A DNA stretch of 64,000 nt from Bryobacterales bacterium (GTDB lineage: Bacteria > Acidobacteriota > Terriglobia > Bryobacterales > Bryobacteraceae). Below are positions 1 through 64,000 of this stretch, piece by piece (the stretch's first letter is position 1; every line of letters starts with the position of its first letter). Under the pieces are notes generated by a model that saw only the letters and a program-made list of their open reading frames with translations, was not told the origin of the DNA and made no database searches. The stretch spans positions 1 to 64,000 of the forward strand of contig PNAJ01000114.1 of the NCBI GenBank assembly GCA_003170295.1, written 5' to 3'. The position numbers and the translations under genes are program-made.

Positions 1-15
1 GAAGCTCGCGCCACC
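1..15 (-). repeat. partial REP-E palindrome at window edge
   Basis: The first 15 bases are the reverse complement of GGTGGCGCGAGCTTC, which also opens the repeats at 25215 and 26222. The remaining bases to 169 hold no convincing gene; they are the downstream region of the minus-strand gene that ends at 170. Confidence 0.5.
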
Positions 16-169
16 CGGACGGGGTCTCTCGGGCAGACGCATCTTTTTAATTGGCCTGTCGGTGACTGCCGGGGTGGTTGCATTTTTGCTGGTTCCGAGA
101 CAGGCGCGGGGCTTTTCGAGTGGTGTTGCGGCCTCTGCTCACGACTTTTCGCTCCAGCAAAAAGGAACC

Positions 170-2578
170 CTATCGCGGCTCGAACTTGAAGTCGGTGATG
201 CCGATTTCGTCGTTGCCGGGGATGTAGAAACCGAATTTTCCGTCGGAGAAATTGCGGCCGGACTCGGTCCAGGAATCGAGCGTGAGCCAGGTGTCGCCGT
301 TTTTCAAACGATGCACGACGTGGTCCGGAGTCACATCGACCTGGATGGTGAAGGTTTTCTGATTCTCCAGGCCATGCTGCGTTTTCTCGCGATCCTTGCT
401 CTTGCCGTTGGTGACGGCCTTGGCCCAGAAGGTCTTCTTATCGATCTCGAAGAGACCGTAGTTTTTGGGATCAACATAATCGACGTACCAGCGGATATGT
501 CCGCCGCGGAACATGTTGCCGCCCTTGATCAGTTGGACGGTGAAGGTATAGCGTCCCTTGGCGGGGAGTTTGTAGGCGACGAAGTTGCCTCCGTGGTGGA
601 CCCACGCTTCGCCGTCGCGCGTCCAGCCGGCGGGATCTTCCCAATCGGCCATGCCTCCAATTGTCGGGGGGGCGGGCGCAGCGGTGCGGGCCGAGGCTAA
701 GGTCAGATCGAGTGAAATTTGCGAGCCTGCGGCGATCTGCACATGCTCGGATCGATCGATGAAGCCGAGAGCTTTCGACGTGAAGATGTAGCCGCCCGCG
801 GGCAGTTCAATCTGATTGGGGCGGAGCTCGTGCGGCATGGATTCGTTGTCGCGCCGGTAGTTCACGATCGAGCCTCCGGGCGAACGAGTGATCCGAACCG
901 TGCCATTGCCGCCACCGACGGGCGCGGGAGGCGGGACGGGCGGCGTCACCTTGGGCGCTGCGCCCAAATCCATGCGCTGCAACTGGAACGCGACGCGGGC
1001 ATCGGCGCCCTTTTGAACATCGACGGTCTGCGCGGCAGGAGTGGTGAATCCATCCTTATATACGCGCACGTTCACCTTGCCGGGAGCCGTGGGGACGCGA
1101 AGCTGTCCGCGCAAGGTGTGCTTTTTCTGCTCCTTATTATTGACGAACACGCGCACATCTTCTTCCCCGGTGACGACGATGAGCGTGCCGAGGTCGCCGA
1201 GCGCGGGGGTACCGGGTTTATCGGGCCGCAGGAAAACGGTGAGCGCGGGGGCGGGGCCGAAGGTCTCCTGCATGGTCTTCTGCGCGGGTCCTTCGCCAAC
1301 GGCGATTTCGGCCGACCCGGCTTGGAAGCCCGTGAGGTCGACACCGGTGGGCGATGCGTCAGCTTGCGGCTGTCCGTTCAAGGTGAGCTTGAGAGGTCCG
1401 GCGCTGGTTGCCAGGCGCGCGGCATTTCCGAAGCTTGCCACGATCACCGCGAGCAGATTCTTGCCGGTGGCTGCGGTGATGTTGGGCACTTTCGCTTCGG
1501 CGGTTTCGAACGAAAACGACGCTTCGCCGCCTTTGCCGACGATTTTCACGGTGTGCGGACCGGGCTTCACGTTGTCGATGACGAACTGGCCGTCCTGCAC
1601 GACGCCGGCGGGCTGATCGTCGACGGTGACTTGCCCGCCATCGACTCCTTCGGCGAGAATCCGCATCGGCTGCGGCGATGCTTCGAGAGTCAGGTTCACT
1701 TGCGGAGGCGCGCCGGTGGCGGGCACGGTTACTCCGTTGGCGCCGGGTTCATAGCCCGCGAGAAACGCGGTGATCTGATAATCGCCTGCGGGAAGAGGGA
1801 TAGAGCAAGGCGAGGTGCATTTATCCTCACCATTGACTTTAATCGCGGCGCCGGGCGGCGTGGTGGCGACTTGTACTTGAATACCTGCCGTCGTGGCCGG
1901 AGGCTCCACGGGCTTCATGCGCTTTTTCAGTAGAAACGCGATACCGGCGACGGCGACGAGCAATCCGAGAATCGCGCCGAACAACAACGCTTTTTTCCAC
2001 GCAACCGGTTTTTGCGGCGGCGGAGCCTTTCCGCCGGTCGGAGGCTTCATCGGCGGAGGACCGACGGGAGGAATGGGCGGATGCGGCGGAACAGCCTGCG
2101 GTCCGGTGGGAGGAAATGTACCGGTGGGCAGCGACGGCGGCGGCGAGAACTGACCGGAAGAGATCGGGGGAGGCGCGCTCGGCATGGGCGGCGGCGCGGC
2201 GAAGGGTGGAGCAGCGGACGGAGCAGCGACGGGAACGGGCGGCGGCGCGGAGGGCATCGCGCTTGGCATGGGGGGCGGCGCTTGCGGAGGCAGAGGCGGT
2301 GGTGGAGGCCCTTGTTGAGCGAGGGGCGGCGGTGTCGCTGCCATCGCGGGCGGAGTGGCACCGGTCGCCTCCTGCTCCTTCAGCTTCGTGCCGCGATTCA
2401 CCAGATGCTGCTTGATATCGCCGACCACGAGTTGCACTTCGAAATCGTTAACGTACTGCTTGGCGATTTCGTCGAGCCGGTAATAAATTGGCTTCAGGCC
2501 CTCCAGGCTGGCTATTGAGCCGACCTGCTGGTCCAGACGCTTCAGTTCTTCAAGAGGATTTAGATTCTCATCGCCCAC
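170..2578 (-). CDS. PEGA-domain membrane protein with C-terminal concanavalin-like domain
   Basis: About 802 residues. The N-terminal ~75 residues are charged and predicted cytoplasmic. A Pro/Ala/Met-rich linker follows (~80-185), then one membrane helix (~192-215). A PEGA-like beta repeat comes next, with the paired cysteines of KCTSPCSIPL and the typical GDYQITAFLAGYEPG. Further PEGA-like repeats follow, and the last ~180 residues resemble the LamG/3-keto-disaccharide-hydrolase fold (W-rich, ending GITDFKF). The GTG start at 2578 is preferred because AGGA lies 8 nt upstream; the longer frame would run into the divergent glycosyltransferase gene. The role is probably anchoring or ligand binding outside the membrane. 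No catalytic residues are recognisable. Confidence 0.75.
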   Translation of the reverse strand: MGDENLNPLEELKRLDQQVGSIASLEGLKPIYYRLDEIAKQYVNDFEVQLVVGDIKQHLVNRGTKLKEQEATGATPPAMAATPPPLAQQGPPPPPLPPQAPPPMPSAMPSAPPPVPVAAPSAAPPFAAPPPMPSAPPPISSGQFSPPPSLPTGTFPPTGPQAVPPHPPIPPVGPPPMKPPTGGKAPPPQKPVAWKKALLFGAILGLLVAVAGIAFLLKKRMKPVEPPATTAGIQVQVATTPPGAAIKVNGEDKCTSPCSIPLPAGDYQITAFLAGYEPGANGVTVPATGAPPQVNLTLEASPQPMRILAEGVDGGQVTVDDQPAGVVQDGQFVIDNVKPGPHTVKIVGKGGEASFSFETAEAKVPNITAATGKNLLAVIVASFGNAARLATSAGPLKLTLNGQPQADASPTGVDLTGFQAGSAEIAVGEGPAQKTMQETFGPAPALTVFLRPDKPGTPALGDLGTLIVVTGEEDVRVFVNNKEQKKHTLRGQLRVPTAPGKVNVRVYKDGFTTPAAQTVDVQKGADARVAFQLQRMDLGAAPKVTPPVPPPAPVGGGNGTVRITRSPGGSIVNYRRDNESMPHELRPNQIELPAGGYIFTSKALGFIDRSEHVQIAAGSQISLDLTLASARTAAPAPPTIGGMADWEDPAGWTRDGEAWVHHGGNFVAYKLPAKGRYTFTVQLIKGGNMFRGGHIRWYVDYVDPKNYGLFEIDKKTFWAKAVTNGKSKDREKTQHGLENQKTFTIQVDVTPDHVVHRLKNGDTWLTLDSWTESGRNFSDGKFGFYIPGNDEIGITDFKFEPR

Positions 2579-2610
2579 GTTAGATATCCTACACTTTCTT
2601 TGTAGCCCTT

Positions 2611-3681
2611 GTGATAGTCGCCCTCGATGCCACCCCTCTGACCGTTCCCACTGGCGGCGTGATGCGCTATACATCCGAGCTGGCTCGGGCACTGGCGACA
2701 AGCGATCCCGGCGATCAGTACTGGTTGCTGTCCGATCAACCTTTCGCCATGCCTGCGGCGGTTTCGTCGAATCTTCATAAAGGAGATGGCCCGCGGACGA
2801 CCGCCGAGCGGCGCTGGTGGTTGTGGGGCCTGGAACGAGAAATGATGCGGCGAGGGGTGGAGGTATTTCACGGCACTGATTTTTCTGTACCCTATATACC
2901 TCGGCGTCCGAGCGTCATGACTTTACACGATCTTTCGCCGTGGGTGTCCCATGAGATGTCCCATGAGATGGATGTGAATTGGCAGCCGCATTCGTTTCGC
3001 GTGCGGACCCGGGTTCCGGTACTGCTACGGGCCCGTATTCCGACGATGATCATTACCCCGAGTGAGGCTGTGCGGCGCGCGGCGATCGCGCGATTCAGGC
3101 TCGACGCAGCGCGGGTCGTGGCGGTGCCGCTGGCGGCGTCGAGTCAATTTCGCCCCGTCGAAAGCCCTCCGCCGGCGCGTCCCTATTTCCTTTTCGTGGG
3201 GACGCTGGAGCCGCGGAAAAATATCGCACGATTGATCGAGGCATGGAGAGAGGTGCGGAAATCGCAGGACGTCGACCTAGTGCTGGCGGGCCGGCTGCGC
3301 GCGGATTTTAGGCCACCCGCGGGGGAGCCGGGGTTGCACGTGCTCGGCGCAGTGCTCGAGGAGGATCTGCCTGCTCTTTATTCCGGCGCAATCGCATTCG
3401 TGTATCCATCGTTGTATGAAGGCTTCGGGCTGCCGGTGCTGGAGGCGATGCAATGCGGGGCGACCGTCATCACATCGCGCGATCCGGCGATCATGGAAGT
3501 GTCGGGCGATGCGGCAGTGCATGTGGACGCGACCGATGTTCGCGCGCTCGCGGAGGCGATGCTCGCGCGGCCGGTGCGACGGGAGGAATCGCTCCAGCGG
3601 GCGGCGATGTTTTCCTGGCCGATCACGGCGCGGAAGACAAGAGAGGTCTATGACGCGGCTCGGCGACTGTTCTCGAAGTAA
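2611..3681 (+). CDS. GT4-family glycosyltransferase
   Basis: 356 residues, GTG start, 32 nt from the divergent gene at 2578. The N-terminal Rossmann half has the GGVMRYTSEL sugar-acceptor loop and an HGTDF...LHDLSPW segment. The C-terminal GT-B half has FLFVGTLEPRKN (~193), and YEGFGLPVLEAMQCG (~268), the EX7E signature that binds the nucleotide-sugar. The family moves a sugar from an NDP-sugar to a lipid-linked or polysaccharide acceptor at the cytoplasmic face of the membrane. The next glycosyltransferase starts inside its 3' end, so the two are probably co-translated in surface glycan synthesis. Donor and acceptor cannot be told from sequence. Confidence 0.9.
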   Translation: MIVALDATPLTVPTGGVMRYTSELARALATSDPGDQYWLLSDQPFAMPAAVSSNLHKGDGPRTTAERRWWLWGLEREMMRRGVEVFHGTDFSVPYIPRRPSVMTLHDLSPWVSHEMSHEMDVNWQPHSFRVRTRVPVLLRARIPTMIITPSEAVRRAAIARFRLDAARVVAVPLAASSQFRPVESPPPARPYFLFVGTLEPRKNIARLIEAWREVRKSQDVDLVLAGRLRADFRPPAGEPGLHVLGAVLEEDLPALYSGAIAFVYPSLYEGFGLPVLEAMQCGATVITSRDPAIMEVSGDAAVHVDATDVRALAEAMLARPVRREESLQRAAMFSWPITARKTREVYDAARRLFSK

Positions 3682-4771
3682 CGCCCTGTTCCTTGCGCCT
3701 GAGGAGCCGCAACCGGGCACCGGTGGTGGAGGGCTGCGGTCGGCATCGCTGCTCGCATATCTGCGGACGAAGTACGACGTCACCGTGGCGAGCTTCGCGC
3801 TTCCGCCTCACTCGAAACATTTTGCGGCGCGCGCGTGGAGGAACGGATGGAGGCTAGTGCGCGGAGTGCCTCCGCTGATCGATCGATTCGCGGGATTCGA
3901 GGAGCAGCTCGCACCGGTACTGAATAGACGCCGCTACCCTGTCGCGGTAATTGAGCATTTCTGGTGCGCTCCGTACGCTGCGGCGATTCGGCCTTACTGC
4001 GATCTGCTGGTGCTGGATCTGCATAACGTCGAAAGCGAGCTGGCGGCGACCCATGCTCGGGCGGCGAGCGGTCTGGAATCGCGTTTGCACCGGCGATTTG
4101 CGGATGCTTATAAGAAGTTGGAGCGCGAATGGATCCCGAAGTTCGACCTGGTTCTCGCCACGTCAGAAGAGGACCGAGGGCGCATCGGGCACAAGAACGT
4201 CGTAGTGTATCCGAACGCATTACCTCTGCTTGAACTTCCTTCGGTCGCGGAAGAGAATTGCATCGTCTTCAGCGGAAACCTTGAATATCACCCGAACATC
4301 GAAGCCGTGCGATGGTTTGCGTCCGCAATTTGGCCCCGGCTGCGAGAGCAGAACGCCGGGCTGACTTGGAATCTGGTTGGCCGCAATCCGGAAGCGATCG
4401 CGAGTATCGTGAAAGACGTTCCGGCTATTCGTTTGATCGGACCCGTTGAAGACGCTGTCGCCGCGATTGCGTCCGCGCGCGTCGCGGTAGTTCCATTGCT
4501 CTCCGGCAGCGGGACACGATTCAAAATTCTGGAAGCGTGGGCGGCGAAGCGCGCGGTGGTATCCACAACCATCGGCGCGGAAGGACTGGGCGCGCGGGAC
4601 GGAGAACATTTAGCGATCGCCGACGATCCTGCCAGTTTTGCCGACGCGGTGCAGGGGCTTCTCGACGATCGCGGACGAGCTCGCACACTTGGGGCAGCCG
4701 GCCGGGCGTTGTATCTCGACCGGTACACCTGGCCGGCGGCGTGGAAGAAGCTTCAATTGTCTGGAATCTGA
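3650..4771 (+). CDS. glycosyltransferase, GT4 type
   Basis: 373 residues. The ATG at 3650 is chosen because GAGAGG lies just upstream and NALFLAPEEPQPGTGGG then begins a standard GT-B fold; the open frame extends further upstream only through the previous gene. It has FSGNLEYHPN (~207) and LLSGSGTRFKILEAW (~284), as in sugar transferases of the family that includes the PEP-CTERM/exosortase-associated Stp1. It overlaps the preceding glycosyltransferase by 32 nt, so translational coupling is likely. PEP-CTERM substrates occur 7 kb away, but a functional link to them is only inference. Confidence 0.88.
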   Translation: MTRLGDCSRSNALFLAPEEPQPGTGGGGLRSASLLAYLRTKYDVTVASFALPPHSKHFAARAWRNGWRLVRGVPPLIDRFAGFEEQLAPVLNRRRYPVAVIEHFWCAPYAAAIRPYCDLLVLDLHNVESELAATHARAASGLESRLHRRFADAYKKLEREWIPKFDLVLATSEEDRGRIGHKNVVVYPNALPLLELPSVAEENCIVFSGNLEYHPNIEAVRWFASAIWPRLREQNAGLTWNLVGRNPEAIASIVKDVPAIRLIGPVEDAVAAIASARVAVVPLLSGSGTRFKILEAWAAKRAVVSTTIGAEGLGARDGEHLAIADDPASFADAVQGLLDDRGRARTLGAAGRALYLDRYTWPAAWKKLQLSGI

Positions 4772-4776
4772 ACCAC

Positions 4777-4807
4777 CGCTCCCTGTGGTCACGGCTCGGT
4801 GGAGCAA
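4777..4807 (+). repeat. REP-A palindromic repeat, copy 1
   Basis: 31 nt beginning CGCTCCCTGTGGTCACGG and ending GGAGCAA. A second copy with three substitutions is at 61426-61456 in the same orientation. Ends GCTC/GAGC can pair. It lies directly after a gene, as REP elements usually do. Confidence 0.65.
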
Positions 4808-4844
4808 GTGGCCTGTATCAGCGAAACGTTAGCATCCGCGTCGT

Positions 4845-4952
4845 CTTGTAGGGCGGCCAATGTTAGCTGCAGCCTGCCTTCGGGCAGACCTTTCGACGAT
4901 CAGCAAGAGCCGCCCAAAATGCGGCTGCAGCCAACATTGGCCGCCCTACAAG
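4845..4952. repeat. REP-B inverted repeat pair
   Basis: The left arm at 4845-4874 reads CTTGTAGGGCGGCCAATGTT then GCTGCAGC after one variable base. The right arm at 4922-4952 is its reverse complement with one mismatch in ~30. About 48 nt lie between, including a small hairpin (CTGCCTTCGGGCAG). This is a non-coding palindromic element between convergent genes. The rest of 4772-4984 shows no gene. Confidence 0.8.
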
Positions 4953-4984
4953 ATTTGGCTGCGACAAGCCACGCGGACAGACCA

Positions 4985-5524
4985 CTAGTTGTTTTTGAAG
5001 AAGTGCGCGATTTTCTTGCCGCCTTCTTCGGTGTAATAGACCGTGACCTTGCTTGCTTTTTCCACTCCCTTGCCGACATCCTTGCCCGCATCGACCACCG
5101 CGTGCTCCGTGATCCTATAAGTCGCCTCCGCCCCGTCCGCGGTTTTGATTGCGATCGACTTGGTACCGCGATCGATCTTCGAAACCGTTCCTTCGGTGAC
5201 CTTCAATCCACCCTCGCCGATGCGATCCAGTTCCTGAGCCGTCTTCTCGGTGCCCTTCACGGTATAGTGCACCACCACGTGGCTGCCTTCTTTCACACCG
5301 TGCATTCCGTCCTTCGCGCCGGCTTCGGTCGCATCCCAGCCGTGAACGGTGGTCTTCTTTACGACGTGGAGGGTGTGTTCGGTTCCATCGGCCGCCGCAA
5401 CGACCACTGTCTTGGTTCCTTTATCCACCTTCTTCACGGTGCCCTCCACCGCCGTCACTACATCATCGGCGGCGAACAACCCGAGGGCAGCGAAACTCAT
5501 TGCAAGAAACAGCTTTTTCTTCAT
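4985..5524 (-). CDS. secreted protein with two related beta repeats
   Basis: 179 residues with a clear Sec signal peptide (MKKKLFLAMSFAALGLFA, cleavage near ~19). The mature part consists of two similar halves. Each opens with EGTV-K-D-GTK and continues with a short DG(T/A)E...T(L/Y) strand, a DAT/DAG turn and a VTV-Y(T) strand. This looks like internal duplication of a small beta domain of ~75 residues. No catalytic motif is seen. It lies 18 nt downstream of the phosphatase gene on the same strand, so it could be co-transcribed. Function unknown. Confidence 0.75.
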   Translation of the reverse strand: MKKKLFLAMSFAALGLFAADDVVTAVEGTVKKVDKGTKTVVVAAADGTEHTLHVVKKTTVHGWDATEAGAKDGMHGVKEGSHVVVHYTVKGTEKTAQELDRIGEGGLKVTEGTVSKIDRGTKSIAIKTADGAEATYRITEHAVVDAGKDVGKGVEKASKVTVYYTEEGGKKIAHFFKNN

Positions 5525-5542
5525 AAGATTATTTTCCCAATT

Positions 5543-7474
5543 TCAGACGCGGCGCGCCAGCAGGATGGTCATGTCGTCCTGCAATTCGTCGGTCGCGGTC
5601 CACTCGCGGACGCTTTCGAGCACCACCTCGACAATCTGTTCATCGTTGAGATGCGAGCTGCGCGCGATCAGGTCTATCAAGCGGTCCTCACCGAACATCT
5701 CGCCGTACTCGTTCTCGGGCTCGGTGATGCCATCGGTGAAGCAGACCAGAAGGTCGCTGGACTTCAACTCGATGCGGCTCTCGTCGTATTGGGCGAATGG
5801 AAACGCGCCGACGACCGTGCCGTTCACATCCAGCCGCTCCGCGACACCCGCGCGAACCAGCAGCGGCGGCAGGTGGCCGGCGTTGGTGTAGGTGAAAATG
5901 CCCGAAGGTTCGTCGAAAATGCCGAAACAAAACGTCGCGTATTTCTCGGGCGACGTATAGGCGTGAAGCTGATTGTTGAGCCGCGAGACCAGGTGCGACG
6001 TCGATACGATAGGCATCACGGAGCCATTTCCAGCCGTCGCCGCGATCTCCAGCGCGCTTTGCAACTGGGATCGCAGCGAACTCTGTAACGTCGCCATCAG
6101 CAGAGCCGCCGAGATTCCTTTGCCCGCCACATCTCCGATGGCGAGTGCGACCTGCGAATCGCGAATCACTTCGTAATCGTAATAGTCGCCCGAGCACATA
6201 CGCGCCGGATGACAGACGGCGGTCAGACGCAACGTGCGCGTCTGCGGTACCACGCGCGGGTAAAGCTGGCTCTGCACTTCGCGCGCAATCTCGACCTCGG
6301 ATTGCAGACGCTCCTTCTCTTTGGCGACCACGAGCAGCCGCTCCAGGTTTTCCGTCATGCGGTTGAAGGATTCGCTCAAGTCGGCGAGCTGGTCCTTGCC
6401 CTTGACTTCGATGCGATGGGAGAAATTCCCCTCCATTACTTTTTGCGTGCCCTCATACAGACGATGGACCGCGCCGGTGATGGTGCGGGTCATCGAGATG
6501 CCGATGATCATGGATATGATTTCGACAATCAGAAAGACAATCGCGAGACCGACAACGAATACCTGAAATCCTCCCTGCGTAGGGTCGGTTTTCAGATTGA
6601 AGACCGTCGACAGCACCGACGAAATGCGGGAATGGACCGCGATGATGGGTCCGTCCCCCTCCTTGTCGGGGCGTTCCCAGACCGCTGCGGGAATGGTGGC
6701 AATCGAGAGCACGTCGAGATCGAAGCGGTTCAGGGGCTGCGGCACCGCTCGTCTCGCGGAGCTGCGCGTGACGCGTTTCGTCGCTCCGCCGCGCGATTCG
6801 AGAAAATCCACGACGCCCAGATTCGGAACCAACGCGGCTAAAAACTCGCCCGTCAGAGGAGCGGTGACCGTCACATCTCCGGTGTTCGTCTTACGGTGGC
6901 TCCAAGCGTAGAATTGCCCGTTGCGCAACAGGACTCCGCGGGTCGCTTTCCATCCTTCGTGCGGCGCCGGCAGGGTTCCGTCATCGGGATAACGGATCAG
7001 CTTGCCGCCTTCGCGGAGGAGGATTTCGAGGCCCGGATTGTGTTCGCCGTAAAACAGCTCGGTCATGCGCCGCATCACCACGGGACGATCCGCCGGCGCG
7101 CTACGAACAACGCTCTCTGCCGCCGCGTCCAGCGATTCGATACGGCGGTCCAATTCGCTGGTCACCAGATACACCGCAAGTTGGTTGATCAGTAGATAGC
7201 CGCCCAGCAATGCCAGCGCCGCGATTAGCACGATCGGCACCACGGCGATAAACATGTAGGTGACGATCAGACGGTTGCGCAGCCGCCACACCGCCATTCT
7301 CAGCAGGCGAATGGCGAACCAAAGGCCAGTGACAAACACGCCCATCGCGGCCAGGAATCGCATGCCGCTCAGCGGCGCGAAATAATTCAACGCGAAAAAC
7401 AGCAGTAGGAAAGCAAGAAACGAAACTCCGGCGCGTCCCATCCAACCGAGAATTGTCTGGAGGCTCACGCGCAC
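5543..7474 (-). CDS. membrane-bound PP2C/SpoIIE phosphatase with HAMP domain (RsbU-like)
   Basis: 643 residues. Three hydrophobic segments lie in the first ~100 residues, followed by an extracytoplasmic region (~110-295), another helix (~302-327), a HAMP linker with GKDQLADLSESFNRM (~350-370), and a SpoIIE-type PP2C domain from ~405. The PP2C metal-binding aspartates are visible in CSGDYYDY, AIGDVAGKG and CFTDGITEPEN. Such proteins dephosphorylate anti-sigma-factor antagonists in partner-switching stress responses. The extracytoplasmic part is the probable sensor. No anti-sigma antagonist is encoded next to it. Confidence 0.9.
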   Translation of the reverse strand: MRVSLQTILGWMGRAGVSFLAFLLLFFALNYFAPLSGMRFLAAMGVFVTGLWFAIRLLRMAVWRLRNRLIVTYMFIAVVPIVLIAALALLGGYLLINQLAVYLVTSELDRRIESLDAAAESVVRSAPADRPVVMRRMTELFYGEHNPGLEILLREGGKLIRYPDDGTLPAPHEGWKATRGVLLRNGQFYAWSHRKTNTGDVTVTAPLTGEFLAALVPNLGVVDFLESRGGATKRVTRSSARRAVPQPLNRFDLDVLSIATIPAAVWERPDKEGDGPIIAVHSRISSVLSTVFNLKTDPTQGGFQVFVVGLAIVFLIVEIISMIIGISMTRTITGAVHRLYEGTQKVMEGNFSHRIEVKGKDQLADLSESFNRMTENLERLLVVAKEKERLQSEVEIAREVQSQLYPRVVPQTRTLRLTAVCHPARMCSGDYYDYEVIRDSQVALAIGDVAGKGISAALLMATLQSSLRSQLQSALEIAATAGNGSVMPIVSTSHLVSRLNNQLHAYTSPEKYATFCFGIFDEPSGIFTYTNAGHLPPLLVRAGVAERLDVNGTVVGAFPFAQYDESRIELKSSDLLVCFTDGITEPENEYGEMFGEDRLIDLIARSSHLNDEQIVEVVLESVREWTATDELQDDMTILLARRV

Positions 7475-7480
7475 GAATGG

Positions 7481-9280
7481 CTACACTCTTGACTTCGCGA
7501 TTTCCGGCACCTGTGTGTCCGGCTCGATGTAATGCTTCGTCAGGCCCGCTTCCAGCAGAGAGAACGCCGTCTCGACATCGTCGGCGAACGAGAATAAATC
7601 CAGATCTTTTTCGGCGATCATTCCATGCCGGACCAACGCGTCGAAGTTGATAATCTCCTTCCAGAACGTAGTGCCGTAGAGAATCACGGTCATCTTTTTT
7701 TCGAGCTTCTGCGTCTGCGCGAGGGTCAGGATTTCCGTCAGCTCGTCGAGCGTTCCAAATCCTCCGGGAAACACCACCAGAGCCTTGGCGAGGTAGGCGA
7801 ACCAGAATTTGCGCATGAAGAAATAGTGGAATTCGAAGTTCAACTCCGGCGTGATAAACGGATTTGGCCGCTGCTCGAAAGGCAAGCCGATGTTGAGGCC
7901 GATGGTTTTGCCGCCCGCGTCCTGCGCTCCGCGGTTGGCCGCCTCCATGATGCCTGGGCCGCCTCCGCTACAGACAACGAATCGCCGTCCGCTTTCGTGC
8001 AAACTGTCCGACCATTGAGTGATGCGCTTCGCCAGGGCGCGGGCTTCGTTGTAATAGCGCCCGAGCGGGCCCATCTCGAGCGTTCGCGCCGAGCCGAAAA
8101 ATACGATGGTGTCGTGAATTTTCTGCTGGCGAAAATGAGAAAGCGGATAAAGATACTCGCTCAGGATTCGCAGCGAGCGCGCATCGGGCGCATCCAGAAA
8201 CTGCTGATTGCGATACGCCAGCGCGGACCGGTCTTGTCTTTCATGCATGGGATTTGTTAACGAGCTGGCTTCCAGTTCCGCCACCCGCTTCTCCAATTGT
8301 CTCATTGTGCGTAGCAGGACCGGCAGTTTGGGGAACGCCGTGATCGCGCGCAGCCACTCCCGGGCCTCGAATGCGGGGGAGCCGCTCATCACCGCTCCTG
8401 CCTCCACATCTCCGCCGATGCCCGATTGCGCGTAAATCACCGCATCGTCGTGAATGGTGAGATGTCCCGAGATGCCGACCTGTCCCGCGAGTAGAACATT
8501 TTTTCCGAGCACGCTCGATCCAGCGAGTCCCGTCTGGGAACAGATGATGTTGTCCTCGCCAACCACGCAGCCGTGCCCGACCTGCACCAGGCTGTCGATC
8601 TTCGCGCCGCGCTGGACGCGAGTTTCTCCGGTCGATGCGCGGTCGATCGAGGTCAGCGTCTGAATCTCGACGTCGTCCTCGATCACGGCGACGCCGCTCT
8701 GGACGATCTTGTAATGAGTGCCGTCGGCACGCTTAGCGAAGCCGAATCCATCGCCCCCGACTACGGCATTATTTTGCAGAATCACGCGATCTCCGACGCG
8801 GCAATATTCCCGCACGACCGCGTGCGAATGAGCCAGGAACTGGTCACCTATCTGCGCGCCTTCATAAATCACGACGTGCGGATGAAGCACCGCGTCGCGT
8901 CCAAGAATTACATTTTCTCCCACCGCAACAAACGGACCGATAGACGCGTTTTCGCCGATCCGCGCCGTTTCCGCCACATACGCCAGCGGGTGAATCCCCG
9001 GAGCGGGCCTGGGTGGTTGATAGAACAGTTCCAGTGCCCGCGCAAAATCAAGATACGGGTTTTTCGAGAGCAACTGAGCCGGCGCGATATCTTCGATGTA
9101 CGCCTTGACGAGGATGGCACCGGCGCCGGTCTGCTTCACCTTCGGCGCGTATTTCGGATTCGCGAGAAACGTGACTTCCGTCGCGCCCGCGTGCTCCATC
9201 CCGGCGACGCCTGTAATTTCGATCGAGCCGTCGCCCCGCAATTCGCAGCCTAGCATGGCGGCGAGATCGGAAAGATTCAT
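7481..9280 (-). CDS. lpxD: LpxD-LOG fusion: UDP-3-O-acylglucosamine N-acyltransferase plus lysine-decarboxylase-like (TIGR00730) domain
   Basis: 599 residues in one uninterrupted frame. Residues 1-~345 are a complete LpxD: the N-terminal uridine-binding domain, a left-handed beta-helix of hexapeptide repeats (~95-315) with the catalytic His in VQVGHGCVV (~235), and a C-terminal helix QLEKRVAELEAS. LpxD adds the 3-hydroxyacyl chain to the amine of UDP-3-O-acylglucosamine in lipid A synthesis. Residues ~350-599 are a LOG-family Rossmann domain with CSGGGPGIMEAANRG (~436) and PGGFGTLDELTE (~503). LOG proteins hydrolyse nucleoside 5'-monophosphates such as cytokinin ribotides. The junction reads ...SSLTNP-MHERQ.... 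An internal ATG exists there, but no good ribosome binding site precedes it. Confidence 0.85.
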   Translation of the reverse strand: MNLSDLAAMLGCELRGDGSIEITGVAGMEHAGATEVTFLANPKYAPKVKQTGAGAILVKAYIEDIAPAQLLSKNPYLDFARALELFYQPPRPAPGIHPLAYVAETARIGENASIGPFVAVGENVILGRDAVLHPHVVIYEGAQIGDQFLAHSHAVVREYCRVGDRVILQNNAVVGGDGFGFAKRADGTHYKIVQSGVAVIEDDVEIQTLTSIDRASTGETRVQRGAKIDSLVQVGHGCVVGEDNIICSQTGLAGSSVLGKNVLLAGQVGISGHLTIHDDAVIYAQSGIGGDVEAGAVMSGSPAFEAREWLRAITAFPKLPVLLRTMRQLEKRVAELEASSLTNPMHERQDRSALAYRNQQFLDAPDARSLRILSEYLYPLSHFRQQKIHDTIVFFGSARTLEMGPLGRYYNEARALAKRITQWSDSLHESGRRFVVCSGGGPGIMEAANRGAQDAGGKTIGLNIGLPFEQRPNPFITPELNFEFHYFFMRKFWFAYLAKALVVFPGGFGTLDELTEILTLAQTQKLEKKMTVILYGTTFWKEIINFDALVRHGMIAEKDLDLFSFADDVETAFSLLEAGLTKHYIEPDTQVPEIAKSRV

Positions 9281-9302
9281 GTCTCTAGGTTAATCGGAAT
9301 AC

Positions 9303-9331
9303 GTTCAAGATCACAAAATGTGATCTTGAAC
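9303..9331. promoter_or_regulatory. perfect 13-bp inverted repeat upstream of ORF6N gene
   Basis: GTTCAAGATCACA-AAA-TGTGATCTTGAAC, a perfect 13-bp palindrome with a 3-nt centre, placed between the divergent lpxD-LOG and ORF6N starts. Its inner 12-bp arms recur inside the ORF6N coding region at 9604-9630. It could be an operator for the ORF6N protein itself. No U-tract follows, so a terminator is unlikely. Confidence 0.7.
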
Positions 9332-9370
9332 ATGAGAAACCTGGGTCCTCCGCGGCGCTATCCAAATAGT

Positions 9371-9932
9371 ATGCCAGCTAAATCTGCCACGAAAACTCAG
9401 AAAGCCGAAGTCATTTCGCTCGACGTGATTGAGCGGCGAATTGTTGCATCGCGCGGCCACCGCGTGATGATCGACCGGGATCTCGCCATACTCTACGGAG
9501 TGGAGACGCGAACCCTAAACCAAGCGGTGAAGCGCAACCTCGATCGCTTTCCGCCGGACTTCATGTTCCGTCTGACTCCCAAGGAAGCGGCGGAGCAGTT
9601 ACCTTCAAGATCACAATCTGTGATCTTGAAACGAGGCCAGAACGTCAAGTACCTGCCCTACGTCTTCACGGAGCACGGGGGCGGTCATGTTGGCGAACGT
9701 CCTGAAAAGCGCTCCCGCCGTACGGGCCAGCATTCAAGTGGTTCGCGCCTTCGTCAGGATTCGACAAAGGCTCGTCACGCACGAGTTACTCGCCAGGCAA
9801 ATGGGGAAACTCGCGGGCAAAGTCGGCAAGCACGACGTCGAACTCCGGCGCGTATTCATGACTCTTCGCGGGATGCTGGAGCCTCCCATGCGGCCCAAGC
9901 GGAAGATCGGATTCCTGACCGCCGGAGCTTGA
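9371..9932 (+). pseudogene. ORF6N/KilA-N-type DNA-binding protein, frameshifted
   Basis: The frame from ATG 9371 encodes a typical ORF6N domain (VIERRIVASRGHRVMIDRDL...YGVETRTLNQAVKRN...LPYVFTEHG). Just after EHG, near 9676-9680, a run of five G appears to carry one extra base. The family's continuation (AVMLANVLKSAPAVRASI then RAFVRIRQ) is found in the +2 frame and ends at 9932. One deletion in the G run restores a continuous product of ~187 residues. This is either a real inactivating frameshift or a homopolymer sequencing error. ORF6N domains are common in phage and mobile-element proteins and bind DNA. Confidence 0.85.
9604..9630. repeat. intragenic copy of the ORF6N palindrome
   Basis: TTCAAGATCACA-ATC-TGTGATCTTGAA, a perfect 12-bp palindrome inside the ORF6N coding sequence, where it encodes SRSQSVILK. 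The arms are identical to those of 9303-9331; only the 3-nt centre differs. The two copies are 300 nt apart. Confidence 0.75.
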
Positions 9933-10220
9933 TCATCCCCGGAACTTATCCCGGCAATCGGCCGAGCAGAAATAGTAGGTTTCGCCGCCCGCTTTTTTCT
10001 GGATCGCGGTGGCAGTCGAGATAAAGGTCCCGCACACCGGATCCTTTTTCAATTCACCACCGACGGGAACCGCGGGCGTTCGTGGGACCTTTTGAGAAGG
10101 CGCATTTTGAGACGGAGGATGAAACAGATCCGCGAATCCCTTCAGAACGATCCCAATGATCGAGCGTATAACGCCGATCACCAGCACCGTGGCGATCAGA
10201 TAAGCTAACGCCCGCAGCAT
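9933..10220 (-). CDS. small membrane-anchored YHS-domain protein
   Basis: 95 residues. One N-terminal membrane helix (LIATVLVIGVIRSIIGIVL), a short Pro/Ser linker, then a YHS/TRASH-like metal-binding motif: DPVCGTFIS...YYFCSADCRDKF. The YHS motif is associated with binding of copper or other soft metals and is found in P-type ATPases and small accessory proteins. The size and arrangement match the short PP0621-like family. It sits 15 nt downstream of the TPR gene on the same strand and may be co-transcribed with it. Confidence 0.85.
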   Translation of the reverse strand: MLRALAYLIATVLVIGVIRSIIGIVLKGFADLFHPPSQNAPSQKVPRTPAVPVGGELKKDPVCGTFISTATAIQKKAGGETYYFCSADCRDKFRG

Positions 10221-10235
10221 GAGGGCACCGCCCGG

Positions 10236-11465
10236 CTAGGGCTTCTTCTTCGTCGTCTGTTTCTTCGCGCCTGGCTTGCTGAATTCAGTCTCGAGCGTGG
10301 CGCCCATCGATTGCAGCATCGCCTTCGCCGTTTCCGCGTTCGCGCATTCCGGCTTCGCGCTCGCTTCGGCATTCGCGCAATTGGGTTTCAGTTCGAGATA
10401 CTTCTGAAACTCTTCCCGGGTCCCATCCGGAGGGACGATCTTTCCGTCGGGCGCCGTGGTCGCCTTCGCGTACAAAGTTAGGCCGTACTGATAATGCGCC
10501 TCGGCGTAGTTCGCATCGCCGTCGATCGCCTTCTTGAACATGACGCCGGCAGCCTCGTTCTGGCCCAGGTTCACGAGCACTGCGCCGCCGTTGAAGTAAT
10601 ACTGGCCAGCCCTGGGCGGATCGAGTTGCGCGGCCTTGGTCAGCTCCGCCAGCGCTTCGTCGGTTTTCCTGGCTTGCGCCAGCAGAAGAGCGTAATTGTT
10701 GTGATACGCCGCATCGTCGGGCTTCAGTTCAATGGCTTTCTTGTAAGCTTCCATTCCCTTTTCGAGCAAGGGCTGCTGCTCGGCGCCCACCTTGGTCTTG
10801 GCCGCGCCCGCGTAGGCGTCGGCGAGATTGCCCCAGATCACGTTCTGACTGGGATCCATTTCCTTCGCTTTTTCGAGATTTTCGATGGCTACGTCAAACT
10901 GCTTCGCTTCCATCGCCGCCTTACCGGCGTTGAACGCATCATTCAGCGCTTTGTTTTTCGACATCTGCGCCTGTGCGTCTTTGATTCTCTTTTCCAGCGC
11001 CGCCTTTTGCTCCGGCGTCATGTCGCGGGTCTGCTCCTTGGTCAGTTCGCCGCCCGATTCGATGGTCTTCTTCATCTCTGCCTGACGATCGCCCGCTTGT
11101 GCGGCGGATTTGCTCATATCGAAATTGATCACCTTCGCGTCGCCAAGTCCGCTCTTGGCGTTGTCCACAAAATCCTTCTCCTTACCGTCCACCTCGACCC
11201 AGATTTTGTAAGTGCCGATCGGGAGGCCGCCGTAATAGTAGTGACCCTTCTTGTCCGTATTGACTTTGTAGCTTCCCTTAATGTCCTTGCGGTCCAAGTG
11301 AACCATCACTTTCACCATCGGCTTGCCGTCAGCGCCCTTGACATCGCCCTCAAAGGCCGTCGTCTGCCCCCAGCAAGCGACAGAAAGTAAAAGAGTAACC
11401 GGAATCGCAATGGCGAACCTACGCAGCGTGGCGGGCATGGGTTGGGTGAACCTCCAGGACATCAA
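10236..11465 (-). CDS. periplasmic TPR protein with carboxypeptidase-regulatory-like domain
   Basis: 409 residues. Signal peptide (RRFAIAIPVTLLLSVACWGQ, ~15-34), then a carboxypeptidase-regulatory/Cna-B-like beta domain (~37-115; GADGKPMVKVMVHL, GLPIGTYKIWV), a charged coiled-coil-like stretch (~125-180), and at least four TPR units (~185-360; NVIWGNLADAYAGAAK, AAYHNNYALLLAQARK, GQYYFNGGAVLVNLGQ). A Lys-rich tail ends the protein. Proteins of this build are frequent in Acidobacteria; a function has not been assigned. The start codons lie in sequence that is duplicated at 14202-14245 (see findings). Confidence 0.85.
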   Translation of the reverse strand: MMSWRFTQPMPATLRRFAIAIPVTLLLSVACWGQTTAFEGDVKGADGKPMVKVMVHLDRKDIKGSYKVNTDKKGHYYYGGLPIGTYKIWVEVDGKEKDFVDNAKSGLGDAKVINFDMSKSAAQAGDRQAEMKKTIESGGELTKEQTRDMTPEQKAALEKRIKDAQAQMSKNKALNDAFNAGKAAMEAKQFDVAIENLEKAKEMDPSQNVIWGNLADAYAGAAKTKVGAEQQPLLEKGMEAYKKAIELKPDDAAYHNNYALLLAQARKTDEALAELTKAAQLDPPRAGQYYFNGGAVLVNLGQNEAAGVMFKKAIDGDANYAEAHYQYGLTLYAKATTAPDGKIVPPDGTREEFQKYLELKPNCANAEASAKPECANAETAKAMLQSMGATLETEFSKPGAKKQTTKKKP

Positions 11466-11620
11466 TATCTCTAACTCGATATCAGCATACTACAGGCGTG
11501 TCCCAGGGGCAAAGATGTTACGCACGAGGAGGGAACGCGTGATCGTGCATCTGAGCCTGGAACTATAGTACTAAGGGTCCTATTTCAACTAAGCAAAATC
11601 CCTGTAACTTAAGTAACGGC

Positions 11621-11649
11621 TTGACTTACACGTTTTGCGATGCTAACAT
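11621..11649 (+). promoter_or_regulatory. sigma-70-like promoter of the first PEP-CTERM gene
   Basis: TTGACT (11621-11626), 17-nt spacer, TAACAT (11644-11649), about 60 nt before the ATG at 11711. It lies in the 245-nt region between the TPR gene and the PEP-CTERM gene. Confidence 0.6.
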
Positions 11650-11710
11650 CGTAGCTTGGTCGGAGGACTAGCTGCGCTCCACTAATTCGGGCAAAGCTGC
11701 ACAGGAATGA

Positions 11711-12661
11711 ATGAATTTTAAGATGGGTAAGAGCTACATATTTCTATTTGCGCTGGCGCTTGGTACGGCTGGGACCGGATGGGCTACAATCACGGCTTGC
11801 GCCGGTGCGGCAAACGGCACGACACTGACGACGCTGGGAACGACCGCGGCGAATGGGTGCGGCAAAGTCAATCTGAGCTTCGATAACTTCGCGATTAGTG
11901 GCGCTTCGGCTGCTGGCGCGGGAATTCCTGTTCCAAGCACGGCCAACATCGCGATGTACTCCACTGGCACCGTCGCGAGTGGAAATACGGTCGGTCCAGT
12001 GAATGCGTGGTTTGATGGCAACGGATTAGCGAATAATTGGAATTTTACCGGGGCCACTGATTCCCAGGCTTTCACGATTAGTTATCTTTCACAGGCTAAT
12101 ACAGGGGGCACTTATAACGGCGGCGCGAACACCTATCCGTCTCCGACGAACGGCTTCTTGCATTGGGCATATTCGGGCCTTAATCTGGTGCCGACCTACA
12201 CGGTGAGTTGCTCCAATGCGGGTGGTTGTGCGGCTCTCCAGCAGATCGTCATCACGGAAACGTTCTGCATTGGAGCTTCCTCCACGACAATCGGAACGGG
12301 CGGTTGCGCCACGGCGGCACAGGAAGGCACCATTACCGCAACCATGACCGGCACAACCGTCCAGAACGGAACGGGAAAGCTCACTTACGCTTGCGCCTCC
12401 GGCGCCGATGGTACGTGCGTGAGTGCATCGAGCAATCGGGTTAACTTTGGTGCTGCTTTCCAATATACGAGTATCGCGATTTCCGAATCGGTCTCTTTGA
12501 CAGGAACCACTGGCGACACAGCGACCGTCACTCAGACCAAGTTCGAGGACAGGTTCTTTGAGACTGGCGATACCCCCGAACCTGCTACTTTCGGTTTGAT
12601 GGGTGGCGCGCTCGCCGGATTGGCTGCAGCCGCGTATCGCAAGCGCAAGCTGCAATCCTAA
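11711..12661 (+). CDS. PEP-CTERM sorted surface/exopolysaccharide-associated protein
   Basis: 316 residues. Signal peptide (KSYIFLFALALGTAGTGWA), Ser/Thr/Gly-rich beta-type mature part with scattered cysteines, and a C-terminal PEP-CTERM tail: TPEPATFGLMGG, a hydrophobic helix, and RKRK. PEP-CTERM tails are recognised by exosortase, which cleaves the protein and attaches it to the outer surface. The N-terminal block NGCGKVNLSFDNFAISG is shared in modified form by the two following genes, marking a tandem paralogous family. No exosortase gene is in the window. Function of the mature part unknown. Confidence 0.9.
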   Translation: MNFKMGKSYIFLFALALGTAGTGWATITACAGAANGTTLTTLGTTAANGCGKVNLSFDNFAISGASAAGAGIPVPSTANIAMYSTGTVASGNTVGPVNAWFDGNGLANNWNFTGATDSQAFTISYLSQANTGGTYNGGANTYPSPTNGFLHWAYSGLNLVPTYTVSCSNAGGCAALQQIVITETFCIGASSTTIGTGGCATAAQEGTITATMTGTTVQNGTGKLTYACASGADGTCVSASSNRVNFGAAFQYTSIAISESVSLTGTTGDTATVTQTKFEDRFFETGDTPEPATFGLMGGALAGLAAAAYRKRKLQS

Positions 12662-13235
12662 AGAGCTCCAAGCTCCAGTTTTCCACTCCAAGCGCTTATC
12701 GCCATTAGAGCGCTAACTCCTTGTAACTTAAAGTGATTGCTTGAACCTCCAGGGCACCAAATATACTCGTTCTCAGGATACTACAGGCGTGTCTCGGGGG
12801 CAAAGATGTTCCCGAACAGGATAAACCCTGAAACCGAAGTACTGCGGTGTTTTGAGCTTAGCTTTAAGGCTAGATTTTACGCAACCCTAGTCGGGTTTGC
12901 GGTCCTTCCATGCTAGCATTGAGTTCTAGTTCATTTTAGGGGCTTACTGATCAAATCTGTTCTGAATAACGAACAAGATATTTGTATGTTATTGATTTAA
13001 CAAACTAATCAATATTTTCTTTCGGGGACAATTGATCGCTAGACGTTCTGAAAACAGAACAACACCAGTCTACTGTCGGAGGATGATACCGGGCGCCACA
13101 ACGGCGCCTGCCAAAATAAATATGCGTAATCTTGACTTCGGGGCGGTGATGCCTTGGTCCGCGAGTAGAACAAAGAAAATCGGCGCCTGTCGGAGTACTG
13201 GCTTCCTGCCCTTGGGTGATCAAGTAGAAGTAACG
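12662..13235. other. 574-nt intergenic region with duplicated leader elements
   Basis: No gene is seen. It contains a segment related to 11440-11520 (CTACAGGCGTGTC, GGGGCAAAGATGTT), and a long segment repeated at 14270-14521: TGTTCTGAATAACGAACA near 12958, the palindrome GTTCTG-AAAA-CAGAAC at 13045-13060, and CTACTGTCGGAGGAT near 13070. It probably holds the promoter and a long leader of the second PEP-CTERM gene. Confidence 0.7.
13045..13060. promoter_or_regulatory. palindrome GTTCTG-AAAA-CAGAAC, copy 1
   Basis: Perfect 6-bp inverted repeat with A4 centre. A related imperfect site GTTCTGAATAACGAAC lies 86 nt upstream (12959-12974). Both recur at 14472-14487 and 14385-14400 with nearly the same spacing, so a shared regulator of the paralogous genes is plausible. 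Confidence 0.5.
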
Positions 13236-14171
13236 ATGAAAAGCGGTTTTCCTGTCACAGCACTCATTCTCATCGCGTTAGCGGGTGTCCGTGTATCTTC
13301 AGCTGCGGTAACCTCCTGCGGCGCTTCCCCCGGTACGGCCCTCTCCACCTTGCAAGGAGCGGGCGCAAATGGAAATAACCCTGCTAACGGCTGCGGCGCG
13401 ATTAATATGGGATTTAGCAACTTTGCCGTGCCCGCTTCAGGGAGTGACACGCCTCCCCCTACGGCGGGCACCATTGAAATACAAGCTTCAGGCACGGCGC
13501 CGGTGAGCAATGCCATTAATCCCATCACTGACACATTTACCTCCATCGGTTCCGGGACGACCGGGTGGGGCATTCTCACGGCGCTGAATACCCATACGCA
13601 GATTACCGATCTCAATTACAAGGTTTCCACTAACCTGGATCCGGCTTTTGCCCCGACCGGTGGGAAAGTCTGGGCGGTCAACGGTGCCACAGCGCTCAGC
13701 CTAACCAATCCAGTAATTGACATCACCGCCGGCACCGATACGATCCCGGTGAACACGGAAATCTTGATCACCGAAACGCTTTGCCTCGGCGCGAGCACCG
13801 CCGCGGGCTGCAATGCTAACGATACGGTCCAGGTTTCGGTAAAGTATACGAACAACGGTGGCACGAACAATGGAACCTCGATCACCACCCTGTCGGCGTC
13901 CTGCCTTGCTAGCGTCGGATTTGGTTGCGTGGCGAATAACGGGGCCGGTACCCTTGCCTTTAATGGCGTGCTCGGGTTGTTTGTGGAAGATGTCGTCACT
14001 CTTCAGAACCCCACGACGCTTCCCAACAACGCTGATCGCTATTCAATTTCTCTCAGCTCTTTCAGCGATGGGTTTGACCAGACAGCCATCGCTCCGGAGC
14101 CTGCCTCCTTGGGTTTGATGGGTCTCGCGCTCGCCAGCTTGGCCGTGATCGGGTATCGCAAGCGCCGTTAA
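13236..14171 (+). CDS. PEP-CTERM protein, second paralogue
   Basis: 311 residues from the ATG at 13236, where a proper signal peptide begins (MKSGFPVTALILIALAGVRV). The longer frame upstream has no signal and lies in leader sequence. The mature protein is Thr/Asn/Gly-rich. NGCGAINMGFSNFAVPAS corresponds to NGCGKVNLSFDNFAISG of the first paralogue. The tail APEPASLGLMGLALASLAV-RKRR is a canonical PEP-CTERM sorting signal. The two flanking genes show the same order of conserved blocks (signal, N-terminal motif, ITET-LC block, tail), so these are tandem duplicates that have diverged strongly. Confidence 0.88.
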   Translation: MKSGFPVTALILIALAGVRVSSAAVTSCGASPGTALSTLQGAGANGNNPANGCGAINMGFSNFAVPASGSDTPPPTAGTIEIQASGTAPVSNAINPITDTFTSIGSGTTGWGILTALNTHTQITDLNYKVSTNLDPAFAPTGGKVWAVNGATALSLTNPVIDITAGTDTIPVNTEILITETLCLGASTAAGCNANDTVQVSVKYTNNGGTNNGTSITTLSASCLASVGFGCVANNGAGTLAFNGVLGLFVEDVVTLQNPTTLPNNADRYSISLSSFSDGFDQTAIAPEPASLGLMGLALASLAVIGYRKRR

Positions 14172-14534
14172 CGGCACCTTCCTTTATCAAACAGGTGGCC
14201 TCTCAGCGTGGCGGGCATGGGTGTGGTGAACCTCCAGGACATCTTTAGATCTCTAACTCGTTCTCACTGAACGGGTAGAACCGAAGTACTCAGGTCTTGG
14301 CTAAGGCGAGATTCTACAAAACGTTACTAGAGTTTGCGGTTCTCCGATGCTAGAATGGATCAAAGGGTGAACTGATCAAAACTTGTTCTGAATAACGAAC
14401 AAAATCTCTGTATATTATTGATTTAAAATACTATTTTCCCTTTACTATTAGGGAGCATGTAATCCGTTGGCGTTCTGAAAACAGAACAGACCAGCCTACT
14501 GTCGGAGGATTGTACCGGGCGTCAAAGCGGGTGA
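14172..14534. other. 363-nt intergenic region, duplicated leader plus remnant of TPR gene start
   Basis: No gene is seen. At 14202-14245, CAGCGTGGCGGGCATGGGT...GAACCTCCAGGACATC repeats the first codons of the TPR gene (11424-11464), in the same orientation but with no gene attached. The remainder repeats the leader of the second PEP-CTERM gene, including both GTTCTG sites. Confidence 0.75.
14472..14487. promoter_or_regulatory. palindrome GTTCTG-AAAA-CAGAAC, copy 2
   Basis: Same sequence as 13045-13060, with the companion imperfect site GTTCTGAATAACGAAC at 14385-14400. It lies 48 nt before the start of the third PEP-CTERM gene. Confidence 0.5.
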
Positions 14535-15458
14535 ATGATGATCAAATTGGCAACAAAGATCGGATTCTGCACTTCCCTCAGTACTCCGATCGTCCTGGTT
14601 TTGACGTCGATGACTGCCTTTGCAGCGATCAACAATTGCCCGGTGACCACAGGGTCGGTGAACCGGACGTTCACCGGCGGTCCGGCGTACACCGGCGTCA
14701 CCATACCCGGCTCGACAACCGGCACTCCCCTCCCCAACAGTTTAAGCGGCGTGAATGCGGCAAGCGGCTGCACTGCGATCGATTTATCATTCAGCAATTT
14801 CGCCCTCACCAGCAGCGGGACGAATGAGAACACCCCTCCTTCGCTCGCCGGAACTTACCTGTCTGTCGCGCCAACCGGCACCACTCAGACAGGTCCCGAG
14901 ACGCTTTTGTTTGCAACCCTTCAAGGAACCGGATTAGGCCTTGACAATGCGACGAATGACGGCACCGACAACTACAAAGTCAACAATGGCGAAACGTTCA
15001 CAACGACGCAGTCCTACGCGGTCACAGATAGCATGGGAACGGGGATTTTCGCCGTCCTGCTAACCGTAAATGACATCACCATCGCTACGGGCGGAAGCGG
15101 CTCCGTGACCATCGACACCTGCTTGAAGGGAACCGGATCGACGCAGCCGACCGGCAACGTTACCACCCAGGCACAATGCAACGCGGCCGTCAGCGGCGTA
15201 GGGGTATTTCAGTCGTCCAGCATCACGCTCGCGCAATTAGCTGCTCAAACTGCCTCGATTTCCTTTAGCCCTCACCCCACCTACATTGACGTAACCCAGG
15301 TGATCACTCTCACTGGCGGCGCCGGAACCAATGAGACCGGCTTCCTGACGTTTTCCGATTTGTTCGATGAGACGCCGGAGCCATCGACATTCGTCCTACT
15401 CGGAGCCGCATTAGCCGTTGTTGCGGCACTCCGCTTTCGCAAGCGCAAGCAATCCTAA
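14535..15458 (+). CDS. PEP-CTERM protein, third paralogue
   Basis: 307 residues. Signal peptide (ATKIGFCTSLSTPIVLVLTS...AFA), then a Thr/Gly/Ser-rich mature part. SGCTAIDLSFSNFALTSS aligns with the N-terminal block of the other two paralogues. C-terminal tail TPEPSTFVLLGAALAVVAA-RFRKRKQS is the PEP-CTERM signal. The ATG at 14535 lies close behind the conserved TGTCGGAGGAT element. As with its neighbours, the mature domain is not recognised; surface or matrix location is inferred from the sorting signal. Confidence 0.88.
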   Translation: MMIKLATKIGFCTSLSTPIVLVLTSMTAFAAINNCPVTTGSVNRTFTGGPAYTGVTIPGSTTGTPLPNSLSGVNAASGCTAIDLSFSNFALTSSGTNENTPPSLAGTYLSVAPTGTTQTGPETLLFATLQGTGLGLDNATNDGTDNYKVNNGETFTTTQSYAVTDSMGTGIFAVLLTVNDITIATGGSGSVTIDTCLKGTGSTQPTGNVTTQAQCNAAVSGVGVFQSSSITLAQLAAQTASISFSPHPTYIDVTQVITLTGGAGTNETGFLTFSDLFDETPEPSTFVLLGAALAVVAALRFRKRKQS

Positions 15459-15552
15459 CGATCTTTGCATTTCGTTCCGGTTCAGGACGGCGCTCTCTTT
15501 GGAGTGCTCCATTTCCCTTTTTGACCCTCCCTGCGCAGTTAGCCCTCCCAAA

Positions 15553-15601
15553 AGACCATATAACGGAAGTACGACCATTATGGTCCGATATGGTGTATGA
15601 T
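15553..15601 (+). promoter_or_regulatory. possible iron-responsive operator/promoter of feoAB
   Basis: Three to four ACCAT half-sites: GACCATA (15553-15559), the perfect palindrome GACCA-TTA-TGGTC (15573-15585) and ATATGGT (15588-15594), then a -10-like TATGAT at 15596-15601. The half-sites overlap where RNA polymerase would bind, which suggests repression. It does not match the usual Fur box. The regulator is unknown. Confidence 0.45.
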
Positions 15602-15675
15602 CGTGAGTGAGAGAACTCACAACTGCAAACGGATTTCGTATAGTAGTTAGTTGACCCGCAAAGCTGAGGCCAGAA

Positions 15676-15933
15676 ATGCAAGTGATTTTCAAAAAGGGCT
15701 CGTCTAAAAAGGCCAAGAACCTCACCGAGCTGAAGCCCGGCGAAGCTGGGGTGCTCGGCAAGCTCGACCTGCCCGACGACGACGCGCAACGGTTGATGGA
15801 AATGGGTTTCGTGCCCGGCCACTCCATAACGCGAGGCCTTTCCGCTCCCGGCGGTGATCCCAGGGTCTTTCGCGTAGACGGGTCTGAGGTCGCTCTGCGC
15901 CGCGAGACCGCTCTCCGGCTGATTCTTCGATAG
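15676..15933 (+). CDS. feoA: FeoA, ferrous iron transport accessory protein
   Basis: 85 residues, a single SH3-like FeoA domain: LTELKPGEAGVLGKL, RLMEMGFVPGHSI, EVALRRETALRLILR. The FeoA fold resembles the DtxR C-terminal domain; it interacts with FeoB and is needed for Fe(II) uptake. GAGG lies ~7 nt before the ATG. FeoB starts 7 nt after its stop, so this is a feoAB operon. The sequence before the domain (QVIFKKGSSKKAKN) is a short Lys-rich extension. Confidence 0.92.
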   Translation: MQVIFKKGSSKKAKNLTELKPGEAGVLGKLDLPDDDAQRLMEMGFVPGHSITRGLSAPGGDPRVFRVDGSEVALRRETALRLILR

Positions 15934-15940
15934 GAATTAT

Positions 15941-17872
15941 ATGGGCGATTGCCACGGCTGCCCCAACAATATCGCGACCCTTCCTCCGCCTCCGGGCCTC
16001 GCCGTAGCGGGCTCTAATGGAGCAATCAGCCGCCGCCACATCGTGGCTATCGTCGGGCCGCCCAACTCCGGCAAATCGACACTGTTTAACCGCCTGACCG
16101 GCTTGCGCCAAAAGGTCGCCAATTTCCCCGGCGTGACCGTCGAGCATCGCATGGGCCGCGTGAAGCTCGAACAGGGCCGCGAGGTCTTCGTGGTCGATCT
16201 GCCGGGTGTCTATAGCCTCACTCCGCGCACTGAGGACGAGCGGGTCACTCACGATGTGCTCTCCGGACAGATGAAGGATATTCCGCGCCCGGACGCCGTC
16301 CTGCTGATCCTCGATTCCACCAATCTCAGCCGTCATCTGGTGCTGGCCGCACCGGTGTTGAGCCTCGGCCTGCCGACGCTGGTTATCCTCAACATGGCCG
16401 ACGATCTGAAGAACCGCGGGGGCGATGTGAACGTCCCGGAGCTGGCCATGCAGCTCGGCTCGCCCGTCGCGTTGGTGAGTGCGGCGAAAGGAACCGGCGT
16501 CGAAAAGATTTTCCAATTCCTCACGGGAGCGACCCTCGGCGCGGCTCCCAAAGCACCTCTCATTCAACTGCCCGTGATCCAGGACATTCCGAAATGCCGC
16601 GCCTGGGCGACGAGTATTGGCAACAAGACCGGCTATCACGCGCCCGCGCCTCCTTTGTGGACGCGAAGGCTCGACGCGTTCTTTCTTCACCCCGTCGGCG
16701 GACCGCTGGTCTTTCTGTTCGTCGTGGCCGCCGTCTTTCAGACGATTTTCAATGGCGCGCGTCCGCTGATGGACGCGGTGCAAGCGCTCATCGAGGTTTC
16801 TGGCCGATGGATCGGATATCTGATACCAAACGCGGCGCTCAAATCCCTGGTGGTCGATGGCATCTGGAAAGGCGTCGGCTCCGTCGTTATCTTTCTCCCG
16901 CAGATTCTTTTGCTGTTTCTGTTTATCGGAATCTTAGAAGACTCCGGTTATCTCGCCCGCGCGGCCCTCATCGCGGACCGCACCATGGCAAGGTTCGGCC
17001 TGCAAGGAAAAAGTTTCATCCCGCTGCTCTCGGCCTACGCCTGCGCGGTTCCCGCGATCATGGCCACGCGCACCATCGAGAACAAGCGCGACCGCATCGC
17101 GACCATCCTGATTGCTCCGTTCATGACCTGCTCGGCGCGTCTGCCGGTTTACATTCTGATCATCGGTGCGTTCATCCCCGACCGCCATTTTCTCGGTCCG
17201 TTCATGAGCATGCGCGTCGCGGTAATGCTGGGTCTTTATGTACTCGGCTTCGTGGCCGCGATTCTCACCGCGCGTCTCCTCAAATCGACGGTGCTGAAAA
17301 GCGGCCGCTCGTCGTTCATGCTGGAGATGCCGCCCTATCGCTGGCCCACGGCGCGAAGCCTGGCTCTGCGTCTTGTCGATCGCTCCAAAGTCTTCTTGAT
17401 GCGCGCGGGTACGGTGATCCTGGCCACCGCCATCATCATCTGGGTGCTTTCGAGCCTGCCGATCCACGATGGAAAGCCACCGGCGATAGAGCATAGCATC
17501 GCCGCCGGTATCGGACATTTTGTGGAGCCGGTGATCAAACCGCTGGGCTTCAATTGGAAGATCGGAATCGGTCTCATCACGTCGATGGCGGCACGCGAAA
17601 CCATCGTCAGTACGCTCGGCACGATCTATGGAATCCAGGACACCGGTAGCCAGCACGGCTTGCAGCAGGCATTGCGCCAGGATCTGACGCTCGGCGGAGC
17701 GGTCGCGCTGCTGGTCTTTTTCGCCTTCGCGATGCAGTGCATGTCGACCATCGCCGTGGTGCGCCGCGAAACCGGTGGATGGTTTTGGCCAGCGGTGCAG
17801 TTCGCGTACATGACCGGCCTCGCCTACGTCTGCGCGTTTCTCGCGAATCGTATCGTATCCATCTGGGCGTAG
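15941..17872 (+). CDS. feoB: FeoB, GTP-gated ferrous iron transporter
   Basis: 643 residues. A short Cys-containing extension (MGDCHGCP) precedes a GTPase domain with P-loop GPPNSGKST (~41-49), switch region NFPGVTVE, G3 DLPGVYSL and G4 NMADDL. The membrane part begins at ~245 and carries the repeated Gate segments (FLFVVAAVFQTIFN..., SGYLARAALIADR, AYACAVPAI). The family transports Fe(II) into the cytoplasm. The protein is shorter than E. coli FeoB (773 residues) but all core elements are present. It follows feoA by 7 nt. Confidence 0.95.
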   Translation: MGDCHGCPNNIATLPPPPGLAVAGSNGAISRRHIVAIVGPPNSGKSTLFNRLTGLRQKVANFPGVTVEHRMGRVKLEQGREVFVVDLPGVYSLTPRTEDERVTHDVLSGQMKDIPRPDAVLLILDSTNLSRHLVLAAPVLSLGLPTLVILNMADDLKNRGGDVNVPELAMQLGSPVALVSAAKGTGVEKIFQFLTGATLGAAPKAPLIQLPVIQDIPKCRAWATSIGNKTGYHAPAPPLWTRRLDAFFLHPVGGPLVFLFVVAAVFQTIFNGARPLMDAVQALIEVSGRWIGYLIPNAALKSLVVDGIWKGVGSVVIFLPQILLLFLFIGILEDSGYLARAALIADRTMARFGLQGKSFIPLLSAYACAVPAIMATRTIENKRDRIATILIAPFMTCSARLPVYILIIGAFIPDRHFLGPFMSMRVAVMLGLYVLGFVAAILTARLLKSTVLKSGRSSFMLEMPPYRWPTARSLALRLVDRSKVFLMRAGTVILATAIIIWVLSSLPIHDGKPPAIEHSIAAGIGHFVEPVIKPLGFNWKIGIGLITSMAARETIVSTLGTIYGIQDTGSQHGLQQALRQDLTLGGAVALLVFFAFAMQCMSTIAVVRRETGGWFWPAVQFAYMTGLAYVCAFLANRIVSIWA

Positions 17873-17939
17873 CATGTCGAAGTGCTGGATGTTTCGGGAA
17901 ATAGACATCCGCCGATAGCGTGGCCTCTCATTAGGTTTT

Positions 17940-18048
17940 GTGGGGCGGGCGCCCTCGCCCGCGCTGGACCCCCTGGTCCGGCTCTGCCAACGTACTCAAA
18001 GCGGAGGCCGACGCGGGCGTCGGCCGCAGTCCAGGGGGACTGCCCCAC
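17940..18048. repeat. REP-C/MITE-like element bounded by GTGGGGC/GCCCCAC
   Basis: 109 nt with terminal inverted repeats GTGGGGC and GCCCCAC. Inside are at least four hairpins: GCGGGCG-CCCT-CGCCCGC (17945-17962), GGACC-CCCT-GGTCC, GGCCGACG-CGGG-CGTCGGCC (18006-18025) and AGTCC-AGGG-GGACT. The ends match those of the transposase-bearing element at 30327-30929, so this is a probable non-autonomous relative. The rest of 17873-18138 has no gene. Confidence 0.75.
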
Positions 18049-18138
18049 TCCTCTGCCTCCTCCTAAGAAGCCGAATACAGCGGTTCGACTCTGGCAGCTG
18101 TCTACGGTCTCCTAGCTTGTTCTTTAAACTGGTGAGCA

Positions 18139-19272
18139 GTGCGCATTTTCATCTCTGCCGGCGAGGCCTCGGGCGACCTCTACGCATCTCGCGTCGTCGA
18201 AGCCCTCCGCTCGCGCCACCCCGACGCCGATTTCTTCGGCTGCGCCGGACCTCGCATGCAAGCCGCGGGCGTGCGTCCCGTGGTCGATTCGCGATCCATA
18301 GCCGTGGTCGGCCTGATAGAAGTGCTGGCGCACCTCCCTCGAATCTACGGCGAATTTCGCAAGTTGAAAAAGGCGATCGCCGCCCTGAAACCCGGCATCG
18401 CCGTACTCACCGACGCGCCGGATTTCAATTTGCGTCTCGCGAGATTTCTGCGGAAGCAGGGTGTGCCAGTGGTTTATCTGATCGCTCCGCAGGCATGGGC
18501 ATGGCGGCAGGGCCGCGTAAAGACGCTGCGGGCGACCGTCGACCGCCTTCTCTGCATCTTTCCCTTCGAAGAGGAGTTTTTCACGCGCCATGGGGTCCCG
18601 GCGAGTTATATCGGGCATCCGCTAGCGAGGATCGTCAAGACATCGCTGACCCGCGAGCAGTTTTGCGCAAAGTTTGGCTTGCCGTCCAGAAGGAAGATTG
18701 TCGTGCTCCTGCCCGGCAGCCGTCCGGGCGAGGTCGAGCGGCACCTTGAGGATCTGCTGGACGCCACAAAGCGCCTGGGCGGCCGCGATCTTGTGTTTTT
18801 ATTGGCACTCCCGGGCGGATTTGGCAACACTTTTTCGGAACGCATTCGCGGCTCGTCCATCCAAGTAATAGAAGGCGCGACCTGGGATGCGCTGGCCCAT
18901 GCAGAGATGGCGCTGGCCGCGAGCGGGACCGTGACCATTGAGGCGGCGCTCCTCGGCTGCCCTCTGGTGACCTTTTACAAGGTAAACGCGTTAAGTTGGA
19001 TACTGGGCCGCTGGCTGGTCCGGGCGCCGTTTCTGTCGATGGTGAATGTGGTCGCCGGGAGGAAGATCGCGCCCGAGTTGATCCAGGACGAGATGACTGG
19101 TCAAAGGATCGCGGCCGAGGCGATCCGGCTGTTGGACGATCCGGTTGCGTTGGAAACGATGCGAGCCGGTCTGAAAGAGGTCGCGGCGAAGCTTGCCAGT
19201 GAGCGCGATCCGATGGAGATCGCGGCGGAATGGGTACAGAAGGTCGTGCATGAAAAAGTTAGGCGTACTTAG
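18139..19272 (+). CDS. lpxB: LpxB, lipid A disaccharide synthase
   Basis: 377 residues, GTG start. N-terminal ISAGEASGDLYASRVVEAL and the GPRMQAAGV segment, IAPQAWAWRQGRVKTL, and PGSRPGEVERHLEDLL (~191) are diagnostic of the GT19 family. The enzyme condenses 2,3-diacylglucosamine 1-phosphate with UDP-2,3-diacylglucosamine to give the tetra-acyl disaccharide of lipid A, at the inner membrane. Together with the LpxD domain at 7481-9280 this indicates a lipopolysaccharide-bearing diderm. The next gene begins 23 nt before its stop. Confidence 0.95.
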   Translation: MRIFISAGEASGDLYASRVVEALRSRHPDADFFGCAGPRMQAAGVRPVVDSRSIAVVGLIEVLAHLPRIYGEFRKLKKAIAALKPGIAVLTDAPDFNLRLARFLRKQGVPVVYLIAPQAWAWRQGRVKTLRATVDRLLCIFPFEEEFFTRHGVPASYIGHPLARIVKTSLTREQFCAKFGLPSRRKIVVLLPGSRPGEVERHLEDLLDATKRLGGRDLVFLLALPGGFGNTFSERIRGSSIQVIEGATWDALAHAEMALAASGTVTIEAALLGCPLVTFYKVNALSWILGRWLVRAPFLSMVNVVAGRKIAPELIQDEMTGQRIAAEAIRLLDDPVALETMRAGLKEVAAKLASERDPMEIAAEWVQKVVHEKVRRT

Positions 19273-21208
19273 TTGTCTGATCGTGACCGAGCTATTGAGC
19301 GCGCAGGACCGCTCCGCGCGCCAGCAGAAGATCGACGTGCAGAGCTATCTGATCGACGCGCAGGTGGACCCGCGCGCGCAGACTCTGAACGCCACTGTGT
19401 TGGTGCGATTCATCCCGCTCGAAGACACGTCCTCGGTGACGTTCGAGCTGAACAATGCGCTGAATATTTCCAAGGTCGTCGACGAAGACGGCCGGCAAGT
19501 GACTTCGTCCCGTTTGCAGCAGGACATGAGCGTGCGCCTGAGCCTTCCCCAAACGTTGAAGAAGGGCAAGGTCGCCGCGCTCACGTTTGTCTACGACGGC
19601 AAACTCTCAGGCGATGAGGAGTCGCCGGTATTCGGGATCAAGTTCGCCGCCATTCATCCGGAGACGTCCTATCTTCTCTATCCTTCGCGCTGGTTCCCGG
19701 TGAACGATTACTCGACCGACCGTTTCAGCTCCGATCTGAAGGTCACCGTGCCGGACGGGTATAACGTCGTCTCGAGCGGGTCCGAGAGCAAGGATAATGC
19801 TCCCGCCGGTCAGTCTTCGTTTCGATTTAAGTACGACCAATCCTCGTTCCCCGGCAGCTTCGCTATCGTGCGCGGCCAGGCCCAAATGGTGGCCTCCGGC
19901 GGCATCAAGACATATTTTTATTTCCGCGATGCCTCGGCGATGGTGCAGGCCTATGGCGACGAGATCGCCAAAGCAATTTCGTTTTTCACCAGCGTTTATG
20001 GCGTGCCTCCCCGCTTGAGCCTCACGGTTGTCGAGACCGAAGCTGGGGCCGCGAGCGGCTACTCCGCTCCCGGGATGCTGTTCTTTTCCCCCGCTGGGAT
20101 CGGCAAGCAAGTAAACACCAAGCTGATCGCGAATCAGGTATCCCGGCAGTGGTTCGGGACGCTCGTCTCGCCCACCACCCGGAATCATATGTGGCTCGAA
20201 AACGGCCTGGCGCGATATTCCGAGTTCCTCTACGACGAGCACTTGAACGGACCTGGCGCGCTGGCCTCTGACGTTCACGATGCCTACGTCGAGGCCCTTA
20301 CCGTCGATCAGCCGCCGATGATTCAGTCCGCTCGTCTCGAAGACTATTCGCCGGAATATTGGGCGGCCACGGGCGGTAAAGGAGCGGCCGTGCTCCAGAT
20401 GCTCCGCAATGTGCTCGGCGACGACCAGTTCATGAAAGTGCTGAAGGAATATCCGGCGCGCTTCGCCTGGAAGTCGGCGAATACCGACGATTTTCACAAA
20501 ATTTGCGAGGAAGCGTACGGACAAAGCTTGAACTGGTTTTTCCAACAGTGGGTGGAATCGAGCGGCGCGCCTGAATTCAAGATGGAGTACACCGTGTTCC
20601 GCACCCAGAAGGGATTCCGCGTAATGGGGAAAATCTCGCAGGACCTCGACCTGTTCCGCATGCCCGTCACTCTGCGTGTCGAAACCGAAGGAAACCCGGA
20701 GGAAAAGACCATTGAGGTCGTGGGTACATCTTCTGAGTTTGTCGTCGAGACGTTCGGCAAGCCGAAAAACGTGGTGCTCGATCCCAAAGGCCTTGTGCTG
20801 CGATTCTCCACTACAGCGCGCGTCGCGGTGGCGATCCGCAAAGGCGAGCAATTCGTCGAAGTCGGCGAATATAACGAAGCCCTGAAAGAATATCAGAAAG
20901 CGCTCGACGTGGCGCGCAACAGTTCGCTCGCGCACTTCCGTATCGGACAGGTTCATTTCCTCGAAGGAAACTGGTCGCCCGCCGCCAACGAGTTTCGCGA
21001 AGCCATCAACGGCGATCTGGAGCCGAAGTGGACCGAAGTGTGGTCGCACATCAACCTGGGTAAAATTTTCGACGTCAGCGATCAGCGCGACCGCGCGTTA
21101 AACGAGTATCGCCAGGCCGCGCGCACCAAGGACAACACCCAAGGCGCCCTGGACGAAGCCGCGAAATACACCGCCCAGAAATACGAAAAGCAACGCACCA
21201 CGAACTAG
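19250..21208 (+). CDS. M1-aminopeptidase-like protein without zinc site, with C-terminal TPRs
   Basis: 652 residues from the ATG at 19250, where a Sec signal peptide starts (KKLGVLSCLIVTELLSA). The N-terminal beta sandwich and the middle domain follow the M1 (gluzincin) plan. The key motifs are replaced, however. The HEXXH position reads NQVSR (in LIANQVSRQWFG, ~293), the third zinc ligand position in WLNEGFAEY reads WLENGLARY, and GxMEN reads GAASG. The fold should be kept but peptidase activity is very unlikely. From ~545 two to three TPR units follow (YNEALKEYQKALDVARN, HFRIGQVHFLEGNWS). It may be a periplasmic binding or scaffold protein. It overlaps lpxB by 23 nt. Confidence 0.85.
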   Translation: MKKLGVLSCLIVTELLSAQDRSARQQKIDVQSYLIDAQVDPRAQTLNATVLVRFIPLEDTSSVTFELNNALNISKVVDEDGRQVTSSRLQQDMSVRLSLPQTLKKGKVAALTFVYDGKLSGDEESPVFGIKFAAIHPETSYLLYPSRWFPVNDYSTDRFSSDLKVTVPDGYNVVSSGSESKDNAPAGQSSFRFKYDQSSFPGSFAIVRGQAQMVASGGIKTYFYFRDASAMVQAYGDEIAKAISFFTSVYGVPPRLSLTVVETEAGAASGYSAPGMLFFSPAGIGKQVNTKLIANQVSRQWFGTLVSPTTRNHMWLENGLARYSEFLYDEHLNGPGALASDVHDAYVEALTVDQPPMIQSARLEDYSPEYWAATGGKGAAVLQMLRNVLGDDQFMKVLKEYPARFAWKSANTDDFHKICEEAYGQSLNWFFQQWVESSGAPEFKMEYTVFRTQKGFRVMGKISQDLDLFRMPVTLRVETEGNPEEKTIEVVGTSSEFVVETFGKPKNVVLDPKGLVLRFSTTARVAVAIRKGEQFVEVGEYNEALKEYQKALDVARNSSLAHFRIGQVHFLEGNWSPAANEFREAINGDLEPKWTEVWSHINLGKIFDVSDQRDRALNEYRQAARTKDNTQGALDEAAKYTAQKYEKQRTTN

Positions 21209-21212
21209 TGTT

Positions 21213-21245
21213 TTTGTGGGGCGGACCCCCTGGACACGCTCCTGT
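21213..21245. repeat. partial REP-C element
   Basis: TTTTTGTGGGGCGGACCCCC matches the left end of the GTGGGGC-type elements at 17940 and 30329. No matching right end follows, so it is a fragment. It fills the gap between two convergent genes. Confidence 0.55.
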
Positions 21246-21252
21246 GAGCGAA

Positions 21253-22041
21253 TTAAAACAGTGCGTTCGCTTCCACGAACGGCACCGACCCTTCGATCAT
21301 TTCCTCAAACCGTCCGCTCTTCTTCAGCGCCTCCGCGATCCGCCGCGTATGCCCCATCGCCGACCTCATCATCCCCGAGCCCACACTCACCCGCGCGACT
21401 CCCAGCGCTTTCAATCGCGCAACCGGCGGCGTTCCCGCGACCGCCAGCACATTAATCGGAAATTGCAGCGCGTCCACAAATCGCGCGATCAAATCCTCCG
21501 TCGCGATTCCCGGAATGAACAGGCAGTCCGCCCCCGCGTCCCGATAAGCCTTGAGCCTTTCCGTCGCGCGCAAGAACCGCGTAGCCTCGTCGCCGATCTT
21601 CATCAGGAGCACATCGGTTCTCGCATTGATTACGACGTCCCCCGTCCGCCGGACCGCCGCGATTCTGCTCACCTGTTCGTCGATCGAAGCCAGCGACTCC
21701 GGCCCGTGGCCCAAAATATCTTCAAGATTCAACCCCACCGCGCCCGATTCGATCAGCGCCGCAGCGGTCTCCGCGATGTCTCCATACCCGCCTTCAAGAT
21801 CCGCAGTGACGGGAACGTCCACGCATCGTGCGATTCTCGACACCGCCGCCAGCATCTCTTTCGCGGGAATGTGCTGCCCGTCCGGATAGCCCAGTGAGAA
21901 CGATACGCCCGCGCTGGTGGTCGCAATCGCCGGAAACCCGAGCTCTTCAAAAATCCGCGCGCTCGCGCAATCCCACGCATTCGGCAGCACCAGCACTTCC
22001 GGCTCCCGATGCAGCGCGCGAAGCGTCTCCGCTTTGGTCAC
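21253..22041 (-). CDS. isocitrate lyase/PEP mutase superfamily protein
   Basis: 262 residues from the GTG at 22041, one base after the trxB stop, with AAGGG upstream; the longer reading lies inside trxB. A TIM-barrel with LVLPNAWDCASARIFEELG, ATTSAGVSFSLGYPDGQ, DLEGGYGD and NLEDILGHGP is typical of the PEP-mutase/2-methylisocitrate-lyase-like subgroup. The KKCGH motif of true isocitrate lyases is absent. Family members cleave or form C-C or C-P bonds next to a carboxylate; the substrate here cannot be named. Likely co-translated with trxB. Confidence 0.85.
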   Translation of the reverse strand: MTKAETLRALHREPEVLVLPNAWDCASARIFEELGFPAIATTSAGVSFSLGYPDGQHIPAKEMLAAVSRIARCVDVPVTADLEGGYGDIAETAAALIESGAVGLNLEDILGHGPESLASIDEQVSRIAAVRRTGDVVINARTDVLLMKIGDEATRFLRATERLKAYRDAGADCLFIPGIATEDLIARFVDALQFPINVLAVAGTPPVARLKALGVARVSVGSGMMRSAMGHTRRIAEALKKSGRFEEMIEGSVPFVEANALF

Positions 22042-22042
22042 G

Positions 22043-22966
22043 CTAATGCCCTTCGGCTTCCAAATACCGCTCCGCCTCGATCGCCGCCATGCACCCCGCG
22101 CCGGCCGCGGTGACTGCCTGCCGATAGACGCGATCCTGCACGTCCCCCGCATGAAAAACGCCTTTAATATTGGTGCGCGCGCCGCCCTTCGACAAAATGT
22201 AGCCGTCCGGATCCAGGTCGATCTGCCCCACGTAAGGCTTCGTATTCGGAATGTGCCCGATCGCGAGAAAAAATCCATCCACCGCCTGATCCCACGTCTT
22301 GCCCGTCTTCACCGACCGCAGCGTCACGCCGGTAACCTCGTTTTTCGCGATGTCGTGGATGTCCTCGACCACCGTGTTCATCAGGAATTTAATTTTCGGG
22401 TTCGCCTTCGCGCGATCCAGCATGATCTTCGACGCGCGGAATTCCTCGCGCCGATGCACCAGCGTCACCTCGGAGCCGAAGCGTGTCAGAAAATTCGACT
22501 CTTCCATCGCCGTATCGCCGCCGCCCACCACCATGATTTTGCGATCCCGGTAAAACGCCCCGTCGCACGTCGCGCAGGAACTCACGCCATGGCCGATCAG
22601 CTTCTGCTCGTTCGGCAATCCCAGCCATTTTGCCGACGCCCCCGAGGCGATGATCAGCGTCAGCGTCTCGTGCCACTCGCCGTCGATATTCAGCCGGATC
22701 GGCGTGCCCTTCAAATCCGCTTCCGTCACCGACCCATACATGAACTCCGCGCCAAACTCCTCGGCCTGCTTCTTCATGTTCTCGACCAGATCGGGACCGT
22801 TGATGCCGCCCGGAAATCCAGGAAAATTCTCGACCGAAGTCGTGAGCGATAGCTGCCCTCCGGGCTCATGCCCGATCACGACCAGTGGCTTTAGGTTGGC
22901 TCGGGCAGTGTAGATCGCCGCGGTATTTCCAGCGCATCCGGAACCGATAATGATAACGTTTCGCAC
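22043..22966 (-). CDS. trxB: thioredoxin reductase
   Basis: 307 residues from the GTG at 22966; the frame continues upstream only through the neighbouring aminotransferase gene. FAD-binding GSGCAGNTAAIYTARA, the redox-active CATC in SSCATCDGAFYRDRK, the NADPH site VVGGGDTAMEESNFL, and GVFHAGDVQDRVYRQ identify a low-molecular-weight thioredoxin reductase. It reduces thioredoxin with NADPH in the cytoplasm. The unusual point is GSGCAG where GSGPAG is usual in the dinucleotide loop; the motif remains glycine-rich and should bind FAD. Confidence 0.93.
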   Translation of the reverse strand: MRNVIIIGSGCAGNTAAIYTARANLKPLVVIGHEPGGQLSLTTSVENFPGFPGGINGPDLVENMKKQAEEFGAEFMYGSVTEADLKGTPIRLNIDGEWHETLTLIIASGASAKWLGLPNEQKLIGHGVSSCATCDGAFYRDRKIMVVGGGDTAMEESNFLTRFGSEVTLVHRREEFRASKIMLDRAKANPKIKFLMNTVVEDIHDIAKNEVTGVTLRSVKTGKTWDQAVDGFFLAIGHIPNTKPYVGQIDLDPDGYILSKGGARTNIKGVFHAGDVQDRVYRQAVTAAGAGCMAAIEAERYLEAEGH

Positions 22967-22986
22967 ACTTTTATCGTAACAATAGA

Positions 22987-24111
22987 TCAGCGGCCCGCCG
23001 GGACGGCGCACGCCCGAAGTTCCACCCCGATCCTTCGCAGCCCTTCGCGCATATACTCTTCCCGCCCGCCCAGCCAGATCCGCAAATATCCCTCCAGACC
23101 CACATACGCCCCCGGCACCACCAGCGTGCTTTGCCGCACTCTCATCCGTTCGCACAACTCCGCCGACCCCACATCTGCGTGATACTTCACCAGCGCAATC
23201 GCCCCCGCCTCCGGCTCGCGCCATTCCAAAAATCCGTCGAAGCCGGCGACCCACTCCCGCGCGATCTCTAAATTCGCAGTCAGCAACTCGCGAGTCCGCG
23301 CATAACACCGTTCGCGATTCTTCACCGCCACCCGGGCAATTTCGTCGGACATCTTGTTCGGACAAATCGTCACGTAATCGTGCTGCGTCCAGCACTCCGC
23401 GATCATTTCCTTCGGCCCCACGATCCATCCGATCCGCACGCCCGGAATCCCATACGCCTTCGATAACCCGCTCGTCACGATCACGCGCTCGCTCATGCCC
23501 CAAAAACTCTTCGTGCGAGGACGCGAAATTTCCGCCCCCAAATAGACCTCGTCACTAATGAGATACGCGCCCACTGAATCGCACCGCTCGACAATCCTCT
23601 TCATCGCCGCGTCCGATAAAACCGCGCCCGTAGGATTGTTAGGATTCGAAACGTACACCATCCGCGTCCCCTGCCCCACCGCTCTCTCGAACTCCTCCCA
23701 ATCCGGCTCCCACCCTCGATCGAGCCGCAGCTTGAAGGTCCGCGTCTCCGCTCCCAAACTCCGCGGCACGCCCCACAACTGCATGTAATTCGGAGTCTCC
23801 AGCGCAAACACATCGCCCTCGCGCAGTTGGCTCAGCGCGGCCATGTAATTCGCTTCGGACGTCCCATTCGTCACCTGAAAAGTCTCGGCCGTCGTCCCGG
23901 GATAAATCTTCGCGAGCGTCTCGCGCAGCGCGAGCGTTCCATTCGACTGGCTATACCCCAGCGGCACATCGAGAAATTTCTCAAGATCGAACCCCATCGC
24001 GACCAGCTCGCGCAACGTCAGAGGGCTCACCCCGCTCTCGCTCATGTCGTACTCGACCAGGTTCTCCCAGGTCGATTGCATCCTTTCCATCTGAAAAACT
24101 TCAATTTTCAC
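22987..24111 (-). CDS. PLP-dependent aminotransferase, class I/II
   Basis: 374 residues from the GTG at 24111, which has AAGGGGAGAG upstream. Aspartate-aminotransferase fold: substrate loop GYSQSNGTLALRE, ETPNYMQLWGVPRSLG, SNPNNPTGAVLS, DEVYLGAE, and the Schiff-base lysine in SGLSKAYGIPG (~217), then RIGWIVGP. Amino-acid versus carbon-sulfur-lyase specificity cannot be decided. It is one of two distant aminotransferases in a minus-strand cluster with a cyclodeaminase-like protein, a PLP dehydratase, an amidohydrolase and a permease. Confidence 0.88.
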   Translation of the reverse strand: MKIEVFQMERMQSTWENLVEYDMSESGVSPLTLRELVAMGFDLEKFLDVPLGYSQSNGTLALRETLAKIYPGTTAETFQVTNGTSEANYMAALSQLREGDVFALETPNYMQLWGVPRSLGAETRTFKLRLDRGWEPDWEEFERAVGQGTRMVYVSNPNNPTGAVLSDAAMKRIVERCDSVGAYLISDEVYLGAEISRPRTKSFWGMSERVIVTSGLSKAYGIPGVRIGWIVGPKEMIAECWTQHDYVTICPNKMSDEIARVAVKNRERCYARTRELLTANLEIAREWVAGFDGFLEWREPEAGAIALVKYHADVGSAELCERMRVRQSTLVVPGAYVGLEGYLRIWLGGREEYMREGLRRIGVELRACAVPAGR

Positions 24112-24175
24112 GAGTCTCTCCCCTTGCACTCAATCGCACAAATTCCGCTCTCTTCCCGCACCCATCCACAAAATC

Positions 24176-24282
24176 GCGAAAAGTGGGGACAGACCTCTCT
24201 GTCCCAGGCGCCACCATCCCGCGCAACAATCACGCCACAATCCCCGCGCCAGTGGACAGAGCGGTCTGTCCCCATTTTTCGC
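24176..24282. repeat. REP-D inverted pair
   Basis: The left arm 24176-24204 (GCGAAAAGTGGGGACAGACC then TCTCTGTCC) and the right arm 24254-24282 are inverted copies of 29 nt with three mismatches. Each arm forms its own hairpin, GGACAGA-N4-TCTGTCC. The pair lies between two minus-strand genes; no gene is visible in 24112-24333. Confidence 0.8.
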
Positions 24283-24333
24283 CCTGTCCTCAACTTCGGA
24301 CGTTCCCGCACTCGTCTCCCCACGCACTACCTT

Positions 24334-25197
24334 TCACAAAATCATCTCCGCTATAAACAGATCCTCCACCCCGAGCCCCGTCAAATCAGCCACCGAACTT
24401 TCCATCGGGCCTTCTGATAAGTGCCGCCGCTCGCAAAACTCCCCAATCTCCATCGCCCTCTCGCGCTGATCCAGCGCATGCTGCAACTCCCCCAGCTTCT
24501 CGCATTGCTCCCGCGAATCCAGCAGCAGCAAATCGGCCTCGCGCAGAATCTGCTGATCCAGCTCCTGCTTGCCCACAGAATCCGCACCCACGGCCGAGAT
24601 ATGCGTCCCCGGTTGAATATCCTTCGCAAACAATAAAGGACTCCTCGACGCAGTACACGTCACGATCAATCTTGTCGCCGCCGCCAACTCCGCGGGCGAT
24701 TTCACAACCGTCGCCCCGATCTCCTCAGCACATCGCCCAGCTTTCTCTAAATCCCGGCCCCAAAGAAAAATCCGCTCCAGCGGCAGAACCTTCCGATGAA
24801 ACCGGGCCGTCAAACGAGCCTGAATTCCCGTCCCCAAAATCCCAATCGACGTATCCCTCCGCCCCAATTCCCGAGCCACCATCGCCGCCACCGCCGCCGT
24901 CCGCACATCCGTCAGATGGCCTTCATCGGCAAGGTAAGCTACCGGCTCGCCCGTCTCCGCCGAAGAAAGCAGCATCATCCCGTGGCCGGTAGAAGCCATC
25001 TTCAGCACGAAGTATTTCCCTCCGCGCCGATAGCTCGACTTCATATGAACCTCGCCGCCATTGGCAATATCGAGGTGCATTGGCATCGGCGTCGAGCATT
25101 CTCCCCGAGCCTGCGCGATCAGCGCCTCGCGCATCCGAAGGATCACCTCGCCATCGTTGATCCGCCCACGTATTTGCTCCAGATTTAGGATGCGCAC
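24334..25197 (-). CDS. ornithine cyclodeaminase/mu-crystallin family protein
   Basis: 287 residues. Substrate-domain HMKSSYRRGGKYFVLKMAS and LSSAETGEPVAYLADEGHLT, then DVRTAAVAAM and a Rossmann NAD(P) site GILGTGIQARLTARF (~117-131), and GADSVGKQELD. The family includes ornithine cyclodeaminase, alanine dehydrogenase and ketimine reductases. The protein is shorter than typical ornithine cyclodeaminase (~330-350), with the truncation spread over the N-terminal domain. The neighbouring aminotransferase and dehydratase genes suggest amino-acid degradation. Confidence 0.85.
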   Translation of the reverse strand: MRILNLEQIRGRINDGEVILRMREALIAQARGECSTPMPMHLDIANGGEVHMKSSYRRGGKYFVLKMASTGHGMMLLSSAETGEPVAYLADEGHLTDVRTAAVAAMVARELGRRDTSIGILGTGIQARLTARFHRKVLPLERIFLWGRDLEKAGRCAEEIGATVVKSPAELAAATRLIVTCTASRSPLLFAKDIQPGTHISAVGADSVGKQELDQQILREADLLLLDSREQCEKLGELQHALDQRERAMEIGEFCERRHLSEGPMESSVADLTGLGVEDLFIAEMIL

Positions 25198-25214
25198 AGA
25201 TTTGTTTTCTTCTT

Positions 25215-25259
25215 GGTGGCGCGAGCTTCAGCTTGCCGCCGAGACTTCAGCCTCGGCCT
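25215..25259 (+). repeat. REP-E palindromic repeat, copy 1
   Basis: GGTGGCGCGAGCTTCAGCTT and a second hairpin GCCGAG...CTCGGC. It shares the first ~21 nt with 26222-26264 and, inverted, with bases 1-15. It fills the gap between two minus-strand genes. Confidence 0.7.
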
Positions 25260-25279
25260 TCTAAATGACCCCTTCCAAA

Positions 25280-26203
25280 TCATCCGCACAAAATTGTCTT
25301 TACGCTCCCGACGCTAACATTCCGTCCGGAAACAACCACCACCGCGGGCTCCGAGCATCGAATTTTCCCACTAATACAAGCCGCAATCGTGACCGCCGCA
25401 GTAGGCTCAATCAAATACTGATCATGTTCGACCATCCAACGCACGCCGTCCAAAATCTCAACCTCGCTCACAAGGGCGACCTCATCCACCAGAGGTTGCA
25501 ACACCGGAAATGTGCGAGCCCCAATGCCTCCCTCGACTCCCCCCGCCATCGTCTCGACCGCTGGCAGCTTCGTAATCGCATGCCCCGCATCGAGCGACAT
25601 TTTCAAGGCAGGCGACAAAACATGCTGGCATCCGATAATCGTCGCGTCCGGCAACCGATGCTTGGCCCAAACCGCGAACCCCGCCGACAATCCTCCGCCG
25701 CCCACCGGCAAAACAAACACCCGAGCATCCGGCGAGTCCTCCAAAACTTCCATCGCAACAGTCCCGCCATTCGCCGCCATCACCGCATCGTCGTCAAATG
25801 CCGATAAAAAATATTTCCCTTCCCGAGCCGCAATCTCCAAAGCCCAATCCTGCGTATCATCGTAGCCGTCAAACTCGGAAACCCGCACATCCGCGCCCAT
25901 TCGCACCATCGCATCGAGCTTCGATCGATCCACAGACCGAGGCACGCAAATCGTAGCCCCGCGCTTCACATACGCGACCCCCTTCCCGTGATTCCCCGCC
26001 GAGCAAGTAATGACCTGTTCGTTCAACTTTGAAATCGCAAACATTGCCCCGCGAATCTTGAACGACCCCGTCAATTGCAGCGACTCCAGCTTCAACCAAA
26101 CCGGCACACCCAACAAATCCGAAAGCCCCGAAGAATACTCTACCGGAGTCCGCCGAACCCGCCCCCGCAAATACTCCGCCGCCTCAAAAATAAGCTCAAT
26201 CAT
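25280..26203 (-). CDS. PLP-dependent threonine/serine dehydratase-like enzyme
   Basis: 307 residues, tryptophan-synthase-beta fold. The PLP lysine is K49 in LTGSFKIRGA; CSAGNHGKGVAYV and the phosphate-binding loop VGGGGLSAG (~170) are standard. It has no C-terminal ACT-type regulatory domain, so it resembles catabolic threonine dehydratases or serine/threonine/hydroxyaspartate dehydratases. The usual product is a 2-oxo acid plus ammonia. It lies between the cyclodeaminase-like gene and the amidohydrolase gene on the same strand, with REP elements in both gaps. Confidence 0.88.
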   Translation of the reverse strand: MIELIFEAAEYLRGRVRRTPVEYSSGLSDLLGVPVWLKLESLQLTGSFKIRGAMFAISKLNEQVITCSAGNHGKGVAYVKRGATICVPRSVDRSKLDAMVRMGADVRVSEFDGYDDTQDWALEIAAREGKYFLSAFDDDAVMAANGGTVAMEVLEDSPDARVFVLPVGGGGLSAGFAVWAKHRLPDATIIGCQHVLSPALKMSLDAGHAITKLPAVETMAGGVEGGIGARTFPVLQPLVDEVALVSEVEILDGVRWMVEHDQYLIEPTAAVTIAACISGKIRCSEPAVVVVSGRNVSVGSVKTILCG

Positions 26204-26221
26204 AAGAGTTTTTGTGTATTG

Positions 26222-26264
26222 GGTGGCGCGAGCTTTAGCTTGCAGCGTCGGCTTCAGCCGACGA
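26222..26264 (+). repeat. REP-E palindromic repeat, copy 2
   Basis: GGTGGCGCGAGCTTTAGCTT, then a perfect hairpin CGTCGGCT-TC-AGCCGACG. Same orientation as 25215-25259, 1007 nt away, so the dehydratase gene is flanked by direct copies. Confidence 0.75.
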
Positions 26265-26278
26265 CCAAATCCGAACTT

Positions 26279-27895
26279 TCACCGCCCCTTCTGATAAACC
26301 ACCTTCCCCCCAACAATCGTATACTCCACCTCAGTCTGCAAAATCTGATCGTCCGCGATAGTCAAAATATCCCGAGACAAAACCGCAATATCCCCAAGCT
26401 TCCCAACTTGAAGCGTCCCCTTCAACCCCTCCTCAAAAGCCCCATAAGCATTCTCGACGGTATACGACCTCAGCGCCTCCATCCGAGACATCTTCTGCGC
26501 AGGATAAAACGTACTCCCATCTTTCAGCCGCCGCGTGACGCTGGCGTAGTACGATTCAATCGGACTAACATCCTCCACCGGCGCATCCGTCCCATTGCCC
26601 ACATGCGCCCCGCTCTTCATGAGACTCTGCCACACATAAGCCCCGCCTTCCGCCCTCTTCGGACCCAGCCGCGGCAGCACCATCGGAGCATCGGAAGTGC
26701 AATGAATCCCCTGCATCGCCGCAAACACTCCCAGCTTCGCGAAACGCGGAATATCGGCCGGATCGATATGCTGCGCGTGCTCGATTCTCCACCGCAGATC
26801 GCGTTTCCCCGCCAGGACTTTTTCATAAACATTCAACACTTCCCGATTCGCCCGATCCCCAATCGCATGCACGCACAGTTGATACCCATTCGCAAGCGCA
26901 AGTTTTGCTGTCTGTTCAATCTCCTCCGGCGTCTCGGTCGCCAGCCCACTGGTAGAAGGCAAATCCGAATAAGGCTCCAGCAGCCAAGCCCCTCGCGATC
27001 CCAACGCCCCATCGATATGCTTCTTGATCCCGCGAACTGTCACGTGATTGTCGCCATACCCGATGGCACGAATCTTCGCCGCATCCCTCGCAATCAACGG
27101 ATTCGGCACCATCAACATCACCCACATCCGCAAAGGCAGCGTGCCCGCATCCGCACGCCTCTTCAGCAGATCGATTACATCCACCGGCGACCCCGCGTCC
27201 TGAAACGATGTAATCCCCTTCGCAATACATTCCTCAGCCGCCAGGTCGACTGCCTTTTCATCCTGCCCGTCTCTCCGGACGGTCACCAGCCTCTGCGCCC
27301 TCTCGTTCAGCAGCCCGATGGGATTCCCCGCCGCATCCTTAGTAATCTCCCCGCCCGGCGGATTCGGCGTGTCCCGAGTGATCCCCGCCGTCTTTAGTGC
27401 AGCATTGTTCACGAAGGCCGCATGTCCGCTCGCATGCGTCAGAAATACAGGGTTATTCGGCGAAACCGCGTTCAACGTCGCATTTACTGGAAACCCGTTC
27501 ACATTCGGTACCGGCCGCGCATCCCACTTTTCCTGATGCCATCCTCGTCCGACAATCCACTCGCCCGGCTTCGCCTCCTTCGCCGCCGCAGCCACCATCG
27601 CGACGATTTGGTCCCAGCTTTTCGCGTCGCGCAAATTCAACATCATCTTCGATTGGCCGATGCCCATGAAATGCCCATGACCCTCGATGAATCCAGGAAT
27701 CGCCAATTTTCCGCCTAAATCAATAACTTTCGTCGTAGGCTGGATCTCGCGTGCAATCTGCGCATTGGAACCTACAGCGACAATTTTTCCGGCCGTAATC
27801 GCAATCGCTTCCGCTTGCGGCTTCGCCGCATCCAGCGTCACGATTTTTCCGTTGCGCAGAACTAAATCCGCGCACAACATTAATAGAGGAATCAT
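26279..27895 (-). CDS. amidohydrolase, YtcJ-like
   Basis: 538 residues. The N-terminal composite beta domain (ADLVLRNGKIVTLDA...AIAITAGKIVAVGSN) is typical of amidohydrolase-3 enzymes. GFIEGHGHFMGIG carries the first metal-binding HxH, HAIGDRANREVLNVY and RIEHAQHIDP carry later metal histidines, and GTDAPVEDVSP the last aspartate. It is a metal-dependent hydrolase of C-N or similar bonds. A short hydrophobic N-terminus (MIPLLMLCADLVL) could be a signal, but the beta strand begins within it. It overlaps the preceding aminotransferase gene by 4 nt, so co-translation is likely. Confidence 0.88.
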   Translation of the reverse strand: MIPLLMLCADLVLRNGKIVTLDAAKPQAEAIAITAGKIVAVGSNAQIAREIQPTTKVIDLGGKLAIPGFIEGHGHFMGIGQSKMMLNLRDAKSWDQIVAMVAAAAKEAKPGEWIVGRGWHQEKWDARPVPNVNGFPVNATLNAVSPNNPVFLTHASGHAAFVNNAALKTAGITRDTPNPPGGEITKDAAGNPIGLLNERAQRLVTVRRDGQDEKAVDLAAEECIAKGITSFQDAGSPVDVIDLLKRRADAGTLPLRMWVMLMVPNPLIARDAAKIRAIGYGDNHVTVRGIKKHIDGALGSRGAWLLEPYSDLPSTSGLATETPEEIEQTAKLALANGYQLCVHAIGDRANREVLNVYEKVLAGKRDLRWRIEHAQHIDPADIPRFAKLGVFAAMQGIHCTSDAPMVLPRLGPKRAEGGAYVWQSLMKSGAHVGNGTDAPVEDVSPIESYYASVTRRLKDGSTFYPAQKMSRMEALRSYTVENAYGAFEEGLKGTLQVGKLGDIAVLSRDILTIADDQILQTEVEYTIVGGKVVYQKGR

Positions 27896-28968
27896 AATTC
27901 GTCCAATGCGAGGCCTAGCCTCCGCAGTCCTTCTTCGAGGGGTTCTAATTCTCCGCCGATTCCGATTCGAAAATGGTTCGGCATGTCGAAAAACCTGCCC
28001 GGCACCACCGTCGTTTCATGCTTTGTTCTCAACAGATCACACATTCGATCGACGCTTCCACGCTTCAGGCGCGGAAACACAATGGTACCGAATGGAGGAC
28101 GAAAAACCTCGAGGTCTTCGCGGCTATCGAGAAACTTCCATAACGCTGCGCGGTTCAGGTCCAACCTTGCGCGCACATTTTTCGCGATGCGCGGCAGCTC
28201 GCCGAGCGCAATCACACTCGCCAATTCGGCCATGTGCGCGGGGATATTTCCAAATACATCATTTAGATGCCACATCCGCTCGGCAAGCGCGGGCTCGGCG
28301 AGAATCCATCCGCAGCGCAGCCCGCTCAACCCATAAACCTTTGTCAAACTCGACGTTACGATGAATTGGTCCCCCAAAAGCCCCGCCGAACGTGGCTTTT
28401 GCTCGAACGCGGCGTCCAGATATACTTCGTCGACCAGAACCGGCACTCCGAGGTTTCCAAGCTCCTTCACGGTGGCTTCATCGATCAACGCGCTGGTCGG
28501 ATTATGGAGATTGGAGACCACAATCAGCTTTGTAGCCGGCGTTAACGAGGCCTTAATTGACCTTAAATCGATAGAAAACGTGCTTTCTGAGCGCTTAAAT
28601 CGCCTTATTTTCGCACCAATCTGCAATGCCACATCGACGATTAATTCATACGTCGGATGCTCGATCAGCACTTCATCGCCCGGTTTCAGCACCGCTGCCA
28701 TCGCGAGATAGTTCGCCATCGACGTTCCCGTCGCCGCAACGATTCGATTTGCCGCAACACCGCAGTGTTTCGCGAGCGCGTTCTGCAGCGGTTCGAATCC
28801 GTAATAGCTCGGGCCGCTGATTTCGAGGTCGTCGATCTTCACCGGCAGATCGCGCAGCTTCCAATGCGCGAGACCACTTGTTGCCAGGTTGTATCGGGCA
28901 TGGGATCGGCGCTTGGCCCACGGCATGTACTGAGTGCTCAATTTTTCTCTTCCATAGACGTCGCGCAC
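27892..28968 (-). CDS. PLP-dependent aminotransferase, class I/II (second)
   Basis: 358 residues from the GTG at 28968; a TTG at 28941 with GGAAGAG upstream is a good alternative. Motifs: GPSYYGFEPLQNALAKHCG, ATGTSMANYLAM, EHPTYELIVDVA, SNLHNPTSALID, DEVYLDAAF, Schiff-base lysine in SSLTKVYGLSGLRCGW (~209). The usual SNPNNPTG reads SNLHNPTS, still containing the Asn that contacts PLP. Only moderately similar to the aminotransferase at 22987-24111, so not a recent duplicate. It is translationally coupled to the amidohydrolase downstream. Confidence 0.87.
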   Translation of the reverse strand: MRDVYGREKLSTQYMPWAKRRSHARYNLATSGLAHWKLRDLPVKIDDLEISGPSYYGFEPLQNALAKHCGVAANRIVAATGTSMANYLAMAAVLKPGDEVLIEHPTYELIVDVALQIGAKIRRFKRSESTFSIDLRSIKASLTPATKLIVVSNLHNPTSALIDEATVKELGNLGVPVLVDEVYLDAAFEQKPRSAGLLGDQFIVTSSLTKVYGLSGLRCGWILAEPALAERMWHLNDVFGNIPAHMAELASVIALGELPRIAKNVRARLDLNRAALWKFLDSREDLEVFRPPFGTIVFPRLKRGSVDRMCDLLRTKHETTVVPGRFFDMPNHFRIGIGGELEPLEEGLRRLGLALDEL

Positions 28969-28997
28969 AACGCAGCGGGCCGCGATTAATTTCTATC

Positions 28998-30302
28998 CTA
29001 TAGTGGGCGCGGCCCGCGCTGTGCGCTCCAGAGAAAATAGACTGGCACACCGGTGAGGAGAATTGCCAGTCCGATGGCGCTGTTGGCGGGATATTTTGCG
29101 ATCGTGCTCAGCACCACTGCGAAGCTGGACGCGATGAAGAAGATCGTCGTGAAAGGATGGCCGGGCGCGCGAAAGCCTTGGGAGGCGGGCTCGCGGCGGC
29201 GCAGGATCAACAACGCGACGCCGGTCATGCCGAAGGAAATGAAATCGACCGAGATGACGTAATTGAGAATCTGCTCATAGCGGCCGGATAAGGCGATGAT
29301 CACCGCGACCACTCCTTGGAGCGCGATGGCGACCACCGGTGCGGCGGTCCGCGGATCGAGCCATGCGACGCTTGAGAAAAACAGTCCGTCCTTCGCCATC
29401 GCGAAGTAGACGCGCGGCGCGGTGAGCATGCCCTGGCTCAAGAATCCGAGCGTCGAGATCGCGATGCCCAATGCGATGAAGGTGGCTCCGCGTTCGCCCA
29501 GTGCCGCGCGCATCACGGACGATGCGGGAGTCTTCGTTGCCGCGAGTCCATCCGCGCCGAGCACGCGCAGGCAGACGAATGTCACGGACATATATAAAAC
29601 GATGACGGCGACGACGCCGATGAGCAGCGCCCGGGGCAAATCGCGCGACGGATCTTTCATTTCGCCCGCAACGAAGCTCGATGTTTGCCAGCCTCCGTAT
29701 GCGAACAGTACTGGGGTCATGGCGGCTCCGAAGGCGGTTATCGAGATCGGTCGATCGAGTAATGCGGTGGATTGTGTCACGGGCCGAATGAGTGAAAAGC
29801 CAGCCAGAACCAGCGCGGCGATGGCGACGATTTTCAGGATCATGAGCGCGCTCTGCACCGTCGATCCGGCGCGGACTCCGAAACAGTTCACGATGGTGAG
29901 CAACGCCAGCGCGGTAGCGGCGACAGCGCCCTCGGAAATTGGAGTGTGGGTGATTTCGAGAAAGTATCGCGAGAAGGTGACAGCGACAGCGGCCATGCCT
30001 CCGGTCTGCGTGACGAGAAGCAGCACCCATCCATAGACGAACGCCACCGAGGGATGGAACGCTTCGCGCAGATACGCGTATTGCCCGCCCACTTGCGGAC
30101 GTCGCGCGGCGAGCTCGGCGTAAACGAAGGCTCCGGCAAGCGCGACCGCTCCTCCGGCAGCCCATGCGCCTAGGATGAGAAACGGTGTGTGGACTTGCTG
30201 CGCGACGACGTAGGGATTGATGAAGATGCCTGAGCCGACTATGCCTCCCATTACGAGCATCACGGCGTCGAACAGTCCCAGTCGGCGGAGGAGGCTCGGC
30301 AT
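28998..30302 (-). CDS. APC-superfamily amino acid permease
   Basis: 434 residues with about 12 hydrophobic segments. The first helix carries the APC signature VMGGIVGSGIFINP, and the second the ARRPQVGGQYAYLREAF loop. This fits the amino acid-polyamine-organocation family of secondary carriers in the inner membrane. It is the first gene of the minus-strand set (permease, aminotransferase, amidohydrolase, dehydratase, cyclodeaminase-like, aminotransferase), which suggests uptake and breakdown of an amino acid or derivative. Confidence 0.9.
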   Translation of the reverse strand: MPSLLRRLGLFDAVMLVMGGIVGSGIFINPYVVAQQVHTPFLILGAWAAGGAVALAGAFVYAELAARRPQVGGQYAYLREAFHPSVAFVYGWVLLLVTQTGGMAAVAVTFSRYFLEITHTPISEGAVAATALALLTIVNCFGVRAGSTVQSALMILKIVAIAALVLAGFSLIRPVTQSTALLDRPISITAFGAAMTPVLFAYGGWQTSSFVAGEMKDPSRDLPRALLIGVVAVIVLYMSVTFVCLRVLGADGLAATKTPASSVMRAALGERGATFIALGIAISTLGFLSQGMLTAPRVYFAMAKDGLFFSSVAWLDPRTAAPVVAIALQGVVAVIIALSGRYEQILNYVISVDFISFGMTGVALLILRRREPASQGFRAPGHPFTTIFFIASSFAVVLSTIAKYPANSAIGLAILLTGVPVYFLWSAQRGPRPL

Positions 30303-30310
30303 CAGTTTAT

Positions 30311-30859
30311 TTAAGCATGTTGGGCCTTGTGGGGCAGATTGTTAATCTGCGGCCGATTGTCAATCGGCCAAGCGCTCGACCACTGGAACTCTTCCGGCGT
30401 TGCGGCCAGACCGGCGCGCACTGGGTTCATCTCGATGTAGCGCGCGATTCGCTTGAACTCTAATTCATTGCGCACCAGCTGATTATAGCTTTCGTCCTGC
30501 CAGAACGATCTCCCGGTGAGGCCCAGAATCCGATTGCCCTCCCGCGCGGTGAATCGCTTAAGCGACTGCATCAACCTGGAAACCGGCACACGCGGCGTAA
30601 TCAACAGGTGAACATGGTTGGGCATGACAACGAAGTTGTGCAGTTGGTAGGGGCCACCGTTCCGGTTGCGCACCGCGTCCACGACTATGTTGGCGACTAC
30701 GGGTTGGCGAAGGTACAACGGACCGGTGCGCGCGTTGTCGAGCGGACGATCCATAGCGAGGAAGGCTTCTCCTGAGGTCGTTTGGGAATCGAAACAGCGG
30801 CCTGACGGGAGAGTGCCGGCAAGACGCCATGTGATAGTGGCGAATATGGGGGAGGATTC
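30311..30859 (-). CDS. RAYT: REP-associated tyrosine transposase (Y1/IS200-like), 5' end eroded
   Basis: The open frame from 30859 reads ...IFATITWRLAGTLPSG...AFLAMDRPLDNARTGPLYLR, then NFVVMPNHVHLLITP (HUH motif, two metal-binding histidines), GRSFWQDESYNQLVRN and ARYIEMNPVRAGLAATPEEF. This is the single-domain transposase family that moves or maintains REP palindromes. The conserved TWRLAGTLP strand lies upstream of the first in-frame ATG (30754). An in-frame TGA sits at 30860-30862, so the native start is missing or non-standard. The last ~14 codons run through the left REP hairpins, so the original stop was also altered. It may therefore be inactive. Confidence 0.85.
   Translation of the reverse strand, partial: ESSPIFATITWRLAGTLPSGRCFDSQTTSGEAFLAMDRPLDNARTGPLYLRQPVVANIVVDAVRNRNGGPYQLHNFVVMPNHVHLLITPRVPVSRLMQSLKRFTAREGNRILGLTGRSFWQDESYNQLVRNELEFKRIARYIEMNPVRAGLAATPEEFQWSSAWPIDNRPQINNLPHKAQHA
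30327..30369. repeat. left REP end of the RAYT element
   Basis: TTGTGGG, then two adjacent perfect hairpins: GCAGATT-GTT-AATCTGC (30334-30350) and GGCCGATT-GTC-AATCGGCC (30351-30369). Inverted counterpart of 30885-30929, with compensatory base changes in the stems. Confidence 0.9.
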
Positions 30860-30866
30860 TCAGATG

Positions 30867-30929
30867 TCCGGGCTGCGCCCGGATGGACCGATTGACAATC
30901 GGTCCGCAGGTTGGCAACCTGCCCCACAA
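30867..30929. repeat. right REP end of the RAYT element
   Basis: Three hairpins in a row: TCCGGGC-TGC-GCCCGGA (30867-30883), GGACCGATT-GAC-AATCGGTCC (30885-30905) and GCAGGTT-GGC-AACCTGC (30906-30922), ending CCCACAA. The last two mirror the left end at 30327-30369 in inverted orientation. Confidence 0.9.
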
Positions 30930-30945
30930 AATGCGTCTGAGATAC

Positions 30946-32112
30946 CTATGGACGCCAGTTCTCTCCGTGGCCGTCCTGCGTTGTGTCGAGCCGGAAGTAT
31001 TGCACATTACCGCAATAATCGCAGATGAGGAGCAGGGGAATTCCAACCTTAGGCACGCCGAGATCTCTTGCCCCCACGTACTTCAAGGTTGCGTAACGAT
31101 CTCGCGCGGGATAGGACTGATCCTCCGGCTTCCTCCGCTCTTCGACTGGAGGAAACGTCGGCTCCACTGGATTGCCTTGGATATGGGCCCGGTTGTGTGC
31201 GGGGCGGTAGTGCCCTTCTGCGCAATACAAACAGCGTTGTGGGACTTCCAGGTCTAGCACACGACCTCCTGCTTCAATTCTTTCTGCGGTTCGTTGAACG
31301 CGGCCTAGAAGCGACGCGGCGCTTTCGATCCGATCCAAGGGATTCCGGCGCACGGTCTTTGCGACCAGGTCATCAACAAGCGCGAACTGAGGGTGCGACG
31401 GCAATAGGTGGGCCAGCTTTCTTGTCGGATCATTACCGTATTCCTCTTCGTTTCCGTCATAGACTTCCTTTGTGAAGAGGAAGTAGAGAACCTTTCCGAG
31501 CGAGTAAACGTCAGCGACCGGCAGCGGAGGATTACCGCTAATCTTAGGCCCACGCAGTTCCGGAGCGCAGTAGTACATCGAGCCGCGCGGGCCCTCTTTA
31601 GTCATGCTGACCTGTTTGTCTTCGATGAAGCAGATACCCCAGTCGCCCACGACAGGAACTCCGTTTTTCAATAGGATATTTTCCGGCTTAAGGTCAAGAT
31701 GGTAGATCGGTTGGTTTTGGGCCTGCGCCTGCGCCACCACGGCGACGATTTGCTCGAAAAACCGAAGTCCGGCGGCTGGGCTGCCGAAAGTCGGTCCGTT
31801 CTCCAAAGAACCGCCGGGGCAAAATTCTGTTATCAAGAAGGGCTTGCCCTTTGGCGTCCGGCCATGTTCCAGCACCTTCAAGACATTCGGATGATCTAGG
31901 ACCATACATGCTCGGATCTCGCGTTCGAAGTAGTCCGCGCGACTCGGATTTTTCAGGCGCTTTAGAACGTACTCTTCAGGGCCCGACTCGCCCGCGCGTC
32001 GGACCACAAAGGTATGGGCCTGTCCGCCCTCAGGCAAGTCGCGCACCCACGTCCACTCCGGGGGAAAATCGCCCATCTGTTTGAGGCTCCTATGAAGCAT
32101 TCTATTCGTCAA
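30946..32112 (-). CDS. serine/threonine protein kinase with C-terminal zinc-ribbon region
   Basis: 388 residues. Kinase domain ~20-290: ATP-site lysine K51 (YVLKRLK), helix-C glutamate in FEREIRAC, catalytic loop HLDLKPENILL (~136), and APE as CAPELRG. The Mg-binding DFG is DWG here, which keeps the aspartate. The glycine-rich loop (EGGQAHTFVV) is atypical but related forms are active. The last ~100 residues carry CLYC (~290) and CDYCGN (~361), two CxxC pairs expected to bind one zinc. There is no membrane helix, so it is cytosolic, unlike most bacterial PknB-type kinases. The gene ends 17 nt from the REP element. Confidence 0.88.
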   Translation of the reverse strand: MTNRMLHRSLKQMGDFPPEWTWVRDLPEGGQAHTFVVRRAGESGPEEYVLKRLKNPSRADYFEREIRACMVLDHPNVLKVLEHGRTPKGKPFLITEFCPGGSLENGPTFGSPAAGLRFFEQIVAVVAQAQAQNQPIYHLDLKPENILLKNGVPVVGDWGICFIEDKQVSMTKEGPRGSMYYCAPELRGPKISGNPPLPVADVYSLGKVLYFLFTKEVYDGNEEEYGNDPTRKLAHLLPSHPQFALVDDLVAKTVRRNPLDRIESAASLLGRVQRTAERIEAGGRVLDLEVPQRCLYCAEGHYRPAHNRAHIQGNPVEPTFPPVEERRKPEDQSYPARDRYATLKYVGARDLGVPKVGIPLLLICDYCGNVQYFRLDTTQDGHGENWRP

Positions 32113-32208
32113 AGGCGACAGGTTGCACGCATACCCAGCCTAAGACCTCGGCAATGTCATGCGAAAATAGAACTGAGAATGATCACTGCCCGCGCCTACG
32201 ATACTCAC

Positions 32209-32745
32209 ATGGACCGGCTTTTTGAGCGGATCAAACGGCTTCATGCCGCGCTTGATTCGGCGGGAATTGAGTATCGCGTAGTGGGAGGGCTTGCGGTTTT
32301 TTTTCAGGTTTCCCTGCGGCGGCCCGGGCGCGGGCGTTCTACTGAGGATGTCGATATTGCGGTTGACCGGAAGGAACTGGAGCGGATCGCGGAGGCGGTT
32401 GAGAAGTTTGGGTTTCGGTATCGGCATGTCGCTGGGATCGACATGCTGGTCGAAGCGGAGGTGCCTCGGGCTAGCACGGCTGTGCACATGGTGTTCGTGA
32501 ATGAGAAGGTCCGGGCGGAGTATCTGGAGCCTGTGCCTGGGTTTTCGGAGCCTACTCGGACGGAAGAGGGGATTTTGCTGGCTCCGGTGGCGGATCTGGT
32601 GAAGATGAAGCTTACGAGTTTTCGGATGAAGGATCAGCTTCATTTGAAGGATCTCGACTCGGCCCGGTTGATTACCGCGGAGATTGAGGCGTCGCTGGCG
32701 GAACCGTTGCGGACACGGCTGGCTGAGGTTCGGGCGGCTCAGTAA
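32209..32745 (+). CDS. nucleotidyltransferase-fold protein
   Basis: 178 residues from ATG 32209; ATG 32179 is an alternative. The start of a nucleotidyltransferase fold is visible: YRVVGGLAVFFQVS (~25) followed by STEDVDIAVDR, with the conserved GG and the DxD-type acidic pair. The C-terminal part (LLAPVADLVKMKLTSFRMKDQLHLKDL) matches the region seen in AbiEii-like and related minimal nucleotidyltransferases. Those can act as toxins or antitoxins, but no partner gene is present. Short non-coding stretch 32113-32208 precedes it, opposite the kinase gene. Confidence 0.75.
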   Translation: MDRLFERIKRLHAALDSAGIEYRVVGGLAVFFQVSLRRPGRGRSTEDVDIAVDRKELERIAEAVEKFGFRYRHVAGIDMLVEAEVPRASTAVHMVFVNEKVRAEYLEPVPGFSEPTRTEEGILLAPVADLVKMKLTSFRMKDQLHLKDLDSARLITAEIEASLAEPLRTRLAEVRAAQ

Positions 32746-32758
32746 ACAGGACGCGCAA

Positions 32759-34462
32759 TCAGGCTTTCTTGGCTTGTTCCCTCAGATGATCGCAGCCGCG
32801 CGCGCTTAATGCCATCATTGTGAGGGTCGGGTGCTTGTCGCCGGTGGACGGGAACGCGTTGCCGCCGAATACGTACAGGTTTGGAATGTCGTGAGTTTGG
32901 CAGAAGGAATTCAAGACTCCCTCTTTCGGATCGACGCTCATGCGCGCGGTGCCGACTTCGTGAATGGCTCCGCCGAGAGTGTCGCGCCGCCCTCCCTGAT
33001 TCGCATCGGGCGAGCCTGGACCGCCGGGGAAGCCCGCGGGGCCTCCGCGCCCGAGACCTGGAATGATTTCGCCGCCGGCTTTGCGGAAAAGCTCTTCCGC
33101 TTTCTGCTGGAAATCGGCGATTAGTTTGCGGTCGTTATCGGAATGCGTGAAATGAATTTTTAGCGCTGGAATGCCCCAGTGGTCCTTGACCTCCGGATCG
33201 AGCTCGACGAAGTTTTCCTTTTGCGCGAGCATTTCCGCGCCCGCATTCCACACTCGCGCCTGCGCAACGTAGCGGCTCTTGATCTCCTTCTTCCATGCCG
33301 ATCCGTAGCCGGGAACCGACGCGGCGTATTGCGGGTATTCGGTTTGCCCTCCGGTGGCGTTGATGACATAACCGCGAATGAAATCCTTGCGCTGCGTCTG
33401 CTTGTCGATGTTCTGAAAGTTAGGAATGGTGATGCCCGCGGACTTGCCGTCGTCCAAGCGGCTGGGGCCGCCGCGAAGCTTCGGAAGGATTCCCGAGACT
33501 CCGCCGCCGCCCACCTGGTCCATCATGTAATGACCCAGCAGGCCGCTCGAATTCGCGAGGCCTCCTTTCGCCGAGAGCAACAGCAGGCGGGTATTTTCTA
33601 GCGTCGATGCCGCGAGAATTACGAACTTCGCATCAACGTCGATCGATTTCATCGTGAATCGCTCAAGATAGGTGACGCCCTGCGCGCGATTCTCCGCGTT
33701 CATGCGGACGGAGGCGACGACACTATCGGTGAGGACGTCGAGATTTCCGGTTTTTAGCGCCGGCGGCAAGGTGACGGCAACGGTGTTGAACATCGCTCCA
33801 ACGTCGCATCCGTTGACGCAGTTGCCGCAGTAATGACAAGGAGGCCGGTTGTTGTGCATCCGCGTCAACTGCGCGAGGCGGCGGTGTGTTGTCCTCCAGC
33901 CGAGACTCTTCGACGCCGCGGTGAAAATGGTTTCGGCGCAGTTGAGAGGCATCGCAGGAAGGAACACGCCGTCTGGAAACTGAGGCAGCCCCTCCATCGC
34001 GCCGCTGACGCCGATGAACCGCTCGACGCGATCGTAATACGGCTTCATGGCGGCGTAGTCGACCGCCCAGTCCATGCCGTAGCCGTCGCGCGAAGCCGCT
34101 TTGAACTCGTAGTCGGCCATGCGGTCCGTGGCGCGCGCCCAATGCATGGTGCGTCCGCCGAGGCAGCGCGAACGCGTCCACCGGTAGTTGGTGCCGGGAG
34201 CCGTGGTGTACGGATTCTCGGTGCTATCGAGCATGATGCGATAGTTGCGCTCGTTACCGGTGTAGCGCCGCAAGGAGCCCGGCCGGCCTTGCCCGCGGAA
34301 TTCCATCTCGTATAAGAAGCGATGATGAAAATCCTGCGCGGGCACGACCTTCGAGCCCGCTTCGAGCATCAACACTTTCATGCCTCTACTGGCGAGCTCC
34401 ATCGCGGCCCAACCGCCGCAGGCGCCCGATCCGACCACGATGGCATCGTAGACTTTTGGCAT
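32759..34462 (-). CDS. GMC-family oxidoreductase (gluconate/sugar dehydrogenase large subunit-like)
   Basis: 567 residues. FAD-binding VVGSGACGGWAAMELASRG at the N-terminus, GGRTMHWARATDR, a Cys-rich segment CHYCGNCVNGCDVGAMFNT as in membrane-linked sugar dehydrogenases, and the C-terminal GGAIHEVGTARM and NAFPSTGDKHPTLTMMALS of GMC enzymes. The enzyme oxidises an alcohol or sugar and passes electrons on, probably to a cytochrome rather than oxygen. The upstream gene encodes the matching small subunit, 1 nt apart. The substrate is unknown. Confidence 0.9.
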   Translation of the reverse strand: MPKVYDAIVVGSGACGGWAAMELASRGMKVLMLEAGSKVVPAQDFHHRFLYEMEFRGQGRPGSLRRYTGNERNYRIMLDSTENPYTTAPGTNYRWTRSRCLGGRTMHWARATDRMADYEFKAASRDGYGMDWAVDYAAMKPYYDRVERFIGVSGAMEGLPQFPDGVFLPAMPLNCAETIFTAASKSLGWRTTHRRLAQLTRMHNNRPPCHYCGNCVNGCDVGAMFNTVAVTLPPALKTGNLDVLTDSVVASVRMNAENRAQGVTYLERFTMKSIDVDAKFVILAASTLENTRLLLLSAKGGLANSSGLLGHYMMDQVGGGGVSGILPKLRGGPSRLDDGKSAGITIPNFQNIDKQTQRKDFIRGYVINATGGQTEYPQYAASVPGYGSAWKKEIKSRYVAQARVWNAGAEMLAQKENFVELDPEVKDHWGIPALKIHFTHSDNDRKLIADFQQKAEELFRKAGGEIIPGLGRGGPAGFPGGPGSPDANQGGRRDTLGGAIHEVGTARMSVDPKEGVLNSFCQTHDIPNLYVFGGNAFPSTGDKHPTLTMMALSARGCDHLREQAKKA

Positions 34463-34463
34463 T

Positions 34464-35051
34464 TTAGATCACATGGTGCTGCGGATGATCGCAGGCCGGA
34501 AATGTGGTGTTGTACGAGTTGCCTTTATAATCGAGCGCGTCGATCATCCCGGCGCGCGAGGTGTAAAAAGCGAAGGTGTTCTGCTGCTTGATCAAGCGAT
34601 AGGCGGCAAACGCGGGGTGCGTGGCGGAGCGGTCGCGCTCCGGTTTGGATATTTCTTCGACCAGAGCCGCGCGGCCGTTCGCGTCCAAGGTATGAAATCC
34701 GGCTTGCTGCAGTGCCGCCATGGCATCGCGCCACTGCTTCTGCATGTCCGGCGCAACATCGTCGGCTGCGTGCAGAAGGTAATCGATGTAATGCGCGCAG
34801 TGAGCTTCGCGGGCGCCCGGCGTGTCGTCGGTGGGGATCAGGATTTCGGTGAGCGCCTGCAACGCTGCAAAATCGGCGGGTGAAAAAAACTTCGGCTGAT
34901 AATTCCGCAGCAAAGGCGGCTCCGGGGGAGCGTGCTGGTGGTCGTCCTGGTCAACGGCGGCCGCCCTTAGCCACGCAGAGAAGAACTCGGCTCCTCCCGG
35001 CAACGCGGCGGCGCGGACGGCGAGGTCGAGAACGTCGCGGCGACTTGGCAT
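34464..35051 (-). CDS. gluconate 2-dehydrogenase subunit 3-like protein
   Basis: 195 residues, matching the gluconate 2-dehydrogenase small-subunit family: FFSPADFAALQALTEILIPTDDTPGAREAHCAHYIDYLL and a C-terminal AGMIDALDYKGNSYNTTFPAC block. The N-terminus (SRRDVLDLAVRAAALPGG) has an arginine pair and a mild hydrophobic stretch; it may be a Tat signal, which would carry the folded large subunit across the membrane. It precedes the GMC subunit gene directly. The two form one transcription unit. Confidence 0.87.
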   Translation of the reverse strand: MPSRRDVLDLAVRAAALPGGAEFFSAWLRAAAVDQDDHQHAPPEPPLLRNYQPKFFSPADFAALQALTEILIPTDDTPGAREAHCAHYIDYLLHAADDVAPDMQKQWRDAMAALQQAGFHTLDANGRAALVEEISKPERDRSATHPAFAAYRLIKQQNTFAFYTSRAGMIDALDYKGNSYNTTFPACDHPQHHVI

Positions 35052-35119
35052 GGCCCATAGTATACCGTGGTCGTGAAATTTGGAGCGGGGCGCCAGAACG
35101 ATCTCAAGTAAGCAACGGA

Positions 35120-37789
35120 TTATTCATAGCGGAGAGCTTCCATGGGATCGACTCTGGTTGCGCGCCTAGCCGGCAGATAGCACGCCAGAAGTGCAATTCC
35201 CGTTAAGAACAGCGCGACTCCAACGAAGGTCAGCGGGTCAAGCGGGCTAATTCCGTAGAGCATCACCGACATGAGTCGCGATGCGGCGGCGCACACGCCG
35301 AATCCGATGAGAAGGCCTAGCACGACAGGGCGCATGGCTTGTTTGACGATTAGACTCAGGATCTCCACCGGTTTCGCGCCGAGCGTCATGCGGATTCCGA
35401 TTTCGCGAATGCGACTGCTGACCGCGTAGGAGACCACACCGTAGATTCCAAGGGAGGCGAGCAGGAGACCAAGAAATCCGAGCGTCGCCGCAAGGGACGC
35501 CAGGATGCGCGACGTGATGCGATATTTTTCGAAGTTGTCTTCGAGAGGTCTCGCCTCCACGATGATGTTGGCGTCGAGCGAATGGGCGGCATCGCGGATC
35601 AGCTTCGCGGTGGCGGCTATATTGCCGTTGGTGTGCGCGAGCAGGTGCATGCCCTTTTGATGTTCGACATTCGCCGGAAAATAGAAAAACGTCTTCTCGA
35701 TGCGTGCTAGATCGGTGGACCGGATGTCCTTGGCGACACCGACGATCTCCACAGGTGTCTTGTCCTTTCCGAACCGAAAGGTCTTTCCGAGTGGATCCTG
35801 ATTGGGCCAGAAACGCTTGGCGGTTGCCTCGGAGATGACGGCGACCTGCACTCCGCTTCGTGCCTCGGCTTCAGTGAATCCGCGGCCGCGGACGAAAGGA
35901 ATTCCGAGCAGCGAGAAGAATGCGGGCGACACATGGTTGAACCTGACTTGTTGCGGACCTTGGACTCCGGCGAGTTCGACCATGCTTCCGTAGCTCGATC
36001 CTCCCAGGGGAACGACGACCGTCTGGCTGGCGACGTCGACGCCGGGAATTGCAGACACGCGTTCCATCAATTGGCGATGGAACTGGAGAGCGCGCGGATT
36101 GTCGTAACCCTGCTGTTCGAGGTCGAACGAGGTGGCGACGACGCCTTTCAAAGAGAAGCCGGGGTCCAGAGTCTGAGCGGATTCCAAGCCTCGGGCAAGT
36201 AGTCCGGCGGCGATTAGAAGGACGAGGCAGACGGAAACCTGCGCGGCCACCAAAGCGCTGCGGAGGCGTCCTCGAGAGAAGCGGCCAAATCCCGACCCTT
36301 CTTCTTTGAGCGCGGAAACAAGATCGGGCCGCGTGGCTTGGAGCGCTGGAACGAGTCCGAAGACGATGCCGGTAATTGCGGAGATGGCGATGGCGTATCC
36401 CAAAACGCGCAGGTCGGGCGTCAGATTGAGCGCGATCGGCGGAATATCCGACGGAAGCTTCGACATCACGATTTGATAGAGGGACTCAAAAGTCCAAAAC
36501 GCGAGAATGGATCCAAGCGCACCACCGGTGAGGGAGATGAGGAGGCTCTCGGTCAGAAGTTGGCGGATCAGGCGTCCCCGGCTGGCTCCGGCGGAGAGTC
36601 GAATGGCGATTTCTTTCTGACGCGCGGCGGCGCGAGAGAGCAGCAGATTCGCGACGTTGGCGCAGGCAATCAAAAGGACCAGTCCGACGGCAAGCAGCGC
36701 GACAGCGCCTCCAGCGAGGATGATTGTACGAGCCTCGGGTTCTCCCAGAAATGTCGCGGTGTCGACGGCGAGGGTCGTGCTTCGACCGGCGTACGATTGA
36801 TCGATGCGTCCGGCGATCACCGCGAGGTCGGCGCGCGCGCGGGTGAGGGAGACTCCGGGCTTCAGCCGTCCGATCATTTCGAGCCAACTCGTATTGGGGT
36901 CGGGCAGCAGCGCTGTGCCGGGCATGAGTGTGCTCTGCATCACAAGCGGAGCCCAGAAACTGCTGGGTAGCGGAGAGGTGCCGCCGAATCCTTCAGGCGC
37001 GACTCCAATCACAGTGAACGCGCGGCGATTGAGTGTGACGACCGATCCCACAATATGCGGATCGGAGTGAAATTGAGAGTTCCAGAAGGCGTTGGACAGA
37101 ATCACTACGGGAGCACCGTCCGCATGTGAACATTCGCCTGGTGAGAATGCACGTCCAAGGTCAGGCACACGGCCGAGGACTGAGAAAAAATTGCAGGAAA
37201 CCAGTTGCCCGGGGATGCGTCGCGCGTCCAGTCCCGCCAGCGACGCGTTGGTCGTGGTGGCGGAAACAGCGAGGCCGCTCAGGACGTGGTTATTGTCGCG
37301 GTAGTTCAAGTACTCGGGATAAGAGAAATAACTGATCGACCCGTATGTATTGCGACCGAACTTCCCGCGGAACGATTGATACACGCTGACGACTCTACCG
37401 GCGTCGGCTACGGGCAGAGGACGCAGCGCGATGGCATTCAGGATCGTGAAGATGCCGGTGTTGACTCCGATCCCCAAAGCCAGCGCGAGCACCGCGACGA
37501 TAGCGAAGCTCGGACTCTTGCGAAGCGTGCGGATCGAATAGCGGACATCCTGCCAGAGATCGGAGATGAGTGTCATGAGACTGACTCCTTGTGATTTGGG
37601 TTCGAGATGTTCAAGGTTACGAAAGCGCGGACTCAGTGCGCTGAGGGTCTGCTGCCAGAACCAAGTGCTCGACCGGACCTGATTGTGAAATTCTTCCAAG
37701 AGGTCTCCCGCGATGCACTCGAAGTGCGCTTTTGACAGGCGCAGACGGAGAAGCAAACAGGCGAGCCGTGGTGGAGTTCGCATCCTCAT
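35120..37789 (-). CDS. ADOP-type ABC transporter permease (MacB/FtsX-like, no ATPase)
   Basis: 889 residues. An N-terminal 'permease prefix' region (LLRLRLSKAHFECIAGDLLEEFH), then a first FtsX/MacB module with a helix (SFAIVAVLALALGIGVNTGIF), a large periplasmic domain and three helices (~360-480), and a second module ending with three helices. There is no nucleotide-binding domain in the protein or beside it. The build matches the Acidobacterial duplicated orphaned permease family. The ATG overlaps the PadR stop by 4 nt (ATGA), so the two are co-translated. The transported substrate is unknown. Confidence 0.92.
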   Translation of the reverse strand: MRMRTPPRLACLLLRLRLSKAHFECIAGDLLEEFHNQVRSSTWFWQQTLSALSPRFRNLEHLEPKSQGVSLMTLISDLWQDVRYSIRTLRKSPSFAIVAVLALALGIGVNTGIFTILNAIALRPLPVADAGRVVSVYQSFRGKFGRNTYGSISYFSYPEYLNYRDNNHVLSGLAVSATTTNASLAGLDARRIPGQLVSCNFFSVLGRVPDLGRAFSPGECSHADGAPVVILSNAFWNSQFHSDPHIVGSVVTLNRRAFTVIGVAPEGFGGTSPLPSSFWAPLVMQSTLMPGTALLPDPNTSWLEMIGRLKPGVSLTRARADLAVIAGRIDQSYAGRSTTLAVDTATFLGEPEARTIILAGGAVALLAVGLVLLIACANVANLLLSRAAARQKEIAIRLSAGASRGRLIRQLLTESLLISLTGGALGSILAFWTFESLYQIVMSKLPSDIPPIALNLTPDLRVLGYAIAISAITGIVFGLVPALQATRPDLVSALKEEGSGFGRFSRGRLRSALVAAQVSVCLVLLIAAGLLARGLESAQTLDPGFSLKGVVATSFDLEQQGYDNPRALQFHRQLMERVSAIPGVDVASQTVVVPLGGSSYGSMVELAGVQGPQQVRFNHVSPAFFSLLGIPFVRGRGFTEAEARSGVQVAVISEATAKRFWPNQDPLGKTFRFGKDKTPVEIVGVAKDIRSTDLARIEKTFFYFPANVEHQKGMHLLAHTNGNIAATAKLIRDAAHSLDANIIVEARPLEDNFEKYRITSRILASLAATLGFLGLLLASLGIYGVVSYAVSSRIREIGIRMTLGAKPVEILSLIVKQAMRPVVLGLLIGFGVCAAASRLMSVMLYGISPLDPLTFVGVALFLTGIALLACYLPARRATRVDPMEALRYE

Positions 37790-38112
37790 ACCCTTTGCAG
37801 ATCGAGGCCCTCAAGCATCAGTGCAAGCGCCTTTTGTGACCGTTTCACGGCCTTGAGACCGAGCGGCTCGACGCGGAAAAAGCGCTTCGAACGTCCGCCG
37901 CGTTCGGCCGTGGGATCGGCGAACCAGGAGGCGACGTATCCTTTTGCTTCCAAGCGGTCGAGCGTGCTGTAGAGCGCTCCCACGGAAACGTCGCGCTTAG
38001 TGCGGTGCTCGATCTCGTGGCGGATGGGGACGCCGTAGGCGTTTTTGCCGAGACGAAGGAGGGCGAGCAGAACGATTTGCTCGAACTCGCCGAGGTATTC
38101 GCGGGTAGCCAT
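37786..38112 (-). CDS. PadR-family transcriptional regulator
   Basis: 108 residues from the ATG at 38112, where the conserved PadR sequence starts (ATREYLGEFEQIVLLALLRLG). Winged helix: KNAYGVPIRHEIEHRT then DVSVGALYSTLDRLEAKGYV. The C-terminal helix LGLKAVKRSQKALALMLEG serves dimerisation. PadR proteins repress their own operon until an effector binds. Translational coupling with the ADOP permease shows that it controls that gene; this pairing is common in Acidobacteria. Confidence 0.93.
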   Translation of the reverse strand: MATREYLGEFEQIVLLALLRLGKNAYGVPIRHEIEHRTKRDVSVGALYSTLDRLEAKGYVASWFADPTAERGGRSKRFFRVEPLGLKAVKRSQKALALMLEGLDLQRV

Positions 38113-38197
38113 ATGTTCTACAGAGTAGAGTACGCGGGCGATGCGCGCAAGTTCCATCCTTTTTCAGCGGCATTGTATACTTGCCCCGGGGGGCAAT

Positions 38198-40411
38198 TTG
38201 AAACTTCATCTCTTCTTCCTGAGCGCGATCTTGTGCATTCCCGCCGCCAAAGGGCAGGATCTGAACTGCGACCTCAAAGACTACAAACGAATCGACGGCA
38301 TGAGCGCGGAAATTCGCGGAGCGGCGCTCGAAGTTCTTTGGGATGGGGAACGCGGCGAGCAACTGAAGGCCGGATTTAGTATCCGCAACGGCCAGCCGCT
38401 AGTGAGCGATCTGGAGGTTCGAAAAAGCGGCGGCAAGTGGGTGATGCTGGGCCGCGATCTCGCGCCTGAGTTTGAGGTCACCAGCGGAAAGCGGCGCTTG
38501 TCGGAACAGCAGATGGCGCCGCTGCGGAAACTCGGGCCACTCACGCCGGCACTGATCGAACGCGAGAAGTGGAACGCGTTCTGGGATGCTCCGCTGATGA
38601 TTCCTGGAGCGCCCAACACCAATCTGGATCTGCCGCGCAAGCCCGAGGAAATCCGCCATGCCTCGGCGAGCTATCAGGCGGGAGGATGCCGCGTGAAGAC
38701 CGACGGCGCGCGCATCGAGATTACCTTCCCTAGTCTCAGCATGGGGATTTTTTCGGGAGAATTGCAGTTCACGATGTATCGCGGATCGAACCTGCTGCGT
38801 GTGGAAGCGATCGCCAAGACAGAGGAGCCGTCGGTCGCGTACAAATATTCCGCGGGTCTGAAAGGCCTCGCGATTCACGATGAAACCCGCTTGGTCTGGC
38901 GCGATGTGGCGCGCGCGTGGCAGCAATATGGATTCGGCGGTGGTGTGAATACCGATCAGGTCGCCGTGAAGGCGCGTAACCGGTTGGCGATTGTGGAAAC
39001 CGGAGGCGGCTCGCTCGCTTTTCTACCACCTTCGCACAAGTTTTTCTTTGCGCGTGAAATTGAGACCAATCTTGGATTCGTGTACTACCGCAAAGACAGT
39101 GAGACATCCTTCGCCGTGGGCGTGCGGCAGGCCGATCGCGAGGAGCCTTACCGTCCTTACGGCGTTTCCGACGAGGTGTGGGATAGGCGCGCGCATGAGG
39201 CTCGTCACGACATCAACAATTTCGCGCTCTACAATGCGCCGCCCGGAACATGGCAGCGCATGCCGGCTTATTTCTATCTGAGCCCTTCAAACGGCCGCGA
39301 AACCGCCGACGCGATTCTCGCGTACACGCATGACGATCAGTACAAGGCGATGCCCGGCTTCAAAGTGCTGGTGAGCCACTTCCACATGCACTTCAACGAA
39401 CAGCTCACGGATGCGGGTTCGTTGGACACGCAGCCCAGTTGGCTGCAGGTTTTCCGAGGGCTCGGAATCGACGTCGCGATCCTCGCCGATTTTCACGGAG
39501 ACGCGCATCTCAACGACCCTGGCCCGTTGCGGTTCAAAGAGCAGCAAGTTTATTTCGAGGGTTGTAAGCGTTTCTCAGATCGCAACTTCCTGCTGATTCC
39601 AGGCGAGGAGCCGGATGCAACGCTGGGCGGCCACTACATCACATTCCTGCCGCACCCCGTTTACTGGTCTCACGTGCGCACCCCCGGACAGTCGTTCGTG
39701 GGAACTGAATCGCCGTACGGGAAGGTTTATCATATCGGCTCGCCCGCGGAAGAATTGGACATGCTGCGACGCGAACAGGGGCTGATGTGGCAGGCGCATC
39801 CGCGCACCAAGGGCTCGGCTGGCCATCCCGACGCGGTGCGCGATCAGGCGCATTTCTTGAGCGATCGATTTCTGGGAGGCTCCTACCAGTCGCTGCCGGT
39901 CGATCAATCGCAAAAGCGGATCTGCGAAGTGCGGTGTCTGGGTCTGCTCGACGAAATGAATAACTGGGGCGCGGGCGCGAAGTACATGATCGCGGAGGGC
40001 GACACGTACATGAAATATCCCGACGACGAGACATTTCCGCAGTTGATTGTGAACTACGTGAAGCTGGATCGCGTGCCCAAGTTCACAGAGGATTGGGGTC
40101 CGATCTCGAAAGCGATGAGGTCGGGAGACTACTACGTTTCGAGCGGAGAAGTATTGTTGCGGAATTGGGCCATCGAGCGCGGCGCCTACACGGCCGAAGT
40201 GGAATGGACGTTTCCACTGGAGTTTGTGGAGCTGGTGTGGGGCGATGGAAAGACAACCGGGTCCCAGATCGTGCGGGCAACGGACTTGGGCGCACTCGGG
40301 AATCATCGCTTCCGGATTCCGTTCGATCGAAGCGGGAAGAAGTGGGTACGCTTCGCCGCGTGGGACTCGGCGGGCAACGGAGCATTTACGCAGCCGGCGC
40401 TCTTGAATTAA
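38198..40411 (+). CDS. secreted PHP-like (CehA/McbA-type) metallohydrolase-like protein
   Basis: 737 residues from a TTG at 38198, where a signal peptide begins (LKLHLFFLSAILCIPAAKGQ). A run of six G lies upstream, and a -10-like TATACT is at 38176-38181, which would leave any earlier start outside the transcript. The N-terminal half is a beta-rich domain of unknown type. From ~390 it resembles PHP-superfamily hydrolases: SHFHMHF (HxH), DFHGDAH (~431), IPGEEPD (~469), WQAHPR (~531). Metal binding is likely. Substrate unknown. It diverges from the PadR gene. Confidence 0.7.
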   Translation: MKLHLFFLSAILCIPAAKGQDLNCDLKDYKRIDGMSAEIRGAALEVLWDGERGEQLKAGFSIRNGQPLVSDLEVRKSGGKWVMLGRDLAPEFEVTSGKRRLSEQQMAPLRKLGPLTPALIEREKWNAFWDAPLMIPGAPNTNLDLPRKPEEIRHASASYQAGGCRVKTDGARIEITFPSLSMGIFSGELQFTMYRGSNLLRVEAIAKTEEPSVAYKYSAGLKGLAIHDETRLVWRDVARAWQQYGFGGGVNTDQVAVKARNRLAIVETGGGSLAFLPPSHKFFFAREIETNLGFVYYRKDSETSFAVGVRQADREEPYRPYGVSDEVWDRRAHEARHDINNFALYNAPPGTWQRMPAYFYLSPSNGRETADAILAYTHDDQYKAMPGFKVLVSHFHMHFNEQLTDAGSLDTQPSWLQVFRGLGIDVAILADFHGDAHLNDPGPLRFKEQQVYFEGCKRFSDRNFLLIPGEEPDATLGGHYITFLPHPVYWSHVRTPGQSFVGTESPYGKVYHIGSPAEELDMLRREQGLMWQAHPRTKGSAGHPDAVRDQAHFLSDRFLGGSYQSLPVDQSQKRICEVRCLGLLDEMNNWGAGAKYMIAEGDTYMKYPDDETFPQLIVNYVKLDRVPKFTEDWGPISKAMRSGDYYVSSGEVLLRNWAIERGAYTAEVEWTFPLEFVELVWGDGKTTGSQIVRATDLGALGNHRFRIPFDRSGKKWVRFAAWDSAGNGAFTQPALLN

Positions 40412-41413
40412 CTAAACCTTCGCCGGGACCAACACTGGCGCGGTTGCCAGCAACTGGTCTTCGAAGGAGTAATCTGGCTTCGGGAACGTGTTGTGGCGCA
40501 GATACCATTTATAGGTCTCTTTTAAGCCCGTGGCGAAATCCGTGGACTTGAACTTTAGCACTCGCTGCGCCTTCGCGGTCACCTGCGTAATGGGCGGAAC
40601 GTCGACATAATTTCCGAAATACAACTTCGGACCCATCGGATGTCCGCCCGCCCGCAAAATGTATTCGCGGGGAATGCGGACGAATTTCACAGGCTTCTTG
40701 CAGGCCTTCGCGAAGGCCTCGACGACTTCGGCCTGCGAGAGAGGCCGGGCGTTCGCGATATTGAAAGCGTGGCCGACGGCGGCTGGTTCGTCCATCACTT
40801 TCAGGCACGCTCGTACCAGATCCTTCACGTAAATGAACTGCGCGAGGCGACGGCCGTCGCCCGGCAGGATGATCGACCGTCCGGCGCGGAGGCGGTCCCA
40901 GAAGAATGCCTCGCGATAGAGATTGTTGCCGGGTCCGTAGACAAACGGAGGACGCAGCGTCACCACCGGCAGGCCGATTCGTTGATGCAGGCGGAAGAGC
41001 GCTCGCTCGCTCATGGCCTTGTTGCGCGTGTAGAGTTCGGGCGCATCGTCTGGCGCGAGTGCGTCGCCCTCATGATGATTCAGGCCGTCGCCGTACGCCG
41101 CCACGCTCGACATAAAAACGTAGCGATGAAGATTGGCGCCGCCGAGGGCGCGTACGGACGATTCAATATGGCCCGCCGTGGTACCGCGTTCCAAGTCGTA
41201 GACGTTATCGAAGACGATGTCGAATTTCTTGCCTGCGAGCGCGGCTTTCATGGCCTGGCCGTCGTTGCGGTCGGCCACGATATTTTTCACGCGGCGTCCC
41301 AGATCGTGCCGCGCGCGGCGATGCAGCACCGTCACGGAATGATCCGCTTTCAATAGATCGGCAACCAGCATACGGCCGATGAACCGGGTTCCACCTATGA
41401 CAAGGCAGTTCAT
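40412..41413 (-). CDS. NAD-dependent epimerase/dehydratase (extended SDR)
   Basis: 333 residues. NAD-binding VIGGTRFIGRMLVADLL, SSVAAYGD with the catalytic serine region, YTRNKAMSE as YxxxK, and RPPFVYGPGNNLYREAFFW identify an atypical extended short-chain dehydrogenase. Enzymes of this kind act on nucleotide sugars. Its 3' end lies directly against that of the previous gene (convergent, 0 nt gap). It lies upstream of the inositol phosphate synthase gene in no shared operon: the two are on the same strand, 43 nt apart, which allows co-transcription. Confidence 0.85.
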   Translation of the reverse strand: MNCLVIGGTRFIGRMLVADLLKADHSVTVLHRRARHDLGRRVKNIVADRNDGQAMKAALAGKKFDIVFDNVYDLERGTTAGHIESSVRALGGANLHRYVFMSSVAAYGDGLNHHEGDALAPDDAPELYTRNKAMSERALFRLHQRIGLPVVTLRPPFVYGPGNNLYREAFFWDRLRAGRSIILPGDGRRLAQFIYVKDLVRACLKVMDEPAAVGHAFNIANARPLSQAEVVEAFAKACKKPVKFVRIPREYILRAGGHPMGPKLYFGNYVDVPPITQVTAKAQRVLKFKSTDFATGLKETYKWYLRHNTFPKPDYSFEDQLLATAPVLVPAKV

Positions 41414-41456
41414 GCGCGAGTCGTTTTATTCAAATTATTCAAATCAAGATAGAGGC

Positions 41457-42818
41457 TCAGTCGTAATACTCCTGGCCTAAGTGCGTGATCAAATCCTCAC
41501 CGCGCATCCATCGCAAGGTGTTCTTCAACTTCATAAGCTGGATGAAAATATCGTGCTCCGGATAGAGGCCCGGAGCGGTCATCGGCGCTTTGAAATAGAA
41601 CGAGAGCCATTCCTGAATACCGCGCATGCCGGAACGCTGCGCCAGGTCCATGAACAACACCAGGTCCAGAACTAGCGGAGCGGCGAGGATGGAATCGCGG
41701 CACAGAAAATCGATTTTGATCTGCATCGGATACCCGAGCCATCCGAAAATGTCGATATTATCCCAGCCCTCTTTCGAATCTCCGCGGGGAGGATAGTAAT
41801 TAATGCGGACCGCGTGATAGAAATCCTTGTACAGTTCGGGGTGAAGCTTGGGCTGCAGGATCGCGTCCAGCACGCTGAGTTTAGTTTCTTCCTTGCTCTT
41901 AAACGAGCCTGGATCTTCCAGCACTTCGCCGTCGCGATTCCCGAGAATGTTCGTTGAAAACCAGCCGCTGAGGCCCAGCATGCGCGCCTTCAGGCCCGGA
42001 GCGATGAGGGTCTTCATGAAGGTCTGGCCCGTTTTGAAATCCTTTCCGCAGACTGGAATATTGCGTTCGCGCGCCAGCTCAAGCAGCGCCGGCATATCGG
42101 TTGTCAGATTCGGAGCGCCGTTGGCGAAAGGGATGCCGCTCTTAAGCGCCGCGTACGCGTAAATCTGGCTGGGCGCGATCTCAGGATCGTTCTTCATCAG
42201 CCCGCACTCGAAATCCTTCAGCGTCTGATGCACAGCCGCGGGGCGATGAAACACTTCCGTGGATCCGCACCAGATCATTACGGAGCGCGAAACGCCATTG
42301 GTTTCCTGAAAATTCCGAATGTCGTCGAGCAGCATCTCCGCTTTGTCCATCTTGGACCCGGCCTCTTTAACGTTGGGACCGTTGATGCGCTTGACGTATT
42401 CCTGATCGAAGACCGCCTTCATCGGCTTGATCGCCGAGAGCGGCTCTCTCAATTTTTCGAGCTGCGGCGCTTCGAGCACGCGCGCATTGGCCGCGGCTTC
42501 ATACGCCGTATCCTCGTAAATATCCCAACCGCCGAAGACCAGATCGTCCAACCCCGCGAGGGGAACGAAATCCTTAATCATCGGCGTGCGATTATCGGTA
42601 CGCTTGCCCAGGCGAATCGTCGCAAGCTGCGTGAGCGATCCCACCGGCACGGCCATACCGCGCTTAATCGCCTCGACGCCGGCAATGAATGTCGTCGAAA
42701 CTGCGCCAATTCCAGGAATCAATACGCCAAGTTTACCGTCGGCAGGCGCAATCTTGACATTGTCGTTACCAGAAGACAAACCGTTGGACTCCTTAGAAGT
42801 GGACCCACCGCCCAGCAT
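41457..42818 (-). CDS. ino1: inositol-3-phosphate synthase
   Basis: 453 residues. LGVLIPGIGAVSTTFIAGVEA is the NAD-binding loop; FGGWDIYEDTAYEAA, PNLTTDMPALLELA, CGKDFKTGQTFMKTLIAPG and SILAAPLVLDLVLFMDLA are hallmarks of myo-inositol-1-phosphate synthases. It converts glucose 6-phosphate to 1L-myo-inositol 1-phosphate, the first step to inositol phospholipids and other inositol compounds. It lies divergent to the LytTR regulator. The first ~25 residues are a low-complexity extension with no clear role. Confidence 0.92.
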   Translation of the reverse strand: MLGGGSTSKESNGLSSGNDNVKIAPADGKLGVLIPGIGAVSTTFIAGVEAIKRGMAVPVGSLTQLATIRLGKRTDNRTPMIKDFVPLAGLDDLVFGGWDIYEDTAYEAAANARVLEAPQLEKLREPLSAIKPMKAVFDQEYVKRINGPNVKEAGSKMDKAEMLLDDIRNFQETNGVSRSVMIWCGSTEVFHRPAAVHQTLKDFECGLMKNDPEIAPSQIYAYAALKSGIPFANGAPNLTTDMPALLELARERNIPVCGKDFKTGQTFMKTLIAPGLKARMLGLSGWFSTNILGNRDGEVLEDPGSFKSKEETKLSVLDAILQPKLHPELYKDFYHAVRINYYPPRGDSKEGWDNIDIFGWLGYPMQIKIDFLCRDSILAAPLVLDLVLFMDLAQRSGMRGIQEWLSFYFKAPMTAPGLYPEHDIFIQLMKLKNTLRWMRGEDLITHLGQEYYD

Positions 42819-42840
42819 GACGCGAGATGCATGACGCGCC

Positions 42841-42868
42841 TTGGGCTTGGGATTGCTTACGTTATACT
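42841..42868 (+). promoter_or_regulatory. promoter placing transcription start at the lytTR start codon
   Basis: TTGGGC (42841-42846), 16-nt spacer, TATACT (42863-42868). The expected start point (~42875) is within a few bases of the ATG at 42877, implying a leaderless or nearly leaderless mRNA. Confidence 0.5.
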
Positions 42869-42876
42869 AACATTTT

Positions 42877-43668
42877 ATGCTCAATCGCGCGACTGCCGCG
42901 GCCGTTTCCGTCGTGATCTCCGCGATTGTGGTGGACGATGAGAAACTTGCCTCCGACGAACTCGCCTATCAATTAAGAGAGTATCCCGACATCGAGATCG
43001 TGGCCACCGCAGCGAATGGACTCGAAGCGGTGCAGTTGATCGTGGATCTGGAGCCGGATCTTGTTTTTCTCGATGTGCAAATGCCCGGCCTGGACGGCAT
43101 GGGCGTGCTCCGCAAGCTGCGCGAGAAAGAAATCCCTCTGCCGTATTTCGTGATGGCGACGGCTTACGATCAGTACGCAGTCGAGGCGTTCAAGTGGGAA
43201 GCGCTCGACTATATCTTGAAGCCCGTCGAGAAAGAACGCCTTTCGCAGGCCATCGACCGGGCGCGCAAATGCGTCGCGGAGCGGCAGAAAATCGCCCACG
43301 CGGAACTGCCTCCGCCCAAGCCTTCGCTGCAGCGGACCAAGCTGCTGGTCAAAAACAATCAGCGCAATTTTATCGTCGATGCGCAGGATGTCGTGTATGC
43401 CACCATCGAGGATGGACTGATTACCGTCGTGGCCTCGAGTCTCGAGGGGCAGTCCAACTATCGCACCATCGAAGAACTGCAATCGAACCTGGATCCGGAA
43501 ATGTTCTGGCGCGTGCACCGGTCATTCCTGGTGAACATTCATCGAATCAAAGAGGTTATTCCGTGGTTCAAATCGAGCTTTCAACTGCGCATGGACGATA
43601 AGAAACAAACCGAGATCCCTGTCAGCCGGGTCCAAACGAAGCGTCTGCGCGCGCTGTTAAAACTGTGA
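42877..43668 (+). CDS. LytTR-family response regulator
   Basis: 263 residues from ATG 42877. Receiver domain: acidic pair VVDDEK (~19-22), phospho-acceptor D66 in VFLDVQMPGLDG, and the conserved lysine in YILKPVE. A short linker leads to a LytTR DNA-binding domain (~155-260; EDGLITVVASSLEG, FWRVHRSFLVNIHRIKEV, EIPVSRVQTKRLRALL). No histidine kinase is adjacent. It stands 30 nt before the radical SAM gene on the same strand and may control or be co-transcribed with the biosynthetic genes downstream. A GTG at 42913 is an alternative start with no ribosome binding site. Confidence 0.88.
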   Translation: MLNRATAAAVSVVISAIVVDDEKLASDELAYQLREYPDIEIVATAANGLEAVQLIVDLEPDLVFLDVQMPGLDGMGVLRKLREKEIPLPYFVMATAYDQYAVEAFKWEALDYILKPVEKERLSQAIDRARKCVAERQKIAHAELPPPKPSLQRTKLLVKNNQRNFIVDAQDVVYATIEDGLITVVASSLEGQSNYRTIEELQSNLDPEMFWRVHRSFLVNIHRIKEVIPWFKSSFQLRMDDKKQTEIPVSRVQTKRLRALLKL

Positions 43669-43698
43669 CCTTCCGCGTTCTGAAAGCGTCTAATAAAC

Positions 43699-45024
43699 AT
43701 GGCTCTCGATTCGAATCTGGTTCTTGACGAAGAAACAACGGTCGGGAACTACTTCGTCTCGAACTATCCTCCTTATTCGTTCTGGAGCGAGGCCAATGTA
43801 GCGGACGCGCATGCGGCGCTTAACCGTGCGCCGGCCCCGAATACGCCGCTTGGCGTATATCTCCACATCCCTTTCTGCCGCAAGCGCTGCACTTTTTGCT
43901 ATTTCAAAGTTTATACCGACAAAAATGCGTCCGAGATCGAAGGCTACATGGACGCCGCGATCAAAGAGCTGGAAATTTACTCGAAAAAGCCGTTCATCGG
44001 GGGCCGTAAGCCAAAATTTATTTATTTCGGCGGAGGCACTCCATCCTATATATCGTCGAAGCAGCTGGCTTCGACGGTCGACGCGATGAAGAGGGCGCTG
44101 CCTTGGGATGAAGTGGAGGAGGTCGCGTTCGAATGCGAGCCAGGGACGCTGACCGAAGGCAAACTCCGCACGATTAAGGATCAGGGCGTGACGCGGCTGA
44201 GCCTGGGGATCGAAAATTTCGACGATCATATTCTAGAGATTAACGGCCGCGCGCATCGCTCCAAGGAAGTCGCCCGATCCTACGATTTCGCACGTTCCAT
44301 CGGCTTCCCCCAGATCAACATCGATCTGATCGCCGGCATGATGGGGGAGACGGAGGCGAATTGGCAGGATTGCATCGGAAAAACCATCGCGATGCAACCC
44401 GACTCCGTCACCATCTACCAGATGGAAGTGCCTTACAACACTGGCATTTTTAAGGAAATGAAAATTCTGGGTCAAACCACCGCGCCGGTGGCCGATTGGA
44501 AAACCAAGCGCCACTGGGTGAAGGACGCGTTCGCCGCGCTGGAACAAGCTGGATACTCGGTCGCCAGCGCGTACACTGCCGTGAAAGACTCGTCGAAAGC
44601 AAAATTTCTTTATCGCGACCTGCTGTGGGCTGGAGCGGATCTGATCGGCGCGGGCGTCGCTTCGTTCTCGCACGTCGGGGGCACCCATTTTCAAAATCAG
44701 CACGACTGGGACCCGTACCTGGCAGCGATCAATCGCGGCGAGTTGCCGATTTATCGCGCGCTCACGCCAAATCCCGAAGAGCGCATGATCCGTGAGTTCG
44801 TTCTGCAAATGAAGCTCGGCCATGTGGAGAGCGCGTATTTCCAGCGCAAATTCGGCGTCGACGTCGAGAGACGTTTCCATGGCCCGCTTCAGAATCTGAA
44901 AGACCGCGGTCTGCTCGCGACGGACCACGGGATGCTGATCCTTAAGCGCGATGGGCTGCTCCAGGTCGACCGGCTGCTACACGACTTCTTCCTCCCACAG
45001 CACCGGACGGCCCGCTATGCCTGA
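43699..45024 (+). CDS. HemN/HemW-like radical SAM enzyme
   Basis: 441 residues. The [4Fe-4S] cluster motif CxxxCxxC is C60, C64 and C67 in PFCRKRCTFCYFK; FGGGTPSYIS and the ECEPGTLT, RLSLGIENFDD, INIDLIAGMMGET blocks follow the coproporphyrinogen dehydrogenase family, and a HemN_C-like domain ends the protein. The substrate segment YQMEVPYNTGIF departs from HemW and recalls class C radical SAM methylases and other secondary-metabolite HemN homologues. It would act on S-adenosylmethionine anaerobically. Context (chorismate-lyase-like, halogenase-like and ligase genes, each overlapping the next) argues against heme synthesis. Confidence 0.87.
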   Translation: MALDSNLVLDEETTVGNYFVSNYPPYSFWSEANVADAHAALNRAPAPNTPLGVYLHIPFCRKRCTFCYFKVYTDKNASEIEGYMDAAIKELEIYSKKPFIGGRKPKFIYFGGGTPSYISSKQLASTVDAMKRALPWDEVEEVAFECEPGTLTEGKLRTIKDQGVTRLSLGIENFDDHILEINGRAHRSKEVARSYDFARSIGFPQINIDLIAGMMGETEANWQDCIGKTIAMQPDSVTIYQMEVPYNTGIFKEMKILGQTTAPVADWKTKRHWVKDAFAALEQAGYSVASAYTAVKDSSKAKFLYRDLLWAGADLIGAGVASFSHVGGTHFQNQHDWDPYLAAINRGELPIYRALTPNPEERMIREFVLQMKLGHVESAYFQRKFGVDVERRFHGPLQNLKDRGLLATDHGMLILKRDGLLQVDRLLHDFFLPQHRTARYA

Positions 45025-45592
45025 ACTTATCGATACTCTAACCGCCGCTGTGTCCGACGTCGCCCTCCTTTATCCGCTCAACGAGTTTTACTCGCAGGCG
45101 GGTCTCTCGCTTCCCTTTGCCACGCGCATCAATGGTCGCGATATGCCGGAGCCTTATCGCCACCTGCTGGTTCACGATCGCGACATGACGCCGACGCTCG
45201 AAGCCGCTTATGATCGAAAGATGAATCTGCGCGTGCTGAAATACTCGCTCGTTGGCGAGGTCTTTTCGCGCCAGATCGTGCTGGTTCCGGAGGACAGCGA
45301 TTCCCCCGCGGTTTTTGGCGCGATCAAAATTTATCTGGACCAGTTCCCTGCCGCGGCGCGCGATCTTGTGTTGGAGCGCAAGCTGCCGCTGGGAACGATT
45401 CTCGAATCGCAAGCGATCAAGCATTTCAGCCGTCCCGACGCTTTTTTTGAAGTCGAGGCCGACGGGTCCATCTGCCAGGGCTTGCACATCACCGGCCCCG
45501 CGCGGCTCTATGGGCGGCGCAACATGCTGGGCAACAGCACGGGTCGAAAATTAGCGCAGGTTTTAGAAATCCTCCCGGAGAATTTTAGATGA
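45017..45592 (+). CDS. chorismate-lyase-like (UbiC/UTRA-fold) protein
   Basis: 191 residues from ATG 45017, 8 nt inside the radical SAM gene. The pattern LLVHDRDMTPTLEAAYDRKMNLRVLKYSL, then PLGTILESQAIKHFSR and a C-terminal GRRNMLGNSTGRKLAQVLEILPE follows chorismate-pyruvate lyases and related small hydroxybenzoate-forming enzymes. The UbiC family cleaves chorismate to 4-hydroxybenzoate plus pyruvate; related enzymes give 3-hydroxybenzoate. The assignment is by pattern only. If right, this gene supplies an aromatic acid to the ligase encoded two genes downstream. Confidence 0.65.
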   Translation: MPELIDTLTAAVSDVALLYPLNEFYSQAGLSLPFATRINGRDMPEPYRHLLVHDRDMTPTLEAAYDRKMNLRVLKYSLVGEVFSRQIVLVPEDSDSPAVFGAIKIYLDQFPAAARDLVLERKLPLGTILESQAIKHFSRPDAFFEVEADGSICQGLHITGPARLYGRRNMLGNSTGRKLAQVLEILPENFR

Positions 45593-46854
45593 ACTACGAT
45601 GCAATCGTGATCGGCGGCGGTCCCGCCGGATCCACGGCCGCGGCGACGCTGGCCCTCAAGGGACGCAAGGTTGTTCTGCTCGAAAAGGAGAAATTCCCGC
45701 GCTATCACATCGGCGAATCGCTGCTGCCCTACGGCTACTTCACCATGGAGCGGATCGGCGTGCTCGACAAAATGAAGAAGTCGGCGTTCACAAAAAAATA
45801 TAGCGTGCAATTCGTCAGCCCCGATGGCCGCGCCTCCGTCCCGTTCTACTTCCACACTCATTTGCAGCACGAAGCCGCGCAAACCTGGCAGGTACTTCGC
45901 AGCGAGTTCGACCAGTTGATGCTCGACAACGCCCGCGAAAAAGGCGTCGTGGTTCACGAAGAAACCACGGTTCGTGAAGGGATCTGGGAAAACGGCGCGG
46001 TGGTCGGCGTGAAAGCGGTTAGCAAGGATGGCTCGACAACCGAATTCCGCGCGCCCATCACGATTGATGCCACCGGTCGCGACGCATTTTTCATTTCTCG
46101 CAGCGGCTGGAAAATTCGCGATCCTTATTTAGACAAGATCGCCGTCTGGACCTATTACAAGGGCGCAAAGCGCGACTCCGGATATGACGAAGGCGCGACC
46201 ACCGTCGCTTATGTGCCCGAAAAAGGCTGGTTCTGGTACATTCCTCTCGCCGGCGATATCGTCAGCGTAGGGGTCGTTGCTGAAAAAACTTATCTATATA
46301 AAACCTCGAAGGACCTTAAGGAAATCTTCGATCAACAGGTCGAGCAGAACGTCTGGATCAAGGATCATCTCGCGGTGGGCGAACAAATCGGCCCCTATCG
46401 CGTGACGGGCGAGTATTCCTACCGCTCGCGCCATTGCGGAGCGCAGGGTCTGATCCTCACCGGCGACGCGTTTGCGTTTCTCGATCCGGTCTTTTCCTCC
46501 GGCGTGTTCCTCGCGCTGTACAGCGGCGAGATGGGAGCGAACTTCGCCGACGCCTGCCTCACCGATAACGACTTCTCAGCCTCGCGCTTCGTTAAATACG
46601 GAACCGAGCTCTGCAAGAGCATCGAATCGATGCGCGCCCTGGTCTACGCTTTCTACGATCACAACTTCAGCTTCCGCGAATATCTGAAGGAGTTCCCCAC
46701 GATGAAGGGCGACGTGACCGACTGCCTGATCGGCAATCTGCTGCACGATTTTCAACCGATGTACGACGGCATGTCGAAGCACGCCAAGCTCCCCGAACCC
46801 TTAAAACACGGCGCGCCATTACTCCAAGAAGAAACGGTTTCCGTTCAAGGGTGA
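45589..46854 (+). CDS. FAD-dependent halogenase-like oxidoreductase
   Basis: 421 residues, starting 4 nt inside the preceding gene. GGGPAGSTAAATLALKG (~9-25) binds FAD; FPRYHIGESLLPYG is the second family motif; GWFWYIPLAGD (~212) is the WxWxIP motif that marks flavin-dependent halogenases and blocks a monooxygenase reaction; ILTGDAFAFLDPVFSSG is the C-terminal FAD contact. This class halogenates phenols and pyrroles, usually on carrier-bound or free aromatic substrates. Other WxWxIP proteins are not halogenases, so the activity is open. A flavin reductase partner is not encoded nearby. Confidence 0.8.
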   Translation: MNYDAIVIGGGPAGSTAAATLALKGRKVVLLEKEKFPRYHIGESLLPYGYFTMERIGVLDKMKKSAFTKKYSVQFVSPDGRASVPFYFHTHLQHEAAQTWQVLRSEFDQLMLDNAREKGVVVHEETTVREGIWENGAVVGVKAVSKDGSTTEFRAPITIDATGRDAFFISRSGWKIRDPYLDKIAVWTYYKGAKRDSGYDEGATTVAYVPEKGWFWYIPLAGDIVSVGVVAEKTYLYKTSKDLKEIFDQQVEQNVWIKDHLAVGEQIGPYRVTGEYSYRSRHCGAQGLILTGDAFAFLDPVFSSGVFLALYSGEMGANFADACLTDNDFSASRFVKYGTELCKSIESMRALVYAFYDHNFSFREYLKEFPTMKGDVTDCLIGNLLHDFQPMYDGMSKHAKLPEPLKHGAPLLQEETVSVQG

Positions 46855-48002
46855 CCGCGAGAATCAAATCGCTTCTCGATACGATTCTTCCCGCGAATCG
46901 ATTCTACGCCCGCAAGCTCGCGAGCGGCGACGATTTTTTCACGACCAAACAAGAACTAATCGACGATCAAGCCGCGCATCCTCCGTACGGCACCAACCTG
47001 ACGTTCGCGCGCGATCGCTATACTCGGTTCTGCCAGACCAGCGGAACCTCGGGGCATCCGCTCCGCTGGCTCGATACGCCGGAGAGTTGGAATTGGATGC
47101 TCGGCAATTGGGACCGCGTTTATCAAGCCGCAGGCATCACCGCGAAAGATCACATCTTCTTCGCGTTCTCCTTCGGACCCTTCCTCGGATTCTGGACCGC
47201 CTTCGAATCTGCCACGCGCATGGGCGCGCTAGCGATTCCCGGCGGAGGAATGCGCACCGCCGTCCGCCTCCGGACGATTTTAGAGACTCGCGCGACGGTG
47301 CTCTGCTGCACGCCCACCTATGCCATCCGCCTCGCCGAAGCAGCCGCCGAAGAAAAAATCGACATCCAAGTCTCGAACATTCGCCGCATCATCGTAGCCG
47401 GTGAACCGGGTGGCAGCATCGCGTCGACGCGCGCTCATATCGAAAAGCTGTGGCCCGGCGCGCGCGTCGTCGATCATCACGGCATGACCGAAACCGGCCC
47501 CGTCAGCTACGGCTGCCAGGCGCGCCCCGGCGTTCTGCACATCATCGAATCTTCTTACATCGCCGAGGTCATCGACGGAGAACTGATCCTCACGAATCTT
47601 GGACGCATCGGCTCTCCGGTGATTCGCTACCGGACGGGCGATTTGGTCCGCGCCGTCAGCGGCCAGTGCGTCTGCGGCTCGATCGATGTTGCGCTCGAAG
47701 GAGGCATTCTCGGCCGCACCGACGATATGGTCGTCGTCCGCGGCGTCAACATTTACCCCACCGCGGTCGAAGAAGTTCTCCGCTCCGAAGGCGTCACCGA
47801 GTATCGAGTAGAAGTGCGAACCGATCGGTCCATGACGCAGCTACACATTCAAGTCGAGTCGGACCCCTCTGCAATTCATCGCCTGGAAGCCGCACTCACC
47901 AACGCGTTTGCGCTCCGCATCCCCGTAGAGAGCGTCGCCACCGGCACTCTGCCGCGTTTCGAAGCGAAGGCGAAGAGATGGGTTCGCTATGATCGGTCTT
48001 AA
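46851..48002 (+). CDS. PaaK-like AMP-forming acid ligase
   Basis: 383 residues, GTG start overlapping the halogenase-like gene by 4 nt. ATP-binding TSGTSGHPLRW (63-73), DHHGMTETGPVSYG, VIRYRTGDLVRA and GRTDDMVVVRGVNIYPTAVEE are the ANL-superfamily motifs in the phenylacetate-CoA-ligase order. It is shorter than PaaK (~430-440). The family adenylates a carboxylic acid and transfers it to CoA or another thiol. The gene neighbours suggest an aromatic acid as substrate. No acyl carrier protein gene is present. Confidence 0.85.
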   Translation: MTARIKSLLDTILPANRFYARKLASGDDFFTTKQELIDDQAAHPPYGTNLTFARDRYTRFCQTSGTSGHPLRWLDTPESWNWMLGNWDRVYQAAGITAKDHIFFAFSFGPFLGFWTAFESATRMGALAIPGGGMRTAVRLRTILETRATVLCCTPTYAIRLAEAAAEEKIDIQVSNIRRIIVAGEPGGSIASTRAHIEKLWPGARVVDHHGMTETGPVSYGCQARPGVLHIIESSYIAEVIDGELILTNLGRIGSPVIRYRTGDLVRAVSGQCVCGSIDVALEGGILGRTDDMVVVRGVNIYPTAVEEVLRSEGVTEYRVEVRTDRSMTQLHIQVESDPSAIHRLEAALTNAFALRIPVESVATGTLPRFEAKAKRWVRYDRS

Positions 48003-48700
48003 TGAATCGCGAGTATCATAAGTGGTACAGTCCGAGCCTCGGGCGCGACATGGAACTGCTCGTGTTCGGGCATGCCGGAATTCCCGTCATCGTGTTTCCC
48101 ACTTCGATGGGCCGTTTTTTCGACTACGAGAATCGCAACATGATCGGCGTCATCGGCGATCAGTACGAAAACGGCCAAATACAGGCCTTTTGCGTCGATT
48201 CCGTCGATGCCGAGAGCTGGTATAACAAGTCCGTCCATCCCGCGCTGCGCGCCGCGCGGCACGTGCAATACGACAACTATTTGGTCAACGAGTTGGTTCC
48301 GTTTGTCCATTCGCGCAACGCATCTTCTGAGTTAGCAGTCACCGGATGCAGCTTCGGCGGCTATCATTCCGTGAACTTCGCGCTCAAGCATCCGCAACTG
48401 GTGACGCAAACGCTCAGCATGGGCGGAGCCTTCGACATCCACCAGTTTCTCGACGGCTACTACGACGACAACTGCTACTACAACTGCCCTCCGGATTTTC
48501 TCCCCGATGTCAACGATCCAGCGATTGATCGTTTGAAGATCGTTCTCGCGGCGGGCGAGACCGATATCTGCCGCCCTGAAAATGAGCGCCTCTCCGGCAT
48601 CCTGTCGGCGAAGGGCATCCCGCACACGCTCGACATCTGGGGCGATGGCGCGGGACACGATTGGCCGTGGTGGCAGGAGATGGTCGAAAAATATCTCTAG
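48002..48700 (+). CDS. alpha/beta-hydrolase (esterase D-like)
   Basis: 232 residues; the ATG uses the last base of the ligase stop codon (TAATG). Nucleophile elbow GCSFGGYH (S117), acidic residue in GETDICRP (~184) and His in GAGHDWPWW (~220) give a complete triad. There is no signal peptide, so it is cytosolic. It resembles the esterase family that includes putative esterases and acyl transfer hydrolases. In this operon it could release or transfer the acyl group made by the ligase. Genes to its left are in one tightly packed run; a 385-nt gap follows. Confidence 0.85.
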   Translation: MNREYHKWYSPSLGRDMELLVFGHAGIPVIVFPTSMGRFFDYENRNMIGVIGDQYENGQIQAFCVDSVDAESWYNKSVHPALRAARHVQYDNYLVNELVPFVHSRNASSELAVTGCSFGGYHSVNFALKHPQLVTQTLSMGGAFDIHQFLDGYYDDNCYYNCPPDFLPDVNDPAIDRLKIVLAAGETDICRPENERLSGILSAKGIPHTLDIWGDGAGHDWPWWQEMVEKYL

Positions 48701-49085
48701 CCGCGCGAATTTAGCGCCGGAAACGCGACCGTTAGACGCCAGTTTAACGCTAAATAACGCTGGGAGCTAAAAAGGCACTCCGGTGCGCGAGTCCAAGAAA
48801 ACACATCACTTTACTCCAATCCGCGAAAACTTCCTCGCGTTAGATTCGCGTTATTTTAACGCGAGGCGAGGACAAGCCCGGGGCCCGTCCTACTTGACTC
48901 AGGATAGATGGGGTAGTGGAGGGCGACGGTGCTTGAAGAGCTTATCGTTTTGATTTGATGATTGGTTAGCGACGCGATATTTCGGCTACTGTTTCCATGG
49001 CCGTTTCTCCGTCGATTTAGCGAACCGCATGCTTTGCGTGGCAGCTCCGCTTCAGGATGTGTGTCTGCGATACCATGCGAACAGC
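48701..49085. other. 385-nt intergenic region with hairpin
   Basis: No gene. A 10-bp inverted repeat CCTCGCGTTA...TAACGCGAGG (48833-48842/48857-48866) could end the upstream transcript, though no U-run follows. Sequence downstream of it may hold the promoter of the ATP-grasp operon; no clear -35/-10 pair was found. Confidence 0.5.
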
Positions 49086-50012
49086 ATGGGAAAAATCGGC
49101 GTCATCTACGGAATGGAAAACACGTTCCCCCCCGCATTGGTCGACCGCATCAATGCAATGCGAGTCGAAGGCGTCGAGGCCGAACACATCCACATCGGCG
49201 GCATAAAAATGGCCGAGCCCTCCGGCTACCGCGTCATCGTGGACCGCATCTCTCACGACATCGCCTTCTATCGAGCTTATCTCAAAAACGCCGCGCTCAA
49301 CGGCGCCACGATCATCAATAATCCATTCTGGTGGGGCGCGGACGACAAATTCTTCAACTACGCGCTGGCCTCGAAAATAGGCGTTGCCGTTCCCCGCACG
49401 GTGCTCCTGCCGCACAAAGCGCATCCGCCCGGAACCACGGCGCAATCCATGCGTAATCTGATCTACCCGTTGAACTGGGAAGAAATTTTTGAGTACATCG
49501 GCTTCCCGGCGTTCCTGAAACCCTTCAGCGGAGGCGGCTGGAAAAGCGTCTATAAGGTCGACACGCCCGCCGAGCTCTTCTCCGCCTACGACGAAACCGG
49601 CGACCTCTGCATGACCCTGCAGAAGGCCGTTAACTTCACCGATTATTTCCGCTGCTACGTGGTCGGCCAGCAAAAGGTTCACATCATGCAATACGATCCG
49701 CGCCGTCCGCACGCGCATCGCTATGTGCTGGACGCGCCGCCGATCGATCCCGCACTGTACCGGCGGCTCGAAGATGATTGCCTGAAATTATGCCGCGCTC
49801 TCGGCTACGATCTCAACACCGTCGAGTTCGCGGTGGAAGACGGCGTTCCGTATGCGATCGATTTTCTAAATCCCGCCCCCGACGCCGAGCTGCAATCCGT
49901 CGGCAAAAAGAACTTCGATTGGATTGTCGATGCCGTCGCGGAATACGCGGTAGAGCAGGCTCTAGCAGAGCCTGTACAGGTGACCATGCGGTGGGCGAGC
50001 TTCCTGTCATGA
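49086..50012 (+). CDS. ATP-grasp ligase (RimK-like)
   Basis: 308 residues from ATG 49086 (GKIGVIYGMENTFPPALVDR). ATP-grasp pattern: FPAFLKPFSGGGWKSVYKV with the ATP-binding lysine, AVNFTDYFRCYVVG, and the Mg-binding segment NTVEFAVEDGVPYAIDFLNP. The family joins a carboxylate to an amine or thiol through an acyl-phosphate. Its stop overlaps the GCS2 start as ATGA, so the two ligases are made together. The amino-acid substrates are not inferable. Confidence 0.85.
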   Translation: MGKIGVIYGMENTFPPALVDRINAMRVEGVEAEHIHIGGIKMAEPSGYRVIVDRISHDIAFYRAYLKNAALNGATIINNPFWWGADDKFFNYALASKIGVAVPRTVLLPHKAHPPGTTAQSMRNLIYPLNWEEIFEYIGFPAFLKPFSGGGWKSVYKVDTPAELFSAYDETGDLCMTLQKAVNFTDYFRCYVVGQQKVHIMQYDPRRPHAHRYVLDAPPIDPALYRRLEDDCLKLCRALGYDLNTVEFAVEDGVPYAIDFLNPAPDAELQSVGKKNFDWIVDAVAEYAVEQALAEPVQVTMRWASFLS

Positions 50013-51139
50013 CCCGGCCCAGCTTCACCATCGGCATCGAAGAGGAGTATCAGACCATTGACCCGGTGACGCGCGACTTGCGCTCGCACATCGACGCCGA
50101 AATCATCGCCAAGGGCAAGATGCAGCTTAAGGAAGCGGTGAAAGCCGAGATGCATCAAAGCGTCGTCGAGGTTGGCACCGGCATCTGCGAGAACATTCAG
50201 GACGCGCGCGAGGAAGTCCGCCAGCTTCGCGGCGCCATCATCACGCTAACTCGCGAAAATGGATTGCGCCTCGCGGCCTCCGGCACGCATCCGTTTGCCG
50301 ACTGGCGGAAACAGGAGATCTATCCCGACGAGCGCTACTACACCATCGTCGAGGATATGAAAACCGTCGCGCGCGGCAATCTCATTTTTGGTTTGCATGT
50401 GCATATCGGTGTGGAGGATCGCGAAACCGCGATTCATCTGATGAACGCGGCACGGTACTTCGTTCCGCATATGCTGGCGCTGTCGGCCAATTCGCCGTTC
50501 TGGCTCGGCATGGACATGGGACTGAAATCATATCGCTGCAAAGTGTTCGATAAATTTCCGCGCACGAACATTCCCGATTATTTTCCAAGTTGGGGCGAGT
50601 ATCAGAGCTTCGTCGATCTTCTCGTCCAGACGCACTGCATCGACAACGCGAAGAAAATCTGGTGGGATATCCGCCCGCATCCGACATTCCCGACGCTCGA
50701 ATTTCGCTGCTGCGATATTCCCATGCGCCTCGATGAAACGATCGCGCTTGCCGCGTTGATCCAGGCGACCGTGGCAAAATTATATAAGCTCCACGAAGCG
50801 AATCAGGGCTTTCGTCTCTATCGCCGCGCGCTAATCATGGAAAACAAGTGGCGTGCCGCGCGCTATGGGCTCGATGGCAAGCTGATCGATTTCGGCCGCC
50901 GCATCGAAGTCCCCATGCGCGATCTGGTCGATGAATATCTTGCCTTTGTCGACGATGTTCTCGATGAACTCGGATCGCGCGAAGCGATTGGCGGCATTCG
51001 CAAAATCGTGGAAAACGGAAATGGCGCGGACCGTCAACTCCGCGTCTTCAAGGAAACAGGAGATTTGACGAAAGTGGTGGATTACATTATTGACGAGACC
51101 GAATCGTCGGTATTCGCGGATGCGGGGGCTGCACGTTGA
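50009..51139 (+). CDS. GCS2-family carboxylate-amine ligase (YbdK-like)
   Basis: 376 residues from ATG 50009. SFTIGIEEEYQTID at the start, QSVVEVGTGICENI, ASGTHPFADW, LHVHIGVEDRETAIHLMN and EFRCCDIPMRLDET are the glutamate-cysteine-ligase-2 motifs, with the clustered acidic and His metal ligands. YbdK-type enzymes make gamma-glutamyl or similar amide bonds with ATP, weakly with cysteine in the case of E. coli YbdK. Its 5' end overlaps the ATP-grasp gene by 4 nt and its 3' end the aminopeptidase gene by 4 nt. Confidence 0.92.
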   Translation: MTRPSFTIGIEEEYQTIDPVTRDLRSHIDAEIIAKGKMQLKEAVKAEMHQSVVEVGTGICENIQDAREEVRQLRGAIITLTRENGLRLAASGTHPFADWRKQEIYPDERYYTIVEDMKTVARGNLIFGLHVHIGVEDRETAIHLMNAARYFVPHMLALSANSPFWLGMDMGLKSYRCKVFDKFPRTNIPDYFPSWGEYQSFVDLLVQTHCIDNAKKIWWDIRPHPTFPTLEFRCCDIPMRLDETIALAALIQATVAKLYKLHEANQGFRLYRRALIMENKWRAARYGLDGKLIDFGRRIEVPMRDLVDEYLAFVDDVLDELGSREAIGGIRKIVENGNGADRQLRVFKETGDLTKVVDYIIDETESSVFADAGAAR

Positions 51140-52143
51140 TTAAGATTCCCTTCGATCCAGAATTTTCGCAAGGCGCGCACAACGCGGTACATGTCTGCCT
51201 TCGCATTCAGCCCCAGGAAAAGGTCACGCTAATCACCGATCACGCGTGTCTCGAAATCGCGGCCAGCATCGCCGCGGAGCTCGACCAGCTCGGGTCGCCG
51301 TATGAGACGTTCGTACTCGAAGACCTCGCGCCGAGGCCGTTGACCGACATGCCTCGTCCCATTCTCGACGACATGGAGACCAGCCAGGTGAGTATTTTCG
51401 CGGTCGTCGCGCAGAAGAACGAACTACGCACGCGCATGCAGATGACCGAAGTGGTCAATCGCCGCAAGATACGGCATGCGCACATGGTCAATATCGAACG
51501 CCGCATTATGCTGGAAGGGATGCGCGCCGATTTCAAAAAGGTAGACGCGCTCAGCGTGAAAGTCTGGGAGATCGCCACGGCATCGCACCAAGTGTGCGCC
51601 CGCACGGAGGCAGGCACGGATATCGTGGCCGATTTAAATCCGAATTACAAGTGGCTCAAAACCAGCGGCATTATTAGCCCAAATAAGTGGGGCAATCTTC
51701 CGGGCGGCGAAGTGTTCACGACTCCCGGCGAGGTAAACGGCACGTTCGTTATCGACGGTGTCGTGGGCGATTATCTCTGCGCCAAGTACGGCGATCTGTG
51801 TGAGACCCCGCTGACGATTCATGTCGAGAAGAATCGCCTCAAGGAAGCAACCAGCGCGAATCGCGAATTGCAGGACGAGTTCTGGCGGTACACGCACACC
51901 GACGAAAATAGCGACCGCGTGGGCGAGTTCGCCATCGGCACGAATATCGGCCTGCATGGCGTGATTGGAAATATTTTGCAGGATGAAAAAATTCCCGGCG
52001 TGCACATCGCTTTTGGAAATCCCTACGGCGCGCACACCGGCGCCGATTGGGATTGCTCCACCCATATTGACGTTGTGGGCACGAGGTTCGACATCTGGGC
52101 GGACGACCGTCAAATCATGCGGGCGGGCGAGTTTTTGATTTAG
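51136..52143 (+). CDS. M29-family aminopeptidase-like metalloenzyme
   Basis: 335 residues from a TTG at 51136, overlapping the previous stop (TTGA). C-terminal half: GEVFTTPGEVNGTFVIDG, then GEFAIGTNIGLHG and NILQDEKIPGVHIAFGNPYG...DWDCSTHIDVV, which matches the dinuclear metal site of aminopeptidase T (conserved Glu, His, Tyr, Asp positions). Enzymes of this clan remove N-terminal residues. In a ligase operon it could trim a peptide or act as a transferase. It is shorter than classical M29 enzymes (~410). Confidence 0.82.
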   Translation: MIKIPFDPEFSQGAHNAVHVCLRIQPQEKVTLITDHACLEIAASIAAELDQLGSPYETFVLEDLAPRPLTDMPRPILDDMETSQVSIFAVVAQKNELRTRMQMTEVVNRRKIRHAHMVNIERRIMLEGMRADFKKVDALSVKVWEIATASHQVCARTEAGTDIVADLNPNYKWLKTSGIISPNKWGNLPGGEVFTTPGEVNGTFVIDGVVGDYLCAKYGDLCETPLTIHVEKNRLKEATSANRELQDEFWRYTHTDENSDRVGEFAIGTNIGLHGVIGNILQDEKIPGVHIAFGNPYGAHTGADWDCSTHIDVVGTRFDIWADDRQIMRAGEFLI

Positions 52144-53268
52144 ATGATTCCCGAGCGGCGGCGCCAGTTCAACGAAAGCTATACGCCGGAGCGCTACCAG
52201 CGCTTCCTAAAAATGCTCGACGACGGCTGCGGGACACACATCAAATTCCGCAACTGCGAAACGCCGTGCTTCTTTCCACGTCCTTTGATCGAGCGTATGG
52301 AACGCGACGGGCGCGAGCTGATTCAGCAGTTGATGACGCCGGAGTATCTGAAGCGCAGCGCTGAAACGATTCCCGCCGCGTATCGCGTCGCGAACGAAGA
52401 CCCGCGACCGCTGTTCATTCAAGTCGATTTCGGATTGACAGAATCGCTCGAACCGAAGCTGGTCGAGATCCAGGCGTTCCCTTCGCTATATGCGTATCAG
52501 CCTTTTCTGCAGCGCGCCTATCGCGATGCCTACGATATGCATCTGGAGTTAGATCCCTCCTTTGAGGCCGAATTCCGCCGCGCCGTCGTTGGTAACCACG
52601 ATCCTCGAAATGTAGTGCTCCTCGAGATCGATCCGCTGCAGCAGAAGACTCTACCCGATTTTTTGCTGACTGAAAAGATGCTCGGCATCAAGGCCGTTTG
52701 CATCACTAAGATCGAGAAGCGCGGCAACCGGCTCTTTCATAACAACGTGCCCATCGAGCGGATTTACAATCGCGTGATAGTCGACGAACTGCAGCGGAAC
52801 AATATCCAGCAGCCGTTCGATTACCGCGACGATTTGCACGTCGAATGGGCCGGTCATCCGAACTGGTATTTCCGCATCAGCAAATTTTCGCTTCCGTTTC
52901 TAAAGCATCCTTCTGTTCCGCAAACTCGCTTTCTAAGCGAAGGCGTGCCGGACGATCTGGAGAACTGGGTCTTGAAGCCCTTATATTCTTTTGCGGGATT
53001 AGGCGTCGTTATAGGGCCAACCCACGAAGACATCGCCCGCGTCGCGAATCCCAGCGAATACATTCTGCAGGAGCGCGTTAACTTCGCCTCTCTCATCGAC
53101 ACTCCACATGGCGCCACGAAAGCCGAGATCCGGATGATGTACATATGGCTTGATACACTTCGTGCCGTCACAACCATCATTCGCATGGGACGCGGCAAGA
53201 TGATGGGCGTCGATCATAATCGCGATTTGGAATGGGTCGGCGCGTCTTCCGCGTTTATTATTCCGTGA
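52144..53268 (+). CDS. circularly permuted ATP-grasp-like protein
   Basis: 374 residues, starting directly after the aminopeptidase stop (0 nt). VEIQAFPSLYAYQPF recalls the EFN-type acidic segment of glutathionylspermidine-synthase-like enzymes, and NWVLKPLYSFAGLGVVIGP followed by ILQERVNFASL and TKAEIRMMYIW is the ATP-grasp pattern of lysine, glycine loop and acidic residues. The order suggests a permuted ATP-grasp fold, as in proteins of peptide-tag and glutathionylspermidine systems. It would be the second ligase of this operon. Assignment by pattern only. Confidence 0.65.
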   Translation: MIPERRRQFNESYTPERYQRFLKMLDDGCGTHIKFRNCETPCFFPRPLIERMERDGRELIQQLMTPEYLKRSAETIPAAYRVANEDPRPLFIQVDFGLTESLEPKLVEIQAFPSLYAYQPFLQRAYRDAYDMHLELDPSFEAEFRRAVVGNHDPRNVVLLEIDPLQQKTLPDFLLTEKMLGIKAVCITKIEKRGNRLFHNNVPIERIYNRVIVDELQRNNIQQPFDYRDDLHVEWAGHPNWYFRISKFSLPFLKHPSVPQTRFLSEGVPDDLENWVLKPLYSFAGLGVVIGPTHEDIARVANPSEYILQERVNFASLIDTPHGATKAEIRMMYIWLDTLRAVTTIIRMGRGKMMGVDHNRDLEWVGASSAFIIP

Positions 53269-53320
53269 CCGTAACTTTCCGTCCGCAAGGATCGATTATT
53301 GTGTAAGGAAGGTAATCGCC

Positions 53321-53980
53321 TTGAAGCAAATCGAGTCGAAGCATCCGGCCGCCATTCGCTGGTTTCACTGGATCAACTTTCCGTTGCTCAGCATTATGAT
53401 CTGGAGCGGACTGCTCATCTATTGGGCCAACGACGTTTATAAAATCGGGTGGGGCAACACGACCCCTTTTCATTTCTTCCCGCAAGGATTTTACGACGCG
53501 CTCGGCATCGGCTCACGGCTTTCGGAAGGGATGGCGTGGCATTTCTTGTTTATGTGGCTGTTCGCCCTCAACGGTGTGTGCTACGTCCTATACACGATTT
53601 TTTCGGGCGACTGGCGCTACCTGGTTCCGAATCGCACCACGCTTCGGGAAGCCATCCAGGTGGTGCTGCACGATTTGCATTTGAGCAAGGCTCCACTGCC
53701 GCGTCAAAAATTCAATGGTGCCCAGAAGATTGCTTATTCGAGCATCATCGTGATGGGTTTCGGTTCGCTGGTCACCGGCCTTGCGATTTGGAAGCCGGTG
53801 CAGTTCGGCGGGCTGACCGCGATGTTGGGCGGATATGCCGCGGCGCGCGTGGAACACTTCCTTCTCACCATCGGTTATGTACTCTTCTTCGTGATTCACT
53901 TATCGCAGGTGATTCTCGCGGGATGGAATAACTTTCGTGCGATGGTCACAGGATTTGAGGTGGTAAATGAAGGCGACTGA
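53321..53980 (+). CDS. cytochrome b subunit of molybdopterin oxidoreductase
   Basis: 219 residues from a TTG with AAGGAAGG upstream. Four to five membrane helices with histidines at conserved places: WFHWINF (H16), GMAWHFLFMW (~74), RVEHFLLTIGYVLFFVIH (~175-190). This is the b561-like, thiosulfate-reductase/formate-dehydrogenase gamma type that holds two b hemes and links quinones with a periplasmic partner. The molybdopterin subunit gene overlaps its end by 14 nt. The pair resembles YedZ-YedY-type systems in function, though the membrane subunit belongs to another family. Confidence 0.88.
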   Translation: MKQIESKHPAAIRWFHWINFPLLSIMIWSGLLIYWANDVYKIGWGNTTPFHFFPQGFYDALGIGSRLSEGMAWHFLFMWLFALNGVCYVLYTIFSGDWRYLVPNRTTLREAIQVVLHDLHLSKAPLPRQKFNGAQKIAYSSIIVMGFGSLVTGLAIWKPVQFGGLTAMLGGYAAARVEHFLLTIGYVLFFVIHLSQVILAGWNNFRAMVTGFEVVNEGD

Positions 53981-54686
53981 CCAGGAGATTTCACGCCGCA
54001 CCCGGCGCAGCTTTTTGACCGGTGGAATCGCCGCGGCGGCGGGCTTCGGAACTTGGTATTGGATTCGCAACAGCTTTGACGACAACGGCATTCCGCGGCC
54101 GTTGCGGCGGGCCGAAGAAGCCGACGATGTGTTCTCCCGCGCCTTGTTCAGCGAAACACGACTCGCGAAAACGTTCGATGCCGCCGACATTGGAGAGGCG
54201 CGGGTAAACGGCAAAATCGGACTCGACGGCGAGCCCAATTCGGATTGGAAATTGATAGTTGAGGGCGCGAGCCCCGTCTCGCTCGATCAGATAAAAGCGC
54301 TGCCGAAGGTGGAGCACATCACGCAGTTCAAGTGCATTGAGGGGTGGAACTACATCATGAAGTGGGGCGGCGCGAGGTTCTCCGATCTCGCCAGAGCGCA
54401 TGCGCCCAGCGGAGCGATCGAAAAACGCTGGGCCGGCCTGGAAACCCCGGACGGCGAATATTACGTCGGTCTGGACCGCGCCTCCGCCATGCACCCGCAA
54501 ACGCTGCTCGCATACGAGATGAACGGCCTGCCGCTGACGAACGATCACGGCGCGCCGCTGCGGCTGATGATTCCCGTGAAATATGGAATCAAGAACCTGA
54601 AGCGGATCGGCAAGATTACGTTTAGTGATTCGCGTCCGCGCGATTACTGGGCGGAGAATGGGTATGATTACGACTCGGGTTTTTGA
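53967..54686 (+). CDS. periplasmic molybdopterin oxidoreductase (SUOX/YedY-like)
   Basis: 239 residues. Twin-arginine signal SRRTRRSFLTGGIAAAAGFG sends the folded protein to the periplasm. The SUOX-type domain has the molybdenum-ligating cysteine C123 in QFKCIEGWNYIMKW, plus YYVGLDRASAMHPQTLLAYEMNG and GAPLRLMIPVKYGIK. MsrP/YedY reduces methionine sulfoxide in proteins; other family members oxidise or reduce different substrates. Being coupled to a b-type cytochrome gene, it probably takes part in quinone-linked periplasmic redox chemistry. Confidence 0.9.
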   Translation: MKATDQEISRRTRRSFLTGGIAAAAGFGTWYWIRNSFDDNGIPRPLRRAEEADDVFSRALFSETRLAKTFDAADIGEARVNGKIGLDGEPNSDWKLIVEGASPVSLDQIKALPKVEHITQFKCIEGWNYIMKWGGARFSDLARAHAPSGAIEKRWAGLETPDGEYYVGLDRASAMHPQTLLAYEMNGLPLTNDHGAPLRLMIPVKYGIKNLKRIGKITFSDSRPRDYWAENGYDYDSGF

Positions 54687-54707
54687 AAGCTGAGTTACAA
54701 TTTAATC

Positions 54708-54962
54708 GTGGAACTGACGCCAGAGCAGAAGCAATTGGTGGAACTCGCAACGAGGGTCCCCGTCGCGGATATCCGGACTGCCAAGCGGGTGCTGGAGGCG
54801 TTGATTGTCGATCCTTTTTGGCTCGCTCTCGAGTCGGCGCCGTACGACAATGAAGAAGTAACCAAAGAGGATGAAGCCGCCCTTGCGAAAGCTGACGCGG
54901 AGTTCGCTCGAGGCGAAACAACTCCCCACGAAGAAATCCTGCGTGAGTTCGGAATCGAGTGA
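54708..54962 (+). CDS. putative antitoxin of a ParE/RelE-type module
   Basis: 84 residues from a GTG. Acidic, helical: DNEEVTKEDEAALAKADAEFARGE, as in antitoxins that wrap around a RelE-fold toxin with an intrinsically disordered C-terminus. The N-terminal part (ELTPEQKQLVELATRV) could be a small helical DNA-binding or dimerisation unit. It overlaps the downstream toxin gene by 4 nt (GTGA). The module lies between two unrelated genes, suggesting acquisition. Antitoxin identity rests on position and composition. Confidence 0.75.
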   Translation: MELTPEQKQLVELATRVPVADIRTAKRVLEALIVDPFWLALESAPYDNEEVTKEDEAALAKADAEFARGETTPHEEILREFGIE

Positions 54963-55216
54963 AAAGATTTGTCCGCTGGTCGTCGGCGGCGAAGATTCAA
55001 CTTCGCGCACTGGATAAAAAAACTGCGCTCGAAATTCTGCACGCAATCGACCGCTACATGGTTGATGGTGAAGGCGACATCAAGCAGTTATCCGCACCTT
55101 TGAGTGGCATGCGGCTTCGCGTGGGTGAATGGCGAGTCCTTTTCAGGCCGTTGAAAGGTGAGAGCGCAATCGTGATTTCGAGAGTAGCGCACCGCAGCGT
55201 GGCTTATCGCTGTTAA
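54959..55216 (+). CDS. RelE/ParE-family toxin
   Basis: 85 residues, GTG start. The RelE-fold core is visible: VRWSSAAKIQLRALDKKTALEILHAIDRY, then LSGMRLRVGEWRVLFRPL and a final IVISRVAHRSVAYR with a basic end. This is the pattern of ribosome-dependent mRNA interferases or gyrase inhibitors. The RLRVGEWRVLF motif with its arginines is characteristic. It is coupled to the antitoxin gene. Target (ribosome or gyrase) not decidable. Confidence 0.88.
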   Translation: MKRFVRWSSAAKIQLRALDKKTALEILHAIDRYMVDGEGDIKQLSAPLSGMRLRVGEWRVLFRPLKGESAIVISRVAHRSVAYRC

Positions 55217-55229
55217 CAAAATCCGCCGC

Positions 55230-56720
55230 CTAAACCCGCGCCGTGCGATGCCGGCTGTACGTAAAATACACTGCAAGCCCAATCGCGAGCCACACGAAAA
55301 ATCGGATCCACGTGATCAGCGGCAGTCCCATCATCAGGATCGCGCAGCAGATGATCGATAGGATCGGCACCAGCGGGACCAACGGCACTCGGAAGCTGCG
55401 CGCGCGTTCCGGTTGCTTCTTGCGCAATACGATTACACCAGCCGACACCACCACGAACGCGAACAGCGTGCCGATGTTCGACAACTCGGCGAAGGTGTCG
55501 ATATCCCACAAGCCCGCAGGCACGCCGACAACGAATCCGGCGATCCAGGTCGAGATGTGCGGCGTCTGATAAATGTGATGGACTTTCGAAAATAATCCCG
55601 GCAGCAGCTTGTCGCGCGACATCGCGAACCAGATGCGCGCCTGCCCGTATTGATAAACCAGCAAGGACGAGATCATGCCGGTGAGCGCACCGGCCGTGAC
55701 GATCACGCGCAGACGATTGTAGCCGAGAGTCTTGAGAGCGACCGCAACCGGCGAATCCGGGTCCAGCGTTTTCCAGTTGGCGATGCCGGTGAGGACCACG
55801 GCGACTCCTCCATAAAGGATGGTGCAGACGATTAGCGTCGCGATGATGCCGAAGGGCAGATCGCGTTGCGGGCGTTTGCATTCCTCCGCGGCGGTCGAGA
55901 TGGAGTCAAAGCCGATATAGGTGAAGAACACGATCGACGCGCCGGTGAGGATGCCCGAGAATCCGTTGGGCGCGTATGGATGAAAGTTGCGCATGTCGAC
56001 CGCCTTCGCGGCGCCGATGCAGAAGAACAGAATTGCCGCGATCTTGATTACCACCATTACGGTGTTCGCGTTCGCGCTTTCACGCACGCCGCGCACCAGC
56101 ACCCAGGTGACAGCCATGGTGATCAGCAACGCGGGGATGTTGAAAATACCGCCAGGCTGGCCGGTTGCGGGGAACATCGGATAGGCAATCGCGGGCGGCA
56201 GATGGAATCCGAGTACGTTATCGCCGAGGTCCTGCAAATATGCCGAGAATCCCACCGCCACCGACATGTTCGATACGGCGTATTCGAGAATTAAATCCCA
56301 GCCGATGATCCACGCGATAATTTCGCCCAGAATCGCGTAAGCGTAGGTGTACGCGCTGCCCGCGATGGGAATCATCGAGGCGAGCTCGGCGTAGCAGAGG
56401 CCCGCGAACAGGCAGGCAATCGCTACCATTAGAAATGAAATCGTGATGGCGGGCCCCGCGCCCGGACGCCCCATGGTGGATGCGGCGTGGCCTCCGGACG
56501 TGATCAGGTCGAGCACCGTTGCGTGCAGCAACGATTCGACCTTCTCGATTTTGCCCGCCGCCGCTGTGCCGGTTACCGTGAAAATACCGGAGCCAATCAC
56601 CGCGCCGACCCCCAGGAACGCAAGACTCCACGGCCCCAGCGTCTTCCGCAGTTGCCTCTGTGGCTCCTGGGAAGACGCGATCAGATCGTCGATGCTCTTG
56701 GTGCGGAAGAGGGTCGACAT
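55230..56720 (-). CDS. cationic-amino-acid-type APC permease
   Basis: 496 residues, about 12-14 helices. VGAVIGSGIFTVTGTAA in the first helix, IAGSAYTYAYAILGEIIAWIIGWDLILEY, FFTYIGFDSISTAAEE, and the cytoplasmic AMSRDKLLP are signatures of the CAT (cationic amino acid transporter) branch. The first ~30 residues (TKSIDDLIASSQEPQRQLRK) are a conserved cytoplasmic helix of this branch. It is convergent with the toxin gene (13 nt apart). It transports amino acids, substrate not defined. Confidence 0.92.
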   Translation of the reverse strand: MSTLFRTKSIDDLIASSQEPQRQLRKTLGPWSLAFLGVGAVIGSGIFTVTGTAAAGKIEKVESLLHATVLDLITSGGHAASTMGRPGAGPAITISFLMVAIACLFAGLCYAELASMIPIAGSAYTYAYAILGEIIAWIIGWDLILEYAVSNMSVAVGFSAYLQDLGDNVLGFHLPPAIAYPMFPATGQPGGIFNIPALLITMAVTWVLVRGVRESANANTVMVVIKIAAILFFCIGAAKAVDMRNFHPYAPNGFSGILTGASIVFFTYIGFDSISTAAEECKRPQRDLPFGIIATLIVCTILYGGVAVVLTGIANWKTLDPDSPVAVALKTLGYNRLRVIVTAGALTGMISSLLVYQYGQARIWFAMSRDKLLPGLFSKVHHIYQTPHISTWIAGFVVGVPAGLWDIDTFAELSNIGTLFAFVVVSAGVIVLRKKQPERARSFRVPLVPLVPILSIICCAILMMGLPLITWIRFFVWLAIGLAVYFTYSRHRTARV

Positions 56721-56732
56721 ACCAGGCGGTCG

Positions 56733-56891
56733 TTAACGCTTGCGTTGGCCCTTGACGATCTTCTTCACTTTTCGTTTTTGGGAGCCGCGGTCTACGTCGT
56801 TGGCTCGCTTCGCCTTCGGCGCGGCCTTCTTGCGCGCGGCGCGCTTCAGCTTCTTGCGTTCGTCTTTATCGGTAATTTTCTTAGTATTCAT
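56733..56891 (-). CDS. 52-residue highly basic protein
   Basis: MNTKKITDKDERKKLKRAAR begins it and KRKVKKIVKGQRKR ends it; over 40% of the residues are Lys or Arg, with hardly any hydrophobic residues. The ATG overlaps the stop of the uvrD-like gene by 3 nt (ATGA at 56888-56891), which supports real translation by coupling. A nucleic-acid or ribosome-binding role is likely from composition alone. Not recognised as a known family. Confidence 0.65.
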   Translation of the reverse strand: MNTKKITDKDERKKLKRAARKKAAPKAKRANDVDRGSQKRKVKKIVKGQRKR

Positions 56892-59212
56892 TCAATCTTG
56901 ATCCCTGCAAATTTTGCGATCAGTTTCTTCAATCCGTAGGACGGAAAATTCACGGTCACTTTCGTGTCCTCGCCCGAGCCTTCGACGCGCAACACGGTAC
57001 CGCGGCCATACTTGGCGTGCTCGATTACCGAGCCTGGCCCAAACTTTTTTGCCGCTTTCTTCACCGGCGCGGGCGTACTTTGTACGACGGGCGCAGGCTT
57101 CGGAGCCGCCCCTGAAATCCCTTGCGGAACCGGCATCCCCTTCTCGGAAAAGAACTGCTTAATATTCTCAACCGAGTTGTAAGTCTTCCCAGTATAAAGG
57201 TTTCGGCGAGCGGTTTCGCGGACCTCGTGGCGCTCGGCATAGAGGTCGATGCCTTGAATCGAGCGGACGCTTTCGATCAGCCCGGGCGGAACTTCCTTGA
57301 GGAACCGCGAGCGGATCGACGGCTCGGGCTGCCCTCCTCCGAAGCGGCGGCGGTAGCGTGCCCAGGTGAGGTGCAGTTTTTTTTCGGCGCGCGTCATGCC
57401 GACGTAACACAGGCGGCGCTCTTCTTCCATGGCGCTTTCGGTGTTAAGAGACCGGCTGTGCGGGAACAAACCTTCTTCGAGGCCCGCGATGAACACCACT
57501 GGAAATTCGAGGCCTTTCGCATTGTGCATGGTGAGCAGCGAGACCGCGGCGCGTCCGTCGTTTGAATCGGCGTCGGCGACCAGCGCCGCGTGATCCAAAA
57601 AATCGCGAATGCTTTCGCCGCGCTCGCCCGCATCGACGGCGGCATTGAGCAGTTCGTCGAGGTTGGCAAGGCGCGTTTTCGCTTCCTCAGTATTCTCCTC
57701 CTCCAGCATTTTGCGATAGCCGGTGCGATCCATCACATCGCGCAGAGAATCGGCGATCGATCGGGACTCGACCTGCGAGGCGAGTTCCGCGATCATGCGA
57801 TGGAATGCCGATAACGCGGCTTCGGCGCGTCCCGGAAAAACTCGCTCTTCGAGCATCTGCCCGAGCGCGGACCACAGCGCCAAGTTGCGCTGCGACGCAT
57901 ACAGTTCCACTTGTTCCATCGTGGTCCGGCCGATGCCGCGGGCGGGCGTATTCACAACGCGAAGCAGGCTGATGGAATCGTGAGGGCTCACCAGCACTTT
58001 CAGATACGCCAGGATGTCCTTCACTTCGGCGCGCTGGTAAAAACTGAATCCTCCGACGACGATGTATTTTCGTCCGTAGCGGCGCAGCGCTTCTTCAATT
58101 TGGCGCGACTGAGAATTCGTCCGATAGAGAATTGCAACGCGATCCTTCGGATTATCTCGGAGAGACGCCTCGACTTTGTCGGCGATCCATAGCGCTTCGT
58201 TTTCCGAATCGGGAGCTTCGTACAAAGAAATTTTCTGACCCGCTTCGGCTTCGGTCCAGAGCCACTTTCTGATGCGCTCGATGTTATTCGCCACCACCGC
58301 GCTGGCGGCTTCGAGAATATTCTTGGTGGAGCGGTAATTCTGCTCCAGCCGAATGGTTACCGCGCCGGGAAAATCGCGCTCGAAGTCGAGAATGTTGCGG
58401 ATGTTCGCGCCGCGCCAGCCGTAGATGGATTGATCCTCGTCACCTACAACTGCGATGTTGCCGCGCTCGGCCGATAGCAGGCGCATGAGTTCGTATTGGC
58501 TCCGATTGGTGTCCTGATATTCGTCCACCATCAGGAATTCGTACCTTCGGTTCAGCTTCTCTCGCGTCGGTTGATCGTGCTGCAAAAGCCGCACGCCTTC
58601 GAGCAGCAGGTCGTCGAAATCGAGCGCATTCGATTCGCGCAGCTTTGCCTGATAGCGTTCGTAGACGACGGCGAAACGCTTCGAAATGGGATCGGCGGCA
58701 TCGCGTTCCAGTTCCTCGGGAGTCCGCTTCTGGCTTTTCGCATTGCTGATTCTGGAAAGGGCCGCGCGGTACGCCATGAATTTGTCGTCGAGACCCAGCG
58801 ATTTATAGACGCCTTTCAGGAGGCTGATCTGATCGTCGTCGTCGTAAATCGTGAAACGAGTCGTAAAGCCGGGGCGAATCTGGGCCAGCGGAGCGCCTTC
58901 CCGGCGGAGCAATCGGACGCAAAAGGAGTGAAATGTGGCAACGGTCGGCAGGGCGGCATTACCAATTCCGGATGTGCTAATTCCCGCGACCAACGACTGA
59001 ACTCGATCTCGCATTTCTCCGGCGGCTTTATTGGTGAACGTGACGGCAAGAATCGCCCAGCCGGGCACTTGATGAGCGCTCATCAGATGGGCGATCCGGT
59101 GCGTGATGACGCGGGTTTTGCCGCTTCCCGCCCCGGCAAGGACGAGAAGAGGGCCCTCGGCATGCTCCACCGCCTCCCTTTGGCGGGGATTCAGGCCTGC
59201 AAGAAAATCCAT
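56888..59212 (-). CDS. pcrA: UvrD/PcrA-type DNA helicase
   Basis: 774 residues, SF1A helicase. Motif I LVLAGAGSGKTRVITHR, the Q motif LNPRQREAVEH, motif II VDEYQDTN, motif III VGDEDQSIYGWRGA, motif IV LEQNYRST, motif V LTMHNAKGLEFPVVFI, motif VI RRLCYVGMTRAEKKL. The C-terminal GPGSVIEHAKYGRGTVLRVEG is the Tudor-like domain that binds RNA polymerase in PcrA. It unwinds DNA in repair and removes replication-transcription conflicts. The small basic gene follows in a coupled manner. Confidence 0.95.
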   Translation of the reverse strand: MDFLAGLNPRQREAVEHAEGPLLVLAGAGSGKTRVITHRIAHLMSAHQVPGWAILAVTFTNKAAGEMRDRVQSLVAGISTSGIGNAALPTVATFHSFCVRLLRREGAPLAQIRPGFTTRFTIYDDDDQISLLKGVYKSLGLDDKFMAYRAALSRISNAKSQKRTPEELERDAADPISKRFAVVYERYQAKLRESNALDFDDLLLEGVRLLQHDQPTREKLNRRYEFLMVDEYQDTNRSQYELMRLLSAERGNIAVVGDEDQSIYGWRGANIRNILDFERDFPGAVTIRLEQNYRSTKNILEAASAVVANNIERIRKWLWTEAEAGQKISLYEAPDSENEALWIADKVEASLRDNPKDRVAILYRTNSQSRQIEEALRRYGRKYIVVGGFSFYQRAEVKDILAYLKVLVSPHDSISLLRVVNTPARGIGRTTMEQVELYASQRNLALWSALGQMLEERVFPGRAEAALSAFHRMIAELASQVESRSIADSLRDVMDRTGYRKMLEEENTEEAKTRLANLDELLNAAVDAGERGESIRDFLDHAALVADADSNDGRAAVSLLTMHNAKGLEFPVVFIAGLEEGLFPHSRSLNTESAMEEERRLCYVGMTRAEKKLHLTWARYRRRFGGGQPEPSIRSRFLKEVPPGLIESVRSIQGIDLYAERHEVRETARRNLYTGKTYNSVENIKQFFSEKGMPVPQGISGAAPKPAPVVQSTPAPVKKAAKKFGPGSVIEHAKYGRGTVLRVEGSGEDTKVTVNFPSYGLKKLIAKFAGIKIE

Positions 59213-59338
59213 GGATCTTTTATTTTAGCACGTCCCCATAATGCTCTCATTCTGAAGAACTTATTTTAAGTGTCCTTCAGGCGCCCACAGCCAATACCCG
59301 CAAACGTGGGTATTGTCCAGTGCGTACTAGTACTGTAA

Positions 59339-59545
59339 ATGTTAGTAGCAATGACTCGCTATTCCCCGGAAAAGCTTGGTGCTATCCAGGCGCGGCTAGC
59401 GTACCTCCAGCTCCGGAAGATCGCTCTCGACGAACTTATTCTGAGTATGGAGCGCTACAGCGTATACGAACTTCCCCCCGCCCGGAAACCACGCCGTGAG
59501 CAGTCACGCCAGGCGCGGACCCCCCATTTTGCGGGTGCAGCCTGA
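59339..59545 (+). CDS. small hypothetical protein
   Basis: 68 residues, from an ATG at 59339. Helical N-terminal part (RYSPEKLGAIQARLAYLQLRKIALDELILSM) and a basic Pro/Arg-rich tail. It could be a real small gene in the 481-nt gap between the helicase and ECF sigma genes, but no ribosome binding site is convincing. Function unknown. The rest of that gap holds no other feature. Confidence 0.4.
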   Translation: MLVAMTRYSPEKLGAIQARLAYLQLRKIALDELILSMERYSVYELPPARKPRREQSRQARTPHFAGAA

Positions 59546-59693
59546 CTGGCTTGGTGACAAGAAGGGATCGTTCGTCCTCGCCTTTTGTTGTAACCTAACA
59601 GAGAGCCGGTGCGCCTTTTTTATTGGACAGATTGGGATTTGACTACCGCGAAAGAGCCTGTCGGCGAGGCGGGCGGTAGCGGTTTGGTTGAAC

Positions 59694-60305
59694 ATGTTGG
59701 TTGAATTCGAGCTCATCGAACGGGCTCGGAGCGGCGACGACAGCGCGTTCAATCAGGTGGTGCAAGCGTACCGGAAGCGGATTCTGGGGACGATTTCCCG
59801 CACCATCGGCAGGCCCGAGGATGTCGAGGATGTGGGGCAGGAAGTTTTTCTACGGTTGTATTATTCGCTCGACCAGTTGCGAACGCCGGAAGTTTTTGAA
59901 CCGTGGCTGTACCGGTTGACGGTGAATGCCGCGTATGACTATTTGAGGCGGCAGCGCCGGCGGCAGGAAAGCCGGATGTCGGACCTGAGCGAGCAGCAGG
60001 TGATGATGGCGGACGCCGCGGCGGGCACGAAAAGCCGCGATGAGGAGCAGCGCCGTACCAAGGTGCGGGAGCTGGCGCAATCGCTTCTAGGGCAGGTTTC
60101 CGAGGAAGACCGGATTCTGCTGACGTTAAAAGAAGTAGAAGGTCTGTCGCTGAAGGAACTTGAGAAGGTTTATCGGGTTAATGAAAATGCCCTGAAAGTG
60201 CGGCTGTTCCGGGCGCGGCAGAGGGTGCTGAAGGCATTCGAGGCGCAGGAGAATAAAGAGGCGGCGTCTAAAGCTGGCCGGGGTAGTGCCGATGACTCAG
60301 TGTAA
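59694..60305 (+). CDS. ECF-subfamily RNA polymerase sigma factor
   Basis: 203 residues from ATG 59694 (a TTG at 59688 is also in frame). Region 2: GDDSAFNQVVQAYRKRILGTISRTIGRPEDVEDVGQEVFLRLY, with the core-binding segment; region 4: EDRILLTLKEVEGLSLKELEKVYRVNENALKVRLFRARQRV, a helix-turn-helix that binds -35 sequences. The gene starts a three-gene plus-strand unit with a short membrane protein and a periplasmic Spy-like protein, the layout of an envelope-stress sigma system. Confidence 0.93.
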   Translation: MLVEFELIERARSGDDSAFNQVVQAYRKRILGTISRTIGRPEDVEDVGQEVFLRLYYSLDQLRTPEVFEPWLYRLTVNAAYDYLRRQRRRQESRMSDLSEQQVMMADAAAGTKSRDEEQRRTKVRELAQSLLGQVSEEDRILLTLKEVEGLSLKELEKVYRVNENALKVRLFRARQRVLKAFEAQENKEAASKAGRGSADDSV

Positions 60306-60319
60306 GGTGGAGGTATAGA

Positions 60320-60634
60320 ATGGATCGGATGGAAGACAAGCTCGACCGATTGTTTGCGGAATACCGGGCCGCGAGTCCGGACCCGGAGCCGAGCGCGGAC
60401 TTCATGCCAGGAATGTGGAAGCGTATTGATGCGCGTCGCACGGCAACCGTGTCGGTATTCCGTCATTGGGCGCAGATCTGCGTAATGGCCTCGGTGGCCT
60501 TGACGCTGCTGATCGGCGCGGTGCTGATTCCAAAAATCCAGGACAATCCGGCGTACAGTTCGACCTATCTGGAGGCGCTGTCGGCGGAGCACTCTTCCGA
60601 TTACATTCAACTGTTGGCAGGTGGAGTCCGGTGA
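60320..60634 (+). CDS. single-pass membrane protein, putative anti-sigma factor
   Basis: 104 residues. The N-terminal ~45 residues are cytoplasmic and acidic (EDKLDRLFAEYRAASPDPEPSADF), then one helix (ICVMASVALTLLIGAVLI, ~52-70) and a short periplasmic tail. It has no zinc-binding HxxxCxxC. Its placement 14 nt after the ECF sigma gene makes an anti-sigma role likely, the cytoplasmic part binding the sigma factor. Its end overlaps the following gene by 4 nt. Confidence 0.75.
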   Translation: MDRMEDKLDRLFAEYRAASPDPEPSADFMPGMWKRIDARRTATVSVFRHWAQICVMASVALTLLIGAVLIPKIQDNPAYSSTYLEALSAEHSSDYIQLLAGGVR

Positions 60635-61041
60635 GACTGTCGCGGCTGACGATCGCTCTCTACGTGGGGCTGATATTTGCGAGTGGCGCGGTTTTAGGAG
60701 TGTTTGGGCACTCGCTTTATGCCGTTAGCACCGTGATTTCCAAGGGTGGTCCGAAATCTGAAGACGTCCGCAAAAGGTGGATGGGCGAGCTACAGACCCG
60801 CCTGAAGCTGTCCGCCGATCAATCCGCCAAGATCAACAGTATTTCCGACGAAACCCGCGCGCGCTTCCACGAAGTGCGGCACCGGATGGACCCGGAAATG
60901 GAAAAGATCGGGAAGGAGCAACGTGAGAAAATGCGCTCCGTGCTCACGCCCGATCAGCAGACCGAATACGAGAAAATGCTGAAAGAGCGCGAGGAGCACC
61001 AAAAGCAGAACGGCGAGCGGGGACCTGGCCCCGGCATTTAA
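60631..61041 (+). CDS. periplasmic Spy/CpxP-like protein with membrane anchor
   Basis: 136 residues from the GTG at 60631, which overlaps the previous stop (GTGA). N-terminal membrane helix (LTIALYVGLIFASGAVLGVFG), then an almost wholly helical, highly charged domain with LKLSADQSAKINSI and LTPDQQTEYEKMLKER, two LTxxQ-like motifs of the Spy/CpxP family. Such proteins bind misfolded proteins or heavy metals in the periplasm; beside an ECF sigma and anti-sigma gene it may be the sensor. Confidence 0.8.
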   Translation: MRLSRLTIALYVGLIFASGAVLGVFGHSLYAVSTVISKGGPKSEDVRKRWMGELQTRLKLSADQSAKINSISDETRARFHEVRHRMDPEMEKIGKEQREKMRSVLTPDQQTEYEKMLKEREEHQKQNGERGPGPGI

Positions 61042-61317
61042 CTACACCTTCACAAAGCCTTGCGCGGCTTTCTTCTTCGCGTCGTCGGCCACTTTCTTGG
61101 CTTCCGCGGCGTCCTTTACCTTCTGATACTTCTTCTGGAAACGGTCGACGCGGCCTTCGGTGTCGATCAGCTTCTGCTTGCCCGTGAAAAACGGGTGGCA
61201 GTTGGAGCAGATTTCAACACGCATATTGCCCTTGTGAGCCGAACGGGTCTGGAACTTATGACCGCAAGCGCAGGTCACAGTGATTTCTTCGTAGGCGGGG
61301 TGAATTCCGGCTTTCAT
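61042..61317 (-). CDS. rpmE: 50S ribosomal protein L31
   Basis: 91 residues. [22 protein letters not shown] with CxC, and [30 protein letters not shown] with CxxC: the four zinc-binding cysteines of the zinc-containing L31 form are present. L31 sits on the central protuberance and bridges the subunits; the zinc form can be exchanged for a zinc-free paralogue. The C-terminal tail ([18 protein letters not shown]) is longer than in E. coli. The gene follows a 440-nt region that holds the compact unit described next. Confidence 0.97.
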
Positions 61318-61425
61318 AATATTGTCCTTGGAAACTTCATTCTACCACACGCCGAATCCCCGACCTAACGGGGCGGGGTTATAGCCCCTGAGCGTGAGAG
61401 TCTGCGTGAAAACTTCGGCGCTGAT

Positions 61426-61456
61426 CGCTCCCTGCGGTCGCGGCTCGGTAGAGCAA
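61426..61456 (+). repeat. REP-A palindromic repeat, copy 2
   Basis: CGCTCCCTGCGGTCGCGG...GTAGAGCAA, 28 of 31 positions identical to 4777-4807, same orientation. It lies just beyond the terminator at 61462-61503. Confidence 0.65.
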
Positions 61457-61461
61457 ACTGC

Positions 61462-61503
61462 AAAAAGCCCCGCAACGGCGAAAAGCGTCGCCGGACGGGG
61501 CTC
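61462..61503 (-). terminator. intrinsic terminator, minus-strand transcript
   Basis: On the minus strand, AGCCCCG...CGGGGCT is a 7-bp GC stem with an inner GGCG/CGCC stem and ends in TTTTT (61462-61466). It is followed by ~145 nt before rpmE. Confidence 0.85.
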
Positions 61504-61600
61504 TTTGGGAATTCAGACTCGTCTTCGCGTGAGAGGGCCGGTCCACAGGAGCAGCGGCCTCGTCACTGAACGAAACCTGAACGTTTAGAGAGTGTCGACT

Positions 61601-61657
61601 TTAAGAGTCGGCCACCTCACGCGTAGTTAGAGTTGAGTGATTACTACCAGATATCAT
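61601..61657 (-). CDS. 18-residue minigene with extreme Shine-Dalgarno
   Basis: ATG at 61657 encodes MISGSNHSTLTTREVADS. The sequence AAAAAGGAGGTGGTCC (61664-61679) ends 6 nt before the start; it can pair with the 16S rRNA tail over ~14 nt with one G-U pair. It lies in the unit bounded by the promoter at 61693-61721 and the terminator at 61462-61503. It may be a leader peptide or just part of a non-coding RNA. Not recognised as a known family. Confidence 0.5.
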   Translation of the reverse strand: MISGSNHSTLTTREVADS

Positions 61658-61692
61658 TCGACTGGACCACCTCCTTTTTCAGTGATGCAATC

Positions 61693-61721
61693 ATCATAAT
61701 TCGGTCGAGACACGTTGTCAA
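61693..61721 (-). promoter_or_regulatory. consensus sigma-70 promoter
   Basis: On the minus strand: TTGACA (61721-61716), 17-nt spacer, TATGAT (61698-61693). Matches the consensus at 11 of 12 positions. Transcription should begin near 61686, a few bases before the AAGGAGG element, and read towards rpmE. Confidence 0.8.
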
Positions 61722-61755
61722 TTCATTTCTGAAACATTTTCGAATGGGAATGTTC

Positions 61756-63666
61756 TTACTGCGTCAGGGTGTAGTTCACGTCAATTTGTGTAAGAACTTC
61801 CACCGGTTCTCCGTTCAGCAGTGTCGGTCTGTACAGCCACTGCTTCACGGCTTCCGTGGCCGATTGCACCAGCAAGGGGTGTCCGGACACAAGCTGTAGT
61901 GCGGCGACGCTGCCGTCCTTCGCGATCAGGGCCGTGAATTGGACCGTGCCCTGAATACGAGCTTGCTTGGCAAGCGGCGGATAAAGCGGCACGACCTTCT
62001 TGATAATGTTCTCGGCCTGCACATTACCGCCAACCCGGACGCGCTGCGCGCCATTTGCGGAAGGAGGAATGGTTTCTATTCCCAGCGACATCACTCCACC
62101 GGTGACTCCTCCTGCGATGCCGCCGCTGATTCCTCCTGTGATTCCTCCTGTGATTCCCCCAGTGATACCCGAGGGCCGAAGCATGATCGTCAGCATCGCA
62201 TCGGGCGCATGGCCGTTCATCCTGACCATCAAGTGTTCGTCCACTTCCTTCACCGCGGCCATGACGCGAACGAATTCGTCGTTGCCAAACGGATCGCCAA
62301 TATGGACGGGAAGGATGGCGCGAACTTTTTCCTCCAGTTCGTCCGAGAGGCCGATCATGTCGATCGATTTGAGGTACAGAGGAGTGCGCGCCACCGGCGC
62401 CGCAACCGCGGCTGTCGAGATAGGCGCGGGGCGCGGCGCGGTCTCGAATCTGATGGTGCTTTGCACGTGCGGCGCTAAGCCTCCTTCGGTCGAGAAGTGC
62501 CAGTTGAGGACGCTTGCGAGCGCCGCGCTGCGAAGCTCGTCGGGTCCGCTGATCACATGCGCGTCGGTCACTTCTCCTTTTTGATTGACGGTGCTTTCGA
62601 CGATTACCGAGCCCACGGTGGTGACGCCCGATGGAAAGAACACCGGGGGGCGATGGAGGATCTTCGCGCCCGGCTCGACCGCGACACCGGGGCCGTCAGC
62701 GACGATCGACGTCTTTTCGACCGAGCGTGTTTGCGCAGGCGCTTGCATTGGGAACATCCAGACCGCTAGGCGAGCCGTTATGAGCGCGGCCGAACAGACG
62801 GTCGTAAAACTCAGGAAAGTGCGGGGTTTCGACATGCGAGTCTCCTTCAAGACAGCGGCCACTCGCACGGCGAGCTGGCGTTTTTTCAAAAACAGCGTTG
62901 CCGGAACGACATCCGGCAGAAGTCCCTGCGCCGCTACCGCGACCAATGCGTCAAGATAGCGTTCGCGATCGCAGGTAAGCCCGACAACTTCGGCGTCGAC
63001 CACCTGCTCCCGCGCGAGTTGAATGCGGCTCAGCACGAACCAGGCGGCGGGATGAAACCATAGGGCGCTGCGAATCGCCTCTTCCAAGAGCACGAACAGC
63101 CAGTCGCGGCGGCGCACGTGCGCCAGCTCGTGATGCGCGATAGCAGCGGTCATATCTTGAGGGAGCTCAAGGACGCGCGCGGGCAGCAGGATCGATGGAT
63201 TCAAGAACCCGAACGTCACCGGGCCGCCGACCGTGGCCGACACAAACCAGCGCACGCGAGGATTCGAAAAAGGCACGGGAGGGATCGTGAGCATGCGCGC
63301 GTCGAGACGATGCCGGCGCAGACGAACGAGGCCCGCTCCAATCCACAGGAATCGCAGCGCCGCGCCCGCAGCGAACAGCAGCAGCAAGTACTCCCGCTTC
63401 CATGCGAAGCGAGAAGCAGACCCGTGAGTCACGATCACAGGGGAAGCGCTGGCCGCGACGGCAACCGATCCGTCGTCCTGCGCCACCGGCTGAACCCACG
63501 GCTCGACCGCGGGGAGTAGCAGGGCGATCGCAAGGATCCCCTGCCAGAAAATCAAGCGACCGCGAGGATGACCGAGCGTCCACGCCGCCAGCGCGGCCAC
63601 GGCCACCAGCACCGCAACCTGCGCCGACCACGCCAGCACATTGTCGAGGACCAGCGCGGCGGTCAT
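61756..63666 (-). CDS. BlaR1-like M56 metallopeptidase with two TonB-C domains
   Basis: 636 residues. Helices at ~10-30, ~37-55 and ~88-107 precede the zinc site HHELAHVRRRDW (HEXXH, ~178). The BlaR1/MecR1 M56 domain is followed by another helix (~280-300) and a periplasmic part with two TonB C-terminal-like domains (~335-410: VGSVIVESTVNQKGEVTDAH; ~560-636: GTVQFTALIAKDGSVAALQL). Between them lies a GGIT tetrapeptide tract (62094-62169). It overlaps the blaI-like gene by 4 nt. The pair senses an envelope signal, and the repressor is then degraded. A beta-lactamase is not present. Confidence 0.9.
   Translation of the reverse strand: MTAALVLDNVLAWSAQVAVLVAVAALAAWTLGHPRGRLIFWQGILAIALLLPAVEPWVQPVAQDDGSVAVAASASPVIVTHGSASRFAWKREYLLLLFAAGAALRFLWIGAGLVRLRRHRLDARMLTIPPVPFSNPRVRWFVSATVGGPVTFGFLNPSILLPARVLELPQDMTAAIAHHELAHVRRRDWLFVLLEEAIRSALWFHPAAWFVLSRIQLAREQVVDAEVVGLTCDRERYLDALVAVAAQGLLPDVVPATLFLKKRQLAVRVAAVLKETRMSKPRTFLSFTTVCSAALITARLAVWMFPMQAPAQTRSVEKTSIVADGPGVAVEPGAKILHRPPVFFPSGVTTVGSVIVESTVNQKGEVTDAHVISGPDELRSAALASVLNWHFSTEGGLAPHVQSTIRFETAPRPAPISTAAVAAPVARTPLYLKSIDMIGLSDELEEKVRAILPVHIGDPFGNDEFVRVMAAVKEVDEHLMVRMNGHAPDAMLTIMLRPSGITGGITGGITGGISGGIAGGVTGGVMSLGIETIPPSANGAQRVRVGGNVQAENIIKKVVPLYPPLAKQARIQGTVQFTALIAKDGSVAALQLVSGHPLLVQSATEAVKQWLYRPTLLNGEPVEVLTQIDVNYTLTQ
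62094..62169 (-). repeat. 12-nt tandem repeat encoding GGIT units
   Basis: About six units of GGAGGAATCACA-like 12-mers on the minus strand, encoding GITGGITGGITGGISGGIAGG-type tetrapeptides in the linker of the M56 protein. Number variation by slippage is possible without frameshift. Confidence 0.85.
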
Positions 63667-64000
63667 GACTTGGCATCCTTCCGGATGGTCTTGCGAATCT
63701 CTTCCAGATCCTTGGCGTCGAGGTGCTGGCCCTCGACCAAGTGGACCAGAAGCGGTTCCGCGGAACCGTTAAAAACGCGATTGACGAACTCCCGCACCAT
63801 GGACCGGATCACAAGCTTTTGAGGCTGGCTGGGGCGATAGACGTAAGCCCGGTCGTCTTGCCGCTTCTTGAGATAACCCTTCTGCTCCAGAATGTTCATC
63901 ATCGTCATCACGGTGGTGTAAGCGATGCGGCGATGCGCCAGCATGGTTTCATAAACCTGGCGCACGGTGGCGGTTTCCAGTTGCCACACCACCTTCATGA
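63663..64000 (-). CDS. BlaI/MecI/CopY-family repressor (5' end outside window)
   Basis: At least 112 residues. Winged helix: VWQLETATVRQVYETMLAHRRIAYTTVMTMMNILEQKGYLKKRQDDRAYVYRP. The C-terminal helices serve dimerisation (VREFVNRVFNGSAEPLLVHL). Family members normally have about ten more residues (...LTPRELEIMKVVW) before the visible ATG at 63998, so the gene probably continues beyond the window end. It represses the BlaR1-like operon of which it is the first gene. Confidence 0.92.
   Translation of the reverse strand, partial: MKVVWQLETATVRQVYETMLAHRRIAYTTVMTMMNILEQKGYLKKRQDDRAYVYRPSQPQKLVIRSMVREFVNRVFNGSAEPLLVHLVEGQHLDAKDLEEIRKTIRKDAKS

Follow-up and report, generated by a model that had tools for sequence, protein, structure and literature searches.

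A nine-gene acidobacterial locus as a probable composite: a four-gene module inserted in a conserved operon

The window analyzed here, a 64,000-nt stretch of a metagenome-assembled Bryobacterales genome, carries nine ORFs at 43699 to 53268, all on the plus strand. We conclude, with a probability of roughly three in four, that this locus is a composite, in which a four-gene module (M1) has been inserted in a five-gene operon (M2), M1 being functionally part of a wider pathway dispersed in the genome. If this is true, the locus shows an operon that has gained a foreign module and yet resembles one pathway. The gene order and junction pattern of the original prediction were recovered as described. 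Its proposal of a single nine-gene pathway was not supported: the halves co-occur no more often than chance would have it, and each occurs without the other.

M1 comprises genes for a HemN-like radical SAM enzyme (rSAM, 43699 to 45024), a chorismate-lyase-like protein (CL, 45017 to 45592), a flavoenzyme of the flavin-dependent halogenase kind (FAD, 45589 to 46854) and a PaaK-like adenylate-forming acyl ligase (PaaK, 46851 to 48002). M2 follows with an alpha/beta-hydrolase esterase (EST, 48002 to 48700), a RimK/Ddl-like ATP-grasp ligase (GRASP1, 49086 to 50012), a YbdK-type carboxylate-amine ligase (GCS2, 50009 to 51139), an M29-like metalloenzyme (51136 to 52143) and a possible ATP-grasp ligase (GRASP2, 52144 to 53268). 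With the start codons that we chose for computing junction lengths (45017 for CL, 49086 for GRASP1 and 50009 for GCS2), the overlaps within M1 are 8 nt for rSAM/CL and 4 nt for both CL/FAD and FAD/PaaK. Within M2, EST and GRASP1 are separated by a 385-nt gap, GRASP1/GCS2 and GCS2/M29 overlap by 4 nt, and M29 and GRASP2 abut. Because the end of PaaK overlaps the start of the esterase by 1 nt (TAATG), the two probably share one transcript. Promoter- and terminator-like sites gave no signal, numbering 8 and 12 against 5.6 and 12.5 in shuffled sequence.

M2 is a conserved acidobacterial operon. All five genes were found together, with EST syntenic with GRASP1-GCS2-M29-GRASP2, in 16 of the 47 GRASP2 loci fetched, and none of the 47 contained M1 genes. 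In the relatives, the esterase lies directly downstream of a LytTR response regulator gene. The window has this regulator at 42877 to 43668 (plus strand, identified by Pfam), and homologues 72 to 81% identical stand beside M2 in loci L243, L245, L248, L251, L269, L299 and L302. To its left is a myo-inositol-1-phosphate synthase gene, INO1 (41457 to 42818, minus strand; Pfam PF07994 and PF01658), whose homologues, 81 to 87% identical, adjoin LytTR in seven M2 loci. Beyond it, an NAD-dependent epimerase-like gene (40412 to 41413, minus strand) has a homologue 55 to 82% identical at the same place in L243, L245, L251, L299 and L302. Six relatives, including one of the same genus, have this INO1-LytTR flank immediately ahead of EST. 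In the same-genus one (G311, locus L299) the last 4 nt of LytTR double as the first 4 of EST, and the spacing is 23 to 139 nt in L243, L245, L248, L251 and L302. Exactly at this LytTR|EST point, the window has a segment of 4,333 nt (43669 to 48001) that contains M1. The boundary between the modules is PaaK|esterase rather than the 385-nt gap, and the relatives show the site devoid of M1. Most simply, the four-gene segment would have been inserted in this lineage between the regulator and the esterase of the older operon. The window is an unusually clean case, in that the two genes flanking a four-gene block here overlap in a same-genus relative.

The converse survey, of 104 M1 loci, returned no M2 match in 103 and no intact M2 gene in any. 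The remaining locus, L146, which belongs to another rSAM clade and whose genome has no other GRASP2 match, carries a 25-residue remnant of the GRASP2 C terminus about 340 nt after PaaK, so the two modules have come together on at least two occasions. The outcome that by its own terms would refute the original prediction, halves that never co-occur, is nearly what was observed. Among 297 genomes of the phylum, rSAM and GRASP2 were found together in 4, with 6.1 expected (Fisher p = 0.48, a test that ignores kinship). In the order, 13 of 257 genomes have both halves, with 18.4 expected, and only the genome of the window has both on one contig.

These results bear on two other accounts of the locus. 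In one, all nine genes form a single pathway: M1 supplies an activated hydroxybenzoate, which the M2 ligases couple to a small peptide or amine, and the product is trimmed. The nine co-directional genes, their overlapping junctions, including that of PaaK and EST, and the remnant of GRASP2 that L146 keeps downstream of M1 all speak for it. However, co-occurrence is not above chance in either genome set, no other intact M1-M2 joint was found, relatives carry M2 alone at the same place, and M1 goes with LuxC instead (see below); we regard this account as unlikely. It is less probable still that the contig is a chimera, in which an error in assembling this metagenome-derived genome brought M1 and M2 together. 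The assembly is 82.9% complete in 168 contigs, and the presence of both halves on one contig in just one of the 257 genomes fits such an error. A chimera, however, would take two breakpoints, both of them falling on a stop or start codon within a single operon, and both flanks of the segment have the ancestral neighbours, with even G+C. Against the composite reading itself we count the L146 remnant, the 1-nt PaaK/EST overlap and the lack of repeats flanking the segment (only scattered short matches were found at its ends), along with a G+C equal to that of the surroundings. Two observations on LuxC, given next, are counted the same way.

M1 is part of a larger gene cluster found in Verrucomicrobiota, Planctomycetota, Acidobacteriota and Armatimonadota, with genes for LuxE/LuxC-like proteins, an iron-containing alcohol dehydrogenase (Fe-ADH), a GT4 glycosyltransferase, a 4HBT thioesterase and ABC/FtsX proteins. 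The fuller clusters (for example L154, L171, L174, L179 and L188) have a LuxE-like and LuxC-like pair followed by Fe-ADH; these Lux names are given by resemblance, Pfam yielding just AMP-binding (below its cut-off) and Aldedh. In these clusters ABC/FtsX and SSF genes adjoin M1, so the absence of a transporter, noted correctly for the window, does not extend to them. In the genome of the window, LuxC is on another contig (C81) and GT4-FtsX-PQQ-like genes are on a third (C50). Of the 297 phylum genomes, 48 have rSAM, 59 have LuxC and 46 have both, with 9.5 expected (Fisher p = 1.6e-39, kinship again ignored), and LuxC is held by all 21 families that have rSAM. The two observations against us are the 13 genomes with LuxC and no rSAM, and a same-genus genome (G309) with rSAM-FAD-PaaK and no LuxC match at 1e-20. 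Because rSAM tracks LuxC and not GRASP2, and because LuxC and GT4-FtsX genes lie elsewhere in the genome, the functional partners of M1 are probably the genes of this cluster rather than M2. The rSAM-LuxC co-occurrence also indicates which genes belong together in tests.

The first CL search matched 22 of the 297 genomes, but in 11 of these (genera g72 and g103) the proteins were weak, distant CL-like matches with no adjoining M1 genes in the short loci available, and three strong matches (L003 to L005) had no M1 genes in the loci viewed. Outside the sampled phylum genomes, the gene set has hundreds of loci, with at least 570 relatives confirmed. The M1 pathway is apparently widespread and undescribed; a search of titles and abstract openings, with most subscription journals outside its scope, returned no description of M1, the larger cluster or the M2 operon. 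If our reading is true, a gene set present in about one in six sampled genomes of the phylum encodes an unassigned aromatic metabolite or cofactor, in little-studied phyla that are frequent in soils and waters.

The family assignments of the original prediction were mostly right. rSAM matches Pfam at 3.4e-20 and conserves CxxxCxxC in a 12-row alignment; its profile finds HemN (1olt, 1.5e-53) and then NocN (1.8e-34) among solved structures. HemN is thus its best solved relative as well as its best NCBIfam model (TIGR00538), and rSAM is the sole match to that model in the genome, as would suit an oxygen-independent coproporphyrinogen oxidase, with M1 serving tetrapyrrole metabolism. We give this scarcely any weight, however, for the score is 185.8 bits against an equivalog cut-off of 324.95, the genomic partners are CL, FAD, PaaK and LuxC rather than haem genes, and the search of this incomplete genome covered the hemN model only. 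CL belongs to no Pfam or NCBIfam family, and no lyase family was matched when 32 members were searched at E ≤ 1. Its family profile matches the DUF98 protein 2nwi (3e-7), and its predicted structure (pLDDT 93.7) has the DUF98/UbiC fold, finding 2nwi first (E = 2.9e-8), UTRA ligand domains next and then chorismate lyase 1g81 (1e-4), with lyases 1jd3, 1fw9 and 1g1b also further down than 2nwi. R85 (63/63 alignment rows) and E184 (61/61) are invariant, and they presumably correspond to the active-site Arg and Glu of UbiC.

The flavoenzyme exceeds the Trp_halogenase cut-off in Pfam (100.7 versus 21) and its six best solved matches are halogenases, led by 8zop (1.8e-61). A catalytic-type Lys and a WxWxIP motif (K70, W214, W216, I218 and P219) are each invariant in 88 of 88 rows; these are presumably the residues that define flavin-dependent halogenases. 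It falls below the CmlS equivalog cut-off (205.4 versus 900). Since geranylgeranyl-reductase-like models and QhpG match as well, a hydroxylase or reductase, giving a product without halogen, is a serious possibility, but the motif and the six halogenase matches make it the less probable one. The PaaK-like ligase has AMP-binding and AMP-binding_C_2 domains, keeps K373 in all 47 rows with a letter there, and lies below both phenylacetate-CoA ligase equivalog cut-offs (TIGR02155, 129.3 versus 646.3; NF041878, 157.7 versus 700).

The most natural reading of the first four genes is still the one first proposed, from chorismate to an activated hydroxybenzoate, with chemistry that is inferred. CL would make 4-hydroxybenzoate from chorismate, PaaK would activate it as the AMP or thioester, and the halogenase-like flavoenzyme and rSAM would modify the ring or an acyl derivative. 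The putative partners (LuxE/LuxC-like reductase, Fe-ADH, GT4, 4HBT thioesterase and ABC/FtsX), which adjoin M1 in Verrucomicrobiota and Planctomycetota and are dispersed in this genome, may reduce, glycosylate and export the product. More speculatively, and with doubt on our part, M1 could be the signature of a new, widely distributed pathway in Verrucomicrobiota, Acidobacteriota, Planctomycetota and Armatimonadota. Its product would be a hydroxybenzoate derivative that is glycosylated, exported, modified by the radical SAM enzyme and probably halogenated. Other operons could capture M1 as a block, and its capture here by the LytTR-controlled amide-ligase operon, echoed by the remnant in L146, would create an aryl-amide. 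We dropped an aryl-polyene or flexirubin reading, since the recurrent neighbours that were scanned and identified included neither a ketosynthase nor a carrier gene. Alpha-E chemistry was likewise set aside as a stray lead; the genome has a single match to it, which lies on contig C168.

Several known systems resemble M1 in part. In the indolic-acid branch of nosiheptide and nocathiacin (NosI, NosN/NocN), a HemN-like radical SAM enzyme stands beside an aromatic-acid adenylating ligase. M1 has the same pairing, and the rSAM profile finds NocN second among solved structures, but M1 adds chorismate-lyase-like and halogenase-like genes, with no RiPP precursor or carrier protein seen. Mycobacterial phenolic glycolipids start with the chorismate lyase Rv2949c and FadD22; the DUF98-type lyase, hydroxybenzoate ligase, glycosyltransferase and export are shared, whereas the M1 loci viewed have no polyketide synthase and add the radical SAM enzyme, the flavoenzyme and LuxC/LuxE-like reduction. 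LuxC/LuxE is the fatty-acid reductase of bacterial luciferase, and the fuller clusters likewise pair an AMP-binding protein with an aldehyde-dehydrogenase-like one, ahead of Fe-ADH, although the Lux names are given by resemblance, as noted above. FlxY (flexirubin) and BagE-FevW are PaaK-type aromatic-acid ligases matched in NCBIfam, but M1 PaaK is far below their cut-offs (101.3 versus 520 and 81 versus 800).

For M2, the esterase matches PF00756. GRASP1 matches rimK_fam (3.2e-6) and misses the RimK subfamily cut-off (26.7 versus 143.4); among solved ATP-grasp enzymes its profile finds D-Ala-D-Ala ligase (Ddl, 3r23, 6.4e-5) and biotin carboxylase (1.7e-4). GCS2 exceeds two carboxylate-amine ligase cut-offs (NF010039, 549.1 versus 371; TIGR02050, 312.7 versus 176.4) and matches solved YbdK (1r8g) at 7.6e-52. 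Two of the original assignments need qualification. The M29-like enzyme passes the PF02073 cut-off (46 versus 27) over residues 155 to 298, its C-terminal half only, and at E ≤ 0.01 the dioxygenase NicX (7cn3, 2.9e-6) is the one relative with a solved structure. GRASP2 may be an ATP-grasp-like protein, as weak Pfam matches hint (ATPgrasp_ST in 9 of 19 family members, best 0.0012; TTL in 3 of 19), but its profile had no match of weight in the PDB, hhalign gave no match to GRASP1, a plasmid search gave none either, and its single-sequence structure model has a pLDDT of 31. M2 is probably a separate ligase system, in which the YbdK-type and ATP-grasp ligases would form amide bonds and the two hydrolase-like enzymes would trim the products. 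The glutathione-type ligases GshA and GshB, like YbdK, offer the nearest comparison: M2 also sets a GCS2 ligase beside an ATP-grasp ligase, but as a five-gene operon that adds the M29-like enzyme, the esterase and GRASP2.

An ORF reading of the window bears out the originally predicted order, strand and junctions of the nine genes at 43699-53268. M1 (43699-48002, plus strand) encodes a HemN-like radical SAM protein (rSAM), a chorismate-lyase-like protein (CL), a halogenase-like flavoenzyme (FAD) and a PaaK-like ligase. M2 (48002-53268, plus strand) encodes an esterase (EST), an ATP-grasp protein (GRASP1), a YbdK-type ligase (GCS2), an M29-like protein and a possible second ATP-grasp protein (GRASP2). 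Most of these family labels hold, the last two being softer than claimed. GRASP2 relatives match Pfam ATPgrasp_ST weakly (9 of 19, best E 0.0012) or TTL (3 of 19), and the M29 protein, which is above the Pfam cut-off, has the dioxygenase NicX as its sole solved relative at E ≤ 0.01. The 385-nt gap (48701-49085) falls within M2, between EST and GRASP1, and exceeds the same spacing in three other M2 loci (L245, L248 and L302). By eye, a b-type cytochrome-looking membrane protein and a molybdopterin oxidoreductase-like gene lie 3' of GRASP2 (53321-54686).

The finding is real, and its halves are two systems brought together in the window's genome. The neighborhoods of GRASP2 homologues from the phylum were examined in 47 stretches (one contig was sampled twice, as L250 and L270, and several stretches are truncated by the end of their contig). 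Sixteen contained the complete five-gene M2, and GRASP2 stood without the others in ten (L097, L100, L101, L102, L105, L107, L110, L112, L244 and L304). GRASP2 is thus an imperfect marker of M2, and these ten stretches indicate that it may have a separate role of its own. M1 genes, sought in all 47 stretches, were found in none. In M2, amide-bond formation would fall to GCS2 and GRASP1, with trimming by the esterase and the M29-like enzyme.

The window's own left flank (40412-43668) consists of LytTR regulator, myo-inositol-1-phosphate synthase and epimerase genes. Beside M2 in seven of the 47 stretches are a LytTR 72-81% identical to the window's and the adjoining synthase, with the epimerase also next in five (L243, L245, L251, L299 and L302). 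In six of the seven, LytTR is joined directly to EST, with gaps of 24 nt (L243), 51 nt (L245), 139 nt (L248), 23 nt (L251) and 27 nt (L302); in L299, from a genome of the window's genus (G311), the two genes overlap by 4 nt. In the seventh, L269, from another genome of that genus (G309), the slot is filled by a 668-aa ORF (1440-3446) that gave no match in a Pfam search. The window's slot is 4,333 nt long (43669-48001) and bears M1; LytTR ends in CTGTGA, and the EST start codon shares an A with the PaaK stop codon TAA (TAATG). Parsimony favors insertion of M1 in the window's lineage. Repeats flanking the 4,333-nt segment were looked for and none was found, and G+C content is no different (M1 genes, 56.4-60.9%; M2, 54.5-57.9%; window, 58.3%).

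The original prediction was of a single nine-gene pathway, and M1-M2 adjacency does recur. L146, from a Bryobacteraceae genome with an rSAM of another clade, reads rSAM-FAD-4HBT-PaaK. About 340 nt behind PaaK on the same strand, it carries a C-terminal GRASP2 remnant (14621-14695; last 25 residues, at 80% identity, with E 9.4e-8 in a search of 104 loci); the rest of that genome gave no GRASP2 match at 1e-10. With the window's locus, M1 has therefore stood beside M2 at least twice, which speaks against pure chance and could reflect either a favored site or a shared function, so that a joint pathway is kept alive. The absence of M1 genes from the GRASP2 stretches and the co-occurrence counts tell against it. 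Among 297 genomes of the phylum (E ≤ 1e-80 for rSAM and LuxC, ≤ 1e-10 for GRASP2), rSAM was present in 48, LuxC in 59 and GRASP2 in 38. Treating non-independent genomes as independent, rSAM and GRASP2 co-occurred in 4 versus 6.1 expected (p 0.48), and rSAM and LuxC in 46 versus 9.5 (Fisher 1.6e-39). LuxC was present in all 21 rSAM-bearing families and, without rSAM, in 13 genomes; LuxC and GRASP2 shared 7 versus 7.5 expected. A joined query of 257 genomes of the order, in which three candidates were scored per genome and some matches may be missed, gave rSAM in 55, GRASP2 in 86 and both in 13 versus 18.4 expected (p 0.11); the two share a contig in the window's genome only. Among 23 genomes of the genus, two have rSAM and four GRASP2.

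Seen as a system separate from M2, M1 is the larger prize: a conserved pathway for which a title-level literature search found no description. An rSAM alignment search of named genomes matched at least 590 stretches, of which at least 570 were confirmed. The best 80 were retained, a set that comprises the closest relatives of the window's rSAM family and is no random sample. By record titles, these 80 are chiefly from Verrucomicrobiota, then Acidobacteriota, with Planctomycetota (L154, L188), Armatimonadetes (L170, L191) and a locus labeled Actinomycetota (L143). Counting same-strand neighbors in those of the best 80 with enough sequence on the relevant side, rSAM is followed by CL (55/71), FAD (55/65), GT4 (35/60), 4HBT (36/51), EamA-like (25/51), PaaK (30/49), ABC ATPase (16/47) and FtsX (12/44) genes, and preceded by BamB-like propeller (42/67), Fe-ADH (11/57), LuxC-like (12/53) and LuxE-like (11/53) genes. 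The propeller, immediately 5' of rSAM, looks secreted. Five loci (L154, L171, L174, L179 and L188) have the full order PQQ-like, SSF, LuxE, LuxC, Fe-ADH, BamB-like, rSAM, CL, FAD, GT4, 4HBT, EamA-like, PaaK, ABC, FtsX, with CL-FAD relocated behind PaaK in L188. LuxE, LuxC and EamA are names by resemblance; Pfam backs Aldedh, Fe-ADH, GT4, 4HBT, SSF and FtsX. Many Acidobacteriota loci retain no more than rSAM-FAD, in some cases accompanied by PaaK, 4HBT and CL. In L174, a PQQ-like protein has a weak match to TIGR04528 (acido-empty-quinoprotein). L033 has a tandem rSAM pair (15168-18126), both 58% identical to the query, reflecting either recent duplication or an artifact of assembly.

CL has a predicted DUF98/chorismate lyase fold in a structure model, with R85 and E184 invariant in the family alignment, and would convert chorismate to 4-hydroxybenzoate and pyruvate. 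PaaK, an adenylate-forming ligase retaining its C-terminal lysine in 47/47 sequences, would activate the acid. The halogenase-type lysine and WxWxIP motif of FAD are invariant (88/88); its best solved relatives act on carrier-bound aryl groups. The rSAM is nearest HemN and NocN, below the hemN cut-off; NosN and NocN are precedents for radical SAM methylation, by analogy the likeliest reaction here. The LuxE/LuxC/Fe-ADH, GT4 and ABC/FtsX genes may add reduction, glycosylation and export.

Some of these partners are encoded elsewhere in the window's genome: a LuxC-like gene (48% identity) on contig C81 and, on C50, GT4 (37%), behind which lie an FtsX-like permease gene (E 6e-164) and one for a PQQ-like propeller. 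Likewise, genome G423 has LuxE, LuxC, GT4 and FtsX together (L293) and M1 on another contig (L115). The pathway therefore seems to be split over several loci in the Bryobacteraceae. At 1e-20, LuxC was found in six of seven genomes tested and was absent from G309, although rSAM-FAD-PaaK is present there. Across the window's whole genome (82.9% complete), the hemN model has a single match, the M1 rSAM, below cut-off.
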